Below, one piece after another: positions 1 to 64,000 of a DNA stretch of 64,000 bases. The stretch is taken from the NCBI GenBank assembly GCA_019749945.1, contig JAIEPF010000007.1, positions 62,001 through 126,000 on the forward strand, read 5' to 3'. The first letter of the stretch is position 1, and every line of letters starts with the position of its first letter. The notes below the pieces were generated by a model, which saw nothing but the letters and a program-made list of their open reading frames with translations, ran no database searches and was not told the origin of the DNA. The DNA is from Burkholderiales bacterium. Lineage in GTDB: Bacteria > Pseudomonadota > Gammaproteobacteria > Burkholderiales > SG8-41. The position numbers and the translations under genes were made by a program.

Positions 1-795
1 GGCAACAAAACCCGAGCGCATGCCCGGCACGTTGGAGCGTTTCGACAGGCTGGAGAACACCACCAGGTTGCGGAAGTCGCCGCGGCCGAGCCGCACAGCG
101 GCCGCCAGGGCGCCCAGCGGCGGTTCGGCTTCGTCAAAGTAGATTTCCGAATAACACTCGTCGGCGGCGATGACGCAGTTGTAACGGTCGGCGTATTCGA
201 ACAAGCGCTTCCAGTCGGCGATCGTCAGCACCTTTCCGGTCGGATTTCCGGGCGAGCAGACATACAGCAGTTGCGCGCGTTGCCAAACGCTGTGCGGCAA
301 CTGGCCGGGATCAAAAGCGTAGTTGTCGGCGGGCAGGGTATTGATGAACTCCGGCTGCGCGCCGGCGAGCAGCGCCGCGCCTTCATAGATCTGATAGAAG
401 GGATTGGGGCAGATCACCGCAGGCCGGTCGCTGCCGCTTTTGCCATCATTCCTGCTGGTATCGATCACGGCCTGGGCGAAGGCAAACAGCGCTTCACGGC
501 TGCCGTTGACCGGCAGCACCTGGGTTGCCGGATCGGGTTGTGCGATGGCATAACGTCTGGCGATCCATTGCGCAATGGCCAGGCGCAGCGCATCGCTGCC
601 CAGCGTTGCGGGATAAGCGGACAGGCCGCCGAGGCTGGCGACCAGGGTGTCGCGGATGAAGCCCGGGGTCGGATGTTTGGGCTCGCCGATGTGCAGGCTG
701 ACCGTTTTGACCGAAGATGGCGGCTGATTGCCGGCAAGCAGCGCGGTCAAGCGCTGAAACGGGTAACTCTGCAGCAGTTCAAGGCGCGGGTTCAA
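1..795 (-). CDS. dapC: Succinyldiaminopimelate aminotransferase, 3' part beyond window
   Basis: PLP-dependent class I aminotransferase that converts N-succinyl-2-amino-6-oxopimelate to N-succinyl-LL-diaminopimelate in lysine and peptidoglycan synthesis. The 265 visible codons start at TTG 795 (reading MNPRLELLQSYPF, the usual DapC start, with GGAA upstream). They contain the cofactor-domain motifs CSPGNPTGK and ADECYSEIYF and the Schiff-base lysine in SSLSKRSNVPGMRSG (about K252). The reading frame is still open at base 1, so the C-terminal small domain is outside the window. It follows queF on the same strand after 11 bases. No in-frame ATG is present near the start, so TTG is inferred from family alignment. 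Confidence 0.87.
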   Translation of the reverse strand, partial: MNPRLELLQSYPFQRLTALLAGNQPPSSVKTVSLHIGEPKHPTPGFIRDTLVASLGGLSAYPATLGSDALRLAIAQWIARRYAIAQPDPATQVLPVNGSREALFAFAQAVIDTSRNDGKSGSDRPAVICPNPFYQIYEGAALLAGAQPEFINTLPADNYAFDPGQLPHSVWQRAQLLYVCSPGNPTGKVLTIADWKRLFEYADRYNCVIAADECYSEIYFDEAEPPLGALAAAVRLGRGDFRNLVVFSSLSKRSNVPGMRSGFVA

Positions 796-806
796 CTCGA
801 ATTCCG

Positions 807-1223
807 TCAGCGGGTTGGTGATCCGGGTTCAAGCAAGGGCATGTCGGGTACGCGTGCGGGCTTGAAACCGCGCTGCACATGCTGCGCAGTGACGGTGGTG
901 AAAATGCCGCCGCGCACGTAGAACCGCGCCGTCAGCTGCATGTAGCGCGGTTTGACGGCACGCACCAAGTCGTCAAGGATGCGGTTGGTCACTGCTTCGT
1001 GGAACGCGCCTTCATTGCGGAACGACCAGATGTAGAGTTTCAGGCTTTTCAGCTCGATGCAGCGCTTGTCCGGCACGTAATCGAGGATCAGGGTCGCAAA
1101 ATCCGGCTGCCCGGTTTTCGGGCACAGACACGTAAACTCCGGTATTTCCATGTGAATCCGGAAATCGCGCGCCGGCGCCGGATTGGGAAAGGTGTCGAGT
1201 TCGCGGGAAGGCTGCGTAGGCAT
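807..1223 (-). CDS. queF: NADPH-dependent 7-cyano-7-deazaguanine reductase (short QueF)
   Basis: Reduces preQ0 to preQ1 in queuosine synthesis for tRNA wobble modification. The 138-residue product has the length of the single-domain bacterial form. The nucleophilic cysteine lies in [13 protein letters not shown] (C34), and the QueF signature [16 protein letters not shown] is at about residues 57-72. It is the first gene of a minus-strand pair with dapC and is divergent from smc across 100 bases. That gap has -10-like AT stretches on both strands but no pair of elements I would defend. Confidence 0.93.
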
Positions 1224-1323
1224 GAGCGAACGTATCTATTTAGTGAGTCAATTCAGTTAAAATGCGCGCTGAATTCTACCTGTTTGGCTTCGCTACACAA
1301 CTTTTTCTTGGCAGAACAGCACC

Positions 1324-4300
1324 TTGCGCCTCAAGCAGATCAATCTCGCCGGTTTCAAGTCCTTCGTCGACCCCACCCATATCCCCGTGCCGGGGCAGCT
1401 GGTCGGTGTGGTCGGGCCCAACGGCTGCGGCAAATCCAACATCATTGATGCCGTGCGCTGGGTGCTCGGCGAAACCTCGGCGAAGCACCTGCGCGGCGCC
1501 ACCATGCAGGATGTGCTGTTCAACGGCTCAGGCGACAGAAAGCCGGTCAACCGCGCCACGGTGGAACTGGTGTTCGACAACAGTCTCGGCAAGGCCGCGG
1601 GGCAATGGTCAAGCTACTCGGAAATTTCGGTCAAGCGCATGCTTGAGCGCGACGGCGATTCTTCGTACTACATCAACAACATTCATGTCCGGCGCCGCGA
1701 CATTGCCGACATCTTCCTTGGCACCGGCCTGGGCAGCCGCGCCTACGCGATCATCGAGCAGGGCATGATTTCGCGGGTGATCGAAGCCAAGCCGGAAGAG
1801 CTGCGGGTGTTTCTTGAAGAAGCCGCGGGAGTTTCCAAATACCGCGAGCGCCGTCGTGAAACCGAACTGCGCCTGCGCGACACGCGAGAGAACCTGGCGC
1901 GGGTCGATGATATCCGCCAGGAACTCGACAAACAGCTGACCCATCTGCAGGGCCAGGCTGAAGTCGCCACCCGGTATCACGCGCTGCAGGCAGAAGTCGC
2001 CGGCACCCAGCATCTGCTGTGGTTCGCGCGCCGCCAGGAATCGGCCGCAACCCGCAACCGCCATGCGCGCGATATCGAAAAACTGGGCAACGAACTCGAA
2101 GCCGAAACCGCGCGCCTGCGCGATGCCGAGCGCCGCCTTGAAGAGTTGCGCAACCAGCATTATCGCGCCGGCGACGAAGTGCATGCGGCACAGGGCGCGT
2201 TTTATGAAACCAATGCCGAGATCGCGCGCCTGGAGCAGCAGATTGGGCATATCCGCGAAAACCGCAGCCGTGTCGAACAGCAGATCGGCAACCTGGGCGG
2301 CCAGCTGGGCAGCGCCGAAGCGCAGCTCGGGCAGTCGCAGTCCAGTTTGGCGGAGTGGCGCGGTGAACATCAACAGGCGCAGGCCAGAATTGCCGTCTGC
2401 GAAGCGCGCATTGCGGAGGAACGCGCCAAACTGCCGCTGGCCGAAGAGGCTTGGCGTGCGACCAGTGCACGGCGCGATGAATTGCAGCAGGCGATGGGGC
2501 GCGCCGAGCAGTCACGCCAGGTGGAACAGACCAAACTCGAACATGCCTCGCGGGTGCTGGAGCGGCTGTCGGCGCGCGATGCGCGCCTGCATGAGGAGCA
2601 GAACGGACTCGAAAAACCCGACACTGCGGCGCTGGAGGCGCTGCAGTCGCAGATCGGCGGCATTGCCGCGGAACTGGCCGGGCGCCGCGAAGCGCTGGCG
2701 GTCAAGGAACGCGAACTGCCGCAGCTCGAACAGGCGCTCGAGCAGCGTACTGCCGCGGTGGACCAGGCGGTGCAGGGTGTGACCGCGATGGAAGCGCGGG
2801 TTGAGGCTTTGCGCCAGCTGCAGGACAAGCTGGCGCATGGCTCGGATATCGAGGACTGGATTGCCGCGCGCGGCATTGATGGTGCGACGCGGCTGTGGCA
2901 GGGCATCGCGATCGAATCCGGCTATGAGGATGCGCTGGAAGCGGTTCTGCGCGAACGCCTGAATGCGGTCACGCTGGACGGTCTCGAAGCCTGCGGCAAC
3001 TGGGGTGATGTGCCGCCGGGCAAGCTGGCGGTTGCTGAAGTCGGAAATAACAGTGATGCGGGCGCCGCGGCGCCGATGCCGGCGCGGGCGCTGCCGCTGG
3101 CGCGTTTTGTCACCTGCCGCGACCAGCGGCTTGCAGCAGCACTGGCGGACTGGCTGCATGGTGCGTTTGTTGTTGAAGATCTCAATGCCGGACTCGCGCT
3201 GCGTGCGCAACTCGCGCCCGGGTCGGTGCTGGTGTCGCGCGATGGTTATCTGTTCACACGGCACAGCCTGACCTTTCATGCACCGGATTCCGAACTGCAC
3301 GGTGTCTTGTCCCGGCAGCGGGAAATCGAGTCGCTCGAAGCCGATGTAGCGGTCAAGAAGGGCGCCATCGACGCCCTGCGTGCCGCGGCTGATGAGCAGA
3401 CGGCGCGGATTGCCGATGAAAAAGCGACCCTGGGTGCCTTGCGTGAAGAAGTCACGGGGTTGCAGCAGAAACACCATGCGCTGCAGATGGAAAGCGTGCG
3501 GCTCACCGAGCAGACGCAGCGGCTGATGCAGCGCGGGGAGCAGATCGCCGCAGAACTGGCGGAAATTGCCGAGCAGGCGGCCGCGGAAACCGCGCATCGC
3601 GAAGAGGCGACCGCCAACCTTGCGCGTTTTGGTGAGGAGGCCGGCGGTTTTGCGCGTGAACTGGAACTGGCGCTGGGCCTCTACCGCGAGGCGCAGTCGG
3701 TGCTTGACCGGCAGCGGGAAACCGCGCAACTCGCCGACCGCGAATTGCAGGAAGCGGTGTTCCAGGGCAAGACCCTGTCGAACAAAATCGGCGAAGTCGA
3801 ACGCGTGATTGCCTCCGCCACCGAAAACATCGAGCGTCTGCGCCAGGCGCTGGCCGCCGAGCAGGAGGCCCTGTCGCGGCTCGATGAATCACCGTGGCAA
3901 AGCCAGCTGCAGATCGCGCTGTCGCTGCGCGGCACCAGGGAGCAGGCGCTGGCCCAGGCGCGAGATGCACTGGAGGCCACCGAAGCGCAACTGAAGGCGG
4001 TGGAGCAGGAGCGCATGGAGTCCGAGCAGAAACTCGCCCCGCTGCGCGACCGCATCAGTGAAGTGAAGCTGAAGGAGCAGGAGGCGCGCATCAACGAAGA
4101 GCAGTACGCGCAGCAGCTCGCCGAGGCCGGCGCTGATGAGGCGGCGCTGGCGCAGCAGCTGGAAAAGGGCACACGTTCGGGATCGCTGCAATCCGAGATC
4201 AGCCGGCTGACTGCGGAAATCAAGGAGTTGGGTGCCGTGAACCTGGCGGCGCTGGAGGAACTCGAGGCGGCGCGCGAACGCAAGACCTACCTCGACGCGC

Positions 4301-4848
4301 AATCGGAAGATCTGACGTCGGCGATGAACACGCTGGAAGACGCCATACGCCGCATCGATCGTGAAACCCGGGAACGGCTGCAGTCGACTTTCGACGATGT
4401 CAACGGCCATTTCTCGAAAATGTTCCCTGCGCTGTTCGGCGGCGGCAATGCGAAACTGCTGCTGACGGGCGAGGAAATTCTCGACTGCGGAATTCAGGTC
4501 ATCGCCCAACCGCCGGGCAAGAAAAACAGTTCGATCCACCTGTTGTCGGGCGGCGAGAAGGCCCTCACCGCGATGGCGCTGGTTTTTTCGATTTTCAAGC
4601 TGAATCCGGCGCCGTTCTGCATGCTGGATGAGGTCGACGCACCGCTCGATGACCACAACACCGGTCGCTTCTGCGAACTGGTGAAAAAAATGTCCGAGCA
4701 GTCGCAGTTCGTGTTCATCAGCCACAACAAGATCACCATGGAGATCGCCAACCAGTTGCTCGGCATCACCATGCAGGAACCCGGCGTGTCGCGGGTGGTG
4801 GCGGTGGACATAGACGCCGCGATGAAACTCACGGAAGAGGCGGCTTGA
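1324..4848 (+). CDS. smc: Chromosome segregation ATPase SMC
   Basis: Condensin-type ATPase that organises and segregates the chromosome together with ScpA/ScpB. The 1174-residue product has Walker A GPNGCGKSN at 31-39, long coiled-coil arms (about 170-500 and 670-1000), a central hinge near 510-660, the ABC signature LLSGGEKALTAM and Walker B FCMLDEVDAPLDD at the C-terminal head. TTG 1324 gives the canonical N-terminus MRLKQINLAGFKSF. No ATG upstream is in frame with that block. Six bases separate it from the ZipA-like gene, so the pair with ligA looks like one transcription unit. Confidence 0.96.
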   Translation: MRLKQINLAGFKSFVDPTHIPVPGQLVGVVGPNGCGKSNIIDAVRWVLGETSAKHLRGATMQDVLFNGSGDRKPVNRATVELVFDNSLGKAAGQWSSYSEISVKRMLERDGDSSYYINNIHVRRRDIADIFLGTGLGSRAYAIIEQGMISRVIEAKPEELRVFLEEAAGVSKYRERRRETELRLRDTRENLARVDDIRQELDKQLTHLQGQAEVATRYHALQAEVAGTQHLLWFARRQESAATRNRHARDIEKLGNELEAETARLRDAERRLEELRNQHYRAGDEVHAAQGAFYETNAEIARLEQQIGHIRENRSRVEQQIGNLGGQLGSAEAQLGQSQSSLAEWRGEHQQAQARIAVCEARIAEERAKLPLAEEAWRATSARRDELQQAMGRAEQSRQVEQTKLEHASRVLERLSARDARLHEEQNGLEKPDTAALEALQSQIGGIAAELAGRREALAVKERELPQLEQALEQRTAAVDQAVQGVTAMEARVEALRQLQDKLAHGSDIEDWIAARGIDGATRLWQGIAIESGYEDALEAVLRERLNAVTLDGLEACGNWGDVPPGKLAVAEVGNNSDAGAAAPMPARALPLARFVTCRDQRLAAALADWLHGAFVVEDLNAGLALRAQLAPGSVLVSRDGYLFTRHSLTFHAPDSELHGVLSRQREIESLEADVAVKKGAIDALRAAADEQTARIADEKATLGALREEVTGLQQKHHALQMESVRLTEQTQRLMQRGEQIAAELAEIAEQAAAETAHREEATANLARFGEEAGGFARELELALGLYREAQSVLDRQRETAQLADRELQEAVFQGKTLSNKIGEVERVIASATENIERLRQALAAEQEALSRLDESPWQSQLQIALSLRGTREQALAQARDALEATEAQLKAVEQERMESEQKLAPLRDRISEVKLKEQEARINEEQYAQQLAEAGADEAALAQQLEKGTRSGSLQSEISRLTAEIKELGAVNLAALEELEAARERKTYLDAQSEDLTSAMNTLEDAIRRIDRETRERLQSTFDDVNGHFSKMFPALFGGGNAKLLLTGEEILDCGIQVIAQPPGKKNSSIHLLSGGEKALTAMALVFSIFKLNPAPFCMLDEVDAPLDDHNTGRFCELVKKMSEQSQFVFISHNKITMEIANQLLGITMQEPGVSRVVAVDIDAAMKLTEEAA

Positions 4849-4854
4849 CCCGGC

Positions 4855-7928
<3,074 letters not shown>

Positions 7929-7944
7929 GGCGAAAGGATCATTG

Positions 7945-8820
7945 GTGAAACGCACATCCATACGCAAGGCGGTGTTTCCGGTGGCCGGACTGGGCACCCG
8001 TTTTCTGCCGGCGACCAAGGCCAGCCCGAAGGAGATGCTGCCTGTCGTCGACAAACCGCTGATCCAGTATGCGGTGGAGGAAGCCATCGCGGCCGGGGTG
8101 ACCGAGCTGATTTTTGTCACCGGCCGCGGCAAACGCGCGATCGAGGACCATTTTGACCAGGCGGTCGAACTGGAAATGGCGCTGGAGCAGAATGGCCGGA
8201 CGCAATTGCTGTCAGAAGTTCGCGGCATATTGCCCAAAGGCGTCAATTGCATATTCGTGCGCCAGGCGCAGCCGCTGGGCCTGGGGCATGCGGTGCTGTG
8301 CGCGCAGCCGGCAGTCGGCAATGAACCGTTTGCGGTGCTGCTGGCCGATGACCTGATCGATGCGCGCACGCCGGTGCTGGCGCAGATGGAACGTTTGCAC
8401 CGGACTGATGGTGCGGCGGTGATTGCCGTGCAGCAGGTGCCCAGGGCGGAGATTTCCCGCTACGGCGTGGTCGCCGTGCCGCCGCGTTCGCGTTCGCCGC
8501 ATCACATCAGCGGCATTGTCGAAAAACCGCCGGCGGCAAAGGCGCCGTCGCGGCTGGGCGTGGTCGGCCGCTACATCCTGACGCCGCGCATATTCACCGA
8601 GTTGTCCGGTTCCAGGGCCGGTGCCGGCGGAGAAATCCAGCTGACCGATGCGATCGCGCGCCTGCAGCATCATGAAACCGTGCTTGCTTATGAATTTGAA
8701 GGTCGACGTTTCGACTGCGGCAGCAAGCTGGGCTACCTGGAGGCCAATGTCGAACTGGCAAAAAAACATCCGGAGATCGGCGCTGCGTTCAGGCGCTACC
8801 TGCGGCGGCTGCCTTCCTGA
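7945..8820 (+). CDS. galU: UTP--glucose-1-phosphate uridylyltransferase
   Basis: Makes UDP-glucose from UTP and glucose-1-phosphate for envelope polysaccharides. The nucleotide-binding motif [28 protein letters not shown] is at the N-terminus, and the sugar-nucleotide-transferase fold continues through LLADDLID and GRYILTP. I chose GTG 7945 (291 residues) because AAAGGA lies six bases upstream; the in-frame TTG codons at 7918 and 7942 overlap ligA or crowd the ribosome-binding site. Length matches E. coli GalU (about 300). Confidence 0.93.
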
Positions 8821-8843
8821 GCGGGGTGTCGCGATCACCCGGA

Positions 8844-8849
8844 TATAAT
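8844..8849 (+). promoter_or_regulatory. -10-like TATAAT before DsrE-like gene
   Basis: A perfect TATAAT sits 44 bases upstream of the ATG at 8893 in the 72-base gap after galU. The -35 position is GC-rich and unconvincing, so promoter function is only suggested. Confidence 0.35.
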
Positions 8850-8892
8850 CGGCTGCCGGCATCCTGCCCCGCATTTTCCGTCAAGGCACATC

Positions 8893-9261
8893 ATGGCAAG
8901 CAAACTGATGATCATCATGGTCAACACCGACCCGTCCAATGTGCCTGAATTGGGCGCGCCGTTTTTCCAGGCCACGGTTGCGGCCGCGATGGACTATGAA
9001 GTCGAGGTGATCCTGACCGCGCGCGCCGGAGAGCTGGCGAAAAAAGGCGTTGCCGAAAAGCTGTTCGTCACCGAAGGCGCGCTGAAAAGCGTCTACGATT
9101 TCATCAAGGATGCGCATGAGGCGGGCGTGCGTTTCAAGGTCTGCACGCCGACGCTGGAGTTGTGGGGCGACGACCTGATTCCGGAAATTGATGAAATCAT
9201 CGGCGGCGCCTATGTCATCGAGCAGGCGATGGATGATGATGTCGTCACCTTTACTTATTGA
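8893..9261 (+). CDS. DsrE-family protein
   Basis: A 122-residue single-domain protein that reads as the DsrE/peroxiredoxin-like fold (MASKLMIIMVNTDPSN... early strand, then alternating alpha/beta). Family members include sulfur-relay proteins, but this one has a single cysteine (in KVCTPTLELWG, about residue 84), so a thiol relay role is possible but not shown. ATG 8893 follows AAGG. Its stop overlaps the presumed hpt start, suggesting coupled expression. Function is not assigned. Confidence 0.7.
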   Translation: MASKLMIIMVNTDPSNVPELGAPFFQATVAAAMDYEVEVILTARAGELAKKGVAEKLFVTEGALKSVYDFIKDAHEAGVRFKVCTPTLELWGDDLIPEIDEIIGGAYVIEQAMDDDVVTFTY

Positions 9262-9830
9262 GTCGTTCCTTGTCCCTTTCCCCCGCAGAAGCCAGGGCCC
9301 TGCTGGCGCGTTCCGAACAGCTTCTGGCGCCTGAGGCTGTCGGGCGGGCGGTTGCGCGCGTCGCCGGTGAAATCACTGTGGCGCTGAGTGAGGAGCAGCC
9401 GATGCTGCTGGCGGTGATGCGCGGCGCCGTGGTATTTGCCGGGCAACTGCTGCCCTTGCTGCATTTTCCACTGGAGTTTGATTATCTGGATGCCACCCGA
9501 TACGGCAAGGCCACACGCGGCGGTGAACTGGACTGGCGGGTGGACGTGCCGGCGGGGGTGAAAGATCGCATAGTGCTGATCGTCGACGATATCCTCGACG
9601 AAGGCCATACGCTGGATGCGATCCGTAATCGCCTGCTGGATGCGGGCGCGCGACGGGTGCTGATTGCGGTATTTGCCGACAAGGATCTGGGAAAAGCCAA
9701 GCCGGTGACCGCCGATTTTATCGGGACACCGCTGCCCAACCGTTATGTGTTCGGTTTCGGCATGGATGTGCAGGGCCTGTGGCGCAATCTGCCTGCGGTT
9801 TATGCCCTGCGCCATGACGAACAGGCCTGA
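9258..9830 (+). CDS. hpt: Hypoxanthine-guanine phosphoribosyltransferase
   Basis: Purine-salvage enzyme that transfers ribose-5-phosphate from PRPP to hypoxanthine or guanine. The PRPP-binding motif IVLIVDDILDEGHTLDAI is clear, together with AVMRGAVVFAGQLL near the N-terminus and a C-terminal FGFGMD. The 190-residue length is normal. The start is uncertain: TTG 9258 overlaps the DsrE-like stop, and a second TTG at 9270 is equally usable; no ATG is available. Adjacent to a methylthio-nucleoside phosphorylase whose purine product could feed this enzyme. Confidence 0.88.
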   Translation: MSRSLSLSPAEARALLARSEQLLAPEAVGRAVARVAGEITVALSEEQPMLLAVMRGAVVFAGQLLPLLHFPLEFDYLDATRYGKATRGGELDWRVDVPAGVKDRIVLIVDDILDEGHTLDAIRNRLLDAGARRVLIAVFADKDLGKAKPVTADFIGTPLPNRYVFGFGMDVQGLWRNLPAVYALRHDEQA

Positions 9831-9840
9831 AGTCAAAGCC

Positions 9841-10587
9841 ATGCTTGGCATCATTGGCGGCAGCGGCCTGAACCGGATCGCGGATCTTGAGGCGCCGCGG
9901 CGGGTAGTGATGACCACGCCCTACGGCGAACCCTCGGCGGCGCTGACCGTCGGCAGGCTGCACGGGCTTGAGGTGGTATTTCTCGCCCGCCATGGCGATG
10001 GTCACACCATCGCGCCGCACCGCATCAATTACCGCGCCAATATCCAGGCACTGCATGCGCAGGGTGTGCGCGATGTCATCGCGGTGGCGACGGTCGGCGG
10101 CATACGCGACGGGTTGAGCCCGGGCTCTCTGGTGGTGCCGGACCAGATCATCGATTACACCCATGGCCGGGAAACCACTTTTTTTGACGGTGTCGGGCAA
10201 GCGCTGCAGCATATTGATTTTACGCGGCCTTTCCGGGGCGAGATGCGCGGCAGGCTGCTGCGGGCCGGGGCGGCCGCGGGAGACGCCCTGCACGACGGCG
10301 GTGTTTATGGCGTAACGCAGGGCCCGCGACTGGAGACGGCTGCGGAGATCAATCGCATGGCGAACGACGGCGCCGATATCGTCGGCATGACCGGCATGCC
10401 GGAGGCGGCGCTGGCGCGCGAGATGGGACTCGATTACGCGATGCTGTGTGTGGTGGTCAACGCGGCGGCCGGACGCGGGGCCAATACTGACGGCGTGGCC
10501 ATGGCCGAAATCACGGCCGTGGCCGAAGCGGCGATGCGTCGCGTCGCGATTGTTCTTGCCGGAGTAGCGAGACAATATGGCCGTTAG
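9841..10587 (+). CDS. mtnP: S-methyl-5'-thioadenosine/thioinosine phosphorylase
   Basis: Phosphorolyses a methylthio-nucleoside, by-product of polyamine synthesis, to a free purine and methylthioribose-1-phosphate. The family pattern is visible in LGIIGGSGL at the N-terminus, [33 protein letters not shown] and [12 protein letters not shown]. About 248 residues from ATG 9841; an in-frame ATG at 9814 overlaps hpt. Its neighbour hpt accepts hypoxanthine, which would fit a thioinosine (MTIP) specificity, but I cannot settle adenosine versus inosine from sequence. The 3' end overlaps def by 11 bases. Confidence 0.85.
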
Positions 10588-11110
10588 ATCCGTATTGCGC
10601 ATGGGCGACGAACGGCTGTTGCGGATATCGCAGCCGGTGGAACGTTTTGATACGCCGGAACTGCATCAGTTGCTTGCCGACATGGAAGACACCATGCGTG
10701 CACTGAACGGCGCGGGGCTGGCCGCGCCGCAGATCGGGGTGCCTCTGCGCGTGGTCATTTTCGGCATCACCGCCAATCCGCGTTATCCGGATGCCGAGCC
10801 GGTGCCGCAGACCGTGCTGATCAATCCGGTGATCACGCCGCTGGACGCTGAGATGGACGAGGACTGGGAGGGCTGCCTGTCGGTGCCCGGCATGCGCGGG
10901 CTGGTGCCGCGCCACCTGCGCCTGCGTTACCGGGGTTTTGATGCCAGAGGTGCCGCGATCGACCGTACGGTTGGGGGTTTCCATGCGCGCGTGGTGCAGC
11001 ACGAATGCGATCACCTCGACGGCGTGCTGTATCCGATGCGCATCCGGGACCTGCGTGATTTCGGTTTTACCGAGGAATTGTTCCCCGGGCAGGATATCAA
11101 TGATGACTAA
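10577..11110 (+). CDS. def: Peptide deformylase
   Basis: Metalloenzyme that removes the N-formyl group from nascent proteins. The three family motifs are present: [10 protein letters not shown] (46-54), EGCLSVPG with metal-binding C100, and QHECDHLDG with H142, catalytic E143 and H146. Length 177 is typical. ATG 10577 lies inside the end of the phosphorylase gene, implying coupling. The gene is away from its common fmt partner, so it may be one of several deformylases in the genome. Confidence 0.95.
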
Positions 11111-11114
11111 GGGT

Positions 11115-11133
11115 GGCGACCGATGTTGTCGCC
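11115..11133. terminator. Hairpin between convergent def and glnD
   Basis: GGCGAC (11115-11120) pairs with GTCGCC (11128-11133) around a seven-base loop in the 35-base gap between convergent genes. There is no T-tract on either side, so it may only be a weak or Rho-assisted end. Confidence 0.3.
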
Positions 11134-11145
11134 TGAGTATGCAGG

Positions 11146-13734
11146 TCAGACCCGCAACTGGGCGAGCAGTTCGCTTTCGAAGCGTACCGTGGTTTTGGGA
11201 TTGCTCAGCGCGGCGCCGCTGACGACGAAGGTGTCCTCGGCGCGCGCACCCAGAGTGTTGATTTTCGCCGCATGCAGGTTGATGTCGAAGGCGGTCAGTG
11301 TGCGCGAGACCCGCGACAGCAGGCCGGGCCGGTCGCCGGCGACGATGGACAGCATGCGGTAGGTGCCGCGTTCGTCGGACTGGATCACCACTTCCGGCGT
11401 AATCGGGAAATGGCGCAGTTGCCGGCTCAGGCGCGGCTTGGTCAGCGGCGGCAGCGGCGACTTGCTGTTCAGCCGTTCGGTCAGTTCATATTCGATGTAG
11501 CTGATCAGATCGCGGTATTCCGGCTGCCGGTTTGAGGCATCCTGGATCTGGAAGGTGTCGAGTGCGTAGCCGTGCCTTGTGGTATGGATCTTGGCTTCAA
11601 AGATGTCGAAGCTGATCCCCTCGAAGAAACTGCAGATCCTGGAAAAAAGTTCCTTCTGGTCGACGACGTAAACCAGCACCTGCAGGCCTTCACCCACCGG
11701 CGACAGCCGCGCCTTGACCACCGGCACTGCGGAATTGACGTGACGATGCAGGTGGCGGGTGTGCCACGCGATTTCCTGCGCCTCGTGCCGCAGGAAATAG
11801 GCCGTGTCGAGCTGGCGCCAGAATTCCTGATAATCCGCTTCCGGAATCGCATACAGACGCAGCCGTACCATGGCGTCCTCCTGGCGGCCGCGCTGGCCGT
11901 CCTGGCGCCCGCTGCGTTCGCCGCTGAGCATGCGCCGGGTGGCGTGAAACAGGTCTTCCAGCAGTTTGGCTTTCCACGCATTCCACACCTTGGGGCTGGT
12001 GCCGCGGATGTCGGCGACGGTCAGCAGATAGAGCGCGATCAGGTGCCGTTCGTCACCGACGCGCTGCACGAAACTGCGCACGACCTCGGGGTCGCTCAGA
12101 TCCTGTTTTTGCGCCGTGGCGGACATCACCAGATGCTGTTCCACCAGCCAGGCCACCAGATCGGCGTCGGGCTGCGACAGGCCGTGGGTTTTGCAGAAGC
12201 GCAGGGCATCGACCTTGCCGAGATCGGAGTGGTCGCCGCCGCGGCCCTTGGCGATATCGTGGAACAGCGCGGCGAGGTAGAGCAGCTCGGGCTTGTCGAA
12301 CTCGCTCATCAGCCGGCTGCACAGCGGAAATTCGTGCGCCAGCTCGGGCACCGCAAAACGGCGGACATTGCGCACCACCTTGAGGATGTGCTCGTCGACC
12401 GTATAGACATGGTAGAGGTCGTGCTGCATCTGGCCGGTGACGCGGCCAAAAGCGGGAATGTAGCGACCAAGAATGTCGAGCTGGTGCATGCGCCGCAGTT
12501 CGCGGATCATCCGCGTCGGACTGCGCAAGATGTCCATGAACAGCGCGTGCATGTGCGGATCGCGGCGGGCAGCCGGATTGATGCGCCGGCGTGCGCGCCA
12601 CAATGCGCGCAGCGTGACTGCGCCGATGCCCTTGATGCCGTGATGCTGCTGCAGCAGCGAAAACACTTCGAGTATCGCGCAGGGATCGCGCTCGAATATG
12701 GCAGGATCCGGCGCGGACAGCAGTTCACCGCGGATCACGAAACGCCGATTGAGCGGCGTGATCACCGAGCGGTTGGCGGGCGGGGCGATGCGCAGCGCCA
12801 GGTTCTGCAGCAGGATGGTGTTGAGCAGGAATACCGATTTTGCAGTCTGGTAATAACGCTGCATCAGGCGTTCGCTGGCGCGGCGGTTGGCGCGGGTGGC
12901 GAAGCCGAGCTGTTTGGCGAGCGTGGTCTGGTGATCGAACAGCAGGCGGTCTTCGTGGCGGCCGGCCAGATAATGCAGGTGTATGCGCAGCAGCTCCAGC
13001 AGCCGTTCATGGCGGCTGATGGTGCGGGCTTCGTCGCGGGTGATGAAGCCGCGACGGGCGAGTTCGAGCCAAGTCCGGCCCAGACCGGCGGCGCGGGAAA
13101 TCCACAGGATGGTGTTCAGGTCGCGCAGTCCCCCGGCGCTTTCCTTGAGGTTGGGCTCCAGATTGGTTTCCTGGTGCCGGGAATGCCGTTCCTGCTGTTC
13201 GATGCGTTTGGCGCTGAGGAATGCTTTTGGATCGATCGACTGCTGCACTTTGCGCGTGAAGCGCCGGTACAGGTCACGGTTGCCGGTGATCAGCCTGGAC
13301 TCGAGCAGGTTGGTCTGCACCGTGACATCACCGGATGCTATTTCGAAGCACTCCTCCAGCGTGCGCACGCTGTGTCCGACATCCAGCCCGATGTCCCAGA
13401 AGGTGCCGACCAGGGATTCGAGCTTTTCGCGCAGTTCTGCGTCGGGCGATGCCGGCAGCAGGATCAGGATGTCGACGTCGGAGTGGGGAAACAGCTGGCC
13501 GCGGCCGTAACCCCCGACGGCAATCAAGGCGATCTCGCCCGGCATCCGGCGTGATTTCCAGGCCAGGCGCAGGTGGCGGTCGGTCAGCAGCGCCAGACGG
13601 CGCAGCAGTTCACGGCCCAGCTTGCCTGCCTCGAACTGCTGCTGCAGCGCTGCGCGTTCAGCGGCGAGCGTCGCGCGCTGATCCTGCGGTGAACTGCGGG
13701 CCGCGCGGGTCGGGGCTGGGATGGCGTTGCTCAT
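11146..13734 (-). CDS. glnD: Bifunctional PII uridylyltransferase/uridylyl-removing enzyme
   Basis: Glutamine sensor that uridylylates or deuridylylates PII proteins and so sets nitrogen metabolism. The 862-residue product has the nucleotidyltransferase motif GGYGRGQLFPHSDVDILIL, an HD phosphohydrolase domain (ALFHDIAKGRGGDHSDLG) and two C-terminal ACT domains (for example LQVLVYVVDQKELFSRI and LSIVAGDRPGLLSRV). The start at 13734 (MSNAIPAPTRAA) is the first ATG before the conserved region; the frame runs open further upstream through map but that is antisense noise. Probably co-transcribed with map, 29 bases upstream. Confidence 0.95.
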   Translation of the reverse strand: MSNAIPAPTRAARSSPQDQRATLAAERAALQQQFEAGKLGRELLRRLALLTDRHLRLAWKSRRMPGEIALIAVGGYGRGQLFPHSDVDILILLPASPDAELREKLESLVGTFWDIGLDVGHSVRTLEECFEIASGDVTVQTNLLESRLITGNRDLYRRFTRKVQQSIDPKAFLSAKRIEQQERHSRHQETNLEPNLKESAGGLRDLNTILWISRAAGLGRTWLELARRGFITRDEARTISRHERLLELLRIHLHYLAGRHEDRLLFDHQTTLAKQLGFATRANRRASERLMQRYYQTAKSVFLLNTILLQNLALRIAPPANRSVITPLNRRFVIRGELLSAPDPAIFERDPCAILEVFSLLQQHHGIKGIGAVTLRALWRARRRINPAARRDPHMHALFMDILRSPTRMIRELRRMHQLDILGRYIPAFGRVTGQMQHDLYHVYTVDEHILKVVRNVRRFAVPELAHEFPLCSRLMSEFDKPELLYLAALFHDIAKGRGGDHSDLGKVDALRFCKTHGLSQPDADLVAWLVEQHLVMSATAQKQDLSDPEVVRSFVQRVGDERHLIALYLLTVADIRGTSPKVWNAWKAKLLEDLFHATRRMLSGERSGRQDGQRGRQEDAMVRLRLYAIPEADYQEFWRQLDTAYFLRHEAQEIAWHTRHLHRHVNSAVPVVKARLSPVGEGLQVLVYVVDQKELFSRICSFFEGISFDIFEAKIHTTRHGYALDTFQIQDASNRQPEYRDLISYIEYELTERLNSKSPLPPLTKPRLSRQLRHFPITPEVVIQSDERGTYRMLSIVAGDRPGLLSRVSRTLTAFDINLHAAKINTLGARAEDTFVVSGAALSNPKTTVRFESELLAQLRV

Positions 13735-13763
13735 GCGGGAGAGCGGCAGCAGTGCGGTCGCGA

Positions 13764-14555
13764 TCAGGCCGGCGGTGCGGGGGTTGCGGCGGACACCGTC
13801 AGCACCTCGTAGCCGGTGTCGGTGACCAGTACGGTGTGTTCCCACTGCGCGGACAGGCTGTGATCCTTGGTGACGATGGTCCAGCCGTCGGCAAGCTGCC
13901 GGATGTCCGCGCGACCGGCGTTGATCATCGGTTCGACGGTGAAAATCATGCCGGCCTCGAGGCGCATGCCCATGCCGGGCCGACCGTAGTGCAGGATCTG
14001 CGGCTCTTCGTGGAAATTGCGGCCGATGCCATGGCCGCAGAATTCCCGGACCACGCTGCAGCCGTGTTTTTCGGCATGCACCTGGATGGCATGGCCGATG
14101 TCGCCAAGGGTATTGCCCGGCCGGACGGCACGGATGCCGCGCCACATGCATTCGTAGGTCAGGTCGATCAGCCGGCGCGCCTGGATCGACGGCGGACCGA
14201 CGCAGAACATGCGGCTGGTGTCGCCGTGAAATCCGTCCTTGATGACGGTGATGTCGACGTTGATGATGTCGCCGTTCTTGAGTTTTTTTTCTCCGGGTAC
14301 GCCGTGGCAGACCACATGGTTGACCGAAGTGCAGATCGATTTGGGATAGGGCGTGTAGCCGGGCGGGGTGTAGTTCAGCGGCGCCGGTATCGTACCCTGC
14401 ACATTCACCATGTAGTCGTGGCACAGGCGGTCGAGTTCACCGGTGGTGATGCCGGCCTTGATATGGGGGGTGATGAAATCAAGCACCTCGGCGGCAAGCC
14501 GGCCGGCGACCCGCATGCCCGCGATTTCCTGCTGATTCTTGATATTGACGGGCAT
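13764..14555 (-). CDS. map: Type I methionine aminopeptidase
   Basis: Removes the initiator methionine from nascent proteins after deformylation. The 263-residue product begins MPVNIKNQQEIAGMRVAG. It keeps all five metal ligands: D101 and D112 (NVDITVIKDGFHGDTS), H175 (CGHGIGRNFHEE), E208 (FTVEPMIN) and E239 (WEHTVLVT). It is divergent from rpsB, as in many proteobacteria. A TAGAAT -10-like element on the minus strand (14632-14627) precedes it by about 70 bases. Confidence 0.96.
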   Translation of the reverse strand: MPVNIKNQQEIAGMRVAGRLAAEVLDFITPHIKAGITTGELDRLCHDYMVNVQGTIPAPLNYTPPGYTPYPKSICTSVNHVVCHGVPGEKKLKNGDIINVDITVIKDGFHGDTSRMFCVGPPSIQARRLIDLTYECMWRGIRAVRPGNTLGDIGHAIQVHAEKHGCSVVREFCGHGIGRNFHEEPQILHYGRPGMGMRLEAGMIFTVEPMINAGRADIRQLADGWTIVTKDHSLSAQWEHTVLVTDTGYEVLTVSAATPAPPA

Positions 14556-14716
14556 GGCTGCGTTTTGGTGCGCGCCCACGGGCTGCGCAGCTGTGGGTTG
14601 TTGCGTGGTTGTTACGCGAGGGGGCGATTCTAACAGGTTGTAACCATTCAAAAAATTCGGGTTTTGGCGCAGGCGGCGGCTGTTTCCGCCGCTGTGGTCG
14701 GGGCCTGGCGCATGGC

Positions 14717-14746
14717 TTGAGGGCAAAAGGCTTTGCGTGTTAAAAT
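14717..14746 (+). promoter_or_regulatory. Sigma-70-type promoter of rpsB
   Basis: TTGAGG (14717-14722), an 18-base spacer and TAAAAT (14741-14746). A start near 14753 would give a leader of about 138 bases before the rpsB ATG. Confidence 0.55.
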
Positions 14747-14769
14747 AAGGAGTTAGCTTGGTTCTGTAA

Positions 14770-14876
14770 GCGCATAATTTTGTGCGCTCAGGCCGGCAAC
14801 TACCCCACACACCTGTCGACGTTAAGGGTGCCCGGGTTTCCGGGTCGCAATGGGCAGGTGGCGGACCAACCCTAAC
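14770..14876 (+). promoter_or_regulatory. Structured rpsB 5' leader
   Basis: Two structures can be read by eye. A small hairpin pairs GCGCA (14770-14774) with TGCGC (14783-14787). A larger closing stem pairs GTTAAGGGT (14821-14829) with ACCCTAAC (14869-14876), one A bulged, enclosing an inner hairpin CCCGG-GTTT-CCGGG (14831-14844). The ATG follows 15 bases after the outer stem. In E. coli the rpsB leader is the target of autogenous repression by S2; a similar role here is inference. Confidence 0.5.
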
Positions 14877-14890
14877 TGGAGAATTGCACC

Positions 14891-15634
14891 ATGTCAGTCA
14901 CCATGCGCGAAATGCTTGAGGCCGGCGTACATTTCGGCCATCAGACGCGTTACTGGAATCCGAAAATGGCACCGTACATTTTCGGTCACCGCAACAAGAT
15001 TCACATCGTCAACCTTGAAAAGACGATCGTCCTCTACCAGGACGCACTGAAGTTCGTGCGCCAGCTGTCTTCGAACAAGGGCAGCATCCTGTTCGTCGGC
15101 ACCAAACGCCAGGCCCGCGAGATTGTGCGCGAAGAAGCCCAGCGTTGCGGCTCGCCCTATGTGGATTACCGCTGGCTCGGCGGCATGCTGACCAACTACA
15201 AGACGGTCAAGGGATCGATCCAGCGCCTGAAGGACATGCTGGCGATGCGCGAAGACGGTTCGTTTGAAAAGCTGACGAAAAAGGAGGCGCTGCAGTACGA
15301 GCGTGAAATCGCCAAGCTCGAGCGCAGCCTCGGCGGCATCAAGGACATGAACAGCCTGCCGGATGCGCTGTTCGTGATCGACGTCGGTTACCAGAAGGGC
15401 GCGATTTCGGAGGCGAAAAAACTCGGCATCCCGGTCATCGGCGTGGTTGATACCAATCACTCGCCGGACGGCGTGGATTACGTGATTCCGGGCAACGACG
15501 ACTCCAACCGCGCGATCAAGCTCTACGCGCGCGGCATTGCGGACGCGGTGCTTGAGGGGCGCAGCACCAGCATCCAGGAGATTGTCAAAGGCGGCTCCGA
15601 CGAATTCGTCGAGGTCGAGGACGCAGCGGCCTGA
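14891..15634 (+). CDS. rpsB: 30S ribosomal protein S2
   Basis: Small-subunit ribosomal protein. [26 protein letters not shown] and the later block [19 protein letters not shown] are diagnostic. The 247-residue length is normal. ACTGGAGAA lies upstream of the ATG as ribosome-binding site. It is followed by an intrinsic terminator and then tsf, the usual order. Confidence 0.98.
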
Positions 15635-15653
15635 AATGGCCCCACACACACTC

Positions 15654-15678
15654 AAGGGGCGTGCAGCCCCTTTTTTTT
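15654..15678 (+). terminator. Intrinsic terminator after rpsB
   Basis: AAGGGGC (15654-15660), loop GTGCA, GCCCCTT (15666-15672), running into eight T residues (15671-15678). It probably attenuates rather than fully separates rpsB from tsf. Confidence 0.85.
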
Positions 15679-15774
15679 AATGATTGAAAATTCCATAAAT
15701 AATGACAAAAACAGGCCTCTGGCGAGGCCGTCATGTTTTTGGGAAGACTCAATAGCGCAAGAGGAATTGCAGCA

Positions 15775-16686
15775 ATGGCGGAAATAACGGCGGGCATGGT
15801 GAGGGAACTGCGTGAGAAAACCGATGCCCCGATGATGGAATGCAAGAAGGCGCTGACCGAAGCCGGCGGCGCAATGGACAAAGCCGAAGAGATCCTGCGG
15901 GTCAAACTCGGCAACAAGGCGAGCAAGGCGGCATCACGCATCGCGGCCGAGGGCGTGGTTGCGGTGCATATCGCAGCCGACGGCAAGTTCGGCGCGATCA
16001 TCGAGGTCAACTGTGAAACCGACTTTGTCGCCAAGAACGATGATTTTCTCGCCTTCGCCGGCGCGCTGGCGAAACTGGTGGCGGAACAGACCCCGGCGGA
16101 TGTCGCGGCGTTGTCGGGCCTGCCGCTCGACGGCACGACGGTGGACGAGCGGCGCAAGGCGCTGATCGGCAAGATCGGTGAAAACGTCAGTATCCGCCGC
16201 TTTGCGCGCATTGCCGCCGAAGGGCGCCTTGCGTCCTATATCCACGGCGGCGCCAAAATCGGCGTGCTGGTGGATCTGGCCGGCGGCGAGGACGCGCTGG
16301 GCAAGGACATCGCGATGCATATCGCGGCGAGCAAGCCGAAGGCGCTGGATGCATCCGGAGTGGCGGCGGAAGCCATCGAAGCCGAACGTCGTGTAGCGAC
16401 TGAGAAGGCCGCTGAGGACGCCGCCAAGTCCGGCAAGTCGATCCCGCCGGAAATCATGGCCAAACGGGTCGAGGGCTCGGTGCAGAAATTCCTCAAGGAA
16501 GTGACGCTGCTCGGCCAGATTTTCGTCAAGAACGACAAGCAGACCATCGAGCAGTTGCTGAAATCGGCCAATGCCAAGGTTGCCGGATTCGTGCTCTACG
16601 TGGTCGGCGAGGGCATCGAGAAAAAGAAAGATGATTTCGCGGCGGAAGTGATGGCGCAGGTCGGCCAGGCCCGGAAGCAGGCATAA
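15775..16686 (+). CDS. tsf: Translation elongation factor Ts
   Basis: Nucleotide-exchange factor for EF-Tu. The N-terminal UBA-like block [25 protein letters not shown] and the core motif [15 protein letters not shown] are diagnostic. ATG 15775 gives 303 residues and is preceded by GAGGA nine bases upstream; an in-frame upstream ATG at 15733 would add a non-conserved extension and was discarded. Confidence 0.97.
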
Positions 16687-16700
16687 AAGAAAATTTTTTT

Positions 16701-16716
16701 AAAACAAATACCTATA
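16701..16716 (+). repeat. AT-rich intergenic motif, copy A
   Basis: AAAACAAATACCTATA between tsf and pyrH. Related strings occur at 29140-29154, and on the minus strand at 43506-43519 and 61785-61798. The consensus is roughly AAAACAAWWACYTA. Function unknown. Confidence 0.4.
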
Positions 16717-16721
16717 AATAA

Positions 16722-17441
16722 ATGGCGCAAGCACCAGCCTACAAGCGGATTCTGCTCAAACTGAGCGGCGAGGCACTGATGGGCGACGACAGTTACGGCA
16801 TCAACCGCGACACCATCGACCGTATTGTTGCGGAAGTGGCGGAGGTTTCGCGCCTCGGTGTCGAAGTCGCCGTGGTCATCGGCGGCGGCAATATTTTCCG
16901 CGGAGTCGCGCCGGCCGCTTCGCACATGGATCGCGCTACCGCCGATTACATGGGCATGCTGGCGACGGTGATGAATGCGCTCGCCCTGCAGGACGCGATG
17001 CGTCACGCCGGCCTGCAAAGCCGTGTGCAGTCGGCGCTGAACATCGAACAGGTGGCCGAGCCGTACATCCGCGGCAAGGCGATGCGATACCTGGAGGAGG
17101 GCAAGATCGTCATCTTTGGCGCGGGCACCGGCAATCCGTTTTTCACCACCGATACCGCGGCTGCCTTGCGCGGCATGGAGATGAACGTCGATCTGGTGTT
17201 GAAGGCGACCAAGGTCGACGGCGTTTATACCGACGACCCGAAAACGCACCCCGATGCGATGCGTTACCAGAGGCTGACGTTTGACGAAGCCATCATCAAG
17301 AACCTGAAGGTGATGGATGCCACTGCGCTGACCTTGTGCCGCGACCAGAAGCTGCCGATCAACGTATTCAGCATTTTCAAGCCGCAGGCGCTGAAGCGGG
17401 TTGTGATGGGGGAAGACGAAGGAACGATGGTGCACGTTTGA
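16722..17441 (+). CDS. pyrH: UMP kinase
   Basis: Phosphorylates UMP to UDP; hexameric amino-acid-kinase fold. [14 protein letters not shown] at the N-terminus, [11 protein letters not shown] and [16 protein letters not shown] are family motifs. 239 residues from ATG 16722. The region just upstream is AT-rich and lacks a clear Shine-Dalgarno sequence. Confidence 0.97.
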
Positions 17442-17453
17442 CTGGAGGCTGCC

Positions 17454-18011
17454 ATGATTGCTGATGTGAAAAAAAACGCCGAGCTGAAGATGAAAAAGAC
17501 GGTGGAGGCGCTGAAGCTGGATCTCGGCAAGATCCGCACCGGTCGTGCGCACACCGGCTTGCTGGACCACGTCATGGTTGATTATTACGGCACACCGACG
17601 CCGCTGCCGCAGGTGGCCAACGTCACGCTGGTGGACGGACGGACGATCGGGGTCAGCCCTTGGGAGAAAAAAATGGTGACCGCGGTCGAGAAGGCGATCC
17701 GTGATGCCGACCTCGGCCTCAACCCCGCGACTCAGGGAGATCTGGTACGGGTGCCGATGCCGGCGCTGACCGAAGAGCGCCGCCGCGACCTGATCAAGGT
17801 GGTGCGGCAGGAAGGTGAAACCGCAAAGATTGCCGTACGCAACATCCGGCGCGACGCGAACACGCATCTGAAGGATCTGCTGAAAAAGAAGGAAGTGGCC
17901 GAGGACGAGGAACGCCGGGCGCAGGACGATATCCAGAAACTGACGGATCGCTCCATCGCTGAAATCGACAAGGCACTGGAGGTCAAGGAAGCCGACCTCA
18001 TGGCGATCTGA
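17454..18011 (+). CDS. frr: Ribosome recycling factor
   Basis: Splits post-termination ribosomes with EF-G. The 185-residue product has [19 protein letters not shown] and the C-terminal block [32 protein letters not shown] in one continuous frame (key residues R and K of the helical bundle). TGGAGG precedes the ATG by seven bases. Twelve bases after pyrH, so co-transcribed. Confidence 0.97.
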
Positions 18012-18020
18012 TCCCCGCGC

Positions 18021-18779
18021 GTGACCAGTTCGACGCAGGAGATTCCCGGAGTCAGCGCGGTGCCGCGCCATGTTGCCATCATCATGGACGGCAACGGCCG
18101 CTGGGCGAAACACCGTTTTCTGCCGCGGGTGGCCGGGCATCGCAAGGGGGTGGAGGCCGTGCGCAATGTGGTGCAGGGTTGCGCCGAGCGCGGCGTCGAG
18201 GCGCTGACCCTGTTTGCCTTCAGCAGCGAAAACTGGCGCCGTCCCGCGGAAGAGGTCTCCTTGCTGATGCAGTTGTTTGTCAGCGCGTTGCAGCAGGAAG
18301 TCGACCGCCTGCACCAGAACGGAATCCGCTTCCGGGTGATCGGCGACCTGTCGCGGTTTGATCCGCAGCTGGTCGAACTGATCGCCAATGCGCAACAGTT
18401 GACCGCCGGTAATCCGGGACTGACGCTGACCGTGGCCGCGAATTACGGCGGCCGCTGGGACATCATGCGGGCCGTCAACCGGCTGCGTGCTGAGCAGGGG
18501 GCCGGCAGCGCGCCGTGGACCGAAGCCCAGCTCCAGCCGCATCTCGCGCTGGGCGATCTGCCCGAGCCCGACCTGTTCATCCGCACCGGCGGGGAACAAC
18601 GCGTCAGCAATTTCCTGCTGTGGCAACTGGCCTATACCGAACTCTATTTCACCGATACCTTGTGGCCCGATTTTGACGCGCAGGCGCTGGATCTGGCCAT
18701 CGCATCCTACCGGCAGCGCGAGCGTCGTTTCGGCCGCACCAGCGAGCAGGTGGCTGGCAGTCGCACTGTCCACGGCTGA
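18021..18779 (+). CDS. uppS: Isoprenyl transferase (undecaprenyl diphosphate synthase)
   Basis: Cis-prenyltransferase that makes undecaprenyl diphosphate, the carrier lipid for peptidoglycan and O-antigen. [13 protein letters not shown] carries the catalytic aspartate (D23). Later motifs are [11 protein letters not shown] and [19 protein letters not shown]. Start is GTG 18021; 252 residues. Nine bases after frr. Confidence 0.96.
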
Positions 18780-18808
18780 GACCGATCCCGGTTACCGCGA
18801 CCTCCCTC

Positions 18809-19624
18809 ATGTTTCGCACCAGAGTCATTACCGCCGCCATCCTGTTGCCGTTGTTTGTCGGCGGGGTGTTTTTCCTGCCGGCAGGCTGGTGGGCCGCAGT
18901 GTTGCTGCCGTTTCTGCTCGCCGGAGCCCGGGAGTGGGCGGCACTTGCCGGTTTCAAGCCTTACGGGCAATGGCTGTTTTGCCTGCTGGTTCTGATGACC
19001 GGCGTACCCGTATTTCTGGGGGCGCATTATTTTGACCTTGCCGCGATCGAACAGTCGGCGTACTGGGCAGCCGTGATGTTCTGGCTGCTGTGCGCACCGT
19101 TATGGCTGCTCAGCGGCTGGCAGGTGCGTCAGCCGCTGCTGCTGGTATTGACCGGATGGCTGCTGATTGTGCCGACCTGGCTGGCGCTGGTGCGGTTGCA
19201 GGCTGATCCCTGGCTGCTGCTGGCGGTGCTGGGTGTGGTGTGGATTGCCGACAGCGCCGCTTATTTTGCCGGTCGAACCTGGGGCCGTCATAAACTCGCG
19301 CCATCGATCAGCCCGGGGAAAACCTGGGAGGGCGTTGCCGGCGCTGCACTTGCAGTCGCGGTGTATCATGCCCTTGTATGGCATTTCGGATTTGGTGGCG
19401 TGATGTCGGGGATCGGGATCGGCGCGGCCTTGCTGGTGGCCTGCCTGCTGCCGCTGAGCATACTCGGCGATCTGTTCGAGTCCTGGATCAAACGTCAGGC
19501 GGGGGTCAAGGACAGCGGTACCCTGCTGCCCGGACATGGCGGCGTACTCGATCGTATCGATGCCCTGACCTCGACCCTGCCGCTCGCGGCGCTGGCGGTG
19601 CCGTGGCTGATACAACGGGCGTGA
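18809..19624 (+). CDS. cdsA: Phosphatidate cytidylyltransferase
   Basis: Integral membrane enzyme making CDP-diacylglycerol from phosphatidate and CTP. Multiple hydrophobic segments and the C-terminal signature [15 protein letters not shown] followed by [14 protein letters not shown] define the family. 271 residues from ATG 18809. Sits between uppS and dxr in the conserved order. Confidence 0.95.
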
Positions 19625-19628
19625 AGAC

Positions 19629-20831
19629 ATGCAATATCTGACCATACTCGGCTCCACCGGCAGTATCGGCGCCAGCACGCTGGATGTGCTTGCGCTTAAT
19701 CCGGAGCGATTCAAGGTAACCGCACTGGCGGCACGGTCACGCGACGATGTGTTGTTCGAGCAATGTGTGCGTTTTGTGCCGAAACATGCGGTGCTGCTGG
19801 ACCCGGCTGCTGCGGAGCGTCTGCAAAAAAAACTTAAGGCGGAAGGTTTGCCCACGAAAGTGTTGTGCGGCACAGCGGAGCTGGAACGCGTCGCTGCATT
19901 ACCCGAGGTCACCACCGTGGTGGCGGCCATCGTCGGCATTGCCGGACTGCGGCCTACGTTGGCTGCGGCAGCCGCAGGTAAAAAAATCCTGCTGGCCAAC
20001 AAGGAGTCCCTGGTCACCGCCGGTGGGTTGTTCATGTCCGCGATACGCGACAGCGGAGCGGAACTGCTGCCGATCGACAGCGAGCACAATGCGATATTCC
20101 AGGCCTTGCCCCGGCTGCGCGGCAGCTCGCTCGCGGATTGCGGCGTGCGGCGCATCCTGCTCACCGCGTCCGGCGGTCCGTTTCGCAAATGGCCCTTGTC
20201 GCAGCTGGCACGGGTTACGCCGGAGGAGGCCGTTGCGCATCCAAACTGGGTCATGGGGCGAAAAATATCGGTGGATTCGGCAACCATGATGAACAAGGGC
20301 CTCGAAGTCATCGAGGCGCATTGGCTGTTTGCCGCGCCGCCGGAGATGATTGAGGTGGTGATTCATCCGCAGAGCGTGGTGCATTCCCTCGTTGAATACT
20401 GTGACGGTTCGGTGATCGCGCAACTGGGTAATCCCGACATGCGCACACCCATTGCCCACGCACTGGGCCATCCTGAACGCATTCCGTCGGGCGCCGATTT
20501 TCTGGACCTGGCGCGGACCGGCAACCTCAGTTTCGAGGCGCCGGATTTTGCGCGTTTTCCCTGTCTGCGGATTGCCTATGATGCGCTGCGGGCCGGGAGC
20601 GCCGCTGTGATCGCGCTTAATGCAGCCAATGAAATTGCTGTTGCTGAATTTCTTGACCGGCGCATCGGATTTGCCGACATTCCCGTGCTGATCGAGCAGG
20701 TTGTCTCGCTGACGCCGGCGCAGGTCATAACGGCAATTGATGATATTGAGCGCATCGACCGCAAGGCGCGGCTGGATGCGCTGGCGGGCTGCGCCGGGCT
20801 TGGCGCGCCGCAGGCTGTGAGCGGAGGATGA
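19629..20831 (+). CDS. dxr: 1-deoxy-D-xylulose 5-phosphate reductoisomerase
   Basis: Second step of the MEP isoprenoid pathway, NADPH-dependent. NADPH-binding [16 protein letters not shown] at the N-terminus, then LLANKESLV, metal-site region [10 protein letters not shown] and [11 protein letters not shown]. 400 residues, normal length. Its product ultimately supplies UppS upstream in the same run. Confidence 0.97.
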
Positions 20832-20838
20832 AAGCCGT

Positions 20839-22206
20839 ATGAGCATGCTGTTGACAGTGATCGCATTCATCGTGGCGCTCAGCGTGCTGATCGTCGTGCA
20901 CGAGTACGGACACTACTGGGTGGCCCGTCGCTGCGGCGTCAAGGTGCTGCGGTTTTCGCTGGGATTCGGCAGGCCGATCTGGTCCAGGACCATCGGTCCC
21001 GATGCCACGCAGTGGGTGCTTGCCGCGATACCACTGGGTGGCTACGTGAAAATGCTGGATGAACGCGAAGGCGACGTGGCGCCGCATGAAGTGCATCGCG
21101 CCTTCAACCGCAAATCCGTGTGGCAGCGGTTTGCCATCGTGGTGGCGGGGCCGGCAGCCAACTTTCTGGCGGCCATTGCGCTGTACTGGGTGCTGTTTGT
21201 TCACGGCATCCCGGGCCTGGTGCCGGTGGTCGGCGAGCCCCCCGCCGGCAGTGCTGCGGCACGCGCCGGTTTTATTGCCGGCGATACGGTCCTGGGCGTC
21301 GACGGCAGCGTGGTGAGGACCTGGCAGGATTTGCGCTGGGTCGTGTTGCAGCGGGCCCTCGACAAGGCGCCGGTCAGCGTTGAATTGAAAACAGCGCAGG
21401 GGGAGGTGACCAGCCGGCAGCTGCGTTTCGACGGACTGGCTCCGGAAGACCTCGAAAAAGACGTGCTTGCCGCTCTGGGCCTGTCCCGGCAAAGGCTGAT
21501 TTTGCCGCCGGTCATCGGTGAACTGACCGGCAGCGGCGCGGCAACGCGCGCTGGCCTGCGTTCCGGCGACCGTGTGCTGAGCGTCGATGGCCAGGCTGTC
21601 GAAAACTGGGATGCCCTGGTCAAAAGTGTGCGTGCCGCGCCCGGAAGAACATTGCAGATGCGCGTGCAGCGCGGCGAAGTTGAAATGCAGAATGTGGCCG
21701 TGACTCCCGATGTCGTTGACGAGGGCGGCCTCCGCTTCGGACGCATCGGCGCTTCGCCCAAAATGGATCCGGAAGCGATGCAGGGCATGCTGGTCAATGT
21801 CAGCTACGGACCGTTTGAGAGCCTGGGCAAAGCCGTGGCCAAAACCTGGGAAACCGCGCTGTTCAGTCTGCGCATGCTCGGCAAAATGATCGTGGGAGAA
21901 GTTTCCCTGAAAAACCTGAGCGGCCCGATCACCATCGCCGATTATGCCGGCCAGTCGGCGCAGAACGGCTGGATATCCTACCTGCTGTTTCTGGGGCTGA
22001 TCAGCATCAGCCTTGGCGTGCTGAATCTGCTGCCCGTGCCGTTATTGGACGGCGGGCACTTGATGTATTATTCGGTCGAGATCATTACCGGGAAACCGGT
22101 TCCCGAAAAAGTCATGGAAGCCGGACAGCATGTTGGCATGACCCTGTTGTTTGTGCTGATGGCTTTTGCCCTGTTCAACGATATCAATCGCCTGATCGGC
22201 AACTGA
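20839..22206 (+). CDS. rseP: RIP zinc metalloprotease RseP
   Basis: Site-2-type intramembrane protease that cuts RseA to release sigma-E. Zinc motif VHEYGHYWVARR (H21, E22, H25), two periplasmic PDZ domains (about 110-290) and the C-terminal NLLPVPLLDGGHL membrane motif. 455 residues. Placed directly before bamA, which matches its role in sensing outer-membrane assembly. Confidence 0.96.
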   Translation: MSMLLTVIAFIVALSVLIVVHEYGHYWVARRCGVKVLRFSLGFGRPIWSRTIGPDATQWVLAAIPLGGYVKMLDEREGDVAPHEVHRAFNRKSVWQRFAIVVAGPAANFLAAIALYWVLFVHGIPGLVPVVGEPPAGSAAARAGFIAGDTVLGVDGSVVRTWQDLRWVVLQRALDKAPVSVELKTAQGEVTSRQLRFDGLAPEDLEKDVLAALGLSRQRLILPPVIGELTGSGAATRAGLRSGDRVLSVDGQAVENWDALVKSVRAAPGRTLQMRVQRGEVEMQNVAVTPDVVDEGGLRFGRIGASPKMDPEAMQGMLVNVSYGPFESLGKAVAKTWETALFSLRMLGKMIVGEVSLKNLSGPITIADYAGQSAQNGWISYLLFLGLISISLGVLNLLPVPLLDGGHLMYYSVEIITGKPVPEKVMEAGQHVGMTLLFVLMAFALFNDINRLIGN

Positions 22207-22210
22207 AAAT

Positions 22211-24478
22211 ATGGCATTTTTACGTGGGTTTTGTGCTGCGCTGGCATTCTTTTGCCTGCCTGTCCTGGCCATCGAACCATTTGTTGTCAAGGATATCCGG
22301 GTCGAGGGTATACAGCGGATTGAGGCGGGAACGGTATTCAGCTATCTGCCGGTCAAGGTCGGCGATACGATGACCGACGAAAAAGCCTCGCAGGCGATCA
22401 GGGCCCTGTTCGGCACCGGCTTTTTCAAGGATGTGTCGATTGAAGCCGAGGGTGGTGTGCTGGTGGTCTCGGTGCAGGAGCGGCCGTCGATTGCCCAGGT
22501 TGATTTCATCGGTACCAAGGAATTCGAAAAAGACCAGTTGCTCAAAAGTCTGCGCCAGATCGGCATCAGTGACGGGCGGATTTTTGACCGCTCCCAGCTC
22601 GATCGTGCAGAGCAGGAACTGAAGCGACAGTATCTCAGCCGGGGACGTTATGCGGTGACGGTTACAACCACCGTTACGCCGCTTGAGAGAAACCGGGTTG
22701 CTGTCAATTTCACCGTTGACGAAGGTGAAGTGGCCAAAATCCAGCAAATCAACATCATCGGCGCGAAGGCATTTCGCGAGAAAGACCTGATTGACCTGTT
22801 CATTTTGCGCACACCGGGCTGGATGACCTGGTGGAGCAAACATGACCAGTATTCACGGCAGAAACTCTCCGCCGACCTGGAAGTGCTCCGCTCGCATTAC
22901 CTGGACCGGGGTTACCTGGAATTCAACATTGATTCGACGCAGGTGACGATATCACCGGACAAAAAGGATATTTTCATCAGCATCAGCATCAGCGAAGGGC
23001 CCAAGTACACCGTGTCGGACGTCAAGGTCGCGGGCGAGCTGCTGCTGCCAGAGGCTGAAATACGCAAACTGATCACGGTCAAGCCCGGCGAAGTTTTTTC
23101 GCGGGCGAGGATATCGGAATCGACAAAAAACATCAGTGAACGTCTTGGCAGCGACGGTTATGCCTTCGCCAACGTCAATGCCGCGCCGGAACTCGACAAA
23201 ACCAAAAATCAGGCGGCCTTCACGTTTTTCATTGATCCGGGCCGGCGCGTATATGTGCGGCGCATCAATGTCGCGGGAAACAACCGCACGCGCGATGAGG
23301 TGATCCGGCGCGAGATGCGGCAGCTGGAGGGCGGCTGGTACTCCGGCGAAAAAATAAACCTGTCGCGCAGCCGCGTCGACAAGCTGGGTTATTTCACCGA
23401 GGTCAACGTCGAAACGCCGTCGGTTACCGGCACCACGGACCAGGTTGATGTCAACTTTTCGGTGGTTGAAAAACCGACCGGCAACATCCTGCTCGGTGCC
23501 GGATTCGGCAGCGGCGAAGGCGTGACGCTGTCGGGATCAGTGGCCCAGCAGAACATTTTTGGTTCGGGCAAATATGTCGCGGTTCAGGTCAACACGAGCA
23601 GGATCAATACCGTTTATTCGCTGTCCTATACCGACCCTTACTTTACGGTCGACGGCATCAGCCAGGGTTTTGATGTTTATTCACGGGAAATTGATGCCTC
23701 GCAAGCCGGCATCGGACGGTATGTGACCAATACTTTGGGCGGGGGGATTCGTTTCGGCGTGCCGGTGACGGAGCGGGATACGATCACTTACGGCCTTGCT
23801 TACGAGAGTACCGATATCACCACGTTCGCCGACAGCCCCTTGTTTTACAAGGATTATGTAGCGACGTTCGGCAATTCAAACGATGCCATCATCACTACAG
23901 CCGGCTGGGTGCGTGATGGCCGGGACAGCCGGATTTATCCGACCAAGGGCACCCTGCAGCGGGCCTTCGGCGAAATCGGCATACCGGGCGGTTCTCTCCA
24001 GTATCAAAAGGCCAATTACCAGTACCAGCGCTATTTCCCGCTGACCCGGGATTACACTCTGATGCTGAATGGCGAAATCGGCTACGGCGCGGGGTCCAAT
24101 GACAAGCCACTGCCGTTTTTCAAGAACTATTACGCGGGCGGTGTAAACTCCGTCCGTGGTTTCCGGAATGCGTCTTTAGGGCCGAAAGATTCGAATGGTG
24201 CCGCGCGCGGTGGCAGCCACCGGATGGTGGGTAACGCGGAATTCCTGTTCCCGTTCCCGGGGTTGCAGAACGACAGATCGGTCCGGCTGAGCGGGTTTTT
24301 TGATGCAGGCATGATTGCCGACAAATTTGAAACCGACGCCTTCCGCTATTCCATCGGTCTGGCGGTGTTCTGGTCGTCACCGTTCGGTCCGCTGAAGATC
24401 AGCATTGCGGCGCCGCTCAATGCCGAAACGGGCGACCGCAAGCAGGCGTTCCAGTTTACGTTTGGCGGTGCATTTTGA
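22211..24478 (+). CDS. bamA: Outer-membrane assembly factor BamA
   Basis: Central beta-barrel of the BAM complex. It has a signal peptide (about residues 1-20, ending PVLA), five POTRA domains (about 22-420; for example FVVKDIRVEGIQRIEAGTV) and a C-terminal 16-strand barrel that contains the VRGF motif (GGVNSVRGFRNASLGPKD) and ends in FTFGGAF with terminal aromatic. 755 residues, normal. Four bases after rseP. Confidence 0.97.
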   Translation: MAFLRGFCAALAFFCLPVLAIEPFVVKDIRVEGIQRIEAGTVFSYLPVKVGDTMTDEKASQAIRALFGTGFFKDVSIEAEGGVLVVSVQERPSIAQVDFIGTKEFEKDQLLKSLRQIGISDGRIFDRSQLDRAEQELKRQYLSRGRYAVTVTTTVTPLERNRVAVNFTVDEGEVAKIQQINIIGAKAFREKDLIDLFILRTPGWMTWWSKHDQYSRQKLSADLEVLRSHYLDRGYLEFNIDSTQVTISPDKKDIFISISISEGPKYTVSDVKVAGELLLPEAEIRKLITVKPGEVFSRARISESTKNISERLGSDGYAFANVNAAPELDKTKNQAAFTFFIDPGRRVYVRRINVAGNNRTRDEVIRREMRQLEGGWYSGEKINLSRSRVDKLGYFTEVNVETPSVTGTTDQVDVNFSVVEKPTGNILLGAGFGSGEGVTLSGSVAQQNIFGSGKYVAVQVNTSRINTVYSLSYTDPYFTVDGISQGFDVYSREIDASQAGIGRYVTNTLGGGIRFGVPVTERDTITYGLAYESTDITTFADSPLFYKDYVATFGNSNDAIITTAGWVRDGRDSRIYPTKGTLQRAFGEIGIPGGSLQYQKANYQYQRYFPLTRDYTLMLNGEIGYGAGSNDKPLPFFKNYYAGGVNSVRGFRNASLGPKDSNGAARGGSHRMVGNAEFLFPFPGLQNDRSVRLSGFFDAGMIADKFETDAFRYSIGLAVFWSSPFGPLKISIAAPLNAETGDRKQAFQFTFGGAF

Positions 24479-24537
24479 TGAGTGCAGGGTTCCGGGATGC
24501 CGCCGGTCACGGCATCGCGAAAGGATTCGAGGAGAGC

Positions 24538-25044
24538 ATGTTGAAAAGATTGTTCCTGGCACTGGCGGCAATGGTCATGGTGTGCAGCACCGCCCTGGCG
24601 ATTGCGGCCGAGCTGAAAATCGGATTTATCGATGCCGAGCGCATCAACAGGGAAAGTGCGCCTGCAGAGCGCGCCAGCAAGCAGCTGGAAAAGGAATTTG
24701 CACCGCGGGCGCAGGAACTGCAGCGGCGGGAAGCGCAGATCAAGACGCTGCAGGGGCAACTGGAAAAGGACGCGGTGACCATGGGCGAAAGCGACCGCCG
24801 CACCAAGGAGCAGGAACTCGGACGGCTGAATCTGGATTTCCAGCGCATGCAGCGTGAATACCGTGAAGACCTGAATCTGCGCCGCAACCAGGAGCTGGCT
24901 GCCCTGTTCGAACGGGCAAATCGCGTCATCAGGCAGATTGCCGAGGCGGAGAAATACGACATCATCCTGCAGGAAGCGGTGTACCGTAATCCCAAGATCG
25001 ACATCACCGACAAGGTGCTGAAGGCGCTGGCCGACGGCAAATAG
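24538..25044 (+). CDS. skp: OmpH/Skp-family periplasmic chaperone
   Basis: Periplasmic holdase for outer-membrane proteins en route to BAM. ATG 24538 gives 168 residues with a clear signal peptide (LKRLFLALAAMVMVCSTALA), the conserved KIGFIDAERI block, a long charged helical hairpin (about 40-130), and a C-terminal YDIILQEAVYRNPKIDIT block. GGAG lies seven bases before this ATG; an earlier in-frame ATG at 24475 overlaps bamA and lacks a signal-like N-terminus. Confidence 0.92.
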   Translation: MLKRLFLALAAMVMVCSTALAIAAELKIGFIDAERINRESAPAERASKQLEKEFAPRAQELQRREAQIKTLQGQLEKDAVTMGESDRRTKEQELGRLNLDFQRMQREYREDLNLRRNQELAALFERANRVIRQIAEAEKYDIILQEAVYRNPKIDITDKVLKALADGK

Positions 25045-25096
25045 CCGTGTCCGGCATGGCCCAGCGGTGCCGCCATCCCGACACTGTTCCGTTTCG

Positions 25097-26149
25097 ATGG
25101 AGAATCAACTGCCACCGTCATTGAGCCTGGGAGAGATCGTTGGTCGCCTGGGTGGTGAATTGATCGGCGATGCCGGCATCACTGTCAGGCAGGTGGCCAC
25201 GCTGGAAAAAGCGACGCCGGATACCATCGCATTTCTTGCCAACGAGCGTTATGTCGGACAGTTAAAAGGCACCCGCGCCGGGGCGGTCATTGTCGGCGCC
25301 CAGCTGCGCGAACCGCTGGACATGCCGCGTATCATCGCGGCCAATCCCTATGCCTATTTTGCCCGTGTTTCTGCGCTGTTCAATCCGGCTCCGGCAAACA
25401 CGGCAGGCATCCACCCTGCGGCGGTGGTGCATCCGCAGGCACGTCTTGGTACGGGTGTGCGCGTCGGCGCCGGTGCCGTGATCGAGGAGGGTGTCATCGT
25501 TGGCGCCGGTTGCAGCATCGGTGCCGGCACCTGCCTTGATGTCGGCGTTGAATTGGGTGAAGGCAGCATGCTGTATCCGAATGTCACGATTTACCATGAC
25601 TGTGTTCTGGGCAAACGCGCCATCGTCCACGCCGGTGTCGTGATCGGCGCCGACGGTTTTGGCATCGCCATGGACGAGGGGCGCTGGCTCAAGGTGCCGC
25701 AGATCGGAAGGGTGCGGATCGGTGATGACGTCGAAATCGGTGCCAACACCACCATCGACCGTGGCGCCATAGACGATACGGTGATCGAAGACGGCGTCAA
25801 ACTCGACAACCAGATCCAGGTGGGTCACAACGTGCGCATCGGCGCGCATACCGCCATTGCCGCCTGTGTCGGCATCGCCGGGAGTTCGCGGATAGGCCGT
25901 TTCTGCCGCATTGGTGGCGCATCCGGCATTGCCGGCCACCTGAGTATCGCCGACAATGTGGAAATTTCAGCGCACACGCTGATCACCAAATCGATTACCG
26001 AAGCCGGAACCTATACCGGCGCCTATCCCTTCGAAAGCAACCGTGACTGGCGCCGCAACGCGGCCAGCCTGCGCAATCTCGGCGAACTGACGTCGAGGGT
26101 GCGCGCGCTGGAGCAGGCACTGAAGCCGGGGAAAAAAGGAAAAACATGA
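25097..26149 (+). CDS. lpxD: UDP-3-O-(3-hydroxyacyl)glucosamine N-acyltransferase
   Basis: Third step of lipid A synthesis. N-terminal UDP-binding domain ([18 protein letters not shown]) followed by a left-handed beta-helix of hexapeptide repeats (about 115-300) with the catalytic histidine region [10 protein letters not shown]. 350 residues from ATG 25097. It overlaps fabZ by four bases. Confidence 0.96.
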
Positions 26150-26604
26150 AGAGCATGGATATCAACGAAGTCCTGCGATATCTGCCGCATCGCTACCCGT
26201 TCCTGCTGATCGACAGGGTGCTTTCGTACGAGCCGGGCAAGGACATCGTGGCGCTGAAAAACGTCACCATCAACGAACCGTTTTTCAGCGGCCATTTTCC
26301 GCATCACCCGGTGATGCCCGGTGTGCTGATCATCGAGGCGATGGCGCAGGCGGCGGCGATACTGTCGTTCGTGACCATGGGTGCCAAGGCCAACGACCAG
26401 TCGATTTATTATTTTGTCGGCATCGACAATGCGCGTTTCAAGCGCCCGGTCACCGCCGGGGACGCGCTCCACCTGCATGTCTCGCTGACCCGGCATGTGC
26501 GCGGCATCTGGAAATTCGCCGCCGAGGCCCGTGTCGGCGATGTGGTGGTGGCGGAAGCCGAACTGATGTGCACCGTCCGCGACCTGCCGGGCGACGCGGG
26601 CTGA
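26146..26604 (+). CDS. fabZ: 3-hydroxyacyl-ACP dehydratase FabZ
   Basis: Hot-dog-fold dehydratase of fatty acid elongation, clustered with lipid A genes that compete for 3-hydroxyacyl-ACP. [13 protein letters not shown] and [22 protein letters not shown] (catalytic His and Glu) are diagnostic. 152 residues; ATG 26146 has AAGGA upstream, with a second ATG at 26155 possible. Confidence 0.96.
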
Positions 26605-26612
26605 GGCTTGCC

Positions 26613-27392
26613 GTGGCCGCGCTGGTTCATTCCACTGCCATAGTCGATCCCCGGGCACGGCTCGCCGCCGATGTCACGGTCGGTGCGTATTCCGTCATCG
26701 GCGCCGATGTCGAAATCGGCGCGGCAACGCGCATCGGTCCGCATGTCGTGATCGGGGAACACACCCGGATCGGCGCGCGCAACACGATTTTCCAGTTCTG
26801 CTCGATCGGCGCGGCACCGCAGGACAAAAAATACGCGGGTGAGCCGACCCGGCTCGAAATCGGCGATGACAACACCATCCGCGAGTTCTGCACGCTGAAT
26901 CGCGGTACCGTCCAGGATGCCGGCGTCACCCGTGTCGGCAACCACAACTGGATCATGGCGTATGTGCACCTTGCGCATGACTGCCAGGTCGGCAATCACA
27001 CGATCTTTGCCAATAATGCGCAGCTCGCAGGTCACGTGCATGTTGGTGATCACGCGATCCTCGGCGGTTTCACGGTGGTGCACCAGTTCTGCCGCATCGG
27101 CGCCCACAGCATCACCGCGATGGGAACCATTCTGCTGCAGGATCTGCCGCCGTACGTGATGGCATCGGGCAATACCGCCGAGCCGCACGGCATCAACGCC
27201 GAGGGCCTGAAACGCCGAGGCCATTCAGCCGCGGCGATTGCCGCGATCAAACGCGCGTACAAAACGCTGTACAAGTCCGGGCTGTCGCTGGATGAGGCCT
27301 GTGCCCGGATCACCGCGGACAGTGCCGTGCAGCCGGCATTGCTGCCGCTGGCGGAGTTCCTGGCCACGCCGGGCCGCGGCGTCATCCGCTGA
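26613..27392 (+). CDS. lpxA: UDP-N-acetylglucosamine O-acyltransferase
   Basis: First step of lipid A synthesis. Hexapeptide-repeat beta-helix ([11 protein letters not shown] at the start) with the catalytic histidine in [12 protein letters not shown], then a C-terminal helical domain with [20 protein letters not shown]. The start is GTG 26613 with GAGG six bases upstream, giving 259 residues close to the E. coli length; the frame extends upstream into fabZ without a conserved block. Confidence 0.95.
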
Positions 27393-27397
27393 ACCTG

Positions 27398-28570
27398 GTG
27401 CCGCAGGAAATGGCGTCCGCAGGTCCACTGATCGGCATTGTTGCGGGCGAACCTTCCGGCGACCTGTTGGGCGGGGCGCTGGTGCAGGCGCTGGCCAAAC
27501 GTATTCCCGGTGCACGATTTGTCGGCATCGGCGGCGCGCAGATGACGGCAGCCGGAGTGCAATCCCTTTATCCGCTGGAAAAACTCTCGGTGCGCGGCTA
27601 TGTCGAAGTGCTGCGCCATTACCGCGAGATCATCGGCATCCGGCGCGAGCTGAAACAGCACTTTCTCCGTGAACGGCCGGCGGTGTTCATCGGCATCGAT
27701 GCACCGGATTTCAATCTCGATCTGGAACACGCTTTGAAGATCGCCGGAATACCGACTGTGCATTACGTCAGTCCTTCGATCTGGGCCTGGCGCGGCGGGC
27801 GCATCCGCAAAATCGCCAAGGCCGTGTCGCGGATGCTGACGGTGTTTCCCTTCGAGGCGCAAATCTATGAAAAGGCCGGAATACCCGTCAGTTATGTCGG
27901 GCATCCGCTGGCCGACATGCTGGCCGGCGCACCGTCGCGCACCGAAGCGCGCGCAGGCCTGCGCATTCCGCTTTCGGCCCCCGTGGTCGCATTGCTGCCC
28001 GGCAGCCGGGTCAGCGAACTCGAAAGTCTGGCTGATGTATATGTCGCTGCCGCGGAAAAAATCGCCGCGGAAATTGACGGTGTGCGCCTGCTGGTGCCGC
28101 TGGTGAATCGCCAGACGCGTGAATTGTTCGAGGCCGCGCTGTACCGTCGCCAGAGCGGCGAACTCGAAATCAAGCTGCTGTTCGGCCACGCCCATGAGGC
28201 AATGGCCGCGGCCGATGTGGTGCTGGTCGCTTCGGGCACCGCGACGCTGGAAGCGGCGCTGCTGCAGCGGGCGATGGTGATCACCTATCGCATGCCGCGC
28301 CTGAGCTGGTGGATCATGAACAGCCGGCGTTATCAGCCCTGGGTGGGGCTGCCCAACATCCTGGCCGGTGAATTCGTGGTGCCGGAACTGCTGCAGGACG
28401 CTGCGACGCCGGAAGCGCTGTCGGCGGCAGTCATCGACCTGCTGCGCGACAAGGACAAACGCAAGGCCATCGAAGAGCGTTTTGCGCAAATGGCCGCTGA
28501 ACTCAAGCATGATGCCGCGGAGCGTGCGGCCGAGGCGATCCTGCCTTACCTTGGTGGCGGCGCATCTTGA
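27398..28570 (+). CDS. lpxB: Lipid A disaccharide synthase
   Basis: GT19 glycosyltransferase joining UDP-diacylglucosamine and lipid [15 protein letters not shown] near the N-terminus, [41 protein letters not shown] and [10 protein letters not shown] are family motifs. About 390 residues from GTG 27398; ATG 27410 is an alternative. It overlaps rnhB by four bases. Confidence 0.96.
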
Positions 28571-29133
28571 GTGTGGTGATCTGCGGTGTTGATGAAGCAG
28601 GGCGCGGACCACTGGCTGGTCCGGTCTTTGCCGCCGCGGTGATCCTTGACGACCCGCCGCGCATCAAAGGCCTGGCCGACTCGAAAAAGCTCGCCGCAAA
28701 ACGCCGACACGCGCTGTTTGATGAGATTAAGCAGCATGCGGTCGCCTGGGCGGTGGCCAGTGCCAGCGTCGAGGAAATCGACGCGATCAACATCCTTCAG
28801 GCCAGCCTGCTGGCGATGCGCCGTGCGGTGCTGGCGCTGAATCCGCAGCCGGCAATGATACTGGTCGATGGCCTGCATGTGCCCAAGGTGACGATGCCGG
28901 CGCGCGCCATCGTGCAGGGCGATGCCACGGTGCCGGCGATTTCCGCGGCATCCATCCTCGCCAAGGTGGCGCGTGATGCGGTGATGCTGGAATTACATGC
29001 GGCCTATCCCGAGTACGGCTTTGACCGGCACAAGGGCTACGGCACCGCCGTGCATATGGCGGCACTGCGCCGTCTGGGTGCGACGCCGGCGCATCGCCGC
29101 AGTTTTGCGCCGGTGCGCGCAGTCATAAAATAG
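28567..29133 (+). CDS. rnhB: Ribonuclease HII
   Basis: Removes ribonucleotides and RNA from DNA. Metal-binding block [15 protein letters not shown] at the N-terminus, then GLADSKKL and [13 protein letters not shown]. 188 residues. The likely start is TTG 28567 overlapping the lpxB stop; GTG 28573 is an alternative. It is the last gene of the long envelope run and converges on senB. Confidence 0.95.
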
Positions 29134-29139
29134 TTAATA

Positions 29140-29154
29140 AAAACAAATACTTAT
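29140..29154 (+). repeat. AT-rich intergenic motif, copy B
   Basis: AAAACAAATACTTAT between the convergent ends of rnhB and senB, overlapping the senB stop codon. Same motif family as 16701-16716, 43506-43519 and 61785-61798. Confidence 0.4.
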
Positions 29155-30110
29155 GATATGGCGCTTGGCAGGCCCAGCAACAGCTTCCGCAGGCCGCGTT
29201 TTTCCTGAGCGGCACTGATCAGCTTGCGGCGTTCGGCGCACTGCGCTTCCAGCGCAGCAAGAAATTCCGGCCTGGTTTCAATCCTGCGCAGCAGTTTTGC
29301 CAGCGCAGGCGCAGCGCTGACCGGGTAATAACCGCGGTAAGCGCGGCCGAGCATGCCGACGTTGCCGGAAATCCTTGAGGCAATCACCGGCACCCCGGCC
29401 ATCAGTGCTTCGCTGATGACATTGGCGCCGCCTTCCATCCTCGAGCTGAGCAGCATCGCACGGGCGCGGGCCAGTGTCGCGAGCGCCTGCGGCCGCGCCA
29501 GTTCACCGAGCCAGACATAACGCGGTTCGCGTTTCATCCAGTGCCGGGCTTCGGCGGCGAACGCCGGATCACGCGCGCCGCCGATGTGGGTGAGGCGGAT
29601 GCGGCTGGCGGCGGGCAGGTGTTTCAGCGCTGCCGCGCCGCAGAAGGGATCTTTTTCTTCGCGCAGGTGGCCGCTGATGACGATTTCAAAGCAGGATTGC
29701 AGCGGCGGGCGGCGGGGGATCGTCTCGCAGGACTGATAGATGACATGGGTCTTGCGCCGCAACCGGGGTGCAAGTTCGCGCAGTCCCATGTCCTGCAGCA
29801 CCACCATGCGCGTCGCCAGTTCCAGCGATTCCTGGGCGTTAGCATCGCTGTGGATGTCGCGGTAGAGATCGGTGCCGGTCAGCGCGAGGATCAGCGGGCG
29901 TTCCGGATAACGTTCGGCAAAACGCGCGATCGAATCATGGCTGCGCCGCGCGTGCAGGGCCAGCAGCAGGTCGGCGCTGCGGCCGTTCCATTCCTGCTGG
30001 ATGCCGACCTGGTGTCCCAGTTCACGCAGCAGCTGCGCCCAGCGCACGGCGGTGTTGCGGTTGCCGTAACGCGAGGTCGCGGCGGCGGGGGTGATCAGCG
30101 CAATTTTCAT
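29151..30110 (-). CDS. senB: Selenosugar synthase SenB-like glycosyltransferase
   Basis: GT-B fold glycosyltransferase. In the described senABC pathway SenB joins selenophosphate and a UDP-sugar to make a selenosugar. The 319-residue product starts MKIALITPAA, then GNRNTAVRWAQLLRELGH, ADLLLALHARRSHDSIARF and ALTGTDLYRDI. I recognise these as the block typical of this small family (long catalogued as an uncharacterised glycosyltransferase). The C-terminal half carries the donor-site GGANVISEALMAGVPVIAS. It is divergent from senA across 54 bases, which supports the call. The selenophosphate synthetase (senC/selD) is not in the window. Confidence 0.82.
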   Translation of the reverse strand: MKIALITPAAATSRYGNRNTAVRWAQLLRELGHQVGIQQEWNGRSADLLLALHARRSHDSIARFAERYPERPLILALTGTDLYRDIHSDANAQESLELATRMVVLQDMGLRELAPRLRRKTHVIYQSCETIPRRPPLQSCFEIVISGHLREEKDPFCGAAALKHLPAASRIRLTHIGGARDPAFAAEARHWMKREPRYVWLGELARPQALATLARARAMLLSSRMEGGANVISEALMAGVPVIASRISGNVGMLGRAYRGYYPVSAAPALAKLLRRIETRPEFLAALEAQCAERRKLISAAQEKRGLRKLLLGLPSAIS

Positions 30111-30164
30111 CAACAGGCTTATCCGGATACACTTCGGGGCCAATATAACAAACTCCCCGAACTG
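30111..30164. promoter_or_regulatory. Divergent senB/senA promoter region
   Basis: A 54-base gap with overlapping -10-like elements: TATAAC (30144-30149, plus) and TATATT on the minus strand over the same bases. With so little room the senA leader would be very short if ATG 30165 is used. No Shine-Dalgarno sequence is evident for either gene. Confidence 0.35.
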
Positions 30165-31457
30165 ATGAATCATGTTGCGCAACACGTTGTCCCCGCGCTA
30201 AGCGCCATGCTGGATGCCGCGCGTGCGCGCACGCTGGCGCTGATCGACGATCTGACGGATGAGCAGTGGCTGGGTCCCCGGCTGGCCATCGTCAATCCGC
30301 CGTTGTGGGAAGTCGGCCACCTCGGCTGGTTCCAGGAATACTGGTGTCTGCGCCGCAAGCAGGACGGCACGGTGTCGGCAAGCCTGATGCCGCAGGCGGA
30401 CGCGCTGTACGATTCGGCAAAAGTGGCGCATCGCCTGCGCTGGGACCTGCCGTTGCCGGATGTTGCCGCCACGCTGCGTTATCTGGCCGATGTGCGCGCC
30501 GCGGTCGATGCGCGGCTGCTCAGCGATGCCGGGGATCCGGGCCTGCAGTATTTCGCGCAGCTCTGTGCATGGCATGAAGAGATGCATGCCGAGGCGCTGA
30601 CTTATACGCGGCAGACGCTGGCTTATCCCGCGCCTCCGGGATTGATGCATCCCGTCGGCGGCGGTTCCTGCGCTGGCGATGTGGAGATAGCCGGTGGATC
30701 CTTTCACCTGGGCGCGTCGGATGAAGGCCATTTTGTCTTCGACAACGAAAAATGGGCGCATGCGGTGGATGTGCGGCCGTTCCGCATGGCACGCGCCCCG
30801 GTGAGCAATGCGCAGTTCGCGGAATTTGTCGATGCCGGCGGTTACCGCGAACAGCGCTGGTGGGATGCCGAGGGCTGGGCATGGCGCAGCGGCGAGGGGG
30901 CAACGGCGCCCTTGTACTGGCGGCAGGCAAAAGGTGCGTGGCACCGGCGCTATTTTGACCGCGAAGAAATCCTCCCGGATGACGAGCCGGTGATCCACGT
31001 CAACTGGCATGAAGCCGGTGCCTGGTGTCGCTGGGCGGGACGGCGCCTGCCGAGCGAGGCGGAATGGGAATTTGCCGCGGCGACCGTGCCTGGAATGCCG
31101 GGTATCAAGCGTCGTTATCCCTGGGGGGATGCCGCGCCCACGGCGCAAACCGCCAATCTTTACGGAAACGCCGGCCGTTGCGTGCCGGTCGGTGCTTTGG
31201 CGGCCGGCGACAGTGCCTGGGGTGTGCGCCAGATGATCGGCAATGTCTGGGAATGGACGGCCGACTGGTTCCGGCCGTACCCGGGTTTTGTGCGTGACCC
31301 CTATGCCGAATATTCCGAGCCCTGGTTCGGCAGCCACAAGGTATTGCGCGGCGGCTGCCATGCCACACGTGCGACACTGATCCGCAATACCTGGCGCAAT
31401 TTCTACATGCCGGACCGGCGTGACGTGTTTGCCGGATTCCGCACCTGTGCCCTGTGA
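30165..31457 (+). CDS. senA: Selenoneine synthase SenA-like (EgtB-family iron enzyme)
   Basis: Non-heme iron enzyme of the EgtB type. SenA couples hercynine with a selenosugar toward selenoneine; EgtB makes the sulfur analogue. The 430-residue product has an N-terminal DinB-like domain with the expected iron histidines H52 (LWEVGHLGWF), H137 and H141 (WHEEMHAEAL). A C-terminal formylglycine-generating-enzyme-like domain follows (GGSFHLGASDE, LPSEAEWEFAAA, GNVWEWTADWF). Pairing with senB argues for selenium over sulfur. ATG 30207 is an alternative start. The frame extends upstream through antisense senB, which is not coding. It overlaps the next gene by four bases. Confidence 0.78.
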   Translation: MNHVAQHVVPALSAMLDAARARTLALIDDLTDEQWLGPRLAIVNPPLWEVGHLGWFQEYWCLRRKQDGTVSASLMPQADALYDSAKVAHRLRWDLPLPDVAATLRYLADVRAAVDARLLSDAGDPGLQYFAQLCAWHEEMHAEALTYTRQTLAYPAPPGLMHPVGGGSCAGDVEIAGGSFHLGASDEGHFVFDNEKWAHAVDVRPFRMARAPVSNAQFAEFVDAGGYREQRWWDAEGWAWRSGEGATAPLYWRQAKGAWHRRYFDREEILPDDEPVIHVNWHEAGAWCRWAGRRLPSEAEWEFAAATVPGMPGIKRRYPWGDAAPTAQTANLYGNAGRCVPVGALAAGDSAWGVRQMIGNVWEWTADWFRPYPGFVRDPYAEYSEPWFGSHKVLRGGCHATRATLIRNTWRNFYMPDRRDVFAGFRTCAL

Positions 31458-32236
31458 AAATCATCACCTCTGCCGATAATCCCAGGTTCCGCGCACTGTT
31501 GAAGTTGGCGCAGTCATCGCGTGAACGCCGCGATGCGGGACTGTCGCTGCTTGACGGCATCCATCTGGTCGCGGCGTATGCGGAGCATATCGGCGCGCCC
31601 GATGAAATCGTATTGAACCGAGGCGGTGCCGAAAACGCCGAAGTGGTGGAACTGCTGGCCAGGCTGAAGGTCGACAACGCGCTGCTGCTGTCCGACGCCT
31701 TGTTCCGTCAGCTGTCTTCGGTCGCCACACCCACCGGCATCATCGCCGTGGTGCCGACGCCGCGCGTCGCCGCGCCGCAGACGCTGCAGGGCGCCAGCGT
31801 CTGGCTGGAAGACATCCAGGATCCGGGCAACGTCGGTTCGATACTGCGCTCGGCGGCGGCGGCCGGCATGGCCACGGTCTGTCTGTCGCGGCATTCGGTG
31901 CATGCCTGGTCGCCGCGGGTGCTGCGCGCCGGGATGGGCGCGCATTTTGCGCTGCGCGTGATCGAGGGCGTGGATCTGCAGAAATTGGCGCAGGGTTATG
32001 CCGGACGCATCATCGCCACCGGCACGGGGCAGGGCAAGACGGTGTTTGACGCGGATCTGCGTGGCGACGTGGCGCTGCTGTTCGGCAACGAAGGCGCGGG
32101 CCTGTCACCAGCACTGGCCGCGCTGGCGCATCAAACCGTGCATATCCCGATGCCGGGTCGCGCGGAGTCTCTGAATGTTGGCGCAGCCGCAGCCGTTTGT
32201 CTGTTCGAACGCGTGCGGCAACTGCAACTTCAGTAA
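31454..32236 (+). CDS. SpoU-family rRNA/tRNA 2'-O-methyltransferase
   Basis: SAM-dependent RNA ribose methyltransferase with a SPOUT knot. N-terminal substrate-binding domain ([18 protein letters not shown]) and C-terminal motifs [30 protein letters not shown] and [22 protein letters not shown]. 260 residues, GTG start overlapping senA. The exact target nucleotide cannot be read. Its 3' end overlaps that of ppsR by seven bases, tail to tail. Confidence 0.9.
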
Positions 32237-33054
32237 ATCCGCCGCTCCAGTTTTGCTTCCTGCAGGATGGTGGTCGCCAGTTCCTCCACCGATTTGCTGG
32301 TGGCATCGAGATAGGGGATGCCTTCCTGGCGCATCAGCGCTTCGGCTTCGCGCACTTCGAATTCGCAGTTGGTCAGCGTGGCGTATTTGCTGCCGGGGCG
32401 GCGTTCGTTGCGGATCTGCTGCAGGCGGGCGGGACGGATGGTCAGACCATAAAGCCTGCCGCGCAGGGATTTGATCTGCGCCGGCAACTGCATGGTGCTG
32501 AAATCCTCCGGAATCAGCGGATAGTTGGCGGCGCGGATGCCGAATTGCATGGCCAGGTACAGACAGGTCGGTGTTTTGCCGCAACGTGAAACGCCGACCA
32601 GAATGATGTCGGCCTCGGTCAGTTCGCGCTTGGATACGCCGTCATCATGCGACAGCGCGTAGTTCACCGCTTCGATCCGGTGGTGGTAGTTCACAAAATC
32701 ATCGGTGCTGTGCGAGCGGCCGATGGCATGGGAGGCCTTGACGCCCAGTTCTTTTTCCAGCGGCAGCATGAAAATCTCAAAAGAATCAAGGAATAAGGCT
32801 TTGGCAGTGGCGACAATGCCGGCTATTTCGGTGTTGACCAGGGTGCTGATGACGATGGGCCTGACGCCATCCGCGGCACCGGTATCGTTGATTTGCCGGA
32901 CGAATGCCCGGGCTTTTTCGGCCGAATCAATGAACGGAACCGTGATTTCCTTCAGACGGACACCGTCAAACTGGGTCAGCAGGCTGTGGCCGAGCATTTC
33001 CGCGGTGATGCCGGTGCGATCGGATACAAAAAAAGCGGTGCGGGAGGTGTTCAT
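32230..33054 (-). CDS. ppsR: PEP synthetase regulatory kinase/phosphorylase
   Basis: DUF299-family enzyme that inactivates PEP synthase by ADP-dependent phosphorylation and reactivates it by phosphorolysis. [19 protein letters not shown] at the N-terminus and the P-loop [15 protein letters not shown] are diagnostic. 274 residues from ATG 33054. It is divergent from its target ppsA, the usual arrangement. Confidence 0.95.
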
Positions 33055-33138
33055 GCTCGGAACCGGTGTGTGGATTCGGTAAAATATCGCCTTTTGACGC
33101 AGCTTACAATCAAGCGACTTATATTCAAGGGAATCGGC

Positions 33139-37261
<4,123 letters not shown>

Positions 37262-37289
37262 GCGGATCTGCCATGAATACTGCGCAGTC

Positions 37290-38123
37290 ATGAAGCTTTG
37301 CGGATTCGAAGCCGGCCTCGACCGGCCGATGTTCCTGATCGCGGGTCCCGATACCCTCGAAAGCGAGCAGTTGTGCCTCGATGTCGCGGGCCATCTGAAG
37401 GAGCAGACCGCGAAGTTGCACATGCCCTATGTCTTCAAGGGTTCCTTCGACAAGGCCAACCGCACCTCGGGTAAAAGCTACCGTGGTCCCGGCATTGAGG
37501 AGGGCTTGCGCATCCTCGAAGCGGTCAAACGCCAGATCGGTGTGCCGGTATTGACCGATGTGCACGAGGACACGCCGCTGGCCGAGGTCGCGGCAGTGGT
37601 TGATGTGATCCAGACGCCGGCTTTCCTGTGCCGCCAGACCAATTTCATCCGCAGCGTGGCCGCCCAGGGCAAGCCGGTGAACATCAAAAAAGGCCAGTTC
37701 CTGTCGCCATGGGAAATGGCCAACGTGATCGAAAAGGCCCGCAGCACCGGCAACGAACAAATCATGGCCTGCGAGCGGGGTTTCAGTTTTGGCTACAACA
37801 ACCTCGTCGTTGACATGCGCGGCCTGGCGGTCATGCGCGGCACCGGATGCCCGGTCGTGTTCGATGCCACCCATTCGGTGCAACTGCCCGGTGGACAGGG
37901 CAATGCCAGCGGTGGTCAGCGTGAACACATCCCGGTGCTGGCGCGCGCCGCGGTGGCGGCGGGCGTGTCGGGCGTGTTCATGGAAACCCATCCCAATCCC
38001 GATGAGGCCCTCTGTGACGGCCCGAATTCCTGGAAGCTGTCATTGATGGGCGAACTCCTCGAAACGCTGCATGCCATCGATACGGTGGTCAAGGGCCGCC
38101 GTTTCGTGGAACAGCATCTATAA
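37290..38123 (+). CDS. kdsA: 3-deoxy-D-manno-octulosonate 8-phosphate synthase
   Basis: Condenses PEP with arabinose-5-phosphate for the Kdo core of lipopolysaccharide. [32 protein letters not shown] and [13 protein letters not shown] are family blocks. 277 residues from ATG 37290; the upstream extension of the frame lies in pyrG and is not conserved. Normal length. Confidence 0.96.
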
Positions 38124-39431
<1,308 letters not shown>

Positions 39432-39466
39432 ATCCTGCCCGCGTGCCGTTTGCGCGGCTTGACGCC

Positions 39467-39757
39467 ATGCGGCTGCTTGCCATCACGCTCACCGCACTGA
39501 TACTGCTGATCCAGTACCCGCTATGGCTGGGCAAGGGCGGCCTGCTGCGTGTCTGGGATATGGAGCGTCAGATCGAGTTGCAGCGCCAGGAAAACGGCCG
39601 CTTGCAGACGCGCAATAGCGCGCTTGACGCAGAAGTGCGGGATCTCAAACAGGGACTGGAGGCGGTTGAGGAGCGCGCGCGCAGCGAACTGGGCATGGTC
39701 CGCCATGATGAAGTGTTTTTTCAAGTGCTGGAGGAAAGCCCGACCAGGCCCCGGTGA
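39467..39757 (+). CDS. ftsB: Cell division protein FtsB
   Basis: Bitopic divisome protein that binds FtsL and FtsQ. From ATG 39467 the 96-residue product has a membrane segment (about 2-20), the family block QYPLWLGKGGLLRVW, then a coiled coil (about 31-70). A GTG at 39443 would add eight residues before the membrane segment. Position after eno is conserved. It ends the core-gene region; the accessory locus begins directly afterwards. Confidence 0.92.
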   Translation: MRLLAITLTALILLIQYPLWLGKGGLLRVWDMERQIELQRQENGRLQTRNSALDAEVRDLKQGLEAVEERARSELGMVRHDEVFFQVLEESPTRPR

Positions 39758-39791
39758 GGATTGAAGGCGTTTCCCCTGGGGCTTGGCAGCC

Positions 39792-39806
39792 GTTTCTTTT
39801 CGAAAC
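39792..39806. promoter_or_regulatory. Candidate activator site (UAS) for the Rieske operon
   Basis: Perfect inverted repeat GTTTC-TTTTC-GAAAC. Its centre is 81 bp upstream of the -24 GG of the sigma-54 promoter at 39879, a normal enhancer distance. The same arms recur at 54193-54207 before the second sigma-54 promoter. The likely binder is the NtrC-type regulator at 54243-55664. Confidence 0.65.
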
Positions 39807-39838
39807 GCCGCTGCGAATCTCAGGCAGATCCAGCATTG

Positions 39839-39851
39839 TGACGCCTTGATT
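39839..39851 (-). promoter_or_regulatory. Possible IHF site
   Basis: Minus-strand AATCAAGGCGTCA fits the IHF consensus WATCAA-N4-TTR with one mismatch, and lies between the candidate enhancer and the sigma-54 promoter where DNA bending is expected. Short, so weak evidence. Confidence 0.3.
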
Positions 39852-39878
39852 TAACAGCCTGACTCCGGATTGGCGAAT

Positions 39879-39894
39879 TGGCATGAATAATGCA
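39879..39894 (+). promoter_or_regulatory. Sigma-54 promoter of the Rieske/ABC operon
   Basis: TGGCATGAATAATGCA has GG (39880-39881) and GC (39892-39893) separated by exactly ten bases and agrees with TGGCACG-N4-TTGCA at all but two positions. Transcription would start near 39905, 46 bases before the first gene. Confidence 0.75.
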
Positions 39895-39950
39895 TGATTG
39901 TATCGGAACTGTTTTTCGCATTTTCGCCATTTACTGAAGGAAAATTCACC

Positions 39951-41159
39951 ATGTCCAAAACCGCAGCCCAATGGCATGAGACCCCCAAGTTTCCGTCCTC
40001 ACATTACGTCGACAGCCGCATCTACACCGACCAGCAACTGTTTGAGGAAGAACGCCAGCGAATTTTCAATAAAACCTGGTACATCGCGTGCCACGAATCG
40101 GAAATTCCGAACGCATTTGACTACCGCACTTTTCAGCATCCCGGTGGTACGCCGCTGATCATCGTGCGCGGTGAAGACATGAAGGTAAGGGCCTTCTACA
40201 ACATCTGCCCGCACCGCGGCAATACCTTGCTTTACGATCCCAGCGGCAATGCGAAACGGATTACCTGTATTTTTCATGCCTGGTCCTTCGATACGCAGGG
40301 CAACTGCACCGACATTTCGCGCGAAGAACAGGGATATCAAAAGCGATTCTGCAAGGCTGATGCAGGGCTGCGCGAAGTCAAGTCGGAGACGGGGTATGGC
40401 GGTTTCATCTGGGTCAATGTGGACGATAATTGTGTGCCGTTGAAGACATTTATCGGCGACGCAATGGGAGAACTCGACCCGTATATCGGCATGCCGCTGG
40501 AGGTATTTCACTATCATCGCGCGATCGTCGATACCAACTTCAAGCTGTGGCACGACACAAACAGCGAGTTTTATCACGACTACATGCATTACTTTAACCG
40601 GGTGACAGGCATGATGCAGCTCGGTTATTTTGACCGCAAATGCGTGGGTTACGACAACGGCCACGTACTGGTCGGATCGATGGAAATCAAATACGACGCT
40701 TATGCCGGCAGCAAAGAACGGGGCATTGGCTGGCCGGGACTTGCGCAGGGCGGCTGGATACTGATCGACCTGTTCCCCGGCATGACCTACAACCTGCGCA
40801 CTTCGGTGCTGCGCATGGACACGATGATCCCGTTGTCGCCCAACAAGGTGATGATCGAATATCGCGGACTGGGGTTGAAAAGCGACACTCCGGCTGAGCG
40901 TGCACAGCGCATTTTCGATCACAACACGATCTGGGGGCCCTTCGGCAGGAACCTTCACGAAGATCTGCTGGGTGTGCATGGCCAGGGCCGCGCCATGCGT
41001 CCCGGCACCGACAGCCGCTGGGTGCTGCAGGGGCGCGAGGAAAACTCGACCATTCATGACGAAGTCGGCATGCGGCACTATTATGCGGAGTGGAGCAGGC
41101 TGATGGGGCGCAAGGCATTTGATCCGTACGGCGAACGTCGCGTATCCGCGGCGGCGTAG
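39951..41159 (+). CDS. Rieske oxygenase, large (alpha) subunit
   Basis: Terminal oxygenase alpha subunit. The 402-residue product has the Rieske [2Fe-2S] ligands C86-x-H88 and C106-x2-H109 (17 residues between) and a mononuclear-iron triad best read as H209, H213 and D338 (EFYHDYMH; NLHEDLLG). The usual bridging Asp before the first His is Glu206, a feature also described for carnitine monooxygenase CntA. The adjacent small subunit and ABC/TauE genes recall methanesulfonate monooxygenase. However, MsmA is reported to have a 26-residue spacing, so it is not a plain MsmA. Substrate unknown; sulfonate or methylated amine are the main options. GAAGGAAAA precedes ATG 39951. Confidence 0.85.
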   Translation: MSKTAAQWHETPKFPSSHYVDSRIYTDQQLFEEERQRIFNKTWYIACHESEIPNAFDYRTFQHPGGTPLIIVRGEDMKVRAFYNICPHRGNTLLYDPSGNAKRITCIFHAWSFDTQGNCTDISREEQGYQKRFCKADAGLREVKSETGYGGFIWVNVDDNCVPLKTFIGDAMGELDPYIGMPLEVFHYHRAIVDTNFKLWHDTNSEFYHDYMHYFNRVTGMMQLGYFDRKCVGYDNGHVLVGSMEIKYDAYAGSKERGIGWPGLAQGGWILIDLFPGMTYNLRTSVLRMDTMIPLSPNKVMIEYRGLGLKSDTPAERAQRIFDHNTIWGPFGRNLHEDLLGVHGQGRAMRPGTDSRWVLQGREENSTIHDEVGMRHYYAEWSRLMGRKAFDPYGERRVSAAA

Positions 41160-41173
41160 AGGGAGCAAGGCTT

Positions 41174-41632
41174 ATGGACCGCACCACCATTCAGGACATG
41201 GTTTATCAGACCTGCCTGCTGCTCGATGACAAAAATTTCGATGCTTTTCTCGATTTGTGCGACGAAGGATTCCGCTATTCGATCACCACGCACAGCCCGG
41301 AAATTCGAAAAGACATGATCTGGCTGGATCATGACAAGAAGGGCATGCAAAACTTGTTTACCCAGTTGCCGCGCCATAACAGCGATCATTCTCCGATTAC
41401 GCGGCATGCCATTGTGTACAAGGTTGACGTAGACGAGGGGCGCAAGGAAGCGGATGTGGTGAGCGCGCTCCAGGTGTACAAAACCGATCTGGACGGCGGC
41501 GCGACGGCCCTGTTCGCGGTCGGCAAGTATGTCGATACGATCAGGTTCGAGGGCGGGAAACCGAAACTGGCCAAACGCGTCGTCAAGCTTGATACCAGGA
41601 TGCTGGGAATCGGTTACCACATTCCGTTTTGA
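41174..41632 (+). CDS. Oxygenase small (beta) subunit
   Basis: A 152-residue protein of the ring-hydroxylating-dioxygenase beta/SnoaL-like fold (cone-shaped alpha+beta barrel). It contains the acidic helix LLDDKNFDAFLDLCDEGFRY and ends LGIGYHIPF. Such subunits are structural partners of alpha3beta3 oxygenases. From memory it resembles the methanesulfonate monooxygenase small subunit more than aromatic dioxygenase beta subunits, but I cannot run the comparison. Fourteen bases after alpha with GAGGGAGCAAGG upstream of the ATG. Confidence 0.78.
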   Translation: MDRTTIQDMVYQTCLLLDDKNFDAFLDLCDEGFRYSITTHSPEIRKDMIWLDHDKKGMQNLFTQLPRHNSDHSPITRHAIVYKVDVDEGRKEADVVSALQVYKTDLDGGATALFAVGKYVDTIRFEGGKPKLAKRVVKLDTRMLGIGYHIPF

Positions 41633-41663
41633 TGCCATTCATCAGGACGGCTGCGGGCAGAAT

Positions 41664-42701
41664 ATGAAAATTCAAATCAATGCACGCAATCGTTCGTATC
41701 AATTCAACGTTGCGCAAGGTCAGCGCATCCTCTACGGCGGCCTGGCTGATGGCATACATCTGCCGTACGAATGCGGCAGCGGCACCTGCGGCACCTGCAA
41801 GGCGCGCGTGACTGCCGGCCAAATCGACGATTTGTGGCCGGAGGCACCGGGGCGCAGGTATCTGAAACAGCCGGGCGAATTTCTGATGTGTCAGTGCGTT
41901 GCGCGCGGTGATGTCAGCCTGGAAGTCACCAATTTTGTTTACACCATGGATCCGGGGGCGTGCCTGCCTTCGGCAGGCAGCGGTGTGGTGCGAAAACCGA
42001 GGTTGCTGACCCATGATGTCATTGCGTTTTCGGTTGACCTGGAATCCCCCTGCGATTTTGACGCCGGGCAGTTCATGATGATGCGGGTGCCGGGTGTTGC
42101 CGGCTATCGCGGCTATTCGATGGTCAATTTTGAGCGCGGCACAAAACGGCTGGACTTTCTGGTCAAGAAAAAACCCGGTGGTGAGGCGTCCGAATGGCTG
42201 TTCAGCGGCAACATCGAGGGCCAGTCCGTCGATTTGTTCGGTCCCCTGGGCGCGGCAACGTTTTTCCCTGCATTGGCCAAGAATCTGCTGCTGATCGCCG
42301 GTGGCAGCGGCATTGCGGGCATGATGTCCATACTTTCACGCGCCTGCCAGGAGCACTATTTTGACCAGTACAGCGGGCATGTGTTTTTTGGCGTGCGCAC
42401 CATGAAAGACGCTTTTTTTCTTGAGGAGTTGGCAGGATTCCAGAGGGAATTTCCGCAAAAACTTGCCGTGACCATCGCACTATCCGACGAAGATGTGCCT
42501 GTTGCAGCCACCGACCAGCCGGGGTTGATGATCGACCGTGGCTTTGTTCACGAGGTGGCGGCGCGTCACATGAAAGGCAAATACCAGAACATGCGTGCCT
42601 ACCTTGCAGGGCCGCCGCCGGCGGTTGATGCGGCGATTCGCGTGCTGCTGCTGGAGGCGAAATTGACGGCGGACAATATCCGCTATGACAAATTCAGTTG
42701 A
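41664..42701 (+). CDS. Oxygenase NADH:ferredoxin reductase component
   Basis: Electron-input component. N-terminal plant-type [2Fe-2S] domain with cysteines in ECGSGTCGTCKARV and a fourth in FLMCQCVA (about residues 36-80). Then an FAD-binding domain (about 100-200, YRGYSMVNF in the flavin-binding position) and an NAD-binding domain (LLLIAGGSGIAGMMSIL). 345 residues from ATG 41664, the size of known class reductases such as MsmD. It passes electrons from NADH to the Rieske ferredoxin encoded next, seven bases later. Confidence 0.88.
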   Translation: MKIQINARNRSYQFNVAQGQRILYGGLADGIHLPYECGSGTCGTCKARVTAGQIDDLWPEAPGRRYLKQPGEFLMCQCVARGDVSLEVTNFVYTMDPGACLPSAGSGVVRKPRLLTHDVIAFSVDLESPCDFDAGQFMMMRVPGVAGYRGYSMVNFERGTKRLDFLVKKKPGGEASEWLFSGNIEGQSVDLFGPLGAATFFPALAKNLLLIAGGSGIAGMMSILSRACQEHYFDQYSGHVFFGVRTMKDAFFLEELAGFQREFPQKLAVTIALSDEDVPVAATDQPGLMIDRGFVHEVAARHMKGKYQNMRAYLAGPPPAVDAAIRVLLLEAKLTADNIRYDKFS

Positions 42702-42708
42702 ACCTGCG

Positions 42709-43440
42709 ATGCCCAGAACATTGATATGCAAGCGCTCCGAAGTGCCGGAAAACGGGCTGAAAGAATGCGATGCGGAGGGCGGCCTTAAAGTGCTGATCGC
42801 CAGCGCAGGTGGTGAATATTTTGCGTGTCAGGCCATGTGCCCGCATCAGGATGTGCCCTTATGCGAAGGTCTTTATGATGGCGCGGTGCTGACCTGCCAC
42901 CAGCATCTGTGGCAATGGGACATACGCACCGGTGCGGCAATCGGCCTGGCCGAAGCGCCGCTCGAATGCTACAAAATCGAGATTGAGGATGATGCGATTT
43001 ACATCAATGCCGGCGGCGATGCGCTTGATGTGGGGGAACTTTTTTCAGGCGTCTCCGGAAAAACACTCGAAAGCATCAAAGCGCTGGCGCAGCGCCAGGA
43101 AATGCAGGCCGGTGGAACGCTTTACGGCGTCGGCGATCCGGCCGACGATTTTTTCATACTTGTGTCCGGACGCATTGAATTTGTGATCGGTCGTGATGAC
43201 CGCACCAGTCCCGCCGGCTTCATGCTGCGCAAAGGCGAGGTGTTCGGCTGGGCGGCGTTGCTCGACAGTCAGCCGCAGCGCATTGCAAAAGCGACATGTA
43301 TTGAACCTTCAGTACTGCTGCGGATCAACGGCAAACAAGCGCTCAAGGTTCTGGAGTCCGACCCGGCGGCCGGCTATGTCGTCATGCGCAGGCTGTCGTC
43401 GCTGATTGCCCGCTACCTGGCGCCGTCGGGAGCCAAATAA
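42709..43440 (+). CDS. Rieske ferredoxin fused to a CRP-like sensor domain
   Basis: A 243-residue two-domain protein. Residues 1-105 are a Rieske-type ferredoxin with C44-x-H46 and C63-x2-H66. Residues about 115-237 are a cyclic-nucleotide-binding-like beta-roll, with GEVFGWAALLDSQPQRIA at 176-193. In CRP the equivalent cassette has Glu for the ribose and Arg for the phosphate; here Arg (R191) stays but Trp stands in the Glu region. The same unusual cassette is in the permease at 44800 and the protein at 52679. An electron carrier carrying a ligand-sensing domain is unusual. An in-frame ATG at 42685 overlaps the reductase gene. Confidence 0.85.
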   Translation: MPRTLICKRSEVPENGLKECDAEGGLKVLIASAGGEYFACQAMCPHQDVPLCEGLYDGAVLTCHQHLWQWDIRTGAAIGLAEAPLECYKIEIEDDAIYINAGGDALDVGELFSGVSGKTLESIKALAQRQEMQAGGTLYGVGDPADDFFILVSGRIEFVIGRDDRTSPAGFMLRKGEVFGWAALLDSQPQRIAKATCIEPSVLLRINGKQALKVLESDPAAGYVVMRRLSSLIARYLAPSGAK

Positions 43441-43498
43441 CGTTCAACGTTCAAACAGAATTGGAGCTTGTTGAGGTGGTCCGGATTAAAGCTAAAAA

Positions 43499-43514
43499 AA
43501 TAACTTAAGTTATT
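43499..43514. promoter_or_regulatory. 16-bp perfect palindrome before the binding-protein gene
   Basis: AATAACTTAAGTTATT, 44 bases before ATG 43558 in a 117-base gap inside the operon. It overlaps copy C of the AT-rich motif (minus strand, 43506-43519). It could be an operator for an internal promoter; I see no good sigma-54 element here. Confidence 0.4.
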
Positions 43515-43519
43515 GTTTT
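43506..43519 (-). repeat. AT-rich intergenic motif, copy C
   Basis: On the minus strand AAAACAATAACTTA, matching copy D at 61785-61798 base for base and close to copies A and B. It overlaps the palindrome at 43499-43514. Confidence 0.4.
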
Positions 43520-43557
43520 AATTGGTATTTTTGCAGTGCCTACCAAAGGAGGTTGTG

Positions 43558-44688
43558 ATGAAACCTGTAAAACGTTTAGTACAGTTCCTGTGCGCCGCGT
43601 TTGTCGGTACGTTGTTCGTGCACAGTGCAAGCGCTGCAGATATTGATTTCGGCAAGCCCGGAACGCCGGTCAAACTCGTGATCGGTTACCAGCCGTATTA
43701 CACCCAGGCCTGGTCGGGGGTGGTCATGCGCGGCAAGAAGTTCTACGAAAAATATCTGCCCAAGGGTTCGGAAGTTGAATTCCAGATCGGTTTGCAGGGC
43801 GCCATCATCGTCAACAACATGCTGGCCGGGAAACAGCATATCGGCTACATGGGCGATATGCCTTCGATTGTATCGACCACCAAGCAGGAGGTGGCTGACG
43901 TTCGCATCGTCGGCACGCTGGGTCTTGGCCACGACCAGTGCAATATCTTTCTGGTGCGCACCGACGCTCCGAAATTCAACACTCCGGTTGATGCGATCAA
44001 ATGGCTGAATGGCAAGCAGGTTGCCGTGCCCAAGGGCAGTTGCACTGACCGTTATGCACAAGCCGTGTACAAGAAATACAACGTGCAGCCGGCAGCCTAT
44101 CTGAACCAGAACATCGAAGTGATCACGAGCAATTTCCGCGCCGGCAAGATTGATGCCGCAGTGATCTGGGAGCCCACGGCTTCGCGTCTGGTGCAGGAAG
44201 GCCTGGCGCGCAGGGCGGTTACCGGGGTGACGCCGCAGGAAAACGACGGCGGTTTTCTGGCGATGCGTGCTGATCTCATCAAGCAGCGTCCGGACATCGT
44301 CAAGGCCTGGATGAATGCCGAGCTCGACGCCCAGTTGTTCATTGCCGACAGCAAAAATGCCGCGGAGGTGATCAAGATCGCCAAAGAGCAGACCACGGGC
44401 TTTTCCGACAAGGTGCTGTGGAGTTCATTGTACGGTTCGTATGGTGCAGACCAGGACGGCAGCAAGGTGCGCAATCAATTGCACTACACCATTACGCCCC
44501 AGGCCCGCGAACTGCTTACCCGCGCCACGGCCTTCCTGTTTGAAATCAAGAGCATCAACACAGCCACGCTGCGCCCGGAGGCAGTCATGCCTGAATTTGC
44601 CGATGCGGTGCTCAAAGAGCGCAATCTCAAGGCGCCAATCGGTGTTGTGAATGCCCTGCCGGAATCCGCGTTCAAACCATTGAATTGA
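43558..44688 (+). CDS. ABC transporter periplasmic binding protein, SsuA/TauA-like
   Basis: Captures the imported substrate in the periplasm. The 376-residue product has a signal peptide (about 1-28, ending ASA-AD), then the NMT1/SsuA-type two-lobe fold: VIGYQPYYTQAWSG, LAGKQHIGYMGDMPS, GKQVAVPKGSCTDRYA and KIDAAVIWEPTASRL. This fold is used for aliphatic sulfonates, taurine, nitrate and pyrimidine precursors. A very strong AAAGGAGG precedes the ATG, which fits the excess of binding protein over membrane parts. It is the only binding protein for two permeases and two ATPases downstream. Confidence 0.9.
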   Translation: MKPVKRLVQFLCAAFVGTLFVHSASAADIDFGKPGTPVKLVIGYQPYYTQAWSGVVMRGKKFYEKYLPKGSEVEFQIGLQGAIIVNNMLAGKQHIGYMGDMPSIVSTTKQEVADVRIVGTLGLGHDQCNIFLVRTDAPKFNTPVDAIKWLNGKQVAVPKGSCTDRYAQAVYKKYNVQPAAYLNQNIEVITSNFRAGKIDAAVIWEPTASRLVQEGLARRAVTGVTPQENDGGFLAMRADLIKQRPDIVKAWMNAELDAQLFIADSKNAAEVIKIAKEQTTGFSDKVLWSSLYGSYGADQDGSKVRNQLHYTITPQARELLTRATAFLFEIKSINTATLRPEAVMPEFADAVLKERNLKAPIGVVNALPESAFKPLN

Positions 44689-44691
44689 ACC

Positions 44692-44732
44692 AGGCAGAAG
44701 GCCGGCTGGCAGCAGGGCCGGCCTGGCTGCCT
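44692..44732 (+). terminator. Large hairpin between binding protein and permease
   Basis: Two stacked stems: AGGCAG (44692-44697) with CTGCCT (44727-44732), and AGGCCGGC (44699-44706) with GCCGGCCT (44717-44724), followed by CTTTATT. The short T content suggests partial termination or 3'-end protection that keeps binding-protein mRNA in excess. Confidence 0.5.
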
Positions 44733-44799
44733 CTTTATTGGTGTGTTCTGGATTGCATGTACATGCATGCCCAGAGCTTAACGAAGAAAGTAATCGTTG

Positions 44800-46143
44800 A
44801 TGGAACCGGGCGCACAGTCAGTCGAGGTTGAACAGATGCTGGAAATTCTCAAGAAAACGATGCCGTTTCAGATGGTGTCGGATGTCCTGTTGCGCAGGAT
44901 CGCCGCGTTAGGCAGGCAGTCAGTCTGCGAGCGCGGAACGGTGTTATATGATTTCGGCGACAAAGCTGACGATATTTACATCGTCATCTCGGGCAGCGTC
45001 GAACACACGCTCGAGGCGGGCGTGAATGCGCGTCGTCCGGTGCAGGCGCTCGGACCAGGCGATGTTTTTGGATGGGCGGCACTGCTGGAGAAATACCCTC
45101 ACCGCCTGGCGAAAGCCGTGGTGATCGATAAAGCCGTGATTGTACGCATAAACGGCGACGAGTTGCTGCGTTTGCTGGAAGCAGATCCTGATGCCGGCGA
45201 TGTGGTCATGAGCCGTTTTGCCACCATGATCACGCGCGATTACACGGTGCCGGATCTGATCGCGCAAATGCGGGGAATTCACCGCAAGATGCATTCGCAG
45301 GACATCCAGGGGATGAATCTCACGCTGTACCGTATCTCGCAATGGATCAAGAGTCCGCGGCCATACCTGATGGTGATCGGAATCGCGCTATTCCTCAGCA
45401 CCTGGTATTTTTTTGTCGAAGTCTGGAAGTTACCGCGGTTTCAGGAGATGCCGGGACTCACGGTTGTTTTCAAGGAGTGGCTGAACCCGAATCCGGTTTA
45501 CGGACTGTCACTTTATACCGCGGAATATTACAAACACATAGGCGTCAGCATCTGGAGGGTTGCCCAGGCTTTTTTCCTGGCAACGGCGCTGGGTGTTCCG
45601 CTTGGATTGTTTTTGGGGTGGTCACGGAAATTCAAGGAATACGTGTTTCCGGTATTTGAAACGCTGCGCCCGATTCCGATACTGGCCTGGGTACCGCTGG
45701 CAATCGTCATGTTCATTGCGACTGAATCGGCGGTCATTTACCTGACATTTCTTGCATCGTTTTTTGCAACCGCACTCAATACCATGCTGGGAGTGGAATC
45801 GATCGAAGAATCCTACACTCGTGCCGCCTACTGCCTCGGCGCCAAAAAATGGCAGGTTTTCAAACATGTCATTGTTCCCGGCGCACTGCCTTTCATTTTT
45901 ACCGGCCTGCAGATATCCATCGGTGTGGCATGGTTTTCCCTGGTCGCCGCGGAAATGGTTTCCGGGCAATACGGTCTGGGCTATGTCATCAACACGTCCT
46001 ACACCATGGTCCGTTATCCGACCATCATTATCGGCATGGTCACGCTTGGGGCGGTGGGTTATATCACCAGCGCCATGGTGCGCATTCTGGGCGATTACCT
46101 CATGCAATGGCGTGTGCGTGAGCTCGCGCTCGGGGGGCAATAG
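44800..46143 (+). CDS. ABC permease with N-terminal CRP-like sensor domain
   Basis: A 447-residue fusion. Residues about 12-145 form a cyclic-nucleotide-binding-like domain (FGDKADDIYIVISG; cassette GDVFGWAALLEKYPHRLAKA at 87-106, R102 kept, Trp in the Glu region). Residues about 185-440 are a SsuC/TauC-type permease with six or so membrane segments and the ATPase-docking loop RAAYCLGAKKWQVFKHVIVPGALPFIF. Ordinary SsuC/TauC permeases lack the N-terminal domain, so transport may be gated by a cytoplasmic ligand. ATG 44800 is chosen over TTG 44797. Abuts the next ATPase gene without a gap. Confidence 0.88.
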   Translation: MEPGAQSVEVEQMLEILKKTMPFQMVSDVLLRRIAALGRQSVCERGTVLYDFGDKADDIYIVISGSVEHTLEAGVNARRPVQALGPGDVFGWAALLEKYPHRLAKAVVIDKAVIVRINGDELLRLLEADPDAGDVVMSRFATMITRDYTVPDLIAQMRGIHRKMHSQDIQGMNLTLYRISQWIKSPRPYLMVIGIALFLSTWYFFVEVWKLPRFQEMPGLTVVFKEWLNPNPVYGLSLYTAEYYKHIGVSIWRVAQAFFLATALGVPLGLFLGWSRKFKEYVFPVFETLRPIPILAWVPLAIVMFIATESAVIYLTFLASFFATALNTMLGVESIEESYTRAAYCLGAKKWQVFKHVIVPGALPFIFTGLQISIGVAWFSLVAAEMVSGQYGLGYVINTSYTMVRYPTIIIGMVTLGAVGYITSAMVRILGDYLMQWRVRELALGGQ

Positions 46144-47004
46144 ATGAAAACCCCGGGACAGGACATGCCATCAGCCACTGCAGTAACCCGAGGCGCCATC
46201 AAGATCGATGATGTCGTCAAGATTTATGACCCCGAAGGCGCCGCAGTGATGGCGGTTGATCATTGCTCGCTGGACATCGCCGCAGGGGAAATCTGCATGA
46301 TTGTCGGACCTTCGGGCTGCGGTAAAACGACGCTGCTCAACGCCATTGCCGGTTTTCACGAAATCACTTCCGGGCGCATTCTGCTTGATGGTGAAGTGTT
46401 GTGCAGCACGGAGAAACCGAAGGCTGAGCCGGGTTCCGATCGTATCGTCGTATTCCAGAATGGAGCCTTGTTTCCCTGGAAAACCAATCTCGAGAATGTC
46501 GCATTCGGGCCGATCATGCAGGGGAAGCTCTCGCGTGTGGAAGCCCATGAGAAAGCGCTGTCAATGATGGCGGATGCGGGATTGTCGGGGGTCGAGCACA
46601 ATTACCCGGGGGAGGTGTCCTCGGGCATGCGCCGCAGGGTGGAGATCGTGCGGGCGCTGATGAACGATCCCAAGGTGCTGCTGCTTGATGAGCCTTATCG
46701 TGCCCTCGATTCATTGACCAAATCGGTAATGCACGAGGCTTTGCTGGAAATTTATTACCGCAACAAAGTGACCATATTCTTCATCACTCATGATCTGGAA
46801 GAGGCCATTTTCCTGGGCCACAAGGTGGCGATCATGACGACGCGGCCATGCAAGCCGAAGAAGGTGCTTGAAGTGGATATTCCGCACCCGCGGGATTACA
46901 GCGTACTGACCTCAAAACGGTTCCGTGAGTTGATCGAGGAGACGAACGAGGCGGTGCATGAAGAAGCGTTGAAGGCGTTTGCCGCAGGCGAAAAAGAGGG
47001 CTGA
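46144..47004 (+). CDS. ABC ATPase 1 with degenerate signature motif
   Basis: SsuB/TauB-type ATPase, 286 residues. Walker A GPSGCGKTT (55-63), Q-loop VVFQNGALFPWKT, Walker B LLLDEP with E183, and H-loop FFITHD with H216 are intact. The signature, normally LSGGQ, is VSSGMR (158-163). ATPase 2 downstream has the opposite pattern, canonical signature but no H-loop histidine. Paired head to tail they would form one competent and one degenerate ATP site. Three bases before permease 2. Confidence 0.9.
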   Translation: MKTPGQDMPSATAVTRGAIKIDDVVKIYDPEGAAVMAVDHCSLDIAAGEICMIVGPSGCGKTTLLNAIAGFHEITSGRILLDGEVLCSTEKPKAEPGSDRIVVFQNGALFPWKTNLENVAFGPIMQGKLSRVEAHEKALSMMADAGLSGVEHNYPGEVSSGMRRRVEIVRALMNDPKVLLLDEPYRALDSLTKSVMHEALLEIYYRNKVTIFFITHDLEEAIFLGHKVAIMTTRPCKPKKVLEVDIPHPRDYSVLTSKRFRELIEETNEAVHEEALKAFAAGEKEG

Positions 47005-47007
47005 GCG

Positions 47008-47877
47008 ATGGCAGGCAGAAAATGGGGCGGTACATTACTTTGGCGCGGAGTGGCGTCAATCACGGTATTTCTCGTATTTTGGGAAATTGGATCGCTCTCC
47101 AAGGTTTGGCTGAAATGGGAGACGTTTGCCTGGTTGAAGGAGATGCTGGTATCGATAGGCTGGACCAAGAACTATCTGCCGTGGATCGGTGCGGTTCCGG
47201 CGCCGACGGAAGTGCTGCTTGCGTGGGGCAAGGTGATTGACGACGTTGGTTATTGGCATAGCTGGTATATGAGCTGCCTCCGTGTCCTGGGCGGTTTCAT
47301 TGCCGCGATGGTCATCGGCATTCCATTCGGATTGCTGCTGGCGGTTAATCGCACCGCATTCGGGATCGGATTTCCGGTGTTCGAAGTGCTGCGACCGATC
47401 CCGCCGCTGGCCTGGGTGCCGGCATCGATCATCTTCTGGCCAACACAGGAATTGTCGATCGCGTTTGTGACTTTTCTGGGGGCGTTTTATACCATCGTGA
47501 TCAACGTCATCGGAGGGGCGCGCTCGATCGACACGCGATACTTTCAGGCCGCGCAAAGCATGGGCTCCTCATCCTGGGATATTTTCCGGCGCATCATCCT
47601 TCCCGGCACCCTGCCTTCCATCGTGGTTGGTTCTGCGGTGGGCATGGGTATTACCTGGGAGGTCGTGGTTGCCGCGGAAATGATCTCCGGCGGCGGCAGC
47701 CAGATCGGCGGCACCAGCGGTGGCGGATTGGGGTTCTTCATCTGGAATTCCTATGTCGGCGGATCGTATGAACAAATCGTGGTCGGCATGATCAGCATCG
47801 GCATCGCAGGTTTCATTTCCAGTGAGTTGCTGCGCACACTGGGTCACCGCGTTACACCGTGGCTGCGCCTGCGTTAA
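47008..47877 (+). CDS. ABC permease 2, SsuC/TauC-like
   Basis: A 289-residue integral membrane protein with about six membrane segments and the conserved permease loop AAQSMGSSSWDIFRRIILPGTLPSIVVG. It has no CRP-like extension, unlike permease 1. A Gly/Ser-rich stretch GGGSQIGGTSGGGLG precedes the last helices. It presumably pairs with permease 1 in a heterodimeric channel; a separate homodimeric importer is less likely because there is only one binding protein. Confidence 0.9.
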   Translation: MAGRKWGGTLLWRGVASITVFLVFWEIGSLSKVWLKWETFAWLKEMLVSIGWTKNYLPWIGAVPAPTEVLLAWGKVIDDVGYWHSWYMSCLRVLGGFIAAMVIGIPFGLLLAVNRTAFGIGFPVFEVLRPIPPLAWVPASIIFWPTQELSIAFVTFLGAFYTIVINVIGGARSIDTRYFQAAQSMGSSSWDIFRRIILPGTLPSIVVGSAVGMGITWEVVVAAEMISGGGSQIGGTSGGGLGFFIWNSYVGGSYEQIVVGMISIGIAGFISSELLRTLGHRVTPWLRLR

Positions 47878-47889
47878 TGGGAGTCGGAC

Positions 47890-48762
47890 ATGAATGAAGG
47901 CAAGGTTGTCAAACCGAAGATAGAGGCCGGTGAAATTGTTGTTGAGAACGTGGATAAATTCTACGGCGACCATCATTTTCGCAAGGAGGTGGTCAAGGAT
48001 TGCTCGTTCAAGATCGAGCGAGCCAAGCTCACAGTGATGATCGGTCCTTCGGGCTGCGGAAAGTCAACCCTGATTCGTTTGCTGGCGGGTTTTGAAAAAC
48101 CGAGCGCCGGGGTCATTACCATCGACGGCAAACCGATCGACGGACCAGGACGCGAACGGCTGGTGCTGTTCCAGGAAACGGCGTTGTTCCCGTGGATGAC
48201 CACCTACGACAACATTCTCTACGGGCCCCGCGCGCGCGGCGAGCTTACAAAAGAGACCCTGGAACTCGCCGAATTCCTGCTGTCCAAAGTCGGGCTCAAG
48301 GAGTTTCGCAAAAAATATCCCACCCAGCTTTCGGGCGGGATGCAGCGGCGAGCCGAACTTGCGCGTGCCATGATCAACAATCCACGGATCATGATTCTTG
48401 ACGAACCGTTCCGCGGGCTTGATGCGATGACCAAGGAGCTGATGTGGGAGTATTACTCGGCGCTGTATGAGGAGAACCGCCGCACGAATTTTTTTGTGAC
48501 CACCGATATCGACGAAGCCATCTTTCTGGCGGATCGTTTGCTCATCATGTCGAATATCCCGACCCAGGTCAGGGCGGTGCTCGAGGTGGATATACCGCGG
48601 CCGCGAAAACTCACGGATATCGTCGAGAATGATCGCGCCAACGAGATCAAGATGCAGGCATTGTCGATTCTGCATGAAGAGGCGATGAAGTCATTTTCCC
48701 GGGGCAGCAAGGCTGCGGCTGATTTTGTCGAGGCTTACTCAAAACGCTCCGCCAAGGCATGA
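47890..48762 (+). CDS. ABC ATPase 2 lacking the H-loop histidine
   Basis: A 290-residue SsuB/TauB-type ATPase. Walker A GPSGCGKST (52-60), Q-loop VLFQETALFPWMT, canonical signature LSGGMQ (147-152) and Walker B ILDEP with E172. The switch histidine is Thr205 (FFVTTDIDEA instead of VTHD). This complements the broken signature of ATPase 1. The C-terminal 40 residues resemble those of ATPase 1 (LEVDIPRPRKL versus LEVDIPHPRDY), so the pair likely arose by duplication. It overlaps the small gene downstream by four bases. Confidence 0.9.
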   Translation: MNEGKVVKPKIEAGEIVVENVDKFYGDHHFRKEVVKDCSFKIERAKLTVMIGPSGCGKSTLIRLLAGFEKPSAGVITIDGKPIDGPGRERLVLFQETALFPWMTTYDNILYGPRARGELTKETLELAEFLLSKVGLKEFRKKYPTQLSGGMQRRAELARAMINNPRIMILDEPFRGLDAMTKELMWEYYSALYEENRRTNFFVTTDIDEAIFLADRLLIMSNIPTQVRAVLEVDIPRPRKLTDIVENDRANEIKMQALSILHEEAMKSFSRGSKAAADFVEAYSKRSAKA

Positions 48763-48953
48763 GCATCATCGACAGCCTGCTGACGCGGGAGGCGATGATC
48801 GCGCTGGCGGTGCTGGGCGCAATTGCATCCACAGCGGCAACCGCATTACGCCCCAGGCTTGGCGAACACCGGGCGCGCCATATGGACTATGCCGGTTACG
48901 GTTGCATGGCCGCCAGCATGCTTGTTTTTATCATCAACGGTTTTCGTTCCTGA
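48759..48953 (+). CDS. Small membrane protein, 64 residues
   Basis: Not recognised. Two hydrophobic segments (about 11-30 and 43-60) flank a short basic/polar loop, RPRLGEHRARHMDYAG. ATG 48759 overlaps the stop of ATPase 2 (ATGA), which supports a real, translationally coupled gene. It could be an accessory subunit of the importer or an unrelated membrane protein. Confidence 0.65.
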   Translation: MSIIDSLLTREAMIALAVLGAIASTAATALRPRLGEHRARHMDYAGYGCMAASMLVFIINGFRS

Positions 48954-49000
48954 GTTTGCCGAAGCTTGGCGGACGCTGACCGCACACGGATTATCCGACC

Positions 49001-49888
49001 ATGACCGCAAAAATCATCGACGGCAACGCTGTTGCCAGACACGTCCGGCAGGAATGGAAAAAACGCGCGGACGCACTCAGGGCGGACGGCGTGATTCCCG
49101 GACTTGCCGTCATCATCATCGGCGACAACCCGGCGTCAAAAGTGTACGTGCGCAACAAAGTCAGGGCCTGTGCCGAAGTGGGATTGCATTCGGAAGTCCA
49201 TGAGTTTCCGGCGGCGGTTGACCCTGATGAAGTGATCCGCCGCATTCAGGAGCTCAATCGAAACGCGGCAATCCACGGCATTCTGGTGCAGTTGCCGCTC
49301 CCCCCGCATCTGGAATCACGCAAGCTGCTGGGGGAGATTGATGTTGACAAGGATGTGGACGGTTTCCACCTCTATAACGTGGGCGGGCTGGTGGTCGGGG
49401 AAAACAATATTTTTCCGCCATGCACGCCGTATGGCGTGCAGCGTTTGCTGGAATACGAAGGTATTCCGATCGAGGGGCAGAACGTGGTGGTGGTGGGCGC
49501 AAGCAATATCGTCGGCAAACCGATGGGATTGATGCTGATGGCAAAAGAAGCCACGGTGTCCATCTGCCATATCAAAACGCGCGATCTGGCGCAATACACC
49601 ATATTGGCCGACATCCTGGTGGTCGCGGCAGGCTGCCCCAATCTGATTACGGCACCCATGGTCAAACGCGGCGCGGTGGTCATTGATGTCGGGATCAACC
49701 GGCTGCCTGACGGCCGTCTTGCCGGCGATGTTGATTTTGAGCGGGTCAAGGAAAAGGCCGGCTATATCACCCCGGTTCCCGGCGGCGTGGGACCGATGAC
49801 AGTGACCATGCTGATATGCAATACTGTGGCGGCTGCAGAACGCAATGCCGCCAAAAATGCCGAAAACAAAAGCCCCGTCACCATTTAA
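49001..49888 (+). CDS. folD: Methylene-THF dehydrogenase/cyclohydrolase, copy 1
   Basis: Bifunctional enzyme oxidising 5,10-methylene-THF to methenyl-THF and hydrolysing it to 10-formyl-THF. Catalytic Tyr and Lys are in VYVRNKVRACAEVG, Gln in GILVQLPLP, Asp in DKDVDGFH; NADP-binding VVVVGASNIVGKPMGLML; end block TPVPGGVGPMTVTML. 295 residues. It lies downstream of the oxygenase and importer genes on the same strand and directly precedes a second folD, so it probably serves C1 units released by the pathway. Confidence 0.95.
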   Translation: MTAKIIDGNAVARHVRQEWKKRADALRADGVIPGLAVIIIGDNPASKVYVRNKVRACAEVGLHSEVHEFPAAVDPDEVIRRIQELNRNAAIHGILVQLPLPPHLESRKLLGEIDVDKDVDGFHLYNVGGLVVGENNIFPPCTPYGVQRLLEYEGIPIEGQNVVVVGASNIVGKPMGLMLMAKEATVSICHIKTRDLAQYTILADILVVAAGCPNLITAPMVKRGAVVIDVGINRLPDGRLAGDVDFERVKEKAGYITPVPGGVGPMTVTMLICNTVAAAERNAAKNAENKSPVTI

Positions 49889-49904
49889 CCGCCTTTTCTG
49901 ATTC

Positions 49905-50798
49905 ATGCCCGCCCGGATTCTCGACGGCGCGGCGATAGCCCGTCACATCTATACCAGCCTTGCCCCGCGTATTGCCGCACTTGATCAGCGCGGCGTGCAG
50001 CCGGGGCTTGCCGCCCTGCAAATCGGTGATAACGCGGCGTCGCAAATCTATGTGCGCAACAAAGTCCGTGCCTGTACTGAAATCGGCATCCATTCCGAGG
50101 TTCACCGGCTGGCTGCGGATTGCACGGAGGCTGCGGCGCTCAAAATACTGGAGAAACTCAATCGCAGCCCGCGCCTGCATGGCGTCATTGTGCAGTTGCC
50201 GTTGCCGTCCGGCCTTGATGCCCGGCGATTGCTGCAGTCGGTCGCCGCGGAAAAGGATGTGGACGGGTTCAACCGGGACAATCTGGGCGCACTGGTCGAT
50301 GCCCGCAGGGGATTGGTGCCTTGCACGCCGTTGGGCGTGATGGCGATGCTCGACGATGCCGGCATCGCGATCGAGGGCCGGCATGCCGTGGTCATCGGCC
50401 GCAGCACCAGCGTCGGCAAACCGATGGCTTTGCTGCTGATCAATCGCGGTGCGACAGTCACGGTGTGTCACTCGAAAACGCAGGATCTGGCAACCCATGC
50501 CGCACGCGCCGATATTCTCATTGCAGCAGCGGGGCGCGCAGGTCTGGTGACGGCGGACATGGTCAAGCCTGGCGCCGTGGTGATTGACGTCGGCATCAAC
50601 CGCATGCCGGACGGCAAACTTGCCGGGGATGTGGCTTTTGCGTCGGTTAGTGAGCGGGCATCGTGGATTACGCCGGTGCCGGGCGGGGTGGGGCCGATGA
50701 CCGTGGCCATGCTCATCGCCAACACGGTAACTGCGGCGGAACGTATTGCAGACACGCAGATGTTTTCTGCGGCCGTTCAGGACGCTCTCACGAAGTAA
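49905..50798 (+). CDS. folD: Methylene-THF dehydrogenase/cyclohydrolase, copy 2
   Basis: Second FolD, 297 residues, 16 bases after copy 1 and by eye roughly half identical to it. All catalytic blocks are kept: IYVRNKVRACTEIG, GVIVQLPLPSG, EKDVDGFNRDN, IGRSTSVGKPMALLL, TPVPGGVGPMTVAML. The divergence suggests different cofactor or direction preference (dehydrogenase versus cyclohydrolase bias) rather than a recent copy for dosage. Its end faces the GcvT-like gene, three bases away. Confidence 0.94.
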   Translation: MPARILDGAAIARHIYTSLAPRIAALDQRGVQPGLAALQIGDNAASQIYVRNKVRACTEIGIHSEVHRLAADCTEAAALKILEKLNRSPRLHGVIVQLPLPSGLDARRLLQSVAAEKDVDGFNRDNLGALVDARRGLVPCTPLGVMAMLDDAGIAIEGRHAVVIGRSTSVGKPMALLLINRGATVTVCHSKTQDLATHAARADILIAAAGRAGLVTADMVKPGAVVIDVGINRMPDGKLAGDVAFASVSERASWITPVPGGVGPMTVAMLIANTVTAAERIADTQMFSAAVQDALTK

Positions 50799-50801
50799 TT
50801 G

Positions 50802-51899
50802 TTAACAGGCCCTGGGCTCCCGCGGCAGGTGTCTGCCGGGGTCATAAAACGGCAGGCGTGTGACGCGCGCCGATACGCCTTTTGCGACAGTGACCCGCGA
50901 GCCCGGATGGCGGTCGGCCGTCGCGACATAACCCAGCCCAAGCACGCGTTTGAATAACGGTGAACGGCACAGGCTGGTAATCACCGTTGATGATGTTGCT
51001 GCAGCCGCGGCGGACGTCATCAGACTGCCGGGATCCGCGTCCTCTGCCATTTCCGGCAGGAGCCCGACCAGCCGCCTCGCAGGTTGTTGCCAGCGTAATC
51101 GGCGCAATTCAAATAAACCAATAAAATCAATTGGATACATATCAACCAGGCGGGATAATCCCAATTCGAACGGCGTGACCGGAATTGCCAGTTCACGCGT
51201 GAACAGCAGGTATCCGGCTTCGATCCGCAGTGTGTCGACGGCGTCGAATCCGCATTCCATCAATCCCTGCGCTGCGCCCGCCCGGCGCAGCGTTTCCCAC
51301 AGTGCCGGCCCGTCTTGTGCGCGTACGATGATTTCATAACCCGATTCGCCGCTGTAGCCGATGCGCGATACCCAGCATGCAGCGCCGGCAAATCGGGCGG
51401 ACCAGCAGTCGAAGTAGGACAGGCGTGCGGGCAGGTCGGCCAGGCAGGCGCCAACAATGACGGATGAGCGGGGACCCTGTACGGCAATGACTGCGTGATC
51501 ATCCGAGCGGTCGGAGATGGTGACGTCAAAATTCCGGGCGATACCGCGCACATGCTCCATATCGGCGCGGCGCCCGATGAACAGCGCATAACGCCCGGCG
51601 GCGACCGCCCATACCGTGGCGTCGGTGAGTACGGTGCCGTCCCCGCGCAGCAGCAGCGTGTAGGCGATGCGGCCGGTGCGCAGTTGTGCGAGGTTGCGCG
51701 TCTGCAGGCGATGCAAAAAAGCGAGGCTGTCGGGGCCGCTGACGTCAGCGCAGGCCATGAACGAGAAATCGAACAGGCCTGCCGCGCGCCGTGTCGCCAG
51801 ATGCTCTGCGGCGGGATCTGTAAAGCGCTGCGGCGTATATATCCCCGGCGCGAGCTCGATCCGGCGGATTCCGCGCATCCCGAAATACTGTTGCAGCAC
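50802..51899 (-). CDS. GcvT-like aminomethyltransferase-family protein
   Basis: T-protein fold of the glycine cleavage/DmdA/YgfZ superfamily, which uses or binds tetrahydrofolate. Blocks: DFSFMACADVSGPDSLAFLHRLQTRNL split over about 44-70, YALFIGRRADMEHV, RIGYSGESGYEIIV and GFDAVDTLRIEAGYLLF. In the position where T-proteins have GGxxDD the sequence is DGTVLTD, so folate chemistry may differ. No GcvH or GcvP nearby, so not a glycine cleavage unit. GTG 51899 (365 residues) has GGGGCAGG upstream; ATG 51878 is possible. Last gene of the minus-strand arm. Confidence 0.78.
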   Translation of the reverse strand: MLQQYFGMRGIRRIELAPGIYTPQRFTDPAAEHLATRRAAGLFDFSFMACADVSGPDSLAFLHRLQTRNLAQLRTGRIAYTLLLRGDGTVLTDATVWAVAAGRYALFIGRRADMEHVRGIARNFDVTISDRSDDHAVIAVQGPRSSVIVGACLADLPARLSYFDCWSARFAGAACWVSRIGYSGESGYEIIVRAQDGPALWETLRRAGAAQGLMECGFDAVDTLRIEAGYLLFTRELAIPVTPFELGLSRLVDMYPIDFIGLFELRRLRWQQPARRLVGLLPEMAEDADPGSLMTSAAAAATSSTVITSLCRSPLFKRVLGLGYVATADRHPGSRVTVAKGVSARVTRLPFYDPGRHLPREPRAC

Positions 51900-51916
51900 G
51901 GCGCCTGCCCCGGGAC

Positions 51917-52675
51917 CTAGAACCACCCGAGCGCGCGTGCGATCAGATAGATCCCGACCACGATGCACAATACCGTGACGAATTTCCGCAGCGAATCCGC
52001 ATTGACGGCATGTACGATGCGGGCGCCGAGAAACACGCCGGCGATTTCCAGCACCGTCACCACGCCGGCAATGCCGAAGTTGATCGTGCCGAACTGCAGG
52101 TTACCCAGCGTCCCCGAAGCGGCGGCAATGATCTGGATGACCTGGCTGGTGCCGATGGCGGCGAGTGCCGGAAAACCGAACAGCACCATCATCGGCACTG
52201 ACAAAGCGGGGCCGCCAACGCCGGTGAGTCCGGAGCCGAAGCCCGCTGCCGCGCCTATGCCCAGGAGCAGGCCTTGCTGTGCCTGCGGGCGATCGTGCAG
52301 CGCCGGCTGCTGCATTCCGCGCCATGTTGCGAGCGTGTAGACACCGGCAAAAATGATGATGCCGGCCAGTATCAGCGCGAGCATCAAAGGTCGGGTGAGC
52401 GAATTCATCCATGCCCCGAGAAAAGCGCAGAGCACGGCGCCGGCGCATACCGGTGCGGTGATGCGCCAGTCAATGCTGCCGCGGCGCTGGAACAGAACGG
52501 TGCCGGTGATGCCGGTAAAGATGAAGGTGAAGAGGGCGGTTGCCATTGCTTCGTGGATACCGAGACCGGCGAACGCCGAGAGCGCCGGGATCAACAGCAC
52601 GCCGCCGATGCCGACGGCGCCGATCAGCGCGCCGACGATAAAAGCGGTCGGTGCAAGCAGCAGCCAGTCGGTCAA
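51917..52675 (-). CDS. TauE/SafE-family anion exporter
   Basis: Polytopic membrane protein, 252 residues, about eight hydrophobic segments. The duplicated family motif is visible as GALIGAVGIGGVLLIPAL near the N-terminus and GFGSGLTGVGGPALSVPMMVLFG in the second half. Family members export sulfite or sulfoacetate during sulfonate degradation, or carry other anions. Next to an SsuA-like importer and a Rieske oxygenase this is the best hint that sulfite is a product. It follows the CRP-like gene after three bases. Confidence 0.88.
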   Translation of the reverse strand: MTDWLLLAPTAFIVGALIGAVGIGGVLLIPALSAFAGLGIHEAMATALFTFIFTGITGTVLFQRRGSIDWRITAPVCAGAVLCAFLGAWMNSLTRPLMLALILAGIIIFAGVYTLATWRGMQQPALHDRPQAQQGLLLGIGAAAGFGSGLTGVGGPALSVPMMVLFGFPALAAIGTSQVIQIIAAASGTLGNLQFGTINFGIAGVVTVLEIAGVFLGARIVHAVNADSLRKFVTVLCIVVGIYLIARALGWF

Positions 52676-52678
52676 ATG

Positions 52679-53143
52679 TTATCCGGAAGCAAAAGACGTG
52701 AGATTGCCGGTAATCAACATGTTCAACTGTTGCATGATGCGGTAGCCCATTGTGTGATCCTGGTCCATGAGCACCAGCAGCTGGTCGCCGTTGATGGCGA
52801 TCACCGTGCAGGCAGTGATGGCGAGTGCGGCGGCAATGCGCTGTGGGGCATTTTCCACCAGTGCTGCCCAGCCAAACAGTTCGCCACGCTTGAGAATCTG
52901 GCCGGCGTGCGTCTGGCGGCTGCCGAGACCGATGGTGAAGCGCACCATGCCGTCAACCAGCACATAAAAATCGGCCGCGTTGTCGCCGAGGCCGTAGATG
53001 CGGTTGTTCTGCGGATAATGCTCGATGCGACCGAGCGCGGACACCCGCCTGATCTGCTGCTGCGTCAGTGCACTGAAAAACGCCGTCTGCGCGAGAATGT
53101 CCGCACAGTCGGCGTGGTCAGAGAGCGCGTCAGGCGGACTCAT
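52679..53143 (-). CDS. Stand-alone CRP-like sensor domain protein
   Basis: 154 residues, almost only a cyclic-nucleotide-binding-like domain (YGLGDNAADFYVLVDG; cassette GELFGWAALVENAPQRIA at 87-104). No DNA-binding helix-turn-helix follows, so it is not a Crp/Fnr repressor or activator as such. It is the third copy of the Trp-type cassette in this locus; the Arg is at residue 102, the same number as in the permease fusion. It may report the same ligand to a partner protein. Confidence 0.82.
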   Translation of the reverse strand: MSPPDALSDHADCADILAQTAFFSALTQQQIRRVSALGRIEHYPQNNRIYGLGDNAADFYVLVDGMVRFTIGLGSRQTHAGQILKRGELFGWAALVENAPQRIAAALAITACTVIAINGDQLLVLMDQDHTMGYRIMQQLNMLITGNLTSFASG

Positions 53144-53156
53144 GGGAATTCCGCAG

Positions 53157-54062
53157 TTACTTGCCCACGGGGAAACGCTGGTTCGGATTGCCTTTCCAGC
53201 CGACCAGTTCGGCGAACTTCTTCAGTTCATCGTCTTTCATGTAAACCGAATGCTCCTTGCCGGGGTAGATGCGCTTGCGTACTTCATCGCGATAATCCGT
53301 GAGGCCTTTTTCGATGATCGGCACCAGATCGACATAAATCTTGGAATGGCGCGGCACGTGTTTTTCATAAAGATGGAACAGGTCGGAGCCGATGATGTGA
53401 ACGCCGTCGGCCTGATTGCCTGCGCCGAGGCTGATGACCGGCACCGGCAGCACTTCGGAGAGGTACTGGCAGACTTCCGCCGTCGTCACCTCGCACATGA
53501 TCGAGAAACAACCGGCATCCACCATCGCCCAGGCGTCATCCACCAGTTCCTTGGCGCGGTCCGCCGTCTTGCCCTGCGCGACAAAACCGCCCAGTTGCGG
53601 CATGCGCATGGGCGTAATGCCGATATGGCCCTGCACCGGAATACCGGCCTTGACGATGGCTTCGATGTATTTCGCGTGGTGTTGATTGCCTTCGCATTTC
53701 ATGACTTCTGCACCGGCCTGCGACACGTACTTGGCTGCGTTATCCACGGCCTGCTGGGCCGACAAATGGAAGCTCATGTAAGGCATATCCACCATGCGCA
53801 GCCCGTACTGTGATCCGCGCTTGACGGCTTGTGCCATGAACATGACTTCTTCGAACGAAACCGAGGTGGTGCTTTCGTGACCGAAGAGCACCATGCCGCC
53901 GGTGTCGGACACACAAAGAATATCGACCCCGACCCGGTCGGCGATGATCGCCGTCTCGTAGTCGTACACCGCGAGCTGGACGATGGGTTCTTTATTCTCG
54001 CGTTTCTTGTTCAGCGACGGGATGGTTACTTTTTTGCGTTTTTCGGCAGCTGCTTCAGCCAT
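53157..54062 (-). CDS. PanB-like (ketopantoate hydroxymethyltransferase family) enzyme
   Basis: TIM-barrel enzyme of the PanB family, 301 residues. By alignment from memory with E. coli PanB the metal ligands and base are kept: D53 (VSDTGGM), D92 (VDMPYM), E124 (KCEGNQ), E191 (MCEVTT). PanB adds the methylene group of 5,10-methylene-THF to a 2-oxo acid. The sequence is clearly diverged, panC is absent, and it leads the sigma-54 arm with TauE and GcvT-like genes, so a pathway-specific role (possibly the reverse, folate-loading reaction) is inferred. AAGGAGGG precedes the ATG. Confidence 0.8.
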   Translation of the reverse strand: MAEAAAEKRKKVTIPSLNKKRENKEPIVQLAVYDYETAIIADRVGVDILCVSDTGGMVLFGHESTTSVSFEEVMFMAQAVKRGSQYGLRMVDMPYMSFHLSAQQAVDNAAKYVSQAGAEVMKCEGNQHHAKYIEAIVKAGIPVQGHIGITPMRMPQLGGFVAQGKTADRAKELVDDAWAMVDAGCFSIMCEVTTAEVCQYLSEVLPVPVISLGAGNQADGVHIIGSDLFHLYEKHVPRHSKIYVDLVPIIEKGLTDYRDEVRKRIYPGKEHSVYMKDDELKKFAELVGWKGNPNQRFPVGK

Positions 54063-54106
54063 GATTGCCCTCCTTGAGCGATGGGGATTGTAAGATCATT
54101 AATGCA

Positions 54107-54122
54107 AGCAATCCCTGTGCCA
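54107..54122 (-). promoter_or_regulatory. Sigma-54 promoter of the PanB-like operon
   Basis: Minus-strand TGGCACAGGGATTGCT: TGGCAC and TTGCT are both exact and the GG and GC are ten bases apart. Transcription would start about 35 bases before ATG 54062. Confidence 0.85.
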
Positions 54123-54192
54123 ATGCGCTTTTAAACCAAGTACTTAGATTTAAACAAGTATTCCTGGCGAACTTTGCCGGTCGGCCGGCATG

Positions 54193-54207
54193 GTTTCTTT
54201 TTGAAAC
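54193..54207. promoter_or_regulatory. Candidate activator site (UAS) for the PanB-like operon
   Basis: GTTTC-TTTTT-GAAAC, the same perfect inverted repeat as at 39792-39806. Its centre is 79 bp upstream of the -24 GG at 54121, against 81 bp in the other arm. Between it and the promoter lie AT-rich direct repeats (minus strand TACTTGTTTAAA and TACTTGGTTTAAA), perhaps a bending region. Confidence 0.65.
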
Positions 54208-54242
54208 GGTTTTCCTGTTCAAAATGAAGTCCGTAAAGCAAT

Positions 54243-55664
54243 TCAAGCCGGTGCGGCAGGGGCGCGCTGACCACGCGACCCCGAACGTTTCAGGCCCCAG
54301 CGGTTGCGCCGCACCCATAGTGCTTTGCGGCCAATGCCGAGCATGGCCGCGAGTTCGGATTCGCTGTACGCATGCTGGTAACGCCGCACGAACTCTTCGA
54401 TGTATTTTTCGATCGATAACGACCGGCCGATGGCGTCTTCCGAAAAATCGCCGGCCGATCCGGTCTTGGTTTCCATTTTGGAAATGTCGCTGAAATCCTG
54501 GCTGGTCAGCACATCGCTGTCGGCAAGGATGACCGCACGCTCGATCAGGTTTTCCAGTTCCCGCACATTGCCGGGCCAGTGGTAGCTGCGCAGGAATTGC
54601 TGCAATTCATCGCTCAGGCCGGTGATGCGCTTGCCCAGGCGGCGGCTGTGCTGTTCAACAAAGTGGCGCGCGAGTATGTCCACATCGTTGCCGCGTTCAC
54701 GCAGCGGCGGCACGCTGATGTTGATGACATTCAGGCGGTAATAAAGATCGGCGCGGAAAGTGTTGTCTTCCATCGCCTGCTTCAGATCCCGGTTGCTGGC
54801 GGCGAGAAATCGCACGTCAGTACGATAGACATTCTTCGAACCCAGGGGTCTGACCTGTTTTTCCTGGATGACGCGCAGCAGCTTGACCTGCAAGGCCGGA
54901 GCCAATTCCGATATTTCGTCGAGAAACATCGTGCCGCCATGCGCTTCGCGCAGCAGCCCCTCGGATGCGGTGACTGCGCCGGTGTAAGCGCCTTTGGTGT
55001 GGCCGAACAATTCCGATTCAAGCAGCTCGGCGGGGATGGCGCCGCAATTGATCGGCACAAAAGGGCCTTCAGAGCGCGGGCTGGCGTAGTGTATGGCCTG
55101 CGCCACCAGTTCCTTGCCGGTGCCGCTCTCGCCCTGGATCAGGATGCTGGCGTCGGAAGGCGCAACCTTGGCAATCAGCGAATACACATTTTTGATGCCG
55201 GCCGATTCCCCGATGATTTTGGCGGCTCCGACCGCTTTTTTGAGGCTTCTTTTCAGCAGGGCGTTTTCGCGTCTGACGCGACGCTCGGCAAGAGCGCGTT
55301 CCACCGCGTGCAGGAAGTCGTCATTGCTGAAGGGTTTGATGATGTAGTCGACGGCACCGCTGCGCAGCGCCTCAATGGCGGTGTCGATGGATGAAAAACT
55401 GGTCATCAGAATCATCGGCAGGTCGATGCCGGTTTCACGCACGCCGCGGATGATCGACAATCCATCCTGGTCAGGCAGTCGCAGATCCGTCACCAGCAGG
55501 TCAAAGTCGCCGGATACGGCACGCAACAGCCCCTCAGCACCCCGACTCACCAGTTCGACATGGTATGAAGCGGCAGACAGCAGCAGGCGCACCGTCTCGC
55601 CGACACCGGGATCATCCTCAACGACGAGGATGCGTTCATGGCGTAGTCCCTGTACGGTATTCAT
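54243..55664 (-). CDS. NtrC-family sigma-54 response regulator
   Basis: 473 residues. Receiver domain with acidic pocket VVEDDPG and phospho-acceptor D60 (LLVTDLRLPD); AAA+ domain with Walker A GESGTGKE (177-184) and the sigma-54 contact loop as GAYTGA (224-229, usual form GAFTGA); Fis-type helix-turn-helix at the C-terminus (ESELAAMLGIGRKALWVRRNRW). ATG 55664 overlaps the kinase stop. Two sigma-54 promoters with a shared enhancer-like repeat lie in this locus, so these are its likely targets. Confidence 0.95.
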   Translation of the reverse strand: MNTVQGLRHERILVVEDDPGVGETVRLLLSAASYHVELVSRGAEGLLRAVSGDFDLLVTDLRLPDQDGLSIIRGVRETGIDLPMILMTSFSSIDTAIEALRSGAVDYIIKPFSNDDFLHAVERALAERRVRRENALLKRSLKKAVGAAKIIGESAGIKNVYSLIAKVAPSDASILIQGESGTGKELVAQAIHYASPRSEGPFVPINCGAIPAELLESELFGHTKGAYTGAVTASEGLLREAHGGTMFLDEISELAPALQVKLLRVIQEKQVRPLGSKNVYRTDVRFLAASNRDLKQAMEDNTFRADLYYRLNVINISVPPLRERGNDVDILARHFVEQHSRRLGKRITGLSDELQQFLRSYHWPGNVRELENLIERAVILADSDVLTSQDFSDISKMETKTGSAGDFSEDAIGRSLSIEKYIEEFVRRYQHAYSESELAAMLGIGRKALWVRRNRWGLKRSGSRGQRAPAAPA

Positions 55665-56692
55665 CAGGCGCTGCGCTGGTGCGCCGGCAGGATGATCGAG
55701 AAACAGGCGCCACCTTCCGGATGATTGTCGGCGCACAGGATGCCGCCGTGCTCGGCGATGATCTCGTTGCAGATGGCCAGTCCAAGGCCGGTGCCCTGGC
55801 CAACGGGTTTGGTGGTGAAAAACGGCTCCATAAGGTGCGGCAAATGTCCCGGTGCGATGCCCGGGCCGCTGTCACGGATGGTAATTTCGACGCGAGCGTC
55901 TTTTGCCGCATTTGCCGCAATAAAAATGCGGCCATTGCCGTTCATGGCCTGCGCGGCGTTGAGCAGTATGTTGAAAATGACTTGCTCCAGTTGATCGGCG
56001 ACGCCCATGACCGAGAGATCGGGCTCGACCGACTGTGTGATCACGATATTGCGAAAAAGTGCGTGCTGTTGCGTGTTTTGCAGCGCCGCAGTGACGGGTT
56101 GGGCGATCGCCAGCAGCGTTTTTTGATCGGCTCCGCCGCGTGAAAAATCATTCAGCTTCCGGGTGATGTTGACTACCCGCTGGACATTGGCGGCGATATT
56201 GGCCAAGCCGCGCTCCAGCGTATCCGGTTGCAGCGGCCCGCTGGATTGCAGCAATTGCACCATGGAATGGATGGCGGTGAGCGGGTTGGCGACTTCGTGG
56301 CAGACGCCGGCCACCATGAAACCGAGCGAGGCCAGGCGCGCGGTCTGGGCATTGCCGAGATCGAATCCGGAGCGCGTATTTTCAATGATCAGCAGACAGG
56401 CGCCCAGCGGCAGGCGGCGCACACTGATGCGTTGTTGGGCGCCGGTTTGCAGATTCTTGATATCTGCGTCCTGAGGCGTGAGCCACGGTGGTGTGCCTTC
56501 CAGTACGCGGTAGTAATGCGGGCAGAACACGGACAGATGGGTGCCGGCTGGTGCTGCCGGCAGTTGCTCTTGCGCCTTCATCTCGCCATTGATGAAAATC
56601 ACTTCCCCGGACTCGTTGACCAGCAGCGCCGGCCACGGCAGGGCATCGATGAGGGAAGCGAGTATGTCGCCGATGTCGGAAAACGCATTCAT
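55664..56692 (-). CDS. Soluble PAS-containing sensor histidine kinase
   Basis: 342 residues, no membrane segment, so it should sense a cytoplasmic signal. Residues about 10-105 form a PAS-like domain (ALPWPALLVNESGEVIFINGE). The H-box is GVCHEVANPLTAI with H132. The catalytic domain has N-box NILLNAAQAM, DSGPGIAPG, and GQGTGLGLAIC. NtrB-like in layout. ATG 56692 is preferred to TTG 56698. Cognate of the regulator it overlaps. Confidence 0.93.
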   Translation of the reverse strand: MNAFSDIGDILASLIDALPWPALLVNESGEVIFINGEMKAQEQLPAAPAGTHLSVFCPHYYRVLEGTPPWLTPQDADIKNLQTGAQQRISVRRLPLGACLLIIENTRSGFDLGNAQTARLASLGFMVAGVCHEVANPLTAIHSMVQLLQSSGPLQPDTLERGLANIAANVQRVVNITRKLNDFSRGGADQKTLLAIAQPVTAALQNTQQHALFRNIVITQSVEPDLSVMGVADQLEQVIFNILLNAAQAMNGNGRIFIAANAAKDARVEITIRDSGPGIAPGHLPHLMEPFFTTKPVGQGTGLGLAICNEIIAEHGGILCADNHPEGGACFSIILPAHQRSA

Positions 56693-56698
56693 GGGCAA

Positions 56699-56830
56699 TT
56701 AGCAGTACATCGAGAAGCTCACGAGAAAATCAGGGCTGAGATAGCCGCGGAATACGAGCCATGTTACCAGCGTTGCCAGCACGACAACGATCATCCATTT
56801 GAGCGGGGTGTGATGATGGAATGCAGTCAT
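56699..56830 (-). CDS. Single-span membrane peptide, 43 residues
   Basis: Not recognised. Begins MTAFHHHTPLKWM, has one hydrophobic segment (about 13-27, IVVVLATLVTWLVF) and ends FSMYC. ATG 56830 overlaps the MFS stop (ATGA) and the stop codon ends seven bases before the kinase ATG. This tight packing on both sides supports a real gene. It may be an accessory of the transporter or a membrane link for the soluble kinase; both are guesses. Confidence 0.6.
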   Translation of the reverse strand: MTAFHHHTPLKWMIVVVLATLVTWLVFRGYLSPDFLVSFSMYC

Positions 56831-58041
56831 GTGGCGGGCTGGTTGACGGGGGCGGGTGGCACGCCGATCCGCCGTTCATCAATGGGCAGGCACAGCAGGG
56901 CGGCGACGACACTCGCGCCCAGGCAGATCAGCCATACCGCGGTGTACGAGCCGGTCATGTCGAAGGCGTAACCGCCGAACCAGACGCCGAGAAAACTGCC
57001 GAGCTGGTGGCCGAAGAAAGTGATGCTGAACAGGGTTGCCAGGTATTTGACCCCGAAAATGTGCGCGACCAGACCGTTGGTCAGCGGCACTGTGCCCAGC
57101 CATACCAGGCCGAATGTCACCGCAAACAGCATGGACGATGCGGTCGAAGGCGGCAGCAGCAGAAAGGCGGCTATGGAAAATGCACGCACGGCGTAAATAC
57201 CGCACAGCAGGTATTTCCTGACATAACGGTCGCCCAGCGCACCGCAGGCGTAAGAGCCGACAATATTGAAAAACATCACCAGCGCCAGAGTCATCATGCC
57301 GGCCTGGGGCGACAGGCCCTGATCGACCAGATAGGCCGGCAGATGCACCATGATGAAGGTGGTTTGGAACCCGCACACCGCAAAGCTCAGAGTAAGGAGC
57401 CAGAAACCGCGATGGGCTGCGGCTTCGCCGAGCGCCTGACGCAGGCTTTGCTCCCGGGTGTCAGCGGGCGGCGGGGTCACCAGCCCGGCGGCCAGCGGAA
57501 CAATCAGCAATGATCCAGCGGCCAGCACCAGCAGGGCGGTCAGCCAGCCGAAATCGCCGATCAGCCACTGACCGTAGGGCAGCATGATGAACTGACCAAA
57601 GGAGCCGCCCGCGCCGACGACGCCCAGCGCAAAACCGCGTTTCTCAGCTGCTACGGCCCGCCCCGCTGCCGCCATGATGACACCGAAGGCGCTTCCGCTC
57701 AGACCCAGGCCCACGAGTACACCGGCCGAAAATCCGAAAGCAACGGCCGTTTCGGAATGGGCCATCAGCACCAGACCCAGGGCGTAGAGAAGGCCGGCCA
57801 TCGCAGTCACCCGCCCGGCGCCATGGCGATCGGCGATCATCCCGGCGAAAGGCTGCAGTGCGCCCCACAACAGATTCTGCAGGGCGATGGCAAAGGCAAA
57901 GCTCTCCCGCGTCCAGCCGAGATCCATTGACATCGGCTGCAGGAACAGACCGAAGCTTTGGCGCATGCCCAGCGACAGCATCAGAATAATGCTGCAGCAG
58001 GCGAGCACTGTTGCGGGTGAGCGCCAAGTCGCGCTGGTCAC
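56827..58041 (-). CDS. Major facilitator superfamily transporter
   Basis: 404 residues, about twelve membrane segments, with MFS loop motif GMIADRHGAGRV between helices 2 and 3 and GALGDRYVRKYLL in the second half. It resembles the monocarboxylate/oxalate-type MFS branch, substrate not readable. GTG 58041 has GGAGGAAACAGGA upstream. It heads the transcription unit that continues into the small peptide, kinase and regulator, so it may move the inducer or an organic-acid product. Confidence 0.85.
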   Translation of the reverse strand: MTSATWRSPATVLACCSIILMLSLGMRQSFGLFLQPMSMDLGWTRESFAFAIALQNLLWGALQPFAGMIADRHGAGRVTAMAGLLYALGLVLMAHSETAVAFGFSAGVLVGLGLSGSAFGVIMAAAGRAVAAEKRGFALGVVGAGGSFGQFIMLPYGQWLIGDFGWLTALLVLAAGSLLIVPLAAGLVTPPPADTREQSLRQALGEAAAHRGFWLLTLSFAVCGFQTTFIMVHLPAYLVDQGLSPQAGMMTLALVMFFNIVGSYACGALGDRYVRKYLLCGIYAVRAFSIAAFLLLPPSTASSMLFAVTFGLVWLGTVPLTNGLVAHIFGVKYLATLFSITFFGHQLGSFLGVWFGGYAFDMTGSYTAVWLICLGASVVAALLCLPIDERRIGVPPAPVNQPAT

Positions 58042-58122
58042 GATCCTGTTTCCTCCATCCGGAAGAGCACGAATTTATATTCTGTTTGTTCCGATTATCG
58101 CACAATGAGCCAGTCTGATCGG

Positions 58123-58141
58123 GTGTGCGTGTTTTGCACAC
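58123..58141. promoter_or_regulatory. Inverted repeat between MFS and flavoprotein genes
   Basis: GTGTGC (58123-58128) and GCACAC (58136-58141) around seven bases, in the divergent gap. Possible operator; no other support. Confidence 0.25.
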
Positions 58142-58188
58142 GGGACATATGCATAGCGCCAGCGGATATAAGACGGTGGCTGGCCAGT

Positions 58189-58197
58189 TGGTATAAA
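58189..58197 (+). promoter_or_regulatory. Extended -10 promoter of the large flavoprotein
   Basis: TGGTATAAA fits the extended -10 form TGnTATAAT with one mismatch. Transcription from about 58205 excludes the in-frame ATG at 58105 and supports GTG 58231 as start. Confidence 0.5.
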
Positions 58198-58230
58198 ATC
58201 CATCGTTTTGATTTTTGCTGGCGCAAAGCC

Positions 58231-61200
58231 GTGGCATCCACAACCATTCCAGTTATTTCATCCGGGCTTGTATTCGACGATCTGTATCGGCGTGCCGGCC
58301 TGTTGCGTATTGATCAGCTGTTTACCGAACGCCTCAGGAACAGCGACGCACCGCTGCACGATCTGCTTGTCAGCGCAAGGGCCGATCCTTTCGCATTCGC
58401 CGGCAAGCCGGAATCCGGATTGCTGCTTGCGCTTGCCCCGCACGTTGAGGAATTCATCGGTTGGCTGTTTGATATCGAAGCTGAAGTGTCCGCACTTTCG
58501 ACCCGGCATCATGAACTGGCGCCGCTGTACAGCGTCAAGCGCCTGTTCGTGCAGCGCAAGGCCATGCACAAGTACAAGGCCGACGCCGCCGCGGCCATCG
58601 ACGGCCCGGCCATCGGTGAAAAACTGGCGGCATTGTTCGATGAGCCGCTGACGGAACCGGCTTTTGCGAAACATGTGGCGGCCTGGCAGCTGGATGAACA
58701 TAATCATGCCGAGGCGCTGGATCTGGCGCTGCAGTATGCGGCCTGGGCCGCGCATACCGCCGCAGGTCATGCCAAACATCACGACGGCGTGCTGTTCAAG
58801 TCACCGCATAAGCTTGATGTGCAGAACCTGGTGCCGGTGGAGACCACTGCCGCCGCGGGATATACCGAACACCGCTTCGACGTGTCGCGCCTGCGGCAGC
58901 GCCAGGGTTTCAAGCTGACCGACAGGGGCGCCGACCTGACCGGAGCGCTGGACGAGGCAAATTACTGCATCTGGTGCCATGAGCAAGGCAAGGATTCCTG
59001 CTCGAAAGGGCTGAAAGAGAAGGGTGCCAGCGGTCGCGGCACGGAATCGTTCAAGAAGTCACCCTTCGGCATCACACTGGCCGGTTGCCCGCTCGAAGAA
59101 AAAATCTCGGAATTCCACAAAGCCAAGACCGAAGGCCTGGCGATCGGCGCGCTGGCGATCATCGCCGTCGACAACCCGATGGTTGCCGCCACCGGGCATC
59201 GCATCTGCAACGACTGCATGAAAGCCTGCATTTACCAGAAGCAGGAGCCGGTCAATATCCCGCAGGCGGAAACGCGCACGCTGAAGGATGTGCTGGAACT
59301 GCCCTGGGGCTTCGAGATCTACAGCCTGCTGACACGCTGGAATCCGCTCAACCTGCGCAATCCCTACCCCAAAGCGCCCAGCGGCAGGCGGGTGCTGGTG
59401 GCGGGCATGGGGCCGGCGGGTTTTTCGCTGGCGCATTTCCTGATGAACGACGGCCATGCCGTGGTCGGCATCGACGGGCTGAAGATCGAGCCCTTGCCGG
59501 CGGAACTGTCCGGCGTTGACATCGCCGGCCGCCACACCGGGTTCAAACCGATCCGCGATGTGCGCGAACTGCATGAGTCGCTGGATGAGCGCGCGATGGC
59601 CGGTTTCGGCGGTGTCGCCGAGTACGGCATCACGGTGCGCTGGGACAAGAACTTCCTTAAAATCATCCGCCTGCTGCTGGAGCGCCGCTCGCAGTTTGCG
59701 CTGTTCGGCGGCGTGCGTTTTGGCGGCACGATCACCGTCGAGGATGCCTTTGCGACGGGTTTTGACCATATCGCGCTGGCCATCGGTGCGGGCAGACCGA
59801 CCGTGCTCGACATGCCCAATGGCCTGGCGCGCGGCGTGCGCACCGCCTCCGATTTCCTGATGGCGCTGCAGCTGACCGGCGCGGCAAAGACCGATTCCAT
59901 TGCCAACATGCAGCTGCGGCTGCCGGTGGTGGTGATCGGCGGCGGGCTGACGGCGGTGGATGCCGCGACCGAGTCACTCGCCTATTACCCGCTGCAGGTC
60001 GAGAAATTCCTGCTGCGCTACGAACAACTGGCGCGCGAACACGGCGAAGCCGCGGCGCGCATCGCCTGGAATCCCGAAGAACGTGAAACCGCCGATGAGT
60101 TCATCGCCCATGCGCGGGCGATCCGTGCCGAACGCACTGCCGCTGAAAAGGAAGGCCGTGCGCCGCGCGTGCTGCAGCTGCTGCAGTCCTGGGGCGGCGC
60201 GACCATCGCCTATCGCAAGCGGCTGGTCGACAGTCCGTCGTACACCCTGAATCACGAAGAGGTGCACAAGGCGCTGGAAGAGGGTATCGCATTCGGTGAA
60301 TGCCTGACGCCGCTGGCGATCGAAGTGGACGGCTATGGCCACGCCCGCGCCCTGAAAGCCGTGGTGCATGCCAAGGGTGAGAACGGCGAGTGGCATGAGA
60401 CCGGGCGCGTGGAAATCCCGGCGCGCACGATCCTGATTGCCGCCGGCACCCAGCCCAATACCGTGCTGGCCCGGGAAGACGCTGAACATTTTGTGCTCGA
60501 CGGCCGTTATTTCCGCGCATGCGATGTCAACGGTCAGCCGGTAGCGGCCGAGAAGGCCATCTCCAAGCCCAATGCGGTCAATGTCTTGCTGTCAAAACGG
60601 GAGGATGGACGCTGCATCAGTTATTTTGGCGATGTGCATCCATCCTTTTTCGGCAATGTGGTGAAAGCCATCGGCAGCGCCAAGCAGGGTTATCCGGTGG
60701 TCAGCGCGGTGCTGGCGCAGGTGAACCCTGCCGCAGCCGTGGACGACGCCACTTTTTTTGGCGCATTGCAGCGTGACCTGCGGGCAACGGTGCGCGAAGT
60801 CAAACGCCTGACGCCGCAGATCGTCGAGGTTGTGGTGCACGCGCCACTGGCGGCGCGGCGTTTCCGGCCGGGGCAGTTCTACCGCCTGCAGAATTTCGAG
60901 GCGCTGGCGCCGCGCACCGAAGGCAGCACGCTCGCCATGGAAGGCCTGGCCTTGACCGGCGCCTGGGTCGACGCGGAGCAGGGACTGCTGTCGACCATCG
61001 TGCTCGAGATGGGGGGCTCCAGCGATCTCTGCGTCGAGCTCAAGCCCGGCGAACCCATCGTGCTGATGGGGCCGACCGGCACGCCGACCGAAATCCCCAG
61101 CGGCGAGACCGTGGTGCTGGTCGGCGGCGGTCTCGGCAATGCGGTACTGTTTTCGATCGGCCAGGCGATGCGCAAGGCCGGCTGCCGGGTGCTCTACTTC

Positions 61201-61761
61201 GCCGGCTACAAACACATGATCGATCGTTACCGCATCGAGGACATCGAAGCGGCCAGCGATGTCGTGGTCTGGTGTTCGGACGACGAACCGGGATTCATGC
61301 CGGCACGTCCTGATGACCGGCGTTTTGTCGGTAACATTGTTCAGGCGATGAGCGCTTATGCATCCGGTGAGCTCGGCGAACAGGCGATCCCGTTCAGTGC
61401 TGCCGACCGCATCATCGCCATCGGTTCCGACAGGATGATGGCGGCGGTGGCGCGGGCGCGGCATGAGGTGCTGAAGCCTTATTTGAAACCCGAGCATCAT
61501 GCCATCGGCTCCATCAACTCGCCGATGCAGTGCATGATGAAGGAGGTCTGCGCGCAATGCCTGCAGCCGCAGATCGATCCGCAGACCGGCAAAACCAGTT
61601 ATGTGTTTTCCTGTTTCAATCAGGATCAACCGCTGGATTGTGTTGACTGGAAGGCGCTGGACCAGCGACTGAAGCAGAACTCGACCCAGGAGAAGCTGAC
61701 CGCCGAGTGGCTGGACCATTGCCTGGTCAAGCTGGAATTGCGCGATATCCAGCGGATTTGA
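58231..61761 (+). CDS. Large GltD/PyrK-like FAD- and Fe-S-dependent oxidoreductase
   Basis: A 1176-residue single-chain redox enzyme. The N-terminal third (about 1-370) is unrecognised except for cysteine clusters CIWCHEQGKDSC and CNDCMKACIYQ, probably Fe-S ligands. The middle (about 385-830) is a GltD-like dinucleotide oxidoreductase with VLVAGMGPAGFSLAHFL and VVVIGGGLTAVDAATESLAYYP. The C-terminal part (about 850-1140) is ferredoxin-reductase-like with a PyrK/NfnS-type cysteine set, CMMKEVCAQC then C and C in SCFNQDQPLDCVDW. This looks like a fused NfnL/NfnS arrangement, so NAD(P)H-ferredoxin transfer or bifurcation is plausible. GTG 58231 follows the extended -10. Physiological partner unknown. 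Confidence 0.75.
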   Translation: MASTTIPVISSGLVFDDLYRRAGLLRIDQLFTERLRNSDAPLHDLLVSARADPFAFAGKPESGLLLALAPHVEEFIGWLFDIEAEVSALSTRHHELAPLYSVKRLFVQRKAMHKYKADAAAAIDGPAIGEKLAALFDEPLTEPAFAKHVAAWQLDEHNHAEALDLALQYAAWAAHTAAGHAKHHDGVLFKSPHKLDVQNLVPVETTAAAGYTEHRFDVSRLRQRQGFKLTDRGADLTGALDEANYCIWCHEQGKDSCSKGLKEKGASGRGTESFKKSPFGITLAGCPLEEKISEFHKAKTEGLAIGALAIIAVDNPMVAATGHRICNDCMKACIYQKQEPVNIPQAETRTLKDVLELPWGFEIYSLLTRWNPLNLRNPYPKAPSGRRVLVAGMGPAGFSLAHFLMNDGHAVVGIDGLKIEPLPAELSGVDIAGRHTGFKPIRDVRELHESLDERAMAGFGGVAEYGITVRWDKNFLKIIRLLLERRSQFALFGGVRFGGTITVEDAFATGFDHIALAIGAGRPTVLDMPNGLARGVRTASDFLMALQLTGAAKTDSIANMQLRLPVVVIGGGLTAVDAATESLAYYPLQVEKFLLRYEQLAREHGEAAARIAWNPEERETADEFIAHARAIRAERTAAEKEGRAPRVLQLLQSWGGATIAYRKRLVDSPSYTLNHEEVHKALEEGIAFGECLTPLAIEVDGYGHARALKAVVHAKGENGEWHETGRVEIPARTILIAAGTQPNTVLAREDAEHFVLDGRYFRACDVNGQPVAAEKAISKPNAVNVLLSKREDGRCISYFGDVHPSFFGNVVKAIGSAKQGYPVVSAVLAQVNPAAAVDDATFFGALQRDLRATVREVKRLTPQIVEVVVHAPLAARRFRPGQFYRLQNFEALAPRTEGSTLAMEGLALTGAWVDAEQGLLSTIVLEMGGSSDLCVELKPGEPIVLMGPTGTPTEIPSGETVVLVGGGLGNAVLFSIGQAMRKAGCRVLYFAGYKHMIDRYRIEDIEAASDVVVWCSDDEPGFMPARPDDRRFVGNIVQAMSAYASGELGEQAIPFSAADRIIAIGSDRMMAAVARARHEVLKPYLKPEHHAIGSINSPMQCMMKEVCAQCLQPQIDPQTGKTSYVFSCFNQDQPLDCVDWKALDQRLKQNSTQEKLTAEWLDHCLVKLELRDIQRI

Positions 61762-61784
61762 CTGCGCCCATTGCGGACTATATA

Positions 61785-61806
61785 TAAGTTATTGTTTTTA
61801 AACAAT
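61785..61806. repeat. AT-rich motif copy D with hairpin
   Basis: Minus strand AAAACAATAACTTA (61798-61785) as in copy C. Overlapping it, ATTGTTT (61791-61797) and AAACAAT (61800-61806) form an AT hairpin followed by ATTTTATT. It lies between convergent genes, so a weak bidirectional terminator is possible. Confidence 0.4.
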
Positions 61807-61809
61807 ATT

Positions 61810-62394
61810 TTATTGATCGGCGGGTGGCAATTCTTCTCCCTGATCCGCTACCCGCCACACGCTGCGCTCAATACGCGCCGCCGGCCCGCCCAGATTTTGC
61901 AGCAGCTCCTGCGGCAAACCGGCTGCACCGGTTTCGCAGAGAAAGCGCGGGACATCCGTTGCGCCGGAACTGAATTCGACGGCAGGTACGACATTAAGCG
62001 CAGCGCGTACCGCAGCGCCGGCGGCGGCATCGCAATACACGCCGTAGAGCAGCAGGGATGGGGATGCCTGGCCGTCCTGCAGCCGGGCATGCCTGCCAAG
62101 CGGCGCATACAGCGGGCGTTCAAAACGCCGGTAGAGCCGGCGCATGCCTTGGCGTACGGCTTCGAATTCCGGGCTCGCAGCCCGGGCTTTCATGTCGGCG
62201 TCCTGTTCGGCCATGCCGGCAAAATCCAGCCGCCAGATCACATCCGGCCAGTCATCACCACCTTCGATCTTGCTGATGATGCGGCCCCGCGGCAGGCCGA
62301 GTCGTGCGCGCAGGTCCGAGGCCAGGATGCGCTGCTGCAGCACGGCGCCGGCATGGCCGGGGCGGGCGTAATAAAAATTGTACGAAATGATCAT
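61810..62394 (-). CDS. Hypothetical protein, possible dimeric alpha-beta barrel
   Basis: 194 residues from ATG 62394 (MIISYNFYYARPGHAG). The first 100 residues, with VIWRLDFAGMAEQDADMKARA, look like a NIPSNAP/monooxygenase-type ferredoxin-like fold; the second half is Ala-rich and unrecognised. The gene lies 27 bases downstream of the transaminase on the same strand, suggesting co-transcription. A TTG at 62406 is an alternative start. No function assigned. Confidence 0.6.
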   Translation of the reverse strand: MIISYNFYYARPGHAGAVLQQRILASDLRARLGLPRGRIISKIEGGDDWPDVIWRLDFAGMAEQDADMKARAASPEFEAVRQGMRRLYRRFERPLYAPLGRHARLQDGQASPSLLLYGVYCDAAAGAAVRAALNVVPAVEFSSGATDVPRFLCETGAAGLPQELLQNLGGPAARIERSVWRVADQGEELPPADQ

Positions 62395-62421
62395 CCCGCC
62401 CGCCAACTGCCGCGGCGGTGC

Positions 62422-63747
62422 CTAGTTGCGCCCGACTTCCCGCAGCGCGTCGCCGAGTTTGCCGATCAGCTCGTCGATCTGCGCCTTGCTGATGATCAGC
62501 GGCGGTGACAGCGCGATGATGTCGCCGGTGGTGCGGATCAGCACGCCGTTTTCGTAGCATTTCAGGAACGTTTCGAACGCGCGTGCGGTCGGCGCGCCGG
62601 GGCGGGGCTCGAGTTCGATGCCGGCGACCAGGCCCATGTTGCGCACATCGATGACATGCGGCAATTCGCGCAGCGACTGCACGGCCTGTTCAAAATACGG
62701 CGCCAGTTCCTGTGCGCGCTGGAACAGGCCTTCCTCTTCGAAGGTGTCGAGACTGGCCAGTGCCGCCGCCGTGGCCAGCGGGTGTCCGGAATAGGTGTAG
62801 CCGTGGAAGAGCTCGATGCCCGGCGGCGCGTTGCCGACCACGGCGTCGTAAATGCCGCGGCGCGTGATCACGGCCCCCATCGGCACCGTGCCGTTGGTCA
62901 GGCCCTTGGCGACGATCATCATGTCGGGCACCACGCCCACCGCGTCGGCGCCGAAGCAGGGGCCGGTGCGGCCGAAGCCGGTGATGACTTCATCGAAGAT
63001 CAGCAGCAGGCCGTATTTGTCACAGATCTGGCGCAGCCGTTCGAGGTAACCCTTGGGCGGCACCAGCACGCCGGTGGATCCGGCCAGCGGTTCGACGATG
63101 ACGGCAGCGATGTTGCTGGCATCATGCAGCGGGATGATGCGTTGTTCGAGTTCGTCGGCGAGATGTGCGCCCCAGGCCGGCTGGCCGCGGCTGAAGGCAT
63201 TTTCTTTCAGATTATGCGTGTGTGCGAGATGGTCGACGCGGAACAGCATGTTGCCAAAAGCCTTGCGGTTGGCGGGAATGCCGCCGACCGAGATGCCGCC
63301 GAAACCCGCGCCGTGATATCCGCGTTCGCGGCCGACCAGCACATTGCGCTGGCCTTCGCCGCGGGCGCGGTGGTAGGCGAGGGCGATTTTGAGCGCGGTG
63401 TCGACGCCTTCGGAGCCGGAGTTGCAGTAGAACACGTGATCGAGATCGCCCGGCGCCAATGCAGCCAGGCGTTCGGCGACACGGAATGCATCCGGGTGTC
63501 CCATCTGAAACGCCGGCGCGTAGTCCATTGCCGCGACCTGTTTCTGTACGGCTTCGACAATGCGCGGACGGCAGTGGCCGGCGTTGACGCACCACAGGCC
63601 GGCGGTGCCGTCGAGGATCTGGCGGCCGTCGTCGGTGGTGTAGTGCATGTCCTTTGCCGCAACCAGCATGCGCGGTGCCTGCTTGAAGGCGCGATTCGCG
63701 GTGAACGGCATCCAGAATGATTCAAGTTTGGTGTCGCGTGCTGTCAT
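62422..63747 (-). CDS. Omega-amino acid--pyruvate aminotransferase
   Basis: Class III PLP transaminase, 441 residues from ATG 63747. Close in pattern to beta-alanine:pyruvate transaminases of the BauA type: FWMPFTANRAFKQAPRM, GTAGLWCVNAGHCRP, FYCNSGSEGVDTALK, LIFDEVITGFGRTG and the Schiff-base lysine in IVAKGLTNGTVPMG. Taurine:pyruvate transaminases are related, which would be of interest near a sulfonate locus, but I cannot separate these activities by eye. Divergent from the betaine-type binding protein. Confidence 0.88.
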   Translation of the reverse strand: MTARDTKLESFWMPFTANRAFKQAPRMLVAAKDMHYTTDDGRQILDGTAGLWCVNAGHCRPRIVEAVQKQVAAMDYAPAFQMGHPDAFRVAERLAALAPGDLDHVFYCNSGSEGVDTALKIALAYHRARGEGQRNVLVGRERGYHGAGFGGISVGGIPANRKAFGNMLFRVDHLAHTHNLKENAFSRGQPAWGAHLADELEQRIIPLHDASNIAAVIVEPLAGSTGVLVPPKGYLERLRQICDKYGLLLIFDEVITGFGRTGPCFGADAVGVVPDMMIVAKGLTNGTVPMGAVITRRGIYDAVVGNAPPGIELFHGYTYSGHPLATAAALASLDTFEEEGLFQRAQELAPYFEQAVQSLRELPHVIDVRNMGLVAGIELEPRPGAPTARAFETFLKCYENGVLIRTTGDIIALSPPLIISKAQIDELIGKLGDALREVGRN

Positions 63748-63857
63748 GGATAAAACCTTTGTTCGGAAGTGATAACGCGGACCCCTGCGCCGCGCGGTTT
63801 GTGCTGGACAGCATGCTACCATCTTCGCACCATGACACGTCACACGCAGGTTCAGGC

Positions 63858-64000
63858 ATGCACGTTTTTTGCGGGATAAGCCGCCGCTGCCTGCGATGGA
63901 TCGGAGTGGCGCTGCTGTGTTGTGCCTTGCCCGCCGGTGCGGATGATGTGCTGCGCGTCGGGTCCAAACGTTTTACCGAATCGTACGTTCTGGGCGAGCT
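63858..64000 (+). CDS. Osmoprotectant/betaine-type ABC binding protein, 5' part
   Basis: The frame opens at ATG 63858 and is still open at the window end. The 47 visible residues comprise a signal peptide (about 1-30, RWIGVALLCCALPAGA) followed by DDVLRVGSKRFTESYVLGEL, the start typical of OpuBC/OsmX-type glycine-betaine or choline binding domains. Only the N-terminus can be judged. CAGG precedes the ATG weakly. Confidence 0.72.
   Translation, partial: MHVFCGISRRCLRWIGVALLCCALPAGADDVLRVGSKRFTESYVLGE

Follow-up and report, generated by a model that had tools for sequence, protein, structure and literature searches.

Within the 64,000-nucleotide stretch of Burkholderiales bacterium DNA analysed here (the window), one permease of a NitT/TauT-type ABC importer carries on its N terminus an intact CRP-like domain (cNBD), a type that as a rule detects small molecules, and sister domains with the same Trp/Arg pocket sit on a Rieske ferredoxin and on a free-standing protein of the same gene cluster (Table 1). 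We read the permease-borne copy as a tethered cytoplasmic module that would sense a ligand common to the three domains, other than a cyclic nucleotide, and tune both import and the supply of electrons to the oxygenase encoded alongside. The probability that we attach to this reading is roughly 0.45.

Table 1 Features of the fusion and its gene cluster (window positions unless residues are stated).
Feature	Position	Strand	Assignment and remarks
Rieske ring-hydroxylating oxygenase alpha subunit	39894..41159	+	PF00355 + PF00848
Oxygenase beta subunit	41174..41632	+	PF00866
Oxygenase reductase	41664..42701	+	Fer2 + FAD + NAD domains; ORF from 41529
Rieske [2Fe-2S] ferredoxin with C-terminal sister cNBD, 251 aa	42685..43440	+	PF00355 + PF00027; 189 bits, subfamily HMM
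Substrate-binding protein, SsuA/NMT1 family	43558..44688	+	PF13379/PF09084, TIGR01728 SsuA_fam; ORF from 43522
cNBD-permease fusion, 447 aa (likely start)	44800..46143	+	Pfam PF00027 + PF00528, AlphaFold2, Foldseek
Permease-borne cNBD, FGWAALLEKYPHRLAKA pocket cassette	44827..45258	+	Trp/Arg conservation; PF00027
Layout of the fusion protein	residues: cNBD ~10-147, linker 148-170, amphipathic helix 171-184, permease TM region 186-444		
ATPase 1	46144..47004	+	PF00005; H-loop His present, degenerate signature VSSGM for LSGGQ
Permease 2, no extra domain	47008..47877	+	PF00528
ATPase 2	47890..48762	+	PF00005; canonical LSGG signature, H-loop His replaced by Thr
FolD paralogues, tandem	49001-49888, 49905-50798	+	ORFs and family matches, neighbourhood
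GcvT-like (opposing arm)	50802-51968	-	
TauE/SafE-like (opposing arm)	51917-52675	-	
Free-standing sister cNBD, 154 aa (opposing arm)	52679..53143	-	PF00027 51.1 bits; 176 bits, subfamily HMM
PanB-like (opposing arm)	53157-54062	-	

The frame of the fusion, 44797–46143(+), has no stop anywhere and opens with the codons TTG ATG, which makes ATG 44800 the likely start. On this single chain Pfam places cNMP_binding (PF00027) at residues 44–128 (51.6 bits against a cut-off of 27.5, E 9e-14) and BPD_transp_1 (PF00528) at residues 265–434 (89.5 bits, cut-off 26.4); all 57 relatives match PF00027. AlphaFold2, given the fusion protein and 56 relatives, predicts residues 10–147 well (pLDDT mostly 89–94, with dips of 72–83) as a jelly-roll. 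This fold, the Pfam score above the gathering cut-off and a Foldseek match to 3mdp (TMt 0.84), alongside matches to PKG/PKA domains, assign the region to the cNBD superfamily. The permease part is best matched by CmpB/NrtB, and BPD_transp_1 with a substrate-binding protein and an ATPase in the same operon, whose gene order is conserved, identifies a type I importer permease of the SsuC/TauC/NrtB class. The original prediction of a CRP-like fold on a permease N terminus is thus borne out, the fold being intact, conserved and in frame with the permease. Its soluble stretch ahead of the first membrane helix is present too but was underestimated at about 145 residues: the AlphaFold2 model has about 185, with TM1 near residues 186–208.

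The linker (~150–170) is of low confidence, falling below pLDDT 50 at residues 161–169. Mean pLDDT for the whole model is 83.6 and pTM 0.56, so the model does not fix where the cNBD lies with respect to the permease. NrtB-type topology would put the cNBD on the cytoplasmic side. As modelled, the flexible linker seems to offer no obvious rigid allosteric path to the coupling helices, which counts against a role in transport control.

A frameshift, an assembly fusion or an internal start at about M165 that leaves the cNBD unmade could mimic this architecture, and clean unfused orthologues do begin near that point. We estimated dN/dS from three close, unsaturated pairs (dS being saturated at greater distance). 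Values for the cNBD lie between 0.11 and 0.16 (window–L053, 0.144; L054–L055, 0.108; L058–L056, 0.163), and those for the permease core between 0.03 and 0.08. The cNBD also evolves faster than the core, with dN of 0.07–0.56 versus 0.014–0.16 in the TMD. Purifying selection therefore indicates in-frame translation of the domain under constraint, weaker than that on the membrane part, and speaks against the internal start yielding the sole product. Translation from within the gene, named from the outset as the observation that would undo the proposal, is hence unlikely for a domain that is in frame, conserved and selected. With the identical fusion found in many independent assemblies, one of them a single-contig genome, we regard an artefact as extremely unlikely.

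The same combination of cNBD and BPD_transp_1 recurs in 23 other genome records and in the single-contig genome G330. The scan of genome records comprised 80 loci in total, 23 of which, besides the window, have the fused permease; about six more fused relatives, the one in G330 among them, lie outside these records. Carriers in the scan are mostly Burkholderiales and other Betaproteobacteria; some are Gammaproteobacteria, one record belongs to the Acetobacteraceae, and one carrier is the isolate Glaciimonas immobilis DSM 23240. Among 399 genomes sampled from the same order, nine (six families; one, G330, a single contig) have a match spanning the cNBD; in a phylum-wide sample of 399 such matches were confined to the window's own genome and G330. 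Recurrence in many genome records and in G330 places the fusion beyond chance or misassembly. In a search of 72,556 plasmid records the only match covering more than 80% of the query, from Paracoccus versutus, was rejected as two adjacent permease genes. For the MAGs with loci L060, L061 and L075, record titles (Anaerolineales, Bordetella parapertussis) look unreliable, their clusters being of betaproteobacterial type.

In trees, cNBDs sort by host gene: permease-borne copies form one clade (support 84/79), separate from those of the ferredoxin-borne and free copies. The permease cNBD thus seems to have been gained once, which this clade supports though not firmly. On the permease core tree the fused label changes 7 times versus 21 in shuffles, a count that includes the truncated L074. 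That locus was rejected as a loss, its contig beginning inside the linker. By sequence comparison the domain has been lost cleanly in two close relatives, L075 and L076 (met again as L044 and L045), where nothing separates the stop of the substrate-binding protein gene from the start of a short permease. These permeases are orthologous to fused ones (84–85% identical), and L076 is the sister of fused L057 with support of 100/95. Other loci show further arrangements. L059 encodes a permease with two tandem, Pfam-confirmed N-terminal cNBDs (9887–11812); in L049, where the transporter is paralogous and has a FolD gene nearby, a cNBD lies on the N terminus of ATPase 1 (2325–3593); and in L108, L118 and L126 the permease is unfused and a free cNBD lies beside the oxygenase reductase. 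Polynucleobacter and other clusters have the same oxygenase and pump with no cNBD at all. The cNBD is therefore dispensable, judging by L075, L076 and the cNBD-less clusters, and this counts against our preferred reading.

The surrounding cluster (39894–54062) combines a three-component Rieske oxygenase set (alpha, beta, reductase, ferredoxin) and the importer with PanB-like, GcvT-like, TauE/SafE-like and two FolD genes. It is widespread across Proteobacteria and apparently undescribed so far; in the openly licensed literature we found no description of an oxygenase/PanB/GcvT/FolD gene set. The neighbourhood of the opposing arm (50802–54062) is conserved in relatives. The start of the substrate-binding protein gene, ATG 43558, is preceded by an AGGAGG-like site; scanning this part of the DNA for promoters and terminators did no better than shuffles. 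The binding protein weakly resembles taurine, nitrate, bicarbonate and sulfonate binders, and the oxygenase is about equally close to several aromatic and carnitine enzymes; release of one-carbon units by the pathway is likely. In L056, L058 and L066 a second oxygenase alpha and beta pair, about 50–60% identical, adjoins the main set. In this set a cNBD goes with the oxygenase, being present at 27 of 47 loci with it versus 6 of 34 without (Fisher p 0.0005, relatedness among loci being uncorrected), and five of those six sit on short contigs.

The permease, ferredoxin and free cNBDs score 176–189 bits against a subfamily HMM. Other copies in the genome reach at most 58 bits and have GE or FNR-like cassettes, none a GW cassette. 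Searched against the PDB, the free cNBD matched nothing at E 1e-8. Across 63 copies (permease, ferredoxin, free and ATPase) the pocket cassette follows the consensus FGWAALLxxxPxRxAxA. In CRP the pocket Glu contacts the ribose and the Arg contacts the phosphate. Here 62 of the 63 copies have Trp at the Glu position and one has Phe, the Arg follows ten residues later in all 63, and the next residue is Ile, Leu or Val, with Met, Phe and a gap once each. The spacing of ten is that of Glu and Arg in E. coli CRP (E72/R82/S83 in CRP numbering). On the permease the Trp and Arg are W92 and R102.

Fold, Pfam family and the retained R82 equivalent would suit a canonical cAMP or cGMP sensor linking the importer to carbon catabolite control. 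The pocket is non-canonical, however, with Trp for E72 and a hydrophobic residue for S83, and cyclic nucleotides are therefore unlikely ligands of the three domains, as judged from these substitutions. Family 2B encapsulins likewise have divergent CBDs, for which cyclic-nucleotide binding is reported to be absent (PMC12407261). We hold the canonical sensor to be highly unlikely. Of the intact sensor fold that had been proposed, the CRP-type fold stands, and a CRP-type cyclic-nucleotide sensor is not what the pocket residues describe. A pocket shared by the cNBDs of permease, ferredoxin and free protein suggests that they have a ligand in common, although it could serve protein binding instead. 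The sister domains, natural losses and ATPase fusion of the paralogous system together identify a pathway-wide module, not a transporter-specific invention.

The pump itself appears asymmetric. Relatives of ATPase 1 have VSSG(M/V/L) in place of LSGGQ and keep the H-loop His (78/78), and those of ATPase 2 keep LSGG with the His replaced by Thr or Ser (72/72). The lesions, conserved on both sides, map by sequence to one shared composite site, as in a heterodimeric ABC protein with one degenerate site. Because they are complementary, the two ATPases probably form an obligate heterodimer within an asymmetric heteromeric pump. With two distinct permeases as well, we infer one cNBD copy per pump. 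The same asymmetric lesions are present in relatives without any cNBD. Descriptions of heterodimeric ABC importers with degenerate sites were not found in the openly licensed literature.

This stoichiometry bears on the main rival to our reading, in which the cNBDs bind each other, no ligand being needed, and keep the ferredoxin close to the importer, letting substrate be oxidised on entry. Such a scaffold would suit three related domains on separate proteins of one pathway, about one copy per asymmetric pump with its partner surface left free, the tandem duplicate on the L059 permease and the flexible tether predicted by AlphaFold2. Against it, the invariant pocket Trp and Arg suggest a bound ligand and not merely a surface, and the permease cNBD persists where the ferredoxin has none (L061), the reverse holding in L076. 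We consider docking a minority possibility. An accessory domain without sensing, serving folding, stability or membrane targeting or being a near-neutral insertion kept by history, would fit at least two losses with no replacement, the faster evolution of the cNBD and a linker that is poorly conserved among distant relatives. Clear purifying selection, a pocket invariant over more than 50% sequence divergence and the recurrence of this subfamily within the pathway, both fused to the ferredoxin and as a separate gene, speak against it, and we judge it unlikely.

The sensing-module reading can be put as a sequence of steps. The cNBD would hang by its flexible linker from TMD1 of an asymmetric heteromeric NrtB/TauC-type importer. 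Permease, ferredoxin and free copies would respond to one shared signal of the pathway, a small and probably anionic molecule other than a cyclic nucleotide; the substrate, the product or a one-carbon metabolite are candidates. Binding on the permease cNBD would bias the transport cycle and binding on the ferredoxin cNBD would adjust electron delivery to the oxygenase, matching uptake and turnover. We infer both the class of ligand and the control of transport. A single metabolite that controls uptake and electron supply by acting allosterically on several proteins together is a more tentative proposal, to which one Trp/Arg-pocket subfamily on permease and ferredoxin, and the cNBD on a paralogous ATPase, point.

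The system offers a natural experiment: some orthologous pumps have the cNBD and others, at about 84% identity, do not, one relative has two copies, and a sister domain sits on the ferredoxin. Two questions thereby become directly testable: which ligand fits the Trp/Arg pocket of such a CRP-fold domain, and whether import can be gated by a domain that the permease carries. Knowing the ligand would also shed light on further uncharacterised and divergent CNB domains, among them those of encapsulins and MFS transporters. In the openly licensed literature we found neither an ABC importer permease described with a cNBD nor a cNBD–Rieske fusion.

A few ABC importers are known to be controlled post-translationally, through a regulatory domain on the ATPase; that of MetN belongs to the ATPase side. 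Importers with cytoplasmic regulatory domains include MetNI (C2) and OpuA, whose CBS domains are stated to be on the NBD (PMC10710835). The fusion differs in carrying another fold on the permease N terminus, which sets it apart from the trans-inhibition class with its regulatory domain on the ATPase; only the paralogous L049 has a cNBD on ATPase 1. CNBDs are likewise fused to MFS transporters, a different transporter class, where they are mentioned as possible regulatory domains with no worked-out role (PMC10710835). The family 2B encapsulin CBD shares the Pfam fold, a weak similarity (NCBIfam NF041163) and a divergent pocket, but is inserted in a shell protein with no link to a transporter. 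CRP, PKA and PKG share the cNBD fold and the Arg at CRP spacing; here the ribose Glu is Trp, the Ser/Ala after the Arg is Ile, Leu or Val, and there is no DNA-binding domain or kinase. The nearest solved permeases are CmpB (9ua0/9ua1, TM 0.81–0.82) and NrtB (8wm7/8wm8), at about 30% identity, and the nearest solved ATPases are CmpD and NrtD. NrtBCD and CmpBCD also use two different ATPases, and the title of a PDB entry describes NrtBCD bound to the signalling protein PII. Their solved permease chains, however, are about 250–265 residues long with no extra domain, their NrtC/CmpC ATPase is much longer (665–690 aa), and NrtD/CmpD keep SGG and His in alignments. The importer described here instead has complementary lesions in its two ATPases, two permeases and a cNBD on the N terminus of one of them.
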